Shown: positions 1-33,474, counted from the stretch's first letter. The stretch: DNA of 33,474 nt from Cellulosilyticum sp. (GCA_017421915.1 JAFOHG010000077.1:1-33474), one strand, 5' to 3'. The notes: generated by a model not told the origin, from the sequence alone. Made by a program: numbers and translations.

Positions 1-6
1 CAATAC

Positions 7-79
7 GGGTCATTAGCTTAGTTGGTAGAGCATCAGACTCTTAATCTGAGGGTCCTGGGTTCGAGTCCCAGATGGCTCA
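7..79 (+). tRNA. tRNA-Lys (anticodon CTT), copy 1
   Basis: A 73-nt cloverleaf can be folded by eye: a 7-bp acceptor stem with G-U pairs, a D arm with the GTTGGTAGAGC pattern, an anticodon stem TCAGA/TCTGA around loop CTCTTAA (anticodon CTT, reading AAG), and a T arm CTGGG-TTCGAGT-CCCAG. The discriminator base is A and no CCA is encoded. The sequence is identical to the copy at 284-356. A strong terminator follows 20 bases downstream. Confidence 0.96.
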
Positions 80-98
80 CTGGAGAAAAGAAAAAAGA

Positions 99-130
99 CT
101 GTTCATTGATTGTCAATGAGCAGTTTTTTA
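99..130 (+). terminator. Rho-independent terminator of tRNA-Lys copy 1
   Basis: An 11-bp stem (99-109 with 113-123, one G-U pair) closes a 3-nt loop. It is preceded by an A-run and followed by TTTTTTA. It lies directly downstream of the first tRNA gene. Confidence 0.9.
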
Positions 131-243
131 TTTTCATACTAGAGATTAATATTTTGCGCAATAAAATTTGCTGTAAGCTTAATTTGCCATAAAAGGACAT
201 TATTAAAAAAGATGACATAATAGAATTGAATAATACAAATATG

Positions 244-275
244 TTGAAATTAATTAGAAAATATGATAATATAAT
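244..275 (+). promoter_or_regulatory. Candidate promoter of tRNA-Lys copy 2
   Basis: A perfect TATAAT at 270-275 would start transcription a few bases before the tRNA at 284. An upstream TTGAAA at 244-249 resembles a -35 box, but its spacing to TATAAT is 20 bp. An alternative GATAAT at 265-270 gives 15 bp. Neither spacing is ideal, so the assignment is tentative. Confidence 0.4.
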
Positions 276-283
276 ATCAATAC

Positions 284-356
284 GGGTCATTAGCTTAGTT
301 GGTAGAGCATCAGACTCTTAATCTGAGGGTCCTGGGTTCGAGTCCCAGATGGCTCA
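284..356 (+). tRNA. tRNA-Lys (anticodon CTT), copy 2
   Basis: This is a base-for-base repeat of the 73-nt tRNA at 7-79, offset by 277 bases, with the same CTT anticodon loop and no encoded CCA. The six bases just upstream (CAATAC) are also shared with copy 1. The downstream flanks differ at once, and each copy has its own terminator, so the two look like separate transcription units. Confidence 0.96.
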
Positions 357-365
357 TTATAGCAA

Positions 366-397
366 AAGGTCAAGGCATAGCTTTGACCTTGTTATTT
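366..397 (+). terminator. Rho-independent terminator of tRNA-Lys copy 2
   Basis: A 10-bp stem (366-375 with 381-390, one G-U pair) closes a 5-nt loop and is followed by a T-rich tail. It starts 10 bases after the tRNA. Confidence 0.85.
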
Positions 398-463
398 TAT
401 ATATTGAATAAAAAAGCATTGTATATAGGATATATAATATAAAGTTTAGTATATGGTGAAAAG

Positions 464-510
464 ATACCTTTCAGTTAATGAGTTTATAATTAACTGAAAG
501 GTATTTTATT
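464..510 (+). terminator. Orphan terminator-like hairpin
   Basis: A perfect 15-bp stem (464-478 with 490-504) closes an 11-nt loop and is followed by TTTATT. No ORF or recognised RNA gene lies between the preceding terminator (ending near 397) and this hairpin. It therefore either ends an unseen short RNA, backs up the tRNA terminator, or is a relic. The rest of 511-648 shows nothing I can support. Confidence 0.55.
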
Positions 511-648
511 GTACTACCATTAATATAGTGATTGATAAGAATGTGTAGTGTCACATTTTTAGAGGTCTTAAAAAGAAATATAAAAGTGCTGACTTTCATA
601 GGTTAAAGAGTTGGAGAGAATATAACATGGTTATGGGGGAGATATTAA

Positions 649-861
649 ATGGAGATCATCTTAATTCTAAAATCTATTTTTAGTATAATATCAATAGGAT
701 TTATTTACATTATTTTGCGAGAAAGAATTAGAAATAAAACGAGCAAACAAAGCATATTTGAAAGTAAAAAAGGAATTATTATATGGTATTTAGTGGCTGC
801 TATGATATATGAAGTAATAATATTAGTATTAGGGAGAAGCGTATTGCACCAAGTCATATAG
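649..861 (+). CDS. Small two-helix membrane protein, unknown function
   Basis: This 70-residue protein is not recognised. Residues about 4-24 and 45-63 are strongly hydrophobic and should form two membrane helices. The segment between them is basic (RERIRNKTSKQ), which suggests a cytoplasmic loop. The start is supported by a GGGGGAG-type ribosome binding site at 635-641, eight bases upstream. It precedes a second small ORF and a DUF421 gene on the same strand, so it may share their transcript. The length is close to what chance ORFs reach in AT-rich DNA, but the ribosome binding site and the two helices argue for a real gene. Confidence 0.6.
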   Translation: MEIILILKSIFSIISIGFIYIILRERIRNKTSKQSIFESKKGIIIWYLVAAMIYEVIILVLGRSVLHQVI

Positions 862-897
862 CTGGGAAAATTACCATAAGAAGTCTAGATTTTAGAT

Positions 898-1104
898 ATG
901 GAACAAGGGAAAAGTATTAGCAGGAAGATAGTTACAGCTATATCAACAGATACAGATATTACAGATGAAGAGGCATTAAAAATTGCAGAAAGGCTTAAAG
1001 AGATTACAAAAGACATGTTAAATGGAGAGGATAAAGATAATGAATATCATACATGTAAGTATCACTTCTTTAGTAACAATCATTGTCTTATTTATTACTA
1101 CTAA
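898..1104 (+). CDS. Small ORF overlapping the DUF421 gene, possibly a gene or relic
   Basis: This 68-residue ORF has a plausible N-terminal part. Residues 5-40 are soluble, acidic and probably helical (TDEEALKIAERLKEITKDML). After about residue 44 it runs out of frame through the first 65 bases of the DUF421 gene, so its C-terminus (rich in H, C, Y, F) is probably just the shadow of that coding sequence. The ribosome binding site is weak. It may be a short protein translationally linked to the DUF421 start, or the remains of a gene whose true stop was lost. Function is unknown. Confidence 0.4.
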   Translation: MEQGKSISRKIVTAISTDTDITDEEALKIAERLKEITKDMLNGEDKDNEYHTCKYHFFSNNHCLIYYY

Positions 1105-1747
1105 ATTATTAGGCTATCGCCAAATCTCACATATGAGTATGTTTGATTATATTAATAGTATTACCATAGGTTCAATAGCAGCAGAGTTAGCAACTTCTTT
1201 GAAAGGGGAGTGGCAAACACCATTAACAGCCTTGATTATTTTTACGGTTGTCAATTTATTGATAGATTTTGCAACGAATAAATCTATTAAACTTAGAAGA
1301 TGGATTAATGGAAAAGCACTTATTTTATATGATGGTGGTGAGTTATATTATAAAAATTTAAAAAAAGCAAAAATAGATTTGGGTGAATTTTTTATGCAAT
1401 GTCGTAATCAAAATTGTTTTGATTTACAGCAAGTACAAACAGTAATTTTAGAGCCAAATGGAAAGTTCAGTATTTTATTTTTATCTCATTATCGCCCAAT
1501 GACACCAAATGATGTAAAGTTAAAGCCATCTTCAGAGTGTGTATTAGCTAATGTGATTATGGAAGGAAAGTTACTAAAAGAAAATTTATATAATATAGGC
1601 AGAGATGAAGAGTGGCTTATGAGTGTTTTAAGACAGAAAGGGTATTTTGATTTATCAAAAATATTTTTGGCAACTTGTAGCATACAGGGGGAAGTAGTGG
1701 TTTATAAAAAGCTTAACCAAGAAAAACAAGAAGATATTTTACTATAA
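1040..1747 (+). CDS. DUF421 / YetF-family membrane protein
   Basis: This 235-residue protein matches the DUF421 (YetF, YdfR, YrbG) family of Gram-positive bacteria. Hydrophobic helices lie at about residues 5-22, 35-55 and 62-78, followed by a soluble domain with the family pattern NGKALILYDGG at about 90-100 and MQCRNQ at about 118-123. I chose the ATG at 1040 over the in-frame ATG at 1022 because GGAGAGG (1024-1030) sits nine bases before it. DUF421 genes often occur in spore-former genomes, sometimes near mobile spoVA clusters. Here the spoVA operon is 10 kb away, so a spore role is only a possibility. The molecular function of the family is not established. Confidence 0.85.
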   Translation: MNIIHVSITSLVTIIVLFITTKLLGYRQISHMSMFDYINSITIGSIAAELATSLKGEWQTPLTALIIFTVVNLLIDFATNKSIKLRRWINGKALILYDGGELYYKNLKKAKIDLGEFFMQCRNQNCFDLQQVQTVILEPNGKFSILFLSHYRPMTPNDVKLKPSSECVLANVIMEGKLLKENLYNIGRDEEWLMSVLRQKGYFDLSKIFLATCSIQGEVVVYKKLNQEKQEDILL

Positions 1748-1848
1748 GGTTTAATTTTTAAATAAGTATATTTTACTCTTTTAAATAAGCGTAAAAAGGT
1801 ATAAGATAAAAAGATATTGACTTTTAGTAAAAGGTTAAGAGGTGAAAT

Positions 1849-3924
1849 ATGGAGTGGATAAAAGCTTATTTAAGAGGAAATACAGAACGTGGTAAATATG
1901 ATAGTGGCGCCGCTATGCATAAGATGGGCGCTGTATCAGGTGCATATGCCAAGGAACAAGGCAGAGAAGTTCTTTTTTATGGTAACGTAACAGATGAATA
2001 TCGTAGGCAAACCTACAGTGCTTTAGTACGTGTAGATAGGTTAGGGCATCGTCTATTAGAAGCAAGCTGTGATTGTCAGAGTTTATTAAATGGACCAACT
2101 AACTTCGGGATTTGTCCACATACAGTAGCTATTGCACTGAAAGGGATTGAACTATTAAAACAAAAAGATGTACCAGATGAAGAAAAGATTATTATAACAC
2201 CAGCTATTGAGGTAAGTCTTACTGCTCTTAAAAAAGGCGGGTTTGGGATGAACTTTACGATTGAGGGGATTGAGAAAACAGAATATAGAAAGATTTTTAC
2301 GGCTTATAAAGAAAAGAAGAAACGATTTTATTTGGGTAATGAACAATATTTGGATTTAGAAGATTCTAAGCTAAAAGAAGTGTTAACTCTTATTGATTTA
2401 CTTGGAGTTTATAATGAAATTGAAAAGATTGTTATCCCGGAAGAGAAGGCATTGTTCTTAGAAAATCAACTTACTCATATGGAATTTGTAGAAAATAGAG
2501 AATGTGTTACTCAGAAATTAAAGAAACTAAAAAAGGTTAAAGTCAATAACAAAATTCCAGAAGAGTTAGAGGATATTTTGAGAAATTATCAAAAAGAAGG
2601 GTTTAGTTTTCTTACATCTGTGGCAAGCTATGGGCTTGGAGGCATTTTAGCAGATGATATGGGACTTGGAAAAACGTTACAAGTCATTGCCTTTTTATGT
2701 GCACAAGAAGGTAGAAAAGCATTAGTTATTGTACCGACAGCTTTAATTTATAATTGGAAACGAGAAATAGAACAATTTGCACCTCATTTAAAGGTAGGTA
2801 TGGTGCATGGAGAGAAAGAAAAACGCCTACAGGTTATTCATGATAGAGCATTGTATGATGTGATTTTAACAACGTATTATACGTATAAGAATGATGAGGA
2901 TTTATATAAAGATATTATATGGGATTACTGTATTATTGATGAAGCCCAGCAAATTAAGAATGCGGATGCGCAGATTACAAAAACTATAAAGCGCATACAA
3001 AGCAATGTAAGGTTTGCTTTAACAGGCACACCTATGGAAAATAATTTAATGGAATTATGGTCTATTATGGACTTTGTGATGCCAGGTTATTTATATCAGC
3101 CATTACGTTTTCGCAATATCTTTATGACAGAGCCACCACAGACAATGGAACTTAGAAAATTGATTGAACCTTTTATGTTAAGGCGTACTAAAAAAGAGGT
3201 TTTAACAGAACTTCCTGATAAAATTGAACAAAAGATATTCATTACAATGGATAGACATCATCAAAAGGCTTATTTAGCTATGCAGAGGTTAATTAAACAA
3301 AAATTAGAACAAGAAGAAGCTGCTCAAGCAGCATTACTTGCTTATTTAACAAAACTTAGACAAATTTGTTTAGTGCCGGAACGATTAGTAAAACAATATG
3401 CAGGAAGAAATTCTAAATTAGAATATTTGATAGGTTTGCTAAAAGCAAATGATACAGAAAAAGTATTAGTCTTCTCGCAATTTACTACTGTACTAAAAGA
3501 AATAGGAAAACGATTAGAAGAAGAAGGAATAGCATACAACTATTTAGATGGACAAACAGAAGCTAAAGAGCGCATGGCATTAGTAGAAGAATTTAATACG
3601 AATGTAGATAAGCGTGTGTTCTTGATTTCCCTAAAAGCAGGGGGAACGGGATTAAATCTAACCAGTGCTAGTATGGTCGTTCATTTTGACCCTTGGTGGA
3701 ATCCAGCAGTGGAAAATCAAGCCAGTGACCGTGCACATCGTATGGGACAGAAACAAGTTGTTAATGTACTTAAATTAGTAGCAAAAGGAACAATAGAAGA
3801 GAAGATTTTAGCACTTCAAGAAGAAAAGAAAGCACTCATAGAAGAAGTGATGTCAGGACAAAGTGAAAATATTTTAAGTGGATTAAGTAGAGAAGAAATA
3901 AAAAAACTTTTAACAAGCTTTTAA
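1849..3924 (+). CDS. SNF2-family DEAD/DEAH-like helicase with SWIM zinc finger
   Basis: This 691-residue Swi2/Snf2-type ATPase is predicted to translocate on double-stranded DNA. An N-terminal SWIM zinc finger is seen as C74-D-C76 ... C89-P-H91. The helicase core begins near 240: Walker A DMGLGKT at 270-276, DEAQ at 364-367, motif III LTGTP at 391-395. The second RecA lobe follows, with VLVFSQF near 539, SLKAGGTGLNL near 594-604 and the arginine-finger region ASDRAHRMGQ near 625-634. All catalytic motifs are intact. Bacterial SWIM-SNF2 proteins are commonly about 1,000 residues or more, so this is a compact form with a short linker (about 100-235). The start follows a good AGAGGTGA site. The gene is monocistronic and ends next to an inverted-repeat element. 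Confidence 0.93.
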   Translation: MEWIKAYLRGNTERGKYDSGAAMHKMGAVSGAYAKEQGREVLFYGNVTDEYRRQTYSALVRVDRLGHRLLEASCDCQSLLNGPTNFGICPHTVAIALKGIELLKQKDVPDEEKIIITPAIEVSLTALKKGGFGMNFTIEGIEKTEYRKIFTAYKEKKKRFYLGNEQYLDLEDSKLKEVLTLIDLLGVYNEIEKIVIPEEKALFLENQLTHMEFVENRECVTQKLKKLKKVKVNNKIPEELEDILRNYQKEGFSFLTSVASYGLGGILADDMGLGKTLQVIAFLCAQEGRKALVIVPTALIYNWKREIEQFAPHLKVGMVHGEKEKRLQVIHDRALYDVILTTYYTYKNDEDLYKDIIWDYCIIDEAQQIKNADAQITKTIKRIQSNVRFALTGTPMENNLMELWSIMDFVMPGYLYQPLRFRNIFMTEPPQTMELRKLIEPFMLRRTKKEVLTELPDKIEQKIFITMDRHHQKAYLAMQRLIKQKLEQEEAAQAALLAYLTKLRQICLVPERLVKQYAGRNSKLEYLIGLLKANDTEKVLVFSQFTTVLKEIGKRLEEEGIAYNYLDGQTEAKERMALVEEFNTNVDKRVFLISLKAGGTGLNLTSASMVVHFDPWWNPAVENQASDRAHRMGQKQVVNVLKLVAKGTIEEKILALQEEKKALIEEVMSGQSENILSGLSREEIKKLLTSF

Positions 3925-3950
3925 TGGATAAGAGGTTAGAGAAGTATTTT

Positions 3951-4065
3951 GGGCTGTTGCACTAAGAGCATATACCTTATAAACATACAATTTGTTAGGC
4001 TTAAATAAGTTTAATTGTTTTAACGATTGTATAAATATAAGTTGAAGTGCTTAATGCAACAGCCC
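3951..4065. mobile_element. MITE-like inverted-repeat element (115 bp)
   Basis: The ends form a 15-bp terminal inverted repeat with one mismatch (3951-3965 and 4051-4065, GGGCTGTTGCA at the tip), with further gapped similarity inward. Both sides are flanked by ATTTT (3946-3950 and 4066-4070), which could be a 5-bp target duplication or chance in AT-rich DNA. The interior of about 85 bp is non-coding. The tips resemble ends of some Gram-positive insertion sequences. It sits between convergent genes, so the alternative is a long-loop terminator for the helicase gene. Confidence 0.45.
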
Positions 4066-4077
4066 ATTTTTGTTAAG

Positions 4078-4437
4078 TTATTTCGTGTTTGAATCTGTAC
4101 TTGCATTGGTATGATCAGTTTTAGAAGTATTTAAAGCTTGAGCTAACTGGTCTAATATAGAAGTAGATGTTTGCGTACTTTGTGCTTTCATTTGAGCAAG
4201 TACAGCAAGCTTTTGGTTTGAAGCTGCTGAAAGAGTAGGGATTCTATTAGCAATGGCATAAAAGAGTACCTTATAATCTGGTTTGATTGCTTGAAAGTCA
4301 ATGACACTATAAGGTGTTTTAGAAAGTGTTTTGTGATAAATAGTGCTAAAAGAATCAGTGTAAATTGGATTGTTTTGTGTACCAGAAGCATATTCAGTTG
4401 AGGCAGCAACTGGGACATTATAAATTTTTGTACTCAT
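4078..4437 (-). CDS. Hypothetical 119-residue protein
   Basis: No family is recognised. The protein is soluble, without a signal peptide or membrane helix. The first 75 residues are Tyr/Ser/Thr-rich and appear folded (YSVIDFQAIKPDYKVLFYAI). A helical stretch, ALAQMKAQ-like, follows at about 80-105, and the C-terminal tail is low-complexity Ser/Thr/Asn/Asp. The start is supported by GGGAG (4446-4450 on the complement) about eight bases upstream. It is convergent with the SNF2 helicase gene and stands alone. The low-complexity tail might suit a surface or spore-associated protein, but nothing in the sequence proves that. Confidence 0.6.
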   Translation of the reverse strand: MSTKIYNVPVAASTEYASGTQNNPIYTDSFSTIYHKTLSKTPYSVIDFQAIKPDYKVLFYAIANRIPTLSAASNQKLAVLAQMKAQSTQTSTSILDQLAQALNTSKTDHTNASTDSNTK

Positions 4438-4602
4438 AAAAATATCTCCCTTTAAGTAATCTATTTACAGTTATAATCCTATAGATATATTTTATATCGG
4501 TATAAAAATTATGAAAATAATGAAAATATATAATTTATATAAAATTAAATATTGAAAAATAGTTTATTGGCGTCAGGAGAGTAGGCTAAGGATTTTATTT
4601 TA

Positions 4603-4611
4603 TGGTATAAT
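4603..4611 (+). promoter_or_regulatory. Candidate extended -10 promoter
   Basis: TGG-TATAAT at 4603-4611 is an extended -10 element upstream of the gene at 4656. No good -35 box stands at 17 bp, as is common for extended -10 promoters. Confidence 0.5.
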
Positions 4612-4655
4612 AGATACAAAGAAGCATGAGATAAAAAGAGAGAAGGTGCTGAAAA

Positions 4656-4970
4656 ATGGAGATAAAACAATTAGATAAGTTAGCGAAAGAAAAGGCACCC
4701 ATGCCTAATGGACTTCCTATGCACGAACAGTGTTATTATATTGCTTCAAGGGGCTTGTATGATCAATATGAAAAGAAGATTATTACCTTAGAGGAAGCAA
4801 AGAAAGAGAAACAAGAAGTGATAAAAACTTATGAGCTAGGAAAAGATCAATGGCAACTGTTTTTAGGAATGCACGAAATTGCAGAAAAGTTAAAAAAGCT
4901 TAGAGAAGATCAGTTTAATACGGGCATAGAGTTTGAGGTATTAGAGCTGATAGATAGATTTTTGAAATAA
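4656..4970 (+). CDS. Hypothetical 104-residue helical protein
   Basis: No family is recognised with confidence. The product is small, highly charged (Lys/Glu-rich) and mainly helical. A conserved-looking core MPNGLPMHEQCYYIASRGLY lies at about residues 17-36, and two helices predicted to be amphipathic lie at about 36-60 and 65-90. There is no signal peptide or membrane segment, so it is probably cytoplasmic. The start follows GAGAAGGTG with suitable spacing. It is transcribed alone from an extended -10 promoter and ends at a bidirectional terminator shared with the S1-domain gene. Confidence 0.7.
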   Translation: MEIKQLDKLAKEKAPMPNGLPMHEQCYYIASRGLYDQYEKKIITLEEAKKEKQEVIKTYELGKDQWQLFLGMHEIAEKLKKLREDQFNTGIEFEVLELIDRFLK

Positions 4971-5000
4971 AAAAGGGCACCATAGTTATGGCGCCTTTTT
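4971..5000. terminator. Bidirectional terminator
   Basis: A GC-rich hairpin (about 4975-4983 with 4988-4995) has an A-run before it and five T residues after it. It can therefore end both the hypothetical gene on the plus strand and the S1-domain gene on the minus strand. Confidence 0.8.
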
Positions 5001-5020
5001 ATACGTTCATACAAAGAAAC

Positions 5021-5407
5021 TTAACGGTTTAAACGTTTATTGATATCAGCTTGACGATCATTTGAAACTTTTAAGAAATCTTTCATTAAATCTTCAAAGC
5101 TACCAGCACTAGTTTCTTTCTTTGGTGGTTTTGAATTGTTTGGTCTAGCATTTGATTTTGGTTTCTCTTGAGTTTCTTTGATAGAGAGAGAAATTTTACC
5201 TTTTTCAGAATCAATAGATAGAATTTTGACTTTAACAGTATCCCCAACTTTGATTGCATCGTTGATGTTTTCTAAATAGCCGTGAGTGATGTGTGAGATA
5301 TGAACAAGCCCTTGAGTTGTTGCATCTAAAGATACGAAAGCCCCAAAAGGTTTAATTCCTGTGACTGTTCCTTCGATAATTTGGCCTACTTGAAATTTTT
5401 CCGACAT
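5021..5407 (-). CDS. S1 RNA-binding domain protein (YugI / GSP13-like)
   Basis: This 128-residue protein carries a single S1 domain at residues about 4-76. Typical patterns are VGQIIEGTVTGIKPFGAFV, GLVHISHI, VGDTVKVKIL and KGKISLSIK. A basic, Asn/Pro/Lys-rich linker and a short C-terminal helix (SFEDLMKDFLKVS) follow. The architecture matches the B. subtilis YugI/general stress protein 13 family, which binds RNA or ribosomes. The reading frame extends further upstream, but the ATG at 5407 has AGGAGT seven bases before it and begins the conserved domain, so the longer start is rejected. It is transcribed divergently from apt. Confidence 0.9.
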   Translation of the reverse strand: MSEKFQVGQIIEGTVTGIKPFGAFVSLDATTQGLVHISHITHGYLENINDAIKVGDTVKVKILSIDSEKGKISLSIKETQEKPKSNARPNNSKPPKKETSAGSFEDLMKDFLKVSNDRQADINKRLNR

Positions 5408-5440
5408 GATAACACTCCTATTAATATAAATAACTTCTAT

Positions 5441-5449
5441 ATTATAGCA
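5441..5449 (-). promoter_or_regulatory. Extended -10 promoter of the S1-domain gene
   Basis: On the minus strand TGC-TATAAT (5449 down to 5441) stands about 35 bases before the start codon. A weak -35 (TATACA, 5470-5465) lies 18 bp upstream. Confidence 0.55.
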
Positions 5450-5554
5450 TAGTTTTAGAAAAGGTGTATATATATTTAAAAAATATTTCAGCAAATAGAT
5501 AGAATAAAAACCGTAAATAAAATTTAATTTTTATAAAAATGTTCGAGAATGCTA

Positions 5555-5583
5555 TTATCATTGCAAGTAAGTTATGTTATAAT
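5555..5583 (+). promoter_or_regulatory. apt promoter
   Basis: TTATCA (5555-5560), a 17-bp spacer and TATAAT (5578-5583) with an upstream TG make a good vegetative promoter. The predicted leader of about 90 nt is A-rich, and I see no riboswitch in it. Confidence 0.65.
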
Positions 5584-5678
5584 GAAATTTGCCATTAAAA
5601 AAGATTGAAAAAAAGCGTAAAAAATAAATAACTGTTAAAAATAAGGCCTGTAAATGACCAAGGTTTCAAGGAGGACAT

Positions 5679-6191
5679 ATGAATTTATATACACTTATTC
5701 GCGATGTAGAAAATTTCCCAAAAGAAGGCATTCTTTTTAAAGATATTACAACATTACTTCAAGATGGTGAGGGATTAGCAGCTTCTATTGAGCAAATTGC
5801 AGAGAAACTTGAAGATGTTGATTTTGATCTTGTAGTAGGACCAGAAGCTAGAGGTTTTATTTTTGGCGTACCAACAGCTTATAAATTAAGAAAAGGATTT
5901 ATTCCAGTTAGAAAGCCAGGGAAATTACCTTATGAATGTGTTTCTCAAAGCTATGATTTAGAATATGGTTCATCAACAATTGAAATGCATATTGATGCGA
6001 TTAAAGAAGGACAAAAAGTGGTAATCGTAGATGATTTATTAGCTACTGGTGGAACAACAAAGGCTATGATTGACCTTGTTGAAAAAATGGGCGGTACAGT
6101 AGAAAAAGTTGTATTCCTTATTGAACTTAAAGATCTTAACGGTCGTGAATTATTAAAAGGTTACAATATTGAATCAATTTTACAATATTAG
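5679..6191 (+). CDS. apt: Adenine phosphoribosyltransferase
   Basis: This 170-residue type I phosphoribosyltransferase salvages adenine to AMP using PRPP in the cytoplasm. The family signature is complete: NFPKEGILFKDIT near residues 12-24, VGPEARGFIFG near 53-63, the adenine-site region RKPGKLP near 87-93, and the PRPP-binding loop VVIVDDLLATGGTT near 113-126. Length is normal. The start follows a strong AAGGAGGA site. It stands in front of the (p)ppGpp synthetase gene, a pairing frequent in Firmicutes, but a strong terminator and a new promoter separate the two here. Confidence 0.97.
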   Translation: MNLYTLIRDVENFPKEGILFKDITTLLQDGEGLAASIEQIAEKLEDVDFDLVVGPEARGFIFGVPTAYKLRKGFIPVRKPGKLPYECVSQSYDLEYGSSTIEMHIDAIKEGQKVVIVDDLLATGGTTKAMIDLVEKMGGTVEKVVFLIELKDLNGRELLKGYNIESILQY

Positions 6192-6199
6192 GTAATAAT

Positions 6200-6240
6200 A
6201 AAGAAGCAAAGCATAGAAATTTGTGCTTTGCTTCTTTATT
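6200..6240 (+). terminator. apt terminator
   Basis: A perfect 14-bp stem (6200-6213 with 6224-6237) closes a 10-nt loop, with an A-flanked left arm and a T-rich right arm. Confidence 0.88.
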
Positions 6241-6321
6241 AGCATTTAAGTAAAAGTGTAATAAAATATTTGATAAAAATATCAAAATGTGCTGAGTGAA
6301 ATAAGTTTATGTATATTAGCA

Positions 6322-6350
6322 TTGAATTTTTGGTTTAAGATGACTATAAT
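6322..6350 (+). promoter_or_regulatory. Promoter of the (p)ppGpp synthetase gene
   Basis: TTGAAT (6322-6327), a 17-bp spacer and TATAAT (6345-6350) form a near-consensus vegetative promoter about 40 bases before the start codon. Confidence 0.72.
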
Positions 6351-6390
6351 ATAAAATATTATAATAAGACTACATAAAGGGGGGTTGAAG

Positions 6391-8634
6391 ATGTCAGCAG
6401 AGCCAGATGAAATATATGAAAGACTAATAAAGAAAATACGTTCCTATCATCCTTCTGATAATTTAGATATGGTAGAGCGTGCGTATGCCCTTGCTAAAAG
6501 AGCGCATGCTACTCAATTTAGAAAATCGGGAGAACCCTATATCATTCACCCTTTAGAAGTAGCCTGTAATTTAGCAGATTTAGAGCTTGATATTGAATCC
6601 ATTGTAGCAGGCTTATTACATGATGTGGTTGAAGATACGGAATATACATTAGAAGATATTGCGCAGTTATTTAATAAAGAGGTTGCATTACTAGTAGATG
6701 GTGTAACAAAATTAGACAAGATTCAATATTCAGCAAAAAATCAAAATAAGCAACTTCAAAAAGAAGAAATACAGGCAGAAAATTATCGCAAGATGTTTCT
6801 TGCTATGGCACAAGATATTCGAGTTGTACTCATTAAGCTTGCGGATCGGTTACACAATATGCAGACGTTAAAATATATGACACCTCAAAAGCAAAAGGAA
6901 ATTGCAGAAGAAACTTTAAGCATCTATGCACCAATTGCTAATCGATTAGGAATTTGTAAGATTAAAGCAGATCTTGAAGACTTATCGCTTCGCTATATAG
7001 AACCAGAAGTGTATTATGACCTTGCACATCAAATTGCAAGTAAACGAAAAGAGCGTGTTCAGTATATAGAGCATATTGTAGAACAGATAAAAGCTAAGGT
7101 TGAAGAAGCTGGAATTGAAGCCATTATTGAAGGAAGACCAAAGCACTTTTTTAGTATTTATAAAAAAATTGTTAACAAAAATAAGACACTAGATCAAATT
7201 TATGACTTATTTGCAGTACGTGCTATTGTAAAGACAGTAAAGGATTGCTATGGTGTATTAGGAATTATTCATGAAATGTATACACCTATTCCGGGTCGCT
7301 TTAAAGACTATATTGCTATGCCGAAGCCAAATATGTATCGTTCATTGCATACGACTTTAATCGGGGAAGAAGGAACACCTTTTGAGATGCAAATTCGTAC
7401 AGAAGAGATGCATCGAACAGCAGAGTATGGTATTGCTGCGCATTGGAAATATAAAGAGGGTAAAACGGATAAAGGCATACAGGATAAGTCAGAGGAAAAA
7501 CTGGCATGGCTTAGACAAATTTTAGAGTGGCAACGTGATATGAGTGATAACCGTGAATTTATGAGTGCCTTAAAAGGTGACTTAGATGTTTATGGTGATC
7601 AAGTTTATGTGTTTACCCCTAAAGGCGAATTATTAACTTTACCTCAAGGTTCCACACCAATTGATTTTGCATATCAAATCCATAGTGGTGTCGGAAATAA
7701 AATGGTAGGCGCTAAAGTTAATGGCAAAATTGTTACGATTGATTATGTACTAAAAAATGGAGATCGTATAGAAATATTAACCTCTGGAAATTCTAAAGGA
7801 CCAAGTAGAGATTGGCTTAATATTGTTAAAAGTACACAGGCGCGTACTAAGATTAATCAGTGGTTTAGGAAACAGTTTAAAGAAGAAGATATTGTTAAAG
7901 GAAAAGAGCTTCTTGAAATTGCAGCCAAACAACGTGGTTATCACTTGTCTTATTTAACAGATAATGCAGTTGTTGAAGTCATTTATAGACGTTATGGAAT
8001 GAAGTCATGGGCAGATATTTGTGCAGCTATTGGTCATGGAACAATGAAAGAGCGCCAAATTATACAAAAGTTAATTGATGAAACACTTAAAGTTAAAAAA
8101 GAACTTGTTACGCCAGAACCAATATTAGATATTCAAGGTGAAAAAGAAACGTTTGTTCCAAAACCACATCGCCATTCAAGTGGTATTGTTGTAAAAGGTG
8201 TAGGTGATATTGCAGTACGTTTTTCTAAATGCTGTGGTCCACTACCAGGTGATGATATTATTGGATATATTACACGTGGGCGTGGTGTTTCAATTCATCG
8301 TAAAGATTGTATTAACATCATCAATATGCCATTAGAGGAAAGAGAAAGGCTTATTGATGCAACTTGGCAAGATCGAAAAGATGTACCGATTAAGCGTACC
8401 TATGTAACTGAAATTCAAATTACGTGTCTAGATCGTATTGGTATTATTGTAGATATCTCTAAAATCTTATCAGATATGAAATTACCTGTTAAATCATTAA
8501 ATGCTAAAACAACGAAAAGTAGTGCAATATTTAATGTTAAGATTGAAATCTCAGATATTGATCAACTAGAAGAATTAATACGAAAGATTGAAGCAGTACG
8601 TGATGTATTAGAAATCATTCGTGTGAATGCATAA
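6391..8634 (+). CDS. relA: Bifunctional (p)ppGpp synthetase/hydrolase (RSH family)
   Basis: This 747-residue long-form Rel enzyme makes and degrades the alarmone (p)ppGpp. The HD hydrolase domain carries the H...HD...D residues (IIHPLEVA near 50, GLLHDVVEDT near 74-83, KLADRLHNM near 150). The synthetase domain has RFKDYIAMPKPN and YRSLHTT near 305-325. The RFKD form (rather than EFDD) is that of bifunctional enzymes. The TGS domain follows near 395-455, then a CC-containing zinc-finger region (FSKCCGPLPGDDI) near 612 and a C-terminal ACT domain near 670-745. The ATG at 6391 was chosen over an in-frame TTG at 6385 because AAGGGGGG (6377-6384) gives proper spacing only to the ATG. Both activities should be intact. 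Confidence 0.96.
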   Translation: MSAEPDEIYERLIKKIRSYHPSDNLDMVERAYALAKRAHATQFRKSGEPYIIHPLEVACNLADLELDIESIVAGLLHDVVEDTEYTLEDIAQLFNKEVALLVDGVTKLDKIQYSAKNQNKQLQKEEIQAENYRKMFLAMAQDIRVVLIKLADRLHNMQTLKYMTPQKQKEIAEETLSIYAPIANRLGICKIKADLEDLSLRYIEPEVYYDLAHQIASKRKERVQYIEHIVEQIKAKVEEAGIEAIIEGRPKHFFSIYKKIVNKNKTLDQIYDLFAVRAIVKTVKDCYGVLGIIHEMYTPIPGRFKDYIAMPKPNMYRSLHTTLIGEEGTPFEMQIRTEEMHRTAEYGIAAHWKYKEGKTDKGIQDKSEEKLAWLRQILEWQRDMSDNREFMSALKGDLDVYGDQVYVFTPKGELLTLPQGSTPIDFAYQIHSGVGNKMVGAKVNGKIVTIDYVLKNGDRIEILTSGNSKGPSRDWLNIVKSTQARTKINQWFRKQFKEEDIVKGKELLEIAAKQRGYHLSYLTDNAVVEVIYRRYGMKSWADICAAIGHGTMKERQIIQKLIDETLKVKKELVTPEPILDIQGEKETFVPKPHRHSSGIVVKGVGDIAVRFSKCCGPLPGDDIIGYITRGRGVSIHRKDCINIINMPLEERERLIDATWQDRKDVPIKRTYVTEIQITCLDRIGIIVDISKILSDMKLPVKSLNAKTTKSSAIFNVKIEISDIDQLEELIRKIEAVRDVLEIIRVNA

Positions 8635-8668
8635 AATTAAAATGAAGTAAAATAAGCTAAAAGGAAAG

Positions 8669-8729
8669 GGTGCCAGTTATAACAAGTTATGAGTGATCAT
8701 AATGGACAGGTTATAGTGGCACCTTTTTA
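8669..8729 (+). terminator. Terminator after relA
   Basis: Long imperfect hairpin: GGTGCCA-type arm at 8669-8683, partner at 8710-8723, then TTTTT. It separates the alarmone gene from dtd. Confidence 0.75.
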
Positions 8730-8779
8730 TAAATGAAAAATAAGATGTTTGATAAAGTGTCAAGTAAAGGAGAGGTTAA

Positions 8780-9229
8780 ATGAGAGCAGTTGTACAACGT
8801 GTAACACAAGCTTCTGTTACAGTGGAAGATCAGGTAGTAGGAGAAATTGCAGAAGGCTTAATGGTATTAGTAGCAGTTAGGGGAGAAGATACAGAGCAAG
8901 ATATGGATTATATCGCTAAAAAGATTGCAGGATTACGTGTTTTTAGTGATGAAGCGGGAAAAATGAATTTATCTGTAAAAGATATAGGAGGGAAACTCCT
9001 TATTGTACCTCAATTTACACTTTATGGTAGTGCTATTAAAGGAATGAGACCAAGCTTTACAGCATCAGGTCCAGTAGAGGAAGCACGATTAAAATTTGAG
9101 CAATTTATAGAACGTTTAAAACAAGAGTCAGTACCAGTAGAAACTGGTGTTTTTCAAGCAGACATGAAAGTAGCTTTAGTAAATGATGGACCTGTTACCA
9201 TTTTATTAGATAGTAGTAAGCTTTTTTAA
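8780..9229 (+). CDS. dtd: D-aminoacyl-tRNA deacylase
   Basis: This 149-residue DTD enzyme hydrolyses D-aminoacyl-tRNAs such as D-Tyr-tRNA and so protects translation. Signatures are MRAVVQRV at the N-terminus, PQFTLYG near 76-82 (usually SQFTLY), RPSFT near 89-93, and the catalytic NDGPVTILLDS near 135-145 containing the GPVT cross-subunit proline motif. Length is normal. AAGGAGAGG precedes the ATG. The gene order relA-dtd-hydrolase-hemZ is conserved in many Firmicutes. Confidence 0.96.
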   Translation: MRAVVQRVTQASVTVEDQVVGEIAEGLMVLVAVRGEDTEQDMDYIAKKIAGLRVFSDEAGKMNLSVKDIGGKLLIVPQFTLYGSAIKGMRPSFTASGPVEEARLKFEQFIERLKQESVPVETGVFQADMKVALVNDGPVTILLDSSKLF

Positions 9230-9306
9230 CTTGTTAGAGAGTGGATGCAAAATATAAAAACACATAGTATAATAAAAATTAAATGTAGTATTTGGAGGAT
9301 AAACAT

Positions 9307-9951
9307 ATGATAGAAATTGCTAGAGGCATGTTATGCGAAGAATTAACTTATTTTTATATAGATGAAATAACAAAGCATGGATTTGTAATAGACCCAGGAG
9401 CAAGGGGAGAACAGCTAGCTGCTTATGCAAAAGAAAAGGGTTATGTGATTGAAAAAATCTTATTAACACATGGACATGGTGACCATATTTATGGTGCAGA
9501 TGCTTTAAGAAAAGCTACAGGTGCTTCTATTGTGATGCACAAGGAAGGAAAAAACTATGTTAATAATCCAGATTGGAATTTATCAGTGATGCTTTGTGGA
9601 GAGAAAATTGAATTTGAAGCAGATGAATATTTAGAGCATGGAGATGAAATAGTGCTTAATGCTAATGCAGATTTTAAGTTACGTATGATTTATGTACCAG
9701 GACATACAACAGATGGCGTAGCTTATTATTCAGAGGAAGAACATCTTATTTTTGTAGGAGATATTATTTTTGCAGGTTCAGTGGGACGTTCTGATTTGCC
9801 AGGTGGAAATAGCGTAAAGCTTTTAAATGGGATTAGAGAAGAAATTTTTACATTGCCAGGGGAAACTGTTATTTTAGCAGGACATGGACCACAAACAACA
9901 GTAGAACAAGAAAAAAATACAAACCCTGTATTTAACTTATTTGATGAGTAA
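9307..9951 (+). CDS. Metallo-beta-lactamase fold hydrolase (glyoxalase II-like)
   Basis: This 214-residue protein of the glyoxalase II-like branch has the binuclear zinc motif THGHGDH at residues 54-60. Further ligands lie in VPGHTTDG near 137-144 and VGDIIFAGSVGRSD near 158-171, with a final GHGP near 195-198. The fold predicts thioester or similar hydrolysis in the cytoplasm, but the substrate is unknown. I chose the ATG at 9307, seven bases after GGAGGAT (9294-9300). An upstream in-frame TTG at 9292 overlaps that site. It lies between dtd and hemZ, 17 bases before hemZ, so it is probably cotranscribed with it. Confidence 0.93.
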   Translation: MIEIARGMLCEELTYFYIDEITKHGFVIDPGARGEQLAAYAKEKGYVIEKILLTHGHGDHIYGADALRKATGASIVMHKEGKNYVNNPDWNLSVMLCGEKIEFEADEYLEHGDEIVLNANADFKLRMIYVPGHTTDGVAYYSEEEHLIFVGDIIFAGSVGRSDLPGGNSVKLLNGIREEIFTLPGETVILAGHGPQTTVEQEKNTNPVFNLFDE

Positions 9952-9968
9952 GAAGAGAGGATAAAAGC

Positions 9969-11411
9969 ATGATTGAATTATTATGTGAGGGACACGATGC
10001 TGCGTATGAACTAGGAAATGTAAGAAATTTATTCTTACCTTATGTGAAAGAAGCATTAGTTTTAGAAACGGTTTATGATGGAGATTTAGCGAAAGCCTAT
10101 TTAAAAAAAGAGGAGAGCGTGATACAAGAAGCTTCTTATCCAGTAAATTTGGTAGGTAATGAAATAAAAGACAAGAAATCACTTAAGGAAGCTTTAAAAA
10201 AAGCCGTATATGATACATTAAGTGCTTATACCAATAGACAAATGCCATGGGGAATTCTAACAGGAATTCGTCCAACAAAACTTGTACATGAGGCGTTAAA
10301 GTCGGGGATGAGTGATGAAGCAATTGATGCTTATTTAGAAGACGCTTATAAGGTGAGTCCAAGTAAACGTGTATTAATGAGAGAAGTAGCAAAACAAGAA
10401 CTTGCTATCTTAGATCAAAATAAACCAGAAGAGGTAAGTATTTATATTGGTATTCCATTTTGTCCAACAAGATGTGTCTATTGTTCTTTTACAGCTTACT
10501 CATTAGAACAAAAGCAAAAAGAAGTAGAACCTTATTTAGAGGCTTTATTTAAAGAAATTAGTTTTGTTGCAAAAGCAAAGCAAGATGTACCAATTCGTAG
10601 CTTATATATTGGTGGTGGTACACCAACGAGTTTAAATGAAGACCAACTTGAAAGATTACTTGAACATGTAGAAGCATCTTTTGACTTAAGTAGTATTGAT
10701 GAATACACGATTGAGGCAGGAAGACCAGATACGATTACATCTGAAAAATTACGTATTATGAAAGCACATGGTGTAGGGCGTATTTCTATTAATCCACAAA
10801 GTATGAATCAAAAAACATTAGATGCTATTGGTAGAAAACATACTGTTGAAGAGATTAAAGAGGTATTTCACATTGCGCGCGCATTAGGGCATGATAATAT
10901 TAATATGGATATGATTTTAGGTTTACCTGGAGAAGATGTAGAGGATGTTGTCTATACCTTAAAGGAACTTAAAAAATTGAAGCCAGAAAATATTACAGTG
11001 CACACTATGGCAATTAAAAGAGCTTCTAAGTTAAGAGAAGCATTACGAGAAGATGAAGATTCTATTCACTTAACAGAAGGTGATAAAATCCAGCAAATGC
11101 TAAGTGTATGTGAGAGTGAAATGGCAGATATGGGGCTCATGCCATATTATATGTATCGCCAAAAGAATATGCTTGGTAACTTTGAAAATGTAGGTTATGC
11201 AAAGCCGGGTACAGAGTGTATTTATAATATTGAGATTATGGAAGAAGCTGAAAGTATTATTGCATTAGGTGCAGGGGCTATTACCAAAATAGTTTATCAA
11301 AATGGAGAAAAAATTGATCGTATTCCAAATGTGAAAAGTTTAAAAGACTATATAGAACGTATTGATGAAATGATTGAAAGAAAACGTGAAGGCTTTGAAA
11401 AATATCAATAA
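9969..11411 (+). CDS. hemZ: Radical SAM coproporphyrinogen dehydrogenase-like protein HemZ
   Basis: This 480-residue protein resembles the HemZ branch of the oxygen-independent coproporphyrinogen oxidase (HemN) family. About 150 N-terminal residues precede the radical SAM core. The [4Fe-4S] cluster motif is C165-PTR-C169-VY-C172, followed by GGGTPT at 215-220 and TIEAGRPD near 248. In the HemN family the enzyme decarboxylates coproporphyrinogen III; for HemZ the exact role is less certain. AGAGGAT precedes the ATG, 17 bases after the hydrolase gene. A long terminator follows. Confidence 0.92.
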   Translation: MIELLCEGHDAAYELGNVRNLFLPYVKEALVLETVYDGDLAKAYLKKEESVIQEASYPVNLVGNEIKDKKSLKEALKKAVYDTLSAYTNRQMPWGILTGIRPTKLVHEALKSGMSDEAIDAYLEDAYKVSPSKRVLMREVAKQELAILDQNKPEEVSIYIGIPFCPTRCVYCSFTAYSLEQKQKEVEPYLEALFKEISFVAKAKQDVPIRSLYIGGGTPTSLNEDQLERLLEHVEASFDLSSIDEYTIEAGRPDTITSEKLRIMKAHGVGRISINPQSMNQKTLDAIGRKHTVEEIKEVFHIARALGHDNINMDMILGLPGEDVEDVVYTLKELKKLKPENITVHTMAIKRASKLREALREDEDSIHLTEGDKIQQMLSVCESEMADMGLMPYYMYRQKNMLGNFENVGYAKPGTECIYNIEIMEEAESIIALGAGAITKIVYQNGEKIDRIPNVKSLKDYIERIDEMIERKREGFEKYQ

Positions 11412-11435
11412 TATAAGATAAATGAGTCTTAAAAC

Positions 11436-11480
11436 AAAAAAGTGTCATAAAACTAGGAAATAGTTTTATGGCACTTTTTT
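11436..11480 (+). terminator. hemZ terminator
   Basis: A 20-bp stem (11436-11455 with 11461-11480, one G-U/mismatch position) closes a GGAAA loop. The A-run and T-run are part of the arms. Confidence 0.9.
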
Positions 11481-11543
11481 ATTTGGATAAAAGTAAGCAA
11501 GAGTAGGAATAAATGTTAGGGGAAATGCCTTTAGTTAAATTGG

Positions 11544-11574
11544 GCATAAACTTTATGATTTAGCAATGAATCTA
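11544..11574 (+). promoter_or_regulatory. Candidate forespore (sigma-F/sigma-G-type) promoter of spoVA
   Basis: GCATA (11544-11548) fits the sigma-F/G -35 consensus. A partial -10 ends in ATCTA (11570-11574), with sigma-F-like 16-bp spacing to AATGAATCTA or sigma-G-like 19-bp spacing to GAATCTA. The -10 match is imperfect. Position, about 55 bases before the first ribosome binding site, and the spoVA context support it. Confidence 0.38.
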
Positions 11575-11636
11575 CAAGAATAATATGTGAATAAAAGGAC
11601 AGACTAAAAATAAGTAAGAAAAAGGGAGGTATAAAG

Positions 11637-11813
11637 ATGAAGAAACGCGTTATTTTAGCTATTCTTTGTTTAAGCTTACTCATTGCAGGAGGTATAACAG
11701 CTTATATTTCTTTAAGTGTTGGAGAAAATCCAGATTATAGTAGTGGTATGTTTGTGGATAGGGGCGATTTAGATGGATATGAAACAATGCACCATTTATA
11801 TACGACTTTATAA
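11637..11813 (+). CDS. 58-residue secreted or membrane-anchored small protein leading the spoVA operon
   Basis: Not recognised as a known family. The ATG at 11637 follows a strong GGGAGGT site with seven bases of spacing. The product has a basic start (MKKR), a hydrophobic stretch at about 5-28 containing a Cys at residue 11, and an acidic, Tyr-containing tail ending MHHLYTTL. It could be a membrane-anchored peptide facing outwards (the forespore intermembrane space if made in the forespore). Its last 41 bases overlap the start of spoVAA in another frame, so it should be cotranscribed and perhaps translationally coupled. It is the first ORF after the candidate sporulation promoter. The ribosome binding site and signal-like N-terminus argue for a real gene. 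Confidence 0.65.
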   Translation: MKKRVILAILCLSLLIAGGITAYISLSVGENPDYSSGMFVDRGDLDGYETMHHLYTTL

Positions 11814-12408
11814 ACGAAAAACAGTTGAGGTAAAAAAATGGGTTATGATAGGCGAAATAGCAGATGTTTTAGCACCAGGTGAAGTAAAAGAAGAAGTAGC
11901 AGCTATGAAGATATTTTGCGTGCCAGATACTACTACGGATGGACGTTACATCATAACCATTATGGACATTATAGAATTAATTTTAAAATCATATCCCAAT
12001 GCAGAAATCCAAAGTATAGGAGATTCAGATTCGGTAATTGAGTATCACAAGAAACCTATTAAGCCTAAGGATGCTATAGAATGGTTAAAGGTAATAGGGA
12101 TTTGTATCATTATCTTTGCAGGGGCATTTATGGCTATTATGGCATATAATACTGACGTTTCACTAGCAAAAACTTTTATTACTATTCAGCGTATGGTGAC
12201 GGGGCAAGAGGTAGAAAAGCCATATTTACTTACAATTCCCTATAGTCTAGGGATTTCATCAGGGGTCTTAATCTTTTTTAATCATCTAGGTTTTAGAAAA
12301 ATTACAGAAGATCCAACACCAATGCAAATAGAGATGAAGAAATATGAGCAAGATGCAGAAGATTGTGAGATTGAATCTATTACAGATAAAAGAAGGGGAG
12401 AGCCGTAG
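11773..12408 (+). CDS. spoVAA: Stage V sporulation protein AA
   Basis: This 211-residue protein follows the SpoVAA layout: an N-terminal soluble domain (IYIRLYKR near 8-15, YIITIMDIIELILKSYPNAEIQSIG near 59-83), then two membrane segments at about 110-130 and 155-175, with conserved PYLLTIPYSLGI and FFNHLGFRKI between and after them, and a charged tail. SpoVA proteins form the inner-membrane channel that moves dipicolinic acid into the spore and releases it at germination. The start has AGGGG eight bases upstream and lies inside the preceding 58-codon ORF. The stop overlaps the spoVAB start by one base. Confidence 0.93.
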   Translation: MDMKQCTIYIRLYKRKTVEVKKWVMIGEIADVLAPGEVKEEVAAMKIFCVPDTTTDGRYIITIMDIIELILKSYPNAEIQSIGDSDSVIEYHKKPIKPKDAIEWLKVIGICIIIFAGAFMAIMAYNTDVSLAKTFITIQRMVTGQEVEKPYLLTIPYSLGISSGVLIFFNHLGFRKITEDPTPMQIEMKKYEQDAEDCEIESITDKRRGEP

Positions 12409-12851
12409 TGCAGACTATTTTTCAAAATATCATTCTTATCATTATAGGATTAAGCTCAGGATATATTGTAGCTGGTGGAGTGGTTGCCTTTATTTCAATT
12501 ATTGGTATTATTCCTATTATGGCCTATCGAACAAAGACATCCCATTATATGATGTGGTATGAAAATATGATTATTATAGGAAGTATTATAGGAAGTATTT
12601 TTTACTGCTGGGAATTTAGAATTTTAGTGCCACCTATTTTGATGTCGGTATTTGCTTTTGCACATGGTATATTTATCGGTGTGTTAATTATTGCGTTAGC
12701 TGAAGTTTTAGATGTATTACCGATTATGAATCGAAGAGTAAAAATCAGAAAAGGTATTTCTTTTATTGTAATTGCATTGGCACTTGGAAAATTAGTAGGC
12801 TCATTATGTTATTGGATTTATCCATATTTTACAGAAGTTTATCTATCATAG
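12408..12851 (+). CDS. spoVAB: Stage V sporulation protein AB
   Basis: This 147-residue integral membrane protein has about four helices (near residues 7-30, 45-65, 72-98 and 112-140), fitting SpoVAB in length, hydrophobicity and position between spoVAA and spoVAC. Translation starts at a GTG whose G is the last base of the spoVAA stop. The ribosome binding site AGGGGAG lies eight bases before it. The one-base overlap points to translational coupling. AA and AB are absent from many clostridial spoVA operons, so the Bacillus-like AA-AB-AC-AD-AE set is worth recording. Confidence 0.9.
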   Translation: MQTIFQNIILIIIGLSSGYIVAGGVVAFISIIGIIPIMAYRTKTSHYMMWYENMIIIGSIIGSIFYCWEFRILVPPILMSVFAFAHGIFIGVLIIALAEVLDVLPIMNRRVKIRKGISFIVIALALGKLVGSLCYWIYPYFTEVYLS

Positions 12852-12863
12852 AGGAGTGAAAAA

Positions 12864-13307
12864 ATGGCTAATATTAATCAGATAAAGAAAGATTATCAAC
12901 AGATTGTAGATAAGCATTCACCTAAAAATAAAGTGGTAACGAATAGTATTAAAGCTTTTTTTGTGGGTGGTTTGATTTGTACATTAGGGCAGCTTTTAAT
13001 TAATTTATATATGTATTTTGGACTTTCTTTTTATGAGTCGACAACGCTAGCTACAGATAGCTTAATTTTCATTAGTTTTGTGGTCACTGCATTTAATGTA
13101 TATGATAACATTGGAAAAGTAGGTGGAGCCGGTGCTCTTGTTCCGATTACCGGGTTTGCCAACTCTATGGTTAGTGCTGCAATGGAATACAAAAAAGAAG
13201 GCTATATTTATGGGATGGGTGCAAAATTATTTACGATTGCAGGACCTGTTATTGTTTTTGGGACTATTGCCAGTGTAGTAATAGGCATTATTTATTATTT
13301 TGTATAG
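12864..13307 (+). CDS. spoVAC: Stage V sporulation protein AC
   Basis: This 147-residue membrane protein is the SpoVAC channel subunit, which can act as a mechanosensitive conduit for dipicolinate release. After a basic soluble N-terminus (residues 1-25) come the family pattern KAFFVGGLICTLGQ near 29-42 and helices near 60-80 and 120-147. The central GGAGALVPITGFANSMVSAAMEY near 88-110 is strongly conserved and shared with SpoVAE. It has a GAGGAGTG ribosome binding site, 12 bases after spoVAB and 11 before spoVAD. Confidence 0.96.
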   Translation: MANINQIKKDYQQIVDKHSPKNKVVTNSIKAFFVGGLICTLGQLLINLYMYFGLSFYESTTLATDSLIFISFVVTAFNVYDNIGKVGGAGALVPITGFANSMVSAAMEYKKEGYIYGMGAKLFTIAGPVIVFGTIASVVIGIIYYFV

Positions 13308-13318
13308 GAGGTAAACTT

Positions 13319-14326
13319 ATGGGACATCTAGGTAAACAAACGATTGCTTATAAAACACCACCTGTTATTACATGTGCTTATTCCAGTGTAGGACCTAAAG
13401 AGGGTCAAGGCCCTATGGGAAAATACTTTGATCATATTTGTAAAGATGAATTATTAGGAGAAGATAGTTGGGAAAAAGCAGAAGCACGCTTGATTCAAAC
13501 AACGATTCAAGGGCTTTTAGATAGAGCAAGTAAAACACCACATGATATCCAGTATATTTTTGCAGGTGATTTGGAAAATCAAGTTATTGCCAGTACATTT
13601 GGTGTAAAAGATTTTAATATTCCTTTCTTTGGGCTATATGGTGCTTGTTCAACAATGGGAGAATCTATGTGTCTAGCCAGTATGGCTATAGCAGGAGGAA
13701 TGGCAGATTTAGTTATCGCAGGAACAAGCAGCCACAATGCAGCAGCAGAGAAACAATTCCGTTTTCCATTAGAATATGCAGGGCAACGTACAGAAACACA
13801 AACTTGGACAACTACTGCTAGTGGATTTGTAACGATTTCTCGTTGTGGAGATGGTCCTAAGATTACAGCTATTACCCCAGGAAAGATTGTGGATTTAGGA
13901 GTAAAAGATAGTTTTAATATGGGAGCAGCTATGGCACCTGCTGCAGTAGATAGTATCTTGATTCATTTAGAAGATACGCATCAGAAGCCAAGTGATTTTG
14001 ATGCTATTATTACAGGAGATTTAGGAAATTGTGGCGTAGATATTGCTATTGATGTAGCTAAACGACTGGGCACAGATTTAAGTGGCGTTCTGATGGACTG
14101 TGGAAAGATGATGTATGATGATGAAATTCAAGGCACCAATAGTGGTGGAAGTGGATGCGGATGTATTGCCTCTATTTTTACAGGTTATTTTTATAAACAA
14201 TTAATGGCTAGAAAGTTAAAGAAAATTTTATTAGTACCTACTGGAGCCCTTATGAGCCCAGGAAGTACACAGCAAGGTAATACCATTCCAGGAATTGCAC
14301 ATGCTGTTTGTATAGAAATGAAATAG
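13319..14326 (+). CDS. spoVAD: Stage V sporulation protein AD (dipicolinate-binding, thiolase-like fold)
   Basis: This 335-residue soluble protein has the thiolase-like fold of SpoVAD, which binds dipicolinic acid at the outer face of the spore inner membrane. Recognisable patterns are GPKEGQGPMG near 24-33, GLYGACSTMGESM near 104-116, GTSSHNAAAEKQFRFP near 137-152, TGDLGNCGVDI near 234-244 and GGSGCGCIASIF near 276-287. There is no signal peptide. GGAGGT precedes the ATG. It shares the operon with AC and AE, and the three are normally mutually dependent. Confidence 0.97.
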   Translation: MGHLGKQTIAYKTPPVITCAYSSVGPKEGQGPMGKYFDHICKDELLGEDSWEKAEARLIQTTIQGLLDRASKTPHDIQYIFAGDLENQVIASTFGVKDFNIPFFGLYGACSTMGESMCLASMAIAGGMADLVIAGTSSHNAAAEKQFRFPLEYAGQRTETQTWTTTASGFVTISRCGDGPKITAITPGKIVDLGVKDSFNMGAAMAPAAVDSILIHLEDTHQKPSDFDAIITGDLGNCGVDIAIDVAKRLGTDLSGVLMDCGKMMYDDEIQGTNSGGSGCGCIASIFTGYFYKQLMARKLKKILLVPTGALMSPGSTQQGNTIPGIAHAVCIEMK

Positions 14327-14338
14327 GAGGTGAAACAC

Positions 14339-14707
14339 ATGGATTTACTAATAGAATGTATAAAATGCTTTGTAGTAGGTGGGTTGATTTGTGTGGTTGG
14401 CCAAATCCTACTAGATCGTACTCAATTAACTAATGGAAAAATTATGGTACTTTTCTTAATATCTGGTGCAGTTTTACAAGCAATAGGCGTTTATCAGCCT
14501 TTAGTAGACTTTGCAGGAGCAGGGGCTACTGTACCTATTTCAGGTTTTGGCTACTCCCTAGCTAAAGGTGCAATGGAAGAGGTAAAAAGTGAAGGCTTGC
14601 TTGGGGCTTTTACAGGAGGTATTCGAAATACAGCATCAGGTATTACAGTTGCTATTGTATTTGGATATTTAGCGGCACTCCTTTCTAATCCTAAAAGTAA
14701 AAGTTAA
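14339..14707 (+). CDS. spoVAE: Stage V sporulation protein AE (AEb type)
   Basis: This 122-residue membrane protein is paralogous to SpoVAC: KCFVVGGLICVVGQ near 9-22 and GAGATVPISGFGYSLAKGAMEE near 65-86 repeat the SpoVAC motifs. It has about four helices. The ATG at 14339 is preferred over an in-frame GTG at 14330 because GGAGGTG (14326-14332) includes that GTG and gives six-base spacing to the ATG. It is the last gene of the operon; no AEa, AF or lysA follows. Confidence 0.95.
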   Translation: MDLLIECIKCFVVGGLICVVGQILLDRTQLTNGKIMVLFLISGAVLQAIGVYQPLVDFAGAGATVPISGFGYSLAKGAMEEVKSEGLLGAFTGGIRNTASGITVAIVFGYLAALLSNPKSKS

Positions 14708-14720
14708 AAAGAATAATAGG

Positions 14721-14781
14721 GCTACCTTTGAAAGCTATTAAATTCTTAATGAAACTTAATAGATTTCAGGGTAGCTTTTTT
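14721..14781 (+). terminator. spoVA operon terminator
   Basis: Arms GCTACC (14721-14726) and GGTAGC (14770-14775) are extended inward by further pairing (TTTGAAA, CTATTAA with partners) and followed by six T residues. A weaker 9-bp inverted repeat lies further downstream (14806-14814 with 14840-14848). Confidence 0.82.
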
Positions 14782-14967
14782 GTGCAGACAGTCCACAGAA
14801 AAACGACAATCAAGAAGATGTGGTACTGTTCACTTATGGCTTGATTGTTTAAAATATTCTTTAATAAATACAAATCATATAATTTTATAAATTGATTAAA
14901 AATGTCGTATGTATTATTTCTAAAGTTTAGTATAATATAAAATATATTAAGAATAGGAGATGAAAAA

Positions 14968-15453
14968 ATGAAAAATGAAATTTTAAGATTATTAGAAAAT
15001 AATAGTCGTTTATCAGCGGAAGAAATTGCTGTTATGATAGGTCAAGAAACAGATGTTGTTAAAGCTATGATAAAAGAAATGGAAAGAGAGCAAGTCATTT
15101 GTGGATATAACACTTTAATTAATTGGGATCATACCGATTGTAATGAAGTGGTTACAGCCTTAATTGAAGTTAGAGTAACGCCACAGCGTGGAGAAGGATT
15201 TGACCGTGTAGCAGAACGCCTTTATCAATTTAATGAGGTGAAATCTGTATATTTAATGTCAGGTGGATTTGATTTTACAGTGATTATTGAAGGTAAAACA
15301 ATGAAAGAAGTGGCACTATTTGTTGGACAGAAATTAGCACCATTAGAATCTGTTTTAAGTACAGCAACACACTTTGTATTAAAGAAATATAAAGATTACG
15401 GTGTTATTTTTGAAGAAGAGAAAAAGGATGAAAGGATGATTGTTTCACCATGA
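14968..15453 (+). CDS. Lrp/AsnC-family transcriptional regulator (AlaR-like)
   Basis: This 161-residue regulator has an N-terminal winged helix-turn-helix (residues about 3-48, SAEEIAVMIGQETDVVKAMIKEME) and a C-terminal RAM/ACT-like ligand domain (about 65-145, with VKSVYLMSGGFDFTVIIEG). It probably senses an amino acid. AGGAGATG precedes the start, and a TATAAT stands at 14931-14936 without a clear -35. Its stop overlaps the start of the aminotransferase gene by four bases (ATGA). This arrangement matches the B. subtilis alaR-alaT pair and suggests that it controls the enzyme it is coupled to. Confidence 0.9.
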   Translation: MKNEILRLLENNSRLSAEEIAVMIGQETDVVKAMIKEMEREQVICGYNTLINWDHTDCNEVVTALIEVRVTPQRGEGFDRVAERLYQFNEVKSVYLMSGGFDFTVIIEGKTMKEVALFVGQKLAPLESVLSTATHFVLKKYKDYGVIFEEEKKDERMIVSP

Positions 15454-16622
15454 TAAACTATGATAACATTATGATAAAACGTGTGACAGACGTACCACCT
15501 TCAGGTATTCGTAAGTTTTTTGATATTGTTAATGAAATGGGAGATGCTATTTCATTAGGTGTTGGAGAACCAGATTTTGATACACCATGGCATATTAGAG
15601 AAGAGGGTATTTATTCATTAGAACAAGGAAAGACTTTTTATTCAGCTAATGCAGGAGTATTAGAACTACGTCAAGAAATTTGTGCTTATATGAAAAGAAG
15701 ATTTAATCTAGAGTATGATGCAAAAACTCAAAGTTTAGTGACTGTAGGTGGTAGTGAAGGAATTGACCTTGCAATGAGACTACTTGCAGGGCCTGGAGAC
15801 GAAGTATTAGTACCAGAACCAAGCTTTGTGTCGTATAAACCATGTGCTATTTATGCAGGTGCAACGCCAGTACCGCTGGTAACAAAGGCAGAAAATAACT
15901 TTAGATTAACAGCTAAAGAACTAAGAGCGGCTATTACTCCAAAGACAAAAGTTCTTGTTTTACCTTATCCCAATAATCCAACAGGTGCTATTATGGAAAA
16001 GGAAGATTTAGAGGCTATTGCAGAAGTACTAAGAGAAACAAATATTATGGTAATTTCAGATGAGATTTATGCCGAGCTTACATATGGAAAAAAACATGTA
16101 TCTATTGCAAGTATTGAAGGGATGTATGAACGTACGGTTGTTTTAAGTGGTTTCTCAAAAGCTTATGCAATGACAGGATGGCGCTTAGGGTATGCACTAG
16201 GGCCAGCACCAATTATTAAACAAATGATTAAAATTCATCAGTTCGCTATTATGTGTGCACCAAGTACAAGTCAATTTGCAGCAATTGAAGCGATGAAAAA
16301 TGGAGATCATGATGTGGCAATGATGTGTGAGAGCTATAATCAACGTCGCCGTTTTATGGTAGATCGATTTAGGAAAATGGGATTAGAGTGTTTTGAACCA
16401 GAAGGGGCATTTTATGTCTTTCCATGTATTAAGGCAACAGGCATGGGGAGCGAGGCTTTTTGTGAAACGCTTTTAAAAGAAGAAAAAGTGGCTGTTGTAC
16501 CAGGAACAGCTTTTGGAGAGTGTGGAGAAGGATTTATTAGGTGTTCATATGCGTATTCAATAGATGCTTTAAAAGAAGCGTTAGAGCGTATAGAGAACTT
16601 TGTACAAAGACATCTTAAATAA
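15450..16622 (+). CDS. Class I pyridoxal-phosphate aminotransferase (AlaT/PatA-like)
   Basis: This 390-residue fold-type I aminotransferase has all the key residues: PNNPTG at 174-179, cofactor-binding D204 in VISDEIY, Schiff-base lysine K237 in SGFSK, and the phosphate-binding region MTGWRLGY at 241-248. The N-terminal SLGVGEPDF pattern near 35-43 is typical of the alanine/aromatic subgroup. Coupling to an Lrp-type regulator favours alanine or branched/aromatic amino acid transamination, but the substrate cannot be read from sequence. It begins within the regulator stop (ATGA). Confidence 0.94.
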   Translation: MINYDNIMIKRVTDVPPSGIRKFFDIVNEMGDAISLGVGEPDFDTPWHIREEGIYSLEQGKTFYSANAGVLELRQEICAYMKRRFNLEYDAKTQSLVTVGGSEGIDLAMRLLAGPGDEVLVPEPSFVSYKPCAIYAGATPVPLVTKAENNFRLTAKELRAAITPKTKVLVLPYPNNPTGAIMEKEDLEAIAEVLRETNIMVISDEIYAELTYGKKHVSIASIEGMYERTVVLSGFSKAYAMTGWRLGYALGPAPIIKQMIKIHQFAIMCAPSTSQFAAIEAMKNGDHDVAMMCESYNQRRRFMVDRFRKMGLECFEPEGAFYVFPCIKATGMGSEAFCETLLKEEKVAVVPGTAFGECGEGFIRCSYAYSIDALKEALERIENFVQRHLK

Positions 16623-16660
16623 AATATAAGATAATCTTGTATTTTATTTAAGCATAATAT

Positions 16661-16698
16661 AAGACCGTAGATTTAGATTTCACTAAAGCTACGGTCTT
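16661..16698. terminator. Hairpin between convergent genes, probable bidirectional terminator
   Basis: A 16-bp stem with one mismatch (16661-16676 with 16683-16698) lies between the aminotransferase and perR stops. The T-tail on each side is short. Confidence 0.65.
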
Positions 16699-16700
16699 GA

Positions 16701-17126
16701 TTAATTTTGACCTTCTTCTTGGCATGTTGGGCAAAGACCATAAAAATAAAGTTGCTCATGAGAAAGTATAAAGCCTGTTGTACTTTGTACTTCATTTCTT
16801 AATGCTGGAACTTGATTAAGAGATGGAAGATCTATAACAGATTTACACTTTGTACACTGAACATGTGAGTGTTTAGATGTATCTGCATCATAGCGATAAC
16901 TATCTTCCCCAAGATTAAGCTGTTGTACTAGGCCATGTTGAACAAAGGTATCTAATGTTTTATAAACTGTTGCAAGACTCATTGTAGGATGTTCCGCTTG
17001 CAGAGCTTTATAAATCGTTTCAGCACTAGGATGTATGTGCGTGCTACGAAGCATCTTAAAGATAGATAATCTTTGAGGTGTTACTTTTAGGCCATGCTCT
17101 TTTAAAATAGCTGTAAGCTCTAACAT
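16701..17126 (-). CDS. perR: Peroxide-responsive Fur-family repressor PerR
   Basis: This 141-residue protein aligns with B. subtilis PerR at almost every metal site. The regulatory-site equivalents are H32, D80, H86, H88 and D99 (H37, D85, H91, H93, D104 in B. subtilis). The structural zinc cysteines are C91-TK-C94 and C132-PT-C135. Aspartate rather than glutamate at position 99 favours PerR over Fur. The DNA-binding helix region is VTPQRLSIFKML ... SLATVYKTLDTF. It should repress oxidative-stress genes until H2O2 oxidises its histidines. An AGGAGGAAA site precedes the start, and a Per box between promoter and start implies autoregulation. Confidence 0.92.
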   Translation of the reverse strand: MLELTAILKEHGLKVTPQRLSIFKMLRSTHIHPSAETIYKALQAEHPTMSLATVYKTLDTFVQHGLVQQLNLGEDSYRYDADTSKHSHVQCTKCKSVIDLPSLNQVPALRNEVQSTTGFILSHEQLYFYGLCPTCQEEGQN

Positions 17127-17141
17127 ATATTTCCTCCTGTT

Positions 17142-17156
17142 TAATAATAATTATCA
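17142..17156 (-). promoter_or_regulatory. Per box (PerR operator) of perR
   Basis: The minus strand reads TGATAATTATTATTA, matching the PerR consensus TTATAATNATTATAA at 12 of 14 defined positions. It lies between the predicted transcription start (about 17165) and the ribosome binding site, where repressor binding would block elongation or initiation. Confidence 0.7.
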
Positions 17157-17171
17157 TCTAAACGATATTCT

Positions 17172-17200
17172 ATTATACTTAATAATAAATATCAAGTCAA
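17172..17200 (-). promoter_or_regulatory. perR promoter
   Basis: On the minus strand TTGACT (17200-17195), a 17-bp spacer and TATAAT (17177-17172) form a near-consensus vegetative promoter. Confidence 0.8.
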
Positions 17201-17391
17201 ATTCTAAAAAAGGAAAAAATTTTCTATATAAATAAATTAAAAATAGTATAAAAAGATTAAGCATAGAAAACATGGACATTTTATAAGGGAAGTGTTAATA
17301 TTTTCATAGGATGGGAATAATATTTTTATCCTTATGAAGTCATGTAAGGATGGAAAATGATTTCAGAGAAAGAGATGAGAGGAAATTACAT

Positions 17392-18369
17392 ATGTTGTAT
17401 TCAATTTTTAACAACCTAAAACCAGAATGGCTAACATTTTTGGGGATTTTATTTGCTTTTTGTGCGACTTGTTTTGCACTTGCTAAGTGGAGTAAGTATT
17501 TACCAAAAGATTTAGGAAGAGATTTTGCGCATAATGGAAAACTTTCTGCAGGAAAACCTAGAGGAGCAGGTTTTGTTTTTATTATTATATTTGTTATAGC
17601 ATCAGTATTGTTCGGGGTATATAAGAATGAATTTTTGATTTATGCTATTTTAGTTGCAGCAGCTATGATGACAGGCTTTTTGGATGATTGTTCACGAATG
17701 CCTTGGGGAGAATATAAAAAAGGGTTATTAGACTTTATTATTGCGGTGATGATTGCTATTACATTTTTAAACTTCAATTCAAGTACAGTTGAGATTGTAT
17801 CATTAGGAATGAACTTAGCACTTCATCCATTCGTATTTGCTGTACTCACAGTCATTTTAGTTTGGGCATCTATTAATGTTACAAACTGTACAGATGGGGT
17901 AGATGGATTATCTGCTACGTTAACGATTATTACATTAGGTACCATTTATGGTATTAATCAAATTAAAGGTATTAATGCAGATTTTAATTATATTATTTTA
18001 ATCTTTATCGTTTGTTTATTAGGCTATTTATGGTTTAATGCCACACCAAGTAAGTTGATGATGGGAGATGCAGGTTCACGTGCAATGGGGCTTTTTATTA
18101 GTATTGCTATTTTGAAGACTAATAGTCCATTTTTATATATTCCAGTAGCACTTGTATTAATTTTAGATGGAGGTTTAGGATTAGTGAAAGTTGCACTACT
18201 AAGATTTTGTAAAATTAGAATCTTAACAAATGTGCGTACACCTCTTCATGACCAAGTAAGAAAGGTAATGGGATGGTCTAATACACAGGCTGTTTTCCGT
18301 TTTGCAATTATTCAGGCAATGATTGGTTTGGCAGTATTATATTTAGTTAGTATGTATTATCCATTTTAG
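17392..18369 (+). CDS. MraY/WecA-family phospho-glycosyl transferase, atypical
   Basis: This 325-residue polytopic membrane protein of the family PF00953 transfers a sugar-phosphate from a UDP-sugar to undecaprenyl phosphate. Conserved loops are present: KPRGAG near 50-55, GFLDD at 95-99, NCTDGVDGL at 165-173 and MGDAGS at 224-229. The C-terminal TPLHD at 283-287 occupies the place where canonical MraY has a HHH cluster, so two histidines appear changed. It resembles MraY most but could be a paralogue with a special role, for example in spore cortex, or a teichoic-type transferase. I chose the ATG at 17392, preceded by GAGAGGA, over an in-frame ATG at 17350. Confidence 0.82.
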   Translation: MLYSIFNNLKPEWLTFLGILFAFCATCFALAKWSKYLPKDLGRDFAHNGKLSAGKPRGAGFVFIIIFVIASVLFGVYKNEFLIYAILVAAAMMTGFLDDCSRMPWGEYKKGLLDFIIAVMIAITFLNFNSSTVEIVSLGMNLALHPFVFAVLTVILVWASINVTNCTDGVDGLSATLTIITLGTIYGINQIKGINADFNYIILIFIVCLLGYLWFNATPSKLMMGDAGSRAMGLFISIAILKTNSPFLYIPVALVLILDGGLGLVKVALLRFCKIRILTNVRTPLHDQVRKVMGWSNTQAVFRFAIIQAMIGLAVLYLVSMYYPF

Positions 18370-18384
18370 CATGGAGGAAAAATA

Positions 18385-19083
18385 ATGAAATTTATAGCAG
18401 CCCTATGTATGTTAATAGACCATATAGGTTTAGTGTTTTTTCCAACAGATATACGTTGGCGTATGATTGGGCGCTTGGCAATGCCTATTTTCGCATATGG
18501 TGTTGCAAGAGGAGCTTTTTATACATCTTCTTTGAAGAGATATATGAAAAAAATGCTCCTCTTTTCTTTTATTTCTCAAATACCTTTTTGGGGTGTGCAA
18601 CATTTGGGAATGGGAGAGGCGATCTTTTCATTAAACTTAAATATAGGTTTTACCTTTTTACTAGCACTTACAGCTATTTTATTATTTAAACAATATAAGG
18701 TAGAAACTATAGAAAATTATCAGAAAAAAAGTGGAAAGCAAATCATTTATGCAACAGGAATAATAGGCTGTATTCTTTTAGCTGATTTTTTAAGATGCGA
18801 TTATGGAAGCTATGGCGTATTAATTGTACTAATGGGATATATATTTTATGAACAAAACAATAGTCTTGTAAAGACAGCAATGGGCTATATGGCTTTAACA
18901 TTTCTTTTTTATAGATATAATATGAATTTATGCATCTTGCAGAGTATAGGTGTACTAGCCTATGCTGTTATTTATGCAACAAAAGAGCTATCTGAAAAAA
19001 GAATAGGAAGATTTTTTTATTGGTTTTATCCAGTACATTTATATATAATAGCCTGCATTAAGTGGTGGCAAATGAAAGGATAA
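18385..19083 (+). CDS. TraX-family membrane protein
   Basis: This 232-residue multi-pass membrane protein has the TraX family (PF05857) N-terminal signature: MKFIAALCMLIDHIG followed by RMIGRLAMPIFAYGVARG near 27-44. About seven hydrophobic helices follow. F-plasmid TraX acetylates pilin N-termini, but the chromosomal Firmicutes relatives have no conjugation context and are presumed membrane acyltransferases of unknown substrate. It has a GGAGGAAA ribosome binding site and lies 15 bases after the MraY-like gene. Its stop overlaps the ribosome binding site of the next gene, so cotranscription is likely. Confidence 0.88.
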   Translation: MKFIAALCMLIDHIGLVFFPTDIRWRMIGRLAMPIFAYGVARGAFYTSSLKRYMKKMLLFSFISQIPFWGVQHLGMGEAIFSLNLNIGFTFLLALTAILLFKQYKVETIENYQKKSGKQIIYATGIIGCILLADFLRCDYGSYGVLIVLMGYIFYEQNNSLVKTAMGYMALTFLFYRYNMNLCILQSIGVLAYAVIYATKELSEKRIGRFFYWFYPVHLYIIACIKWWQMKG

Positions 19084-19095
19084 GGAGAAATACAG

Positions 19096-19635
19096 ATGGT
19101 CATTCAAACTGAGAGGCTTTTAATACGTCCATATGAGAAAATGGATGAAGCAGCTGTTTATAATGTGATTAATAGTAAAGGTATTTTTTTAACAACTATT
19201 AGTATTCCTTATCCATATCCAAGAGAGCAGGTAGGTATTTGGTTAGAATTCGTAAGGAAAAACCGCTTATATCAAAGAGGGTATGAATATGGAATTTTTA
19301 CACATGAGGGAATCTATATTGGAAACATAGGGATTGTTAATATAGATAGGCTTCATAGGAATGGAGAAATTACATATTTTATAGGTGAAAACTATTGGGG
19401 AAAAGGTTATGCTACAGAAGCTACAAAGGCTATGTTAGGGTTTGCTTTTAAGACTTTAGAGTTAGAGCGTATTCAAGGAAGATGTATGAAGCATAATATA
19501 GCTTCATTTCGAGTGATGCAAAAATGTTATTTTCAGTATGAAGGATTAGCAAGGCATGAAGTCTTAAAATGTGGAGAATATCAAGATGTTTATCATACAG
19601 CTATATTAAAAAAAGACTATTTTGATAATCTGTAA
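19096..19635 (+). CDS. GNAT-family N-acetyltransferase (RimJ/RimL type)
   Basis: This 179-residue protein is of the RimJ/RimL-like GNAT group. It starts with IQTERLLIRPY and has the acetyl-CoA-binding signature YWGKGYATEATKAML at about residues 97-111, followed by LERIQGRCMKHNIASFRVMQKC near 118-139. Such enzymes acetylate protein N-termini or small amines; the target is unknown. It is 12 bases downstream of the TraX gene, with AAGGAGAAA formed partly by the previous stop. Probably the last gene of a three-gene transcript, although no clear terminator was found behind it. Confidence 0.9.
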   Translation: MVIQTERLLIRPYEKMDEAAVYNVINSKGIFLTTISIPYPYPREQVGIWLEFVRKNRLYQRGYEYGIFTHEGIYIGNIGIVNIDRLHRNGEITYFIGENYWGKGYATEATKAMLGFAFKTLELERIQGRCMKHNIASFRVMQKCYFQYEGLARHEVLKCGEYQDVYHTAILKKDYFDNL

Positions 19636-19691
19636 AGACTTACTTAATAAAGACATATTAATAATTGGAGAGAAACTAGAAGGAGAACGTA

Positions 19692-20858
19692 ATGAGAGAA
19701 AAAGAAATAAAAGAGCGAAAGGCTATAAAAAAGCCTTATTTCATAGCTTTATGGCTAATGATAATAGCAGTAGTTGGCTGTCAAAAAACAGAACCATCTA
19801 ATACATCATCTAATACACCAAGTGTTCATCAGACAGCTGAACCCATAGAAGAAAAGCAAGTACGTATTCATTTTATTGATACAGGGAATAGTGATGCTAT
19901 TTTAATTGAGCAAGGTGAACATGCAGCCTTAATTGATGGTGGGGATAATAATGATGAAGTACTAGTAGTGGAGTATATTAAAAAATTAGGCATTACTTCA
20001 TTAGATTATATCTTTGCAACACATCCAGATGCAGATCATATTGGGGGATTAGATGCGGTGATTTCACAAATTCCAGTAGGTCAAGTATTTGTAGGTAATG
20101 GTAAAGCAACAACTAAAACCTATACGGATTTTATTGAAGCTATTATGAGAAAGGGCTTATCACCTAGCGTTCCTTTATTAGGGAAGACTTTTAACTTAGG
20201 TGATGCTATATTAAAAATTGTCAGTGTAGCTCATGAAAAGGATGTTAATAATTGTTCATTAGTCATCTTATATACTTATAAAGATTATAAGGTCTTATTG
20301 ATGGGGGATGCAGACCAAAGTATTGAGCAGAGTATTGATGTAAATGAGATAGGTGATGTGGATCTCATTAAAGTAGGACATCATGGCTCTAAAACATCTT
20401 CTCATTATGATTTTATTAAAGCGGTATCACCAGAACATGCAGTGATTACTTGTGGGGAAGGGAATAAATATGGTCATCCAAATCAAGAAACATTGGATAC
20501 TTTAAATAAGTTAAACATTGCTACTTATCGTACAGACAAAATGGGAGATATTATATTTGATATCAATAGTCAAGGCATTCAGTTATATACATCAAATCCT
20601 TTAAAAGAAGATGGTGTGATAACACAAAATGAACAAAAGAAAAATGAAATCCTTAATGAAGATAAATTTCTTTCAGAAAATGAAGCGGTAGTAGAAACGT
20701 TTCAGGAGATAGGAGATTCATCTCATACAGTAGTTTATTTTACAAAAGACGGTAAGCGTTATCATAAAGAGAAAAATTGTTCAAATATGAAAGATCCTAT
20801 AGTAGGAACAATAGATGAAGTTGGAGAACGCACACCATGTAAAAAGTGTTATAATTAA
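19692..20858 (+). CDS. ComEC-type metallo-beta-lactamase lipoprotein with C-terminal Cys motif
   Basis: This 388-residue protein begins with a membrane anchor at about 16-29 ending in VVGC, a lipobox with lipidated C30. A Ser/Thr/Asn-rich linker follows to about 53. The hydrolase domain matches the ComEC C-terminal type: FIDTGNSDAILI near 61-72 (usually VGQGDS-like), HPDADHIGG at 111-119, LMGDAD near 203-208 and KVGHHGSKTSS near 231-241. The C-terminal 45 residues hold a separate small domain, VVYFTKDGKRYH ... C ... PCKKC (C383, C386), probably a metal site. It is anchored outside the membrane, so it may degrade extracellular nucleic acid or another phosphoester; substrate unproven. GAAGGAG precedes the start. 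Confidence 0.9.
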   Translation: MREKEIKERKAIKKPYFIALWLMIIAVVGCQKTEPSNTSSNTPSVHQTAEPIEEKQVRIHFIDTGNSDAILIEQGEHAALIDGGDNNDEVLVVEYIKKLGITSLDYIFATHPDADHIGGLDAVISQIPVGQVFVGNGKATTKTYTDFIEAIMRKGLSPSVPLLGKTFNLGDAILKIVSVAHEKDVNNCSLVILYTYKDYKVLLMGDADQSIEQSIDVNEIGDVDLIKVGHHGSKTSSHYDFIKAVSPEHAVITCGEGNKYGHPNQETLDTLNKLNIATYRTDKMGDIIFDINSQGIQLYTSNPLKEDGVITQNEQKKNEILNEDKFLSENEAVVETFQEIGDSSHTVVYFTKDGKRYHKEKNCSNMKDPIVGTIDEVGERTPCKKCYN

Positions 20859-20942
20859 ATGGAAGATTTCTATGGATAAAATCTATAGAGGTTAATAGGA
20901 TTAAAAAAGAGAATTAAATGATTGAGAGAAGGTATTGATTAA

Positions 20943-21431
20943 ATGGGTATTTTAAAGCCAAAAGATAAGGAAATGATTTTTAGATGTGTTGATAAATTAA
21001 ATGAAGCAACAGCATTTAAACAATTAAAGGAATATAGACATCATTATAATACATCTACCTATGATCATAGTATTGGTGTAGCATATTTTAGTTTATGGTT
21101 AGCACGTATGCTACATATTAAGTGTGATGAAGAATCTTTAGTATATGGCGCATTATTACATGACTATTACTTATATGATTGTCATGCCAATAGTAGATCC
21201 TTTCACCTAGTTAAACATCCAACTATTTCAGTAGAAAATGCTAAAAGAGACTGGAAGATTAATAAAGTGCAAGAAGACATGATTAAACGTCATATGTTCC
21301 CATTAACTTTAATGCCACCACGTTATAAAGAAAGCATTATAGTTAATATAGTGGATAAAGGGTGTGCATGCTATGAATTCATGAGTCGTCAGCCTTACTA
21401 CAAAAATATATTATTTGGATATACAGGATAA
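20943..21431 (+). CDS. HD-domain protein (predicted phosphohydrolase)
   Basis: This 162-residue single-domain HD-superfamily protein shows the metal ligands H42 (YDHSIGVA), H73-D74 (LLHDYYLYD) and a distal D138 (NIVDKG), with further histidines at 91 and 117. Family members hydrolyse phosphoesters of nucleotides or similar compounds; nothing in the sequence fixes the substrate. No signal or membrane segment is visible, so it is cytoplasmic. The ribosome binding site GAGAAGG is about nine bases from the ATG. Followed by a terminator, it appears to be a single-gene unit. Confidence 0.87.
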   Translation: MGILKPKDKEMIFRCVDKLNEATAFKQLKEYRHHYNTSTYDHSIGVAYFSLWLARMLHIKCDEESLVYGALLHDYYLYDCHANSRSFHLVKHPTISVENAKRDWKINKVQEDMIKRHMFPLTLMPPRYKESIIVNIVDKGCACYEFMSRQPYYKNILFGYTG

Positions 21432-21450
21432 AAATAAATCACTATAACAA

Positions 21451-21489
21451 AGAGGAGGTTTAGCTCAAAAGGCCATACCTTCTTTTTTT
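21451..21489 (+). terminator. Terminator after the HD-domain gene
   Basis: A stem with several G-U pairs (about 21451-21459 with 21477-21485) is followed by a run of seven T residues. Confidence 0.6.
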
Positions 21490-21535
21490 ATTGACGTATG
21501 AAATAAAATTATAGACTATAAAAATGAATCTTAAT

Positions 21536-21564
21536 GAATGAGATTGTAAAAAAAACTCATAATA
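21536..21564 (+). promoter_or_regulatory. Sigma-G-like (forespore) promoter of the deacetylase gene
   Basis: GAATG (21536-21540), a 17-bp spacer and CATAATA (21558-21564) match every defined position of the B. subtilis sigma-G consensus (GMATR, 17-18 bp, CATNHTA). It lies about 60 bases before the deacetylase start. No good vegetative promoter was seen in the same gap. Confidence 0.55.
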
Positions 21565-21624
21565 ATAGAGAGGATTAAGGGATACTTAATCAAAATAGTC
21601 ATAAGGAACAAATCAGGTGAACGC

Positions 21625-22323
21625 ATGAAAAGGATAATGAAATGGGTGATTTTATTAGGGTGCTGTCTGGCATTATTTAATATCATAATTATGGCAAGTC
21701 AAAAGATAGAAAATGAACCAAAGGTACTTTATTTAACTTTTGATGATGGGCCTTCAGAATATACAGAAGCTCTGTTAGATTTATTAGATACCCATCATAT
21801 GAAGGCGACTTTCTTTATGTTAGAGCCTGAAATGCAAAGAAATCCAGAAGTTGTCAAACGTATGGTAGCAGAAGGCCATGCAGTAGGAGTACATGGCGTA
21901 TCACATGAAAAAAATACTTTTTACTGTGGTGTATTAGGACCCGTTAAGGAAATGGAACAAGCAAATGATACATTACAATCCATTATAGGGCAAAGAACGT
22001 TCTTAGCAAGAACACCATACGGTAGTTCACCCTATCTTACTAAAAAGCAACTTGATGCACTCAGTAGTAAACAGTATATTTTATGGGATTGGAATATAGA
22101 TTCTAGAGATTGGAGCTATAGAAATCCGCAAAAAACTTTCCAGCATACTATTCAAAATATGAGAAGCATGAAAAAAGAGCCCAAGGTTATTTTGTTTCAT
22201 GATATTAAAGGGGCGGTAGAAACGATGACGCTTTTTATGGATTGGATGGAAAAAAATCATTATACTTCACAAGCAATTACTGTAGATTTAGAACCAGTCA
22301 AATTATGGCGTAAGCCAGATTAG
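21625..22323 (+). CDS. Membrane-anchored polysaccharide deacetylase (NodB/PgdA family)
   Basis: This 232-residue protein has one N-terminal hydrophobic segment (residues about 6-24, signal peptide or anchor) and then a NodB-type carbohydrate esterase 4 domain. All five motifs are seen: TFDDGP at 38-43 with D40/D41, H90-GVS-H94 metal ligands, RTPYG at 129-133, DWNIDSRDW near 155-163 and LFHD at 190-193. It should deacetylate cell wall amino sugars outside the membrane. The upstream sigma-G-like promoter suggests forespore expression and a PdaA-like role in cortex peptidoglycan, but this is inference. The ribosome binding site CAGGTGA is moderate. Confidence 0.9.
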   Translation: MKRIMKWVILLGCCLALFNIIIMASQKIENEPKVLYLTFDDGPSEYTEALLDLLDTHHMKATFFMLEPEMQRNPEVVKRMVAEGHAVGVHGVSHEKNTFYCGVLGPVKEMEQANDTLQSIIGQRTFLARTPYGSSPYLTKKQLDALSSKQYILWDWNIDSRDWSYRNPQKTFQHTIQNMRSMKKEPKVILFHDIKGAVETMTLFMDWMEKNHYTSQAITVDLEPVKLWRKPD

Positions 22324-22339
22324 TAAAGGATGAGGCGCA

Positions 22340-22534
22340 ATGAATAAAGATAAAAAGGCAGTTTTAACAGGAGAAAGTAATAAAAGACTGAATAATATTG
22401 ATACTAGAAATACCTCTTATACATTTCCTTTAGCTGATGTACAAAGAACCGTAAAAAATGACCATTTAACGATTCCACCAGAAGAAGATGTCATACATGC
22501 TAAAGAATGGATAGATGATGGAAGTCGTTTATAG
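22340..22534 (+). CDS. Small DUF3787-like protein
   Basis: This 64-residue soluble, hydrophilic protein has no membrane segment. The C-terminal half (FPLADVQ ... LTIPPEEDVIHAKEWIDD) resembles the short clostridial DUF3787 family, whose members end in a similar IPSEE-x-V-x-x-AKEWVD pattern. This is by memory of the pattern, not a search. Function is unknown. It follows the deacetylase by 16 bases with an AAAGGATGAGG-type site, so the two are probably cotranscribed and may share the forespore promoter. A strong terminator follows. Confidence 0.72.
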   Translation: MNKDKKAVLTGESNKRLNNIDTRNTSYTFPLADVQRTVKNDHLTIPPEEDVIHAKEWIDDGSRL

Positions 22535-22541
22535 GCGATAT

Positions 22542-22585
22542 AAAACAAAGTTTTTAAGTATAAGATACTTAAAAACTTTGTTTTA
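22542..22585 (+). terminator. Terminator of the deacetylase unit
   Basis: A perfect 20-bp stem (22542-22561 with 22565-22584) closes a 3-nt loop. The arms begin and end in AAAA/TTTT. Confidence 0.88.
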
Positions 22586-22624
22586 CTTATGCTATAAAGA
22601 TATATTTTTTGCTTAACATAAGTC

Positions 22625-22653
22625 TTGTAGATTTACTAAGAATACGATAAAAT
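22625..22653 (+). promoter_or_regulatory. Candidate promoter of the first PBP gene
   Basis: TTGTAG (22625-22630), a 17-bp spacer and TAAAAT (22648-22653) lie about 48 bases before the start codon. Each box deviates from consensus. Confidence 0.45.
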
Positions 22654-22700
22654 AAGGAAGTTACATAGAGTAAAAAGGAGGATTAGAAGAACATATCATT

Positions 22701-25700
22701 ATGAAACCTCAAAAAATTAATGAAAAAAAGTTTAAGATATTTTCCGATAGATTAATGATGATATGCGTAGTAATTACATGCATGTTTGTAGTTATTATGT
22801 ATCAATTTTATAAAATTCAAATTATAGAACATGATGCATATGATGAAGAATTACGTGCAACAGTTCAAAAGGAGGTAGAAATTCCTGCTATACGAGGCTT
22901 AATTTATGATCGCTATGGTAAACCATTAGCTACTAATAAGGCTGTTTATGTTTTAAAATATGATCCACAAGTTACATTGAAGTCTGGAGAACTAGATAAA
23001 ATTTTGCTTAAGGTAGCCAACTTACTAAGAGCTAATAATGATACATACATTGATAATGTTCCGATTTCTAATACAGTGCCATTTGTGTTTACAGAAGATA
23101 CACAAAGTATAAAAAGATTTATTACCAATTATGTACCATATAATGATAATGAACATAAAGAAGTCATTTATGGCTATACAGCACCAGAGCTTATGGCTTA
23201 TTTGCGTAGTGAAGATGTATTTGATATAGACGAATCTTTTAGTGATGAGGAAGCACGCAAAATTATTGCTATGCGCTTAGAGATTAGACAGACAACCTAT
23301 CAAAAATATAAAAAAGTAACTATTGCACAAAATGTCTCTATGAAATCATTAGCGGGTATTGAAGAAAATAGAAATGAATATGCTAGCATTACAGCAGAAG
23401 TAGAGTCTCAACGCTATTATCCTCACAAAGAAGCCTTTGGTAATATATTAGGTTATACAAGGATGATTACAGAAGGACAGTATAAGACACTTGCAGATGA
23501 GGGCTATGAGAAAGATGATATTGTAGGACAAGTGGGTGTAGAAAGTGAGATGGAATCTCAGCTTCGTGGTGAAAAGGGAAGTAAGATTATTCAAGTGGAT
23601 AATGTGGGACGAACTGTTTTTACATTAGAAACTCAGGAAGCATCAGCAGGTAATGATGTTTATTTAACTTTAGATGCAGATTTGCAAATAGCAACTTATA
23701 ATGCGTTAGAAAAGCGCTTAAGTGAAGGGATTATTGCACGTTTAAAAGGTGCTTCTAAAACAACCCCTTTAACAGGTAGAGAGATATTAGTTTCAATGGC
23801 TAAAAATAATCAATTAGATTTTAAAATGATGAGTGAGGCATCAGAAGAAAGTGTACAAAGACAACTGTATAATAAAGTTTTAGCTTCTTATGAAAAAGAA
23901 GTGAAGAGATTAGCAGAAGTAGAAAAAAATGCTGTAGAAGATGAAAAAACAGCATTAACTTTGAAAACACATTTTGCAAACATGTTAGAGAGTGAAAATA
24001 CTTTAATTACAGATCGTGAACTCCTACTAGCTTTTGCAGAGCAAGGCTCTTTGAAATTAAGTAGTGATCAAGTACAAAATATTAAAGTAGGTAATTATAA
24101 TTTAACGTCTTTACTTATTGGACAATTAGAAAGTGGAGGTCTTAAACCAGACCAAACGGATATTATGCCATGTAGTGGGACAGCAGTTGTAGTAGACCCT
24201 AATACAGGACAAACACTGGCATTAGTGAGTTATCCATCTTATGATAATAATGAGTTTATACAAAACTTTAATACTATTTATACAAAACTGCATGATGGTG
24301 TGGATACTCGTAATATAGAAATTAATCGTGCCCTAAAGACAGCAAAGGCACCAGGATCAACATTTAAAATGATTACTGGTATTGCAGGAATTGAGGAAGG
24401 TGTCGTTAATACAGACACATTAATTTATGATACAGGTGAATTTACAAAAGCTGGACGTCCATATCCAAAATGTTGGATATTTACCAATACAGGTAGTGGA
24501 CATGGTAATGAAAATATTGAAGGGGCACTAGAAGTTTCATGTAACTATTATTTCTATGAAGTTGCTTATCGATTAGGTCTTAAATATGGTGCACCTTATG
24601 GTGGAATTGATATATTAACAAAATATGTTGAGATGTTCGGACTTAGTGAAAAGACGGGTATTGAATTAGAAGAGTCAGAGCCAAATGTATCAAATCCAAC
24701 AACAGTTGTGAATACACAAGCAGCTAGTGCACTTAAAAGATTAAGGGATTTAAAAGATCCAACTAAAACAGAATTATTTGAGTCTATTGTAGATAATTTT
24801 GAATTAGGAAAAGCCAACTATATTAATTCAACAGATGAAAAAATAGATGATTTAACTAAATCTGCTATTAATAGAGCTGTGGCTACAGATTTAACAGTAG
24901 CAATGAGTGATGAGTTTGAAAACATTTTTGATAAGATGTTAGCAGACTATAGCGAAGAATTAGTAAATGGTGTAGCGCCTTATGCAGATGCTATTACTGA
25001 AAAAGTCATTCATGGTGATAATAATTTAAGTTTAAAATATCGTACAAAACAAGCATTAGCAGAGGTGTTTAATCAATTAGTACAGCCAGGTACACGAAAA
25101 ACGATTGGTAAAGTCATTGAAAAGATGTCAGATGGTTTATTAGAACGTACCTTCTTAGAAGCTTATCAAGCTGCCATTAAAGCAAATGAACAAGATCCAA
25201 AAATGGCAGATGTATGTGCAGAGCTAAGAGTGCGTATTAATCAAATGGAAAAAGGAACATTTGATTATGAAACAATTATGACAGATAAGATTATTAATGG
25301 AATCATTAGTGTTTATTTAAATAATCGTTTTAAAGACGTAGAGATGGAATGGACTGTGGCAGATAATGTTCGTACAGCCATTGGACAAGGAGATAATGCC
25401 TTTACCCCTGTTCAAATGGCACGTTATACAGCAGGACTTGCTAATGGAAAAACGGTCTATAATTTAACAATTATTAATGGTATTAAAGACCATAAAGGAA
25501 CTGGGCAGTATATAGCAAAGGAACCAACTATTTATAGAGAGATTAATATTAGTGAACCAACTATAGATGCGATTCATTCAGGAATGCACCTGGTTGCAAA
25601 AGGGGCATCAGGAACAGCACGAAGTTCATTTAATCAGTTTCCAATAGAAGTAGCTGCAAAAACGGGAACAGCTCAAGAAAGTAGCTGGGAGAATTCTTGG

Positions 25701-25874
25701 TTTGTAGGATTTGCACCTTATAATAAACCAGAAATCTGTGTTGTAACCTCTATGTATGGTGCAGATGGGTTAGGAAGCTATAATACTCAAATTGCAAAGG
25801 ATATTTTTGAACAATATTTCAAGGTAAATGAAACATTAGATAAGACTTCATTAACCAATCAATTTGTTGAATAA
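22701..25874 (+). CDS. Class B penicillin-binding protein, PBP2-type, enlarged (paralogue A)
   Basis: This 1,057-residue transpeptidase is much larger than the usual 600-750 of PBP2/SpoVD types. One N-terminal membrane helix (about 17-37) is followed by the dimerisation region with RGLIYDRYGKPL near 72-83. Transpeptidase motifs are S553-TFK, S613-C-N and K987-TG, all intact. Extra sequence lies in two places: about 130 residues (about 340-488) between VYLTLDADLQ and the core VVVDPNTGQTLALVSYPSYD, and about 190 residues (about 660-885) between GIELEE and AIGQGD. It cross-links peptidoglycan outside the membrane. The strong AAGGAGGA site (22675-22682) is 18 bases from the ATG, unusually far; a weaker AGAAGA is nearer. 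Confidence 0.92.
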   Translation: MKPQKINEKKFKIFSDRLMMICVVITCMFVVIMYQFYKIQIIEHDAYDEELRATVQKEVEIPAIRGLIYDRYGKPLATNKAVYVLKYDPQVTLKSGELDKILLKVANLLRANNDTYIDNVPISNTVPFVFTEDTQSIKRFITNYVPYNDNEHKEVIYGYTAPELMAYLRSEDVFDIDESFSDEEARKIIAMRLEIRQTTYQKYKKVTIAQNVSMKSLAGIEENRNEYASITAEVESQRYYPHKEAFGNILGYTRMITEGQYKTLADEGYEKDDIVGQVGVESEMESQLRGEKGSKIIQVDNVGRTVFTLETQEASAGNDVYLTLDADLQIATYNALEKRLSEGIIARLKGASKTTPLTGREILVSMAKNNQLDFKMMSEASEESVQRQLYNKVLASYEKEVKRLAEVEKNAVEDEKTALTLKTHFANMLESENTLITDRELLLAFAEQGSLKLSSDQVQNIKVGNYNLTSLLIGQLESGGLKPDQTDIMPCSGTAVVVDPNTGQTLALVSYPSYDNNEFIQNFNTIYTKLHDGVDTRNIEINRALKTAKAPGSTFKMITGIAGIEEGVVNTDTLIYDTGEFTKAGRPYPKCWIFTNTGSGHGNENIEGALEVSCNYYFYEVAYRLGLKYGAPYGGIDILTKYVEMFGLSEKTGIELEESEPNVSNPTTVVNTQAASALKRLRDLKDPTKTELFESIVDNFELGKANYINSTDEKIDDLTKSAINRAVATDLTVAMSDEFENIFDKMLADYSEELVNGVAPYADAITEKVIHGDNNLSLKYRTKQALAEVFNQLVQPGTRKTIGKVIEKMSDGLLERTFLEAYQAAIKANEQDPKMADVCAELRVRINQMEKGTFDYETIMTDKIINGIISVYLNNRFKDVEMEWTVADNVRTAIGQGDNAFTPVQMARYTAGLANGKTVYNLTIINGIKDHKGTGQYIAKEPTIYREINISEPTIDAIHSGMHLVAKGASGTARSSFNQFPIEVAAKTGTAQESSWENSWFVGFAPYNKPEICVVTSMYGADGLGSYNTQIAKDIFEQYFKVNETLDKTSLTNQFVE

Positions 25875-25893
25875 AAAGAAGCATGGGTACTAT

Positions 25894-25948
25894 AAATTGA
25901 CCCCAATAAGTTAGATTTAAAAATTTAACTTATTGGGGTCAATTTTTT
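25894..25948 (+). terminator. Terminator between the PBP genes (long palindrome)
   Basis: Arms 25894-25913 and 25926-25945 are perfectly complementary over 20 bp and pair further inward. A T-run ends the right arm. The arm sequence TGACCCCAATAAGTTA also resembles ends of some IS3-family elements. Confidence 0.82.
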
Positions 25949-25955
25949 GTATTAA

Positions 25956-25984
25956 TTGTTTTTAAAAAACAGAAATGATATAAT
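25956..25984 (+). promoter_or_regulatory. Promoter of the second PBP gene
   Basis: TTGTTT (25956-25961), a 17-bp spacer and TATAAT (25979-25984) with a preceding TGA (extended -10) make a strong vegetative promoter 34 bases before the start. The second PBP can therefore be expressed independently of the first. Confidence 0.72.
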
Positions 25985-26018
25985 TATCTGACAATATAAA
26001 AAGGGAGTTGTATGTTAA

Positions 26019-29000
26019 ATGTATTTAAGGTGTAGGGAAAAATTAAAATTTTTGTTAGATAGAGTCTTTTTCATGGCAGTGATGATAATATTAGCGTTTA
26101 TAGTAGTTGTTTTTCAATTTTATAATATACAGATTATAGAACATGATACCTATGTGGCAGCAGTTAGTGCAAATGTACAACGTGAAGTAGAGATTGAGGC
26201 ATCTAGAGGGCTTATTTATGATCGTTATGGAAAGCCATTAGTTCAAAATAAAACGATTAATGTGATTCAATTTGACCCTGAAATTAGATTACCAAAAGAT
26301 GTGGATTCAAATCAGATTTTAGTGAATGTAGCGCATTTATTAAAAGAAGAAGGATTTAATTATATTGATAATATACCCATTTCAAAAGCACCTCCTTTTA
26401 GATATACAGGAGATGAAACTGAGATACAACAATTTATTACCAATTATGTACCATATGATGACAATAAGCATAAATTAGAGCTTTATAAACTATCTGCACC
26501 AGAGCTTATAGACTATCTATGTAGTGATAAAGTTTATGATTTGGCAGAAACATTTAGTGAAATAGAAAAAAGAGAAATTCTAGCAATGCGTATTCAAATT
26601 AGTCAAACTCAATACCAAAAATATAAAAAAGTAACCCTTGCAGAAGATGTTAATATGAAAGTCGTGGCCGCAATTAAAGAACATCAAGAAGCTTATCCAG
26701 CTATTACAGCAGAGGTAGCCACACAACGTTATTATACTTATGGTAAAGCACTAGGAAATGTTATAGGTTATATGCGAAAGATTACAGAAAATCAATATGA
26801 AACTCTAAAAGAAAAGGGATATGAAAAAGATGATATTATTGGACAAGTGGGGGTAGAAGGAGAATTTGAGGAGACTTTAAGAGGAATTGATGGCAAGCAA
26901 TTGATAGAAGTAGATAATGTGGGACGAACCGTAAGAAAAATTCCTTTAGAATCAAAGAATGTAGTCGTTGGTAATGATGTATACCTAACCATTGATGCAG
27001 ATCTTCAACAACAAGTATACAATGCCTTAGAAAGAAGATTAAGTGAAGGCATTATAGAGCGTTTGAAAGGTGCTTACAAGACGCAACCTTTAACAGCTAG
27101 AGAAGTGATTGTATCTATGGCAAAAAATAATCAGATTGATCTTGAGTGTATGGAAGAAGCTGAGGCATCAGAGTATGAAAAAGCATTATATCAAAAAGTG
27201 AGTACTTCTTATGAAAAAGAGTTAGCTAGATTAGAGGCTACCCAGCGTCATTTACCAGATGAAGAAAAAATGAATCTGACACTTAAAAGACATTTTGCCA
27301 ATATGTTAGAGGCGGAGCAAAGTCCAATTACAGATTCAGAACTTTTACTGGTTTTTGGAATACAAGGAACATGGCCTTTCACCAAGCAAGAAATGGAACG
27401 TATTGCAACAGGGAATTATTATTTAACGGACCTGGTGATTGAAGCATTAGAAAGTGGAAAAATTAAACCAGATCAGATGGATATTACACCATGTAGTGGT
27501 TCTGCAGTTGTTGTAGATAGTAATAATGGACAAACATTAGCATTGGTTAGTTACCCTTCGTATGATAGTAATGAGTTTACAAGAAATTTTAATAAGATAT
27601 TTAATAAACTCAATGATGGAGTAGATAAACGTAGTATTGAGTTTAATAGGGCACTTAAAACGGTTAAAGCACCAGGCTCTACTTTAAAAATGATAACAGG
27701 TATTGCAGGGTTGGAAGAAGGCGTTGTCAGTCCAAATGAATCAATTTATGATGTAGGTCAATTTACTAAGGCAGGAGATTCTTTAGAATGTTGGATTTAT
27801 ACGAATACAGGACATGGCCATGGAGATGTAGATATGGTACGTGGTTTGGAGGTTTCTTGTAATTATTACTTTAATGAAGTGGCATATCGTTTGGGTGAGA
27901 AATTTGGAGCACCTTATGGTGGCATAAAAGTATTAAGTTCCTATGCACAGCTTTTTGGATTAGGTGAAAAATCTGGTATAGAGTTAGAAGAAGCAGAACC
28001 TAATATTTCTAGTCCAACTAATGCAGTTAATACACAGGCAGCCAGATTCTTAAATATACTTAAGAATATGAATAGTGAGAGAAAGAGGAGTTGGTATCAA
28101 GATTTAGAAGAATATGCTATCGGAGAAGAGGGATTTTATCCATTAGGGGATAGTGAGGCTACTAGCTTAGAGGGACAAGTGGATTATTTAAGTGGGCAAT
28201 ACATAAAGAGTCGAATGGATATAGAATTAAGTCTGGTTTTAAGTGAAGAGGATAGTTTAAATAGTATTTTAAATCGATTAGTAGAAGGCTATGTAGAAGC
28301 TTTTGATGGACAAGTGAGTCATTATGCAGATACCTTAACCACAGCCGTTATGGAGGGAGATACAGATTTAAGTTTAAAATATCGATTAAAACAAGAACTT
28401 GGTGTCTTACTAAAAGAGAAAGCATCCAATAAAGCAGATAAAGCTATTCGTAGGCTGCTTGCTTCTATGCCAGAAGGTACCATGGAACAGATTTTCTTAG
28501 AAGGCTATAAAGAAGCATTGCAAACTTATCAAGGTGATGTTGGACAAGAAGAGGTATGTCAAATCTTTAAAGAGCGTATAAATGCGTTAGAGAGGGGAAA
28601 TTTTGCCTGTAAACAAATGATGGTAGATAAAGTATTAGATCGTATCATTAATGCATATTTAGATAGTTATTTTAAAGATATTCAAATGGAGTGGACGGTT
28701 ATGGATAATATTAGTTCAGCTATTGGTCAAGGTCAACATACATTTGCACCTGTTCAAATGGCGCGTTATATAGCTGGTTTAGCTAATGGAAAGACAGTTT
28801 ATAATTTAACCGTTTTAAGTGGCATTTATGATCATAAAAAGACCAATCAATATATACCTCATGAAGCAACTGTTTTTAATACTTTAAGCTTTAAAGAAGG
28901 AACAATTGAAACCATTCGAGAAGGCATGAGAGCCGTTGTAGTAGGGCGTTCGGGAACAGCTAGAACATACTTTGAGGATTTTGATATTGAAATAGCAGCC

Positions 29001-29216
29001 AAAACAGGGACGGCACAGGAAAGTGGATGTGAAAATAGTTGGATTACAACTTTTGCACCTTATGATTATCCGGAAATTGCTGTTGTAAGTTCTATGTATG
29101 GAACAGATGGGTTAGGGAGCTGCACTTACAATTTTGTAAAAGATGTTTATAATATTTACTTTAATTTAAATCAAATGTCAGAAAAAGTTTCTTTAGATAA
29201 TCAATTTATAGAATAG
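26019..29216 (+). CDS. Class B penicillin-binding protein, PBP2-type, enlarged (paralogue B)
   Basis: This 1,065-residue paralogue of the preceding gene is collinear with it throughout, with roughly half of the residues identical by eye. A membrane helix lies at about 15-36, then RGLIYDRYGKPL, and transpeptidase motifs S554-TLK, S613-C-N and K995-TG. Both large insertions are present in the same places, so they predate the duplication. The insertions diverge more (an extra acidic stretch near 685-730) than the catalytic core. It has its own promoter and follows a terminator. The GGGAG site is 11 bases from the ATG; another ATG at 26012 opens only a seven-codon ORF. Confidence 0.92.
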   Translation: MYLRCREKLKFLLDRVFFMAVMIILAFIVVVFQFYNIQIIEHDTYVAAVSANVQREVEIEASRGLIYDRYGKPLVQNKTINVIQFDPEIRLPKDVDSNQILVNVAHLLKEEGFNYIDNIPISKAPPFRYTGDETEIQQFITNYVPYDDNKHKLELYKLSAPELIDYLCSDKVYDLAETFSEIEKREILAMRIQISQTQYQKYKKVTLAEDVNMKVVAAIKEHQEAYPAITAEVATQRYYTYGKALGNVIGYMRKITENQYETLKEKGYEKDDIIGQVGVEGEFEETLRGIDGKQLIEVDNVGRTVRKIPLESKNVVVGNDVYLTIDADLQQQVYNALERRLSEGIIERLKGAYKTQPLTAREVIVSMAKNNQIDLECMEEAEASEYEKALYQKVSTSYEKELARLEATQRHLPDEEKMNLTLKRHFANMLEAEQSPITDSELLLVFGIQGTWPFTKQEMERIATGNYYLTDLVIEALESGKIKPDQMDITPCSGSAVVVDSNNGQTLALVSYPSYDSNEFTRNFNKIFNKLNDGVDKRSIEFNRALKTVKAPGSTLKMITGIAGLEEGVVSPNESIYDVGQFTKAGDSLECWIYTNTGHGHGDVDMVRGLEVSCNYYFNEVAYRLGEKFGAPYGGIKVLSSYAQLFGLGEKSGIELEEAEPNISSPTNAVNTQAARFLNILKNMNSERKRSWYQDLEEYAIGEEGFYPLGDSEATSLEGQVDYLSGQYIKSRMDIELSLVLSEEDSLNSILNRLVEGYVEAFDGQVSHYADTLTTAVMEGDTDLSLKYRLKQELGVLLKEKASNKADKAIRRLLASMPEGTMEQIFLEGYKEALQTYQGDVGQEEVCQIFKERINALERGNFACKQMMVDKVLDRIINAYLDSYFKDIQMEWTVMDNISSAIGQGQHTFAPVQMARYIAGLANGKTVYNLTVLSGIYDHKKTNQYIPHEATVFNTLSFKEGTIETIREGMRAVVVGRSGTARTYFEDFDIEIAAKTGTAQESGCENSWITTFAPYDYPEIAVVSSMYGTDGLGSCTYNFVKDVYNIYFNLNQMSEKVSLDNQFIE

Positions 29217-29313
29217 TAGAATAATAATATGGAAAAAAATTAACGGTGTCTGCCCTTTTCTTATGTCTTAAAAAAATTTATAATAAGAAAGAAAAAGAAG
29301 AGGAGTTATCAAA

Positions 29314-30288
29314 GTGGAGACAAAAAAGATAACAGAAGGCGGTATTTTATCTGCTATGCAAATTGTATTAGGGCTTATGCTGATTCCAACGGGAATAGGC
29401 TATAGTTTTTATATAGAAGTACTCCTTCCTATTACAATGACGTTAACTTATTTAAGATGTGGTAAAAAAGCTGGAATGATTGCAGGGTTAAATACTTTTT
29501 TGATTCTAGGATTTGGATTTGGAAATATAGCAATCGCTATATATGCCTTGCAAGCACTTGTTTTTGGCTTTTTAACAGGTTGTATATTACAAAAGCCTCA
29601 AAGTGTACAAGATGATTTAATGATAGAAAGTATGATAGGCTGTCTCTTTTTATTAATTTTAGATTTATTAACAGCGCAGATTTTAGGACATAGTTTATTA
29701 GACTATGATGGCATTGATGAAATGGTTTTATACATTATGCCAGAAGCAAGTAGTTGGATGATTCAACTCATTTATTATTTAAGTATTGCATCCATTCCTG
29801 TAGCTACTGTATTAATGACTTATATAGGAAGTTTGATACTGGGTTATAGACTTGGTTTTTTATCTGGTTGTGCAAGAGAAAAATATGTTTTTATAAAAAA
29901 TTATAAGTTGCTGATTCCATTTGCTTATCAAGGACAAAAAATGGTAAGGTGGGCAGTATTAGGTTTAATAGGAGATGTGATTTTATGGCCATATGCTACA
30001 TCTGCCTATTTAAAAGCTTGGATTGCCTGTAGTGGTGCTATTTTGCTGTATTTTGTATTAATAGATTTTAGTAAATTAGTGGATCAGTACATTTTAGAAA
30101 AATGGAAAAAACCATTATGGTTACCTATTTTTCATTTGCTCCTTTTATATGCTTTTTTTAAAAATTTTATAGGAACTTGCTGTATAATCATTTTAATAGG
30201 TATCATGATTGATTTTAGAACGCAAATTCGAAGGAAACAATCACAGCAACTTGCTTTATATATGAGGTATTCTTTGCATTCAAAGTAA
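29314..30288 (+). CDS. DUF2232 / YybS-like membrane protein
   Basis: This 324-residue integral membrane protein has about eight hydrophobic helices. The N-terminal region (EGGILSAMQIVLGLMLIP, then MTLTYLRCGKKAGMIAGLNT near 41-60) fits the DUF2232 (YybS) family common in Firmicutes. Family members have a transporter S-component-like architecture, but function is not established. Translation begins at GTG, eight bases after AAGAGGAG. A TATAAT at 29279-29284 may be its -10 box, with a poor -35. The gap to polC is 38 bases without a terminator, so polC may be read from the same transcript. Confidence 0.82.
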   Translation: METKKITEGGILSAMQIVLGLMLIPTGIGYSFYIEVLLPITMTLTYLRCGKKAGMIAGLNTFLILGFGFGNIAIAIYALQALVFGFLTGCILQKPQSVQDDLMIESMIGCLFLLILDLLTAQILGHSLLDYDGIDEMVLYIMPEASSWMIQLIYYLSIASIPVATVLMTYIGSLILGYRLGFLSGCAREKYVFIKNYKLLIPFAYQGQKMVRWAVLGLIGDVILWPYATSAYLKAWIACSGAILLYFVLIDFSKLVDQYILEKWKKPLWLPIFHLLLLYAFFKNFIGTCCIIILIGIMIDFRTQIRRKQSQQLALYMRYSLHSK

Positions 30289-30326
30289 AATAAGAATAAA
30301 GAAAAACAATGAAGGTAGGTGATAGA

Positions 30327-33300
30327 ATGGAAGCAGAATCAAGACCTTTCTTTGAAGTTATGACAGAATTAAAAATCGATGATAAGCTCTATCGCCTGTT
30401 TGAAGTAGTAGGGGTTTCAAAAGTATCACTGAATCAACAGTCACAACAGCTTTGTATTCATTTAGAAAGTAGAGAATTATTGCCACGGTATGCGCTACTT
30501 AAAATGATGCGCCTAATAAAAGAGCAGCTTTTTAGAAATAGTCCATTAATGATTACTTTTAAAGAACGCTATCATTTATCTGAAGCTTATACATTAGCGT
30601 ATATTACAGAACGCTATCAAGAAAATCTAATGATGGAAATTGAAGAAGAAAGTGAAATGGTCTATGCCCTTTTAAAAGGGAAGGTGTGGCGTGTTTTAAA
30701 TCAACAGATTATGATTGGAATTGAAAATAGTTTTGTGGCAAGAAAAAAAACAGAGCCTATTAAAGGCTTTATAGAACAAGCCTATAAAGAACGTTTTGGT
30801 TTAGACGTATATGTTCATTTTGAATTCTTTAATAGTGAAAATCCACAAGCCTATGTCATAGAAAATGAGCATAAATTGCAAAGAGAAGTTTCATCTGTGG
30901 TAAGTCAAGTATCACCTGTATTAGAAGATAGTCATGTACAAGCTGAAACTTTATTAAATGACCATGTAAACACAAGTAATAAAGTGGCAGAAGCTCAAGA
31001 TTCTAAAACAATGGATTTAAAAACTAAGGAAAAAGAAACAAAAGAAATAAAAGAAGCACCGAAAATGCGTCGTAAAGCAGCACCATTAGATCCAGAAGTT
31101 TTCTTTGGACGAGAATGTGAGGGTGATATTGTAGCCATTGAGGAGCTCGTAGATGAGGTAGGAGAAGTGGTCATCCATGGGAAGATTTTAGGGATTGATA
31201 CTCGAGAAATTCGTATGGAAAAGACGATTATTATGTTTGATATAACAGATTTTACGGATACCATCACGGTAAAAATCTTTGTGCCTAATGAAGAATTAGG
31301 AGATGTCCTTGCTAAACTCAAAAAAGGTCAATTTTATAAAGTTAAGGGAATGGCCATGTTTGATAAGTTTGATCGTGAAATTGGAATTGCTTCAGTAAGA
31401 GGGATTAAACCTTCTACAGATTTCACAGAAAAACGTATGGATACTAGTGAAGAAAAGCGTGTAGAATTACACCTTCATACGATGATGAGTGATATGGATA
31501 GTGTAGTAGATATTCATAAGATGATTGATCGTGCAAAAGAATGGGGCATGCCAGCTATTGCTATTACAGACCATGGATGCTTACAAGCCTTTCCTATTAC
31601 CAATCACTGTGTAAAAAAAGATGAACCTTTTAAAATTATTTATGGTGTAGAAGCTTACTTTGTAGATGATTTAAAAGAAATGGTGATTCAATCTAGAAAT
31701 CAAAGTTTACAAGATACGTATGTTGTCTTTTATATTGAAACAACTGGATTTAGTCCAAAGCATAACCAAATCATTGAAATTGGTGCGGTTAAGGTGGAAA
31801 ATGGAAAAGTAGTAGATACTTTTAGTGAGTTTATTAATCCAAAGGTTCCTATTCCTTATCAAATTGAAAAGTTAACAGGGATTAATGATAAGATGGTCAT
31901 GGATGCACCAACAGTAGAAGAAATCTTGCCAAAGTTTTTAGCTTTTTGTGAAGATGCGGTTATGGTAGCGCATAATGCAGATTTTGATATGAGTTTTATT
32001 TTTACTAATGCAACACGATTAGGTTATGAGATCAATCCAACCATTTTAGATACAGTAGCACTGGCTAGGGTATTAATGCCACAGCTTGGGAATTATAAAT
32101 TAAATAACGTAGCAAAACATTTAAATGTAAGCTTAGAAAATCATCACCGTGCAGTAGATGATGCAACGTGTACAGGTGAAATTTTTATGAAATTTATTGA
32201 GATGTTAAATGAAAAAGACATCACACATTTAGATCAGCTCCATGAGTTAACGGATACCTCTACAGAGTATATTAAAAAGCTTCCAAGTTATCATGGGATT
32301 ATTTTAGTTAAGAATGAAGTAGGGCGTGTCAACCTCAATCGTTTAGTTTCTGCATCTCACTTAGAGTATTTTAATAGGCGTCCACGTATGCCTAAAAGTC
32401 TCATTCAAAAGTATAGAGAGGGGCTTATTATTGGCTCAGCTTGTGAGGCAGGAGAAGTTTTTCAAGCAGTGATTCGTGAAAAAGAAGAAGAGGAAATGGC
32501 TCGAATTGTGCAGTTTTATGATTACTTAGAAATCCAGCCTATTGGTAATAACCGATTTATGCTAGAAAGTGATAAGTATGCAGCCGAAACAGAAGAGGAT
32601 TTACAGGATTATAATAGAAGAATTATTGCATTAGGTGAAAGTTATAATAAGCCTGTTGTAGCAACGTGTGATGTGCACTTTTTAGACCCAGGAGATGCCA
32701 TTTATCGTAGCATTATTATGGCTGGAAAAGGATTTAAAGATGCAGATGATCAAGCACCACTTTATTTACGTACGACAGATGAAATGCTAGAGGAGTTTAA
32801 ATATTTAGGTCCTGAAAAAGCAAGAGAAGTAGTCATTACAAATACCAATTTAATTAATGACCAAATTGAAAAAATTTCTCCAGTACATCCAGATAAATGT
32901 CCACCAGAAATTCCAGGGTCTGATGCAACCCTTACAAAGATTTGTTATGATAAAGCCCATGAAATATATGGGCCAGAGTTACCACCAGTTGTAGTGGAAC
33001 GTTTAGAAAGAGAATTAAACTCTATTATTAGCAATGGGTTTGCTGTGATGTATATTATTGCACAAAAATTGGTGTGGGACTCCAATGATCATGGTTACTT
33101 AGTAGGTTCTAGGGGCTCAGTTGGTTCCTCTTTTGCTGCAACCATGTCAGGGATTACAGAGGTTAATCCTTTACCGCCACATTATATTTGCCCAAAATGC
33201 TATTATACAGATTTTGATTCAGATGAAGTTAAGGCATATGCAGGAAGGTCTGGGTGTGATATGCCAGATGCCACTTGTCCAAAATGTGGGCATCCTTTAA

Positions 33301-33474
33301 ATAAAGAAGGACATGATATTCCATTCGAAACTTTCCTTGGATTTAAAGGGGATAAAGAGCCAGATATTGACCTTAACTTTTCTGGAGATTATCAAGCAAA
33401 ATCTCATAAATATGTAGAAGTGCTTTTTGGAGAAGGAAAGGCGTTTCGTGCAGGAACGATTGGTACACTAGCAG
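30327..33474 (+). CDS. polC: DNA polymerase III alpha subunit, Gram-positive PolC type (3' end beyond window)
   Basis: The reading frame is open from ATG 30327 to the window end: 1,049 codons of an expected 1,400-1,450. Order: N-terminal domain (1-230), OB fold (about 260-360), PHP domain beginning HLHT at 382, 3'-5' exonuclease (about 465-625) inserted in PHP, PHP continuation (CDVHFLDPGDAIY near 780), then the polymerase core with RGSVGSS near 932, a zinc site C955-PK-C958 / C984-PK-C987, and catalytic PDIDLNFSGDY with D1013 and D1015. The exonuclease keeps E471, D554, H607 and D612, but residue 469, normally the first catalytic aspartate of D-x-E, is tyrosine (codon TAT, 31731-31733). GGTAGGTGA precedes the ATG. 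Confidence 0.97.
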   Translation, partial: MEAESRPFFEVMTELKIDDKLYRLFEVVGVSKVSLNQQSQQLCIHLESRELLPRYALLKMMRLIKEQLFRNSPLMITFKERYHLSEAYTLAYITERYQENLMMEIEEESEMVYALLKGKVWRVLNQQIMIGIENSFVARKKTEPIKGFIEQAYKERFGLDVYVHFEFFNSENPQAYVIENEHKLQREVSSVVSQVSPVLEDSHVQAETLLNDHVNTSNKVAEAQDSKTMDLKTKEKETKEIKEAPKMRRKAAPLDPEVFFGRECEGDIVAIEELVDEVGEVVIHGKILGIDTREIRMEKTIIMFDITDFTDTITVKIFVPNEELGDVLAKLKKGQFYKVKGMAMFDKFDREIGIASVRGIKPSTDFTEKRMDTSEEKRVELHLHTMMSDMDSVVDIHKMIDRAKEWGMPAIAITDHGCLQAFPITNHCVKKDEPFKIIYGVEAYFVDDLKEMVIQSRNQSLQDTYVVFYIETTGFSPKHNQIIEIGAVKVENGKVVDTFSEFINPKVPIPYQIEKLTGINDKMVMDAPTVEEILPKFLAFCEDAVMVAHNADFDMSFIFTNATRLGYEINPTILDTVALARVLMPQLGNYKLNNVAKHLNVSLENHHRAVDDATCTGEIFMKFIEMLNEKDITHLDQLHELTDTSTEYIKKLPSYHGIILVKNEVGRVNLNRLVSASHLEYFNRRPRMPKSLIQKYREGLIIGSACEAGEVFQAVIREKEEEEMARIVQFYDYLEIQPIGNNRFMLESDKYAAETEEDLQDYNRRIIALGESYNKPVVATCDVHFLDPGDAIYRSIIMAGKGFKDADDQAPLYLRTTDEMLEEFKYLGPEKAREVVITNTNLINDQIEKISPVHPDKCPPEIPGSDATLTKICYDKAHEIYGPELPPVVVERLERELNSIISNGFAVMYIIAQKLVWDSNDHGYLVGSRGSVGSSFAATMSGITEVNPLPPHYICPKCYYTDFDSDEVKAYAGRSGCDMPDATCPKCGHPLNKEGHDIPFETFLGFKGDKEPDIDLNFSGDYQAKSHKYVEVLFGEGKAFRAGTIGTLA

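Follow-up and report, generated by a model that had tools for sequence, protein, structure and literature searches.

Class B penicillin-binding proteins (PBPs) are single-pass membrane DD-transpeptidases that are paired with a SEDS glycosyltransferase making the nascent glycan, and among them PBP2 is a core shape enzyme and a target of beta-lactams. PBP2 (MrdA) of E. coli and Yersinia (6g9p, 6tix) is a protein of about 630 residues built of a pedestal and a transpeptidase fold. PBP2 of C. difficile (PDB 7rcw, 7rcx, 7rcy) is an enlarged protein with helical insertions: its N-terminal domain contains a cluster of extra helices, and a coiled coil separates beta3 from beta4, past the KTG motif. 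Its Zn ligands are D515, D528, H538 and C551, the last of which is the X of SXN; Asp and Cys can replace each other at either of the first two ligands of the tetrad (PMC9334274). In Lachnospirales, PBP2 is nearly always encoded in the mreBCD operon, as a single copy inside mreD-PBP2-minC (for example in Anaerotignum, Anaerocolumna and Niameybacter). Most other genera of Cellulosilyticaceae have one PBP2 copy, the usual locus being radC-mreB-mreC-mreD-PBP2-minC-minD-minE-rodA.

The window analysed here, the whole stretch of 33,474 nucleotides from Cellulosilyticum sp., is contig G000:C38 of a draft genome that is 81% complete; most genomes in the comparison are also drafts. It carries two adjacent PBP genes, here called PBP-A and PBP-B (Table 1), whose coordinates and lengths are as a sequence-only reading had given them. 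The two are genuine proteins and that initial observation is correct. They align end to end with 53% identity, and the nearest named relative is from Cellulosilyticum sp. SIG270 (L039), at 78% identity; among the genomes compared, that of the window falls in this genus too. Each has an N-terminal membrane helix at residues 17-42, seen in the sequence and as a predicted helix, together with the Pfam domains PBP_dimer and Transpeptidase, the match to the latter being broken in two by an insertion. A landmark check found SxxK, SCN (SXN) and KTG intact in both copies, as had been claimed, and on these features both proteins are class B PBPs.

Table 1. Features of the PBP-A/PBP-B locus, in positions of the window.
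Feature	Position	Strand	Remark
Polysaccharide (peptidoglycan) deacetylase-like gene	21625..22323	+	Upstream neighbour
Sigma-A-like promoter of PBP-A	22625..22653	+	TTGTAG-17-TAAAAT
PBP-A	22701..25874	+	1057-aa class B PBP, PBP2/MrdA type; relocated copy
Insert 1 of PBP-A	23718..24170	+	Residues about 340-490; predicted helical
SxxK of PBP-A	24357..24368	+	STFK, S553
Putative Zn tetrad of PBP-A	24429..24542	+	By alignment to C. difficile PBP2
Insert 2 of PBP-A	24696..25346	+	Residues about 666-882; predicted all-helical
KTG of PBP-A	25659..25667	+
Predicted intrinsic terminator hairpin	25896..25943	+	Between PBP-A and PBP-B; 20-bp stem, then T run
Sigma-A-like promoter of PBP-B	25956..25984	+	TTGTTT-17-TATAAT, extended -10
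PBP-B	26019..29216	+	Tandem paralogue of PBP-A, 1065 aa
Insert 1 of PBP-B	27039..27491	+
SxxK of PBP-B	27678..27689	+	STLK
Putative Zn tetrad of PBP-B	27750..27860	+	Same residue types as in PBP-A
Insert 2 of PBP-B	28014..28688	+
KTG of PBP-B	29001..29009	+
DUF2232 membrane protein	29314..30288	+	Downstream neighbour, likewise in G002, G004 and G006

The assignment of the pair to the PBP2 type was borne out by family models, structure, phylogeny and synteny. TIGR03423 (PBP2-type) was the best family by far, with 411 bits for PBP-A and 395 bits for PBP-B, both short of its equivalog cut-off of 455 bits. Since orthologues encoded in mre operons also fall below this cut-off (434 bits for L040 and 438 for L101, with L057 passing at 469), it fails to separate true PBP2s in Lachnospirales, and we therefore call the pair PBP2-type by descent. 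The SpoVD model TIGR02214 gave 165 bits for PBP-A and 157 for PBP-B against a cut-off of 688, so neither is a SpoVD by this measure. Tree and synteny both point to descent from the mreBCD-linked PBP2/MrdA transpeptidase. A fold search with the PBP-A model returned PBP2 proteins of several species with Z scores of 42-45, and C. difficile PBP2 was the best match both by sequence in the PDB and by Foldseek. E. coli and Yersinia PBP2 share the pedestal and transpeptidase fold of the pair, the VIA match having a Z score of about 44 and a deviation of 2.7-3.0 A over about 525 residues. In a phmmer alignment, D577, C591, H601 and C614 of PBP-A match the Zn ligands of C. difficile PBP2, and C614 is likewise the X of SXN. 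Both copies thus have the D/C, D/C, H, C tetrad of Zn-binding PBPs, at what would be a metal site equivalent to that of the C. difficile enzyme.

What sets the pair apart from these structurally characterized enzymes is the presence of two insertions, neither of which occurs in the PBP2 of E. coli and Yersinia or in that of C. difficile. We measured their lengths as the spacing between landmarks over 76 relatives, insert 1 running from the end of the pedestal to the start of the transpeptidase domain and insert 2 from after the SCN helices to before IGQG. An insertion ahead of the transpeptidase core and another between SCN and KTG had both been proposed, and both are real. The first span is 173 residues in the pair, whereas in C. 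difficile PBP2 the aligned segments that flank it are only about 28 residues apart; the second is 236-244 residues in Cellulosilyticaceae, Niameybacter and Epulopiscium also having insert 2, versus 15-49 elsewhere. Insert 1 is found in all the mreBCD-linked Lachnospirales orthologues compared. Its span is about 148-173 residues in most families but reaches 256-282 in a few of them, Lachnospiraceae included, the insert of the mreBCD-linked Lachnospiraceae PBP2 being about 100 residues longer than that of the pair. Because its profile matches twice, side by side, in several Lachnospiraceae, an internal duplication of insert 1 is suggested in these proteins.

The claim that the pair shares two novel insertions held in part: both are unnamed in Pfam and the PDB, where separate searches with insert 1 and insert 2 gave nothing convincing, but they are not private to the pair. 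In a class sample of 391 genomes, the insert 1 profile found matches in 19, every one of them in Lachnospirales, and the listed genomes that gave no match all lie outside this order (352 non-matching genomes stand besides those listed). The insert 2 profile matched a PBP2 in 23 of 24 Cellulosilyticaceae genomes, and the one genome without a match is 73% complete; among 368 other Lachnospirales genomes there was no credible match. The earlier reading had named a known domain common to all Lachnospiraceae PBP2, in copies that are coexpressed and interchangeable, as what would count against it. Half of this applies, in that insert 1 is common to PBP2 of Lachnospirales; insert 2 is confined to Cellulosilyticaceae. 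As one is order-wide and the other family-wide, the pair would have inherited both from a single ancestor, and the distribution indicates that the insertions are clade traits rather than an invention of the pair. Of these two unnamed predicted domains, one is a marker of an order of anaerobes and the other of a family, to which the giant Epulopiscium belongs. In the literature searched on Cellulosilyticum PBPs and Epulopiscium peptidoglycan, covered in part, the insertions are not described.

An AlphaFold2 model of PBP-A (mean pLDDT 86.9, pTM 0.78) has both inserts as helices, mostly with pLDDT above 80, and they are accordingly predicted to be well-folded, all-helical domains. In the model of a Lachnospiraceae comparator, the helices of insert 1 follow one another in a similar order, with further helices added. 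We claim no new fold for either insert since the PBP core fills the whole-model fold searches, which barely probed the inserts themselves. Homology between insert 1 and insert 2 was considered and rejected (hhalign probability 2.7%). The idea that insert 2 is mobile or exists as a domain by itself was likewise rejected: its three weak matches in other families (two DEAD-box helicases and a DUF445-like protein, named from sequence) were judged chance; an additional match in G013, an AEDI-repeat reading frame, was also discarded as chance. Between PBP-A and PBP-B, identity is 61% in the core, 55% in insert 1 and 29% in insert 2, in agreement with the claim that the core is more alike than the insertions, and insert 2 is the least conserved and fastest-changing part of the pair.

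The genomic position of PBP2 was compared over 80 relatives fetched from named genomes. PBP2 lies beside mreD and/or minC in 76 of them, which places the pair in the elongasome PBP2 lineage; the exceptions are L039 of Cellulosilyticum and three loci that adjoin BlaI and BlaR1. In the window genome (G000), mreBCD-minCDE-rodA is on another contig and is without PBP2. The gap between mreD and minC is only about 160-190 bp in G000 (about 180 bp), G002, G003, G004 and G006, and PBP2 is therefore gone from the operon in these five genomes. A PBP2 remnant in the mre operon was looked for and rejected, as the mreD-minC gaps of the five genomes hold no PBP2 match. A diverged PBP2 is still at the mre locus in G001 (a finished chromosome), G005 and G007, where each reading frame is broken once, either right at the N-terminus or within the first 200 residues, the lesion of G001 sitting at a T7A7 run; these three genomes also have an intact PBP2 at a second locus. 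In Cellulosilyticum, the relocated gene adjoins a polysaccharide deacetylase gene.

In a tree of the core, the relocated copies form one clade (support 96), the A/B duplication lies at the base of G000, G002, G003, G004 and G006 (support 100), and the PBP-B copies form one clade on a long branch (support 100). G004 yielded a single gene, a hybrid of A and B, of which the N-terminal part groups with A (96) and the C-terminal part with B (96). The A and B copies of G006 each sit at the end of a contig, and because these contig ends carry one end each of a group II intron, the tandem is interrupted in that genome. These observations indicate that PBP2 left the mreBCD-min-rodA operon, that the operon copy was lost and that the relocated gene then duplicated in tandem, and we regard the pair as a clear case, as read from synteny and phylogeny, in which a core gene has moved out of its operon and then been duplicated. 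With its intermediate states, this series of escape, loss and re-duplication is a natural setting in which to compare the requirements of an elongasome transpeptidase. For A copies dN/dS was 0.13-0.14 and for B copies 0.16-0.20; these values are rough because dS, above 1, is near saturation. They point to purifying selection on both copies, with B the faster evolving.

PBP-A and PBP-B look like separate transcription units. Separate promoters for the two genes, as had been proposed, are supported by the strong terminator hairpin between them, with hairpins at the equivalent place in G002 and G006, and by promoters conserved across related species upstream of each copy, with the consensus TTGNNN-17-TA(T/A)AAT. 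Similar sites precede B in G002 and G006, and the spacing and -10 element of the PBP-A promoter are identical upstream of the gene in G001, G004, G005 and G006. The promoter call rests on this conservation because a consensus scan found 50 promoter-like sites versus 45 expected, which by itself is no evidence.

We propose that PBP-A and PBP-B are paralogous elongation-type transpeptidases that would crosslink nascent glycan made by a SEDS partner. This partner is most likely RodA, encoded in the mre-min operon; as tree and synteny show an elongation lineage, RodA and MreC would be the expected partners, and rodA and mreBCD are present in the window genome. PBP-A, the slower evolving copy by rates and phylogeny, is most likely the housekeeping elongation PBP2. 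PBP-B would be an auxiliary elongation transpeptidase whose partner contacts or expression have changed. The inserts would be accessory docking or scaffold domains with no part in catalysis, docking or scaffolding being likelier than catalysis because they fall outside the three motifs along the sequence and are both helical and quick to change. Taken as a whole, a relocated and duplicated PBP2/MrdA pair with a housekeeping A, an auxiliary B and docking or scaffold inserts is probably the correct description.

The same data can be read in other ways. The copies could be interchangeable and maintained for dosage, in which case the inserts would be neutral accretions; both retain all motifs, the hybrid of G004 is the single gene found there, and one copy is the rule in most other genera of the family. 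Against such redundancy stand the long branch of PBP-B, kept over three species, the low A/B identity in insert 2 and the family-wide retention of inserts that are confidently predicted as folded domains, and we find it unlikely. The sequence-only reading raised a division of labor between growth and sporulation; one copy would then act in vegetative elongation and the second in synthesis of the spore wall or during engulfment. C. lentocellum does form endospores (PMC3416734), the copies have diverged and have separate promoters, and dcw-encoded class B PBPs of C. difficile are specialized for sporulation (PMC10693644). This division nevertheless gained no positive support and seems very unlikely, its weakness lying in the conserved sigma-A-like promoters before both copies, that of B with an extended TATAAT -10 in the sigma-A consensus scan, and in a SpoVD-like PBP on another contig and in a different cluster, which scores 642 bits to TIGR02214 (cut-off 688) and so far above the pair.

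PBP-B might alternatively be a back-up transpeptidase with altered beta-lactam affinity that sustains elongation when PBP-A is acylated. C. difficile PBP2 is insensitive to cephalosporins (PMC9334274), and PBP2 copies outside the mre operon occur in Lachnospirales beside BlaI/BlaR1 with paired TACANNTGTA operators (L127 and four others). At the locus studied here, however, BlaI and BlaR1 do not adjoin the pair, the sole Penicillinase_R match in the genome is weak, the active-site motifs of the two copies are nearly identical and no TACANNTGTA site occurs anywhere in the window, which makes a back-up enzyme of this kind distinctly unlikely. The mecR1-mecI-mecA (PBP2a) arrangement of a PBP beside BlaR1/BlaI is thus approached in relatives and not in the window, whose PBPs also differ from PBP2a in that Pfam found no MecA_N in them; with the operator absent as well, neither is a PBP2a/MecA. 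Returning to the elongation pair that we prefer, a bolder extension is that insert 2, as a new accessory domain, gives each copy its own elongasome partner, so that the two elongation transpeptidases of Cellulosilyticum would differ in partners or in drug sensitivity, and that in Lachnospirales escaped PBP2s have been recruited repeatedly, some as beta-lactam-inducible replacements; this is speculative and, at present, doubtful.

The BlaR1/BlaI-linked PBP2 copies of Lachnospirales, for which no description was found in the literature searched (partial coverage), suggest one route to inducible resistance enzymes. Paired TACANNTGTA sites were present only at three BlaI/BlaR1-linked loci among 76 loci of named genomes (1.34 Mb), and two more pairs, beside other BlaI genes (L163, L177), were seen over all fetched loci. 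In G003, a Cellulosilyticum genome, a further giant PBP2 with both inserts (L127) directly follows blaI and blaR1, and its promoter has two TTACATATGTAA palindromes 25 bp apart. The Lachnospirales loci L052, L068, L074 and L137 combine BlaI, BlaR1 and PBP2 with paired TACANNTGTA sites just upstream, 22-26 bp apart. The L052 locus also has a PBP bearing MecA_N, and that of L137 a PASTA class B PBP, a lipoprotein-like protein and a beta-lactamase-family protein.

In G003, which belongs to the genus Cellulosilyticum, the genes for BlaI, BlaR1 and an additional giant PBP2 are consecutive, and this extra PBP2 contains both inserts. Its promoter carries two perfect TTACATATGTAA palindromes, which are 25 bp apart. 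The protein looks like a beta-lactam-inducible PBP2. BlaI, BlaR1 and PBP2 were also found together at four further Lachnospirales loci (L052, L068, L074 and L137), all with paired TACANNTGTA sites within the PBP2 promoter. The neighborhood of L052 includes a MecA_N PBP, and that of L137 a PASTA class B PBP, a lipoprotein-like protein and a beta-lactamase-family protein.

In the relative G006, PBP-A and PBP-B are separated by a group II intron, and the tandem is split across two contig ends (end of L132, start of L133). At the relocated locus of G004, outside the mre operon, the sole PBP2 is a hybrid of A and B and looks like a product of recombination between the two tandem copies. In each of the genomes G001, G005 and G007, the N-terminal region of the PBP2 copy in the mre operon contains a single frame lesion; the catalytic motifs are kept in the copies of G001 and G005. 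The lesion in G001 coincides with a T7A7 run, which could allow slippage. In an Epulopiscium genome, minC (L041, 12148-13071) is apparently interrupted, with about 325 bp separating its two matching parts.

Coordinates of PBP2 loci in the genomes compared
Feature	Locus	Position	Strand
blaI, blaR1 and additional giant PBP2	L127 (G003:C222)	191-5771	minus
BlaI/BlaR1/PBP2	L052	5646-13552	
BlaI/BlaR1/PBP2	L068	6563-13235	
BlaI/BlaR1/PBP2	L074	6622-15882	
BlaI/BlaR1/PBP2	L137 (G019:C8)	6744-15892	
Sole PBP2, A/B hybrid (G004)	L129	9904-13086	minus
mre-operon PBP2 (G001)	L125	9133-12246	
mre-operon PBP2 (G005)	L131	8950-12035	
mre-operon PBP2 (G007)	L135	8700-11857	

Lachnospiraceae PBP2 gives two consecutive matches to the insert-1 profile (for example G151:C29:168473-169270), which suggests that insert 1 itself was duplicated within this family.

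Within the window, a MraY/WecA-like glycosyltransferase (17350-18369) and a metallo-beta-lactamase-fold protein (19692-20858) are encoded a few kb upstream of the PBP-A/PBP-B pair. The latter resembles the ComEC C-terminal domain and AHM-type models with scores below cut-off. Two closely spaced tRNA-Lys (CTT) genes (7-80 and 284-356) are located at the window start.
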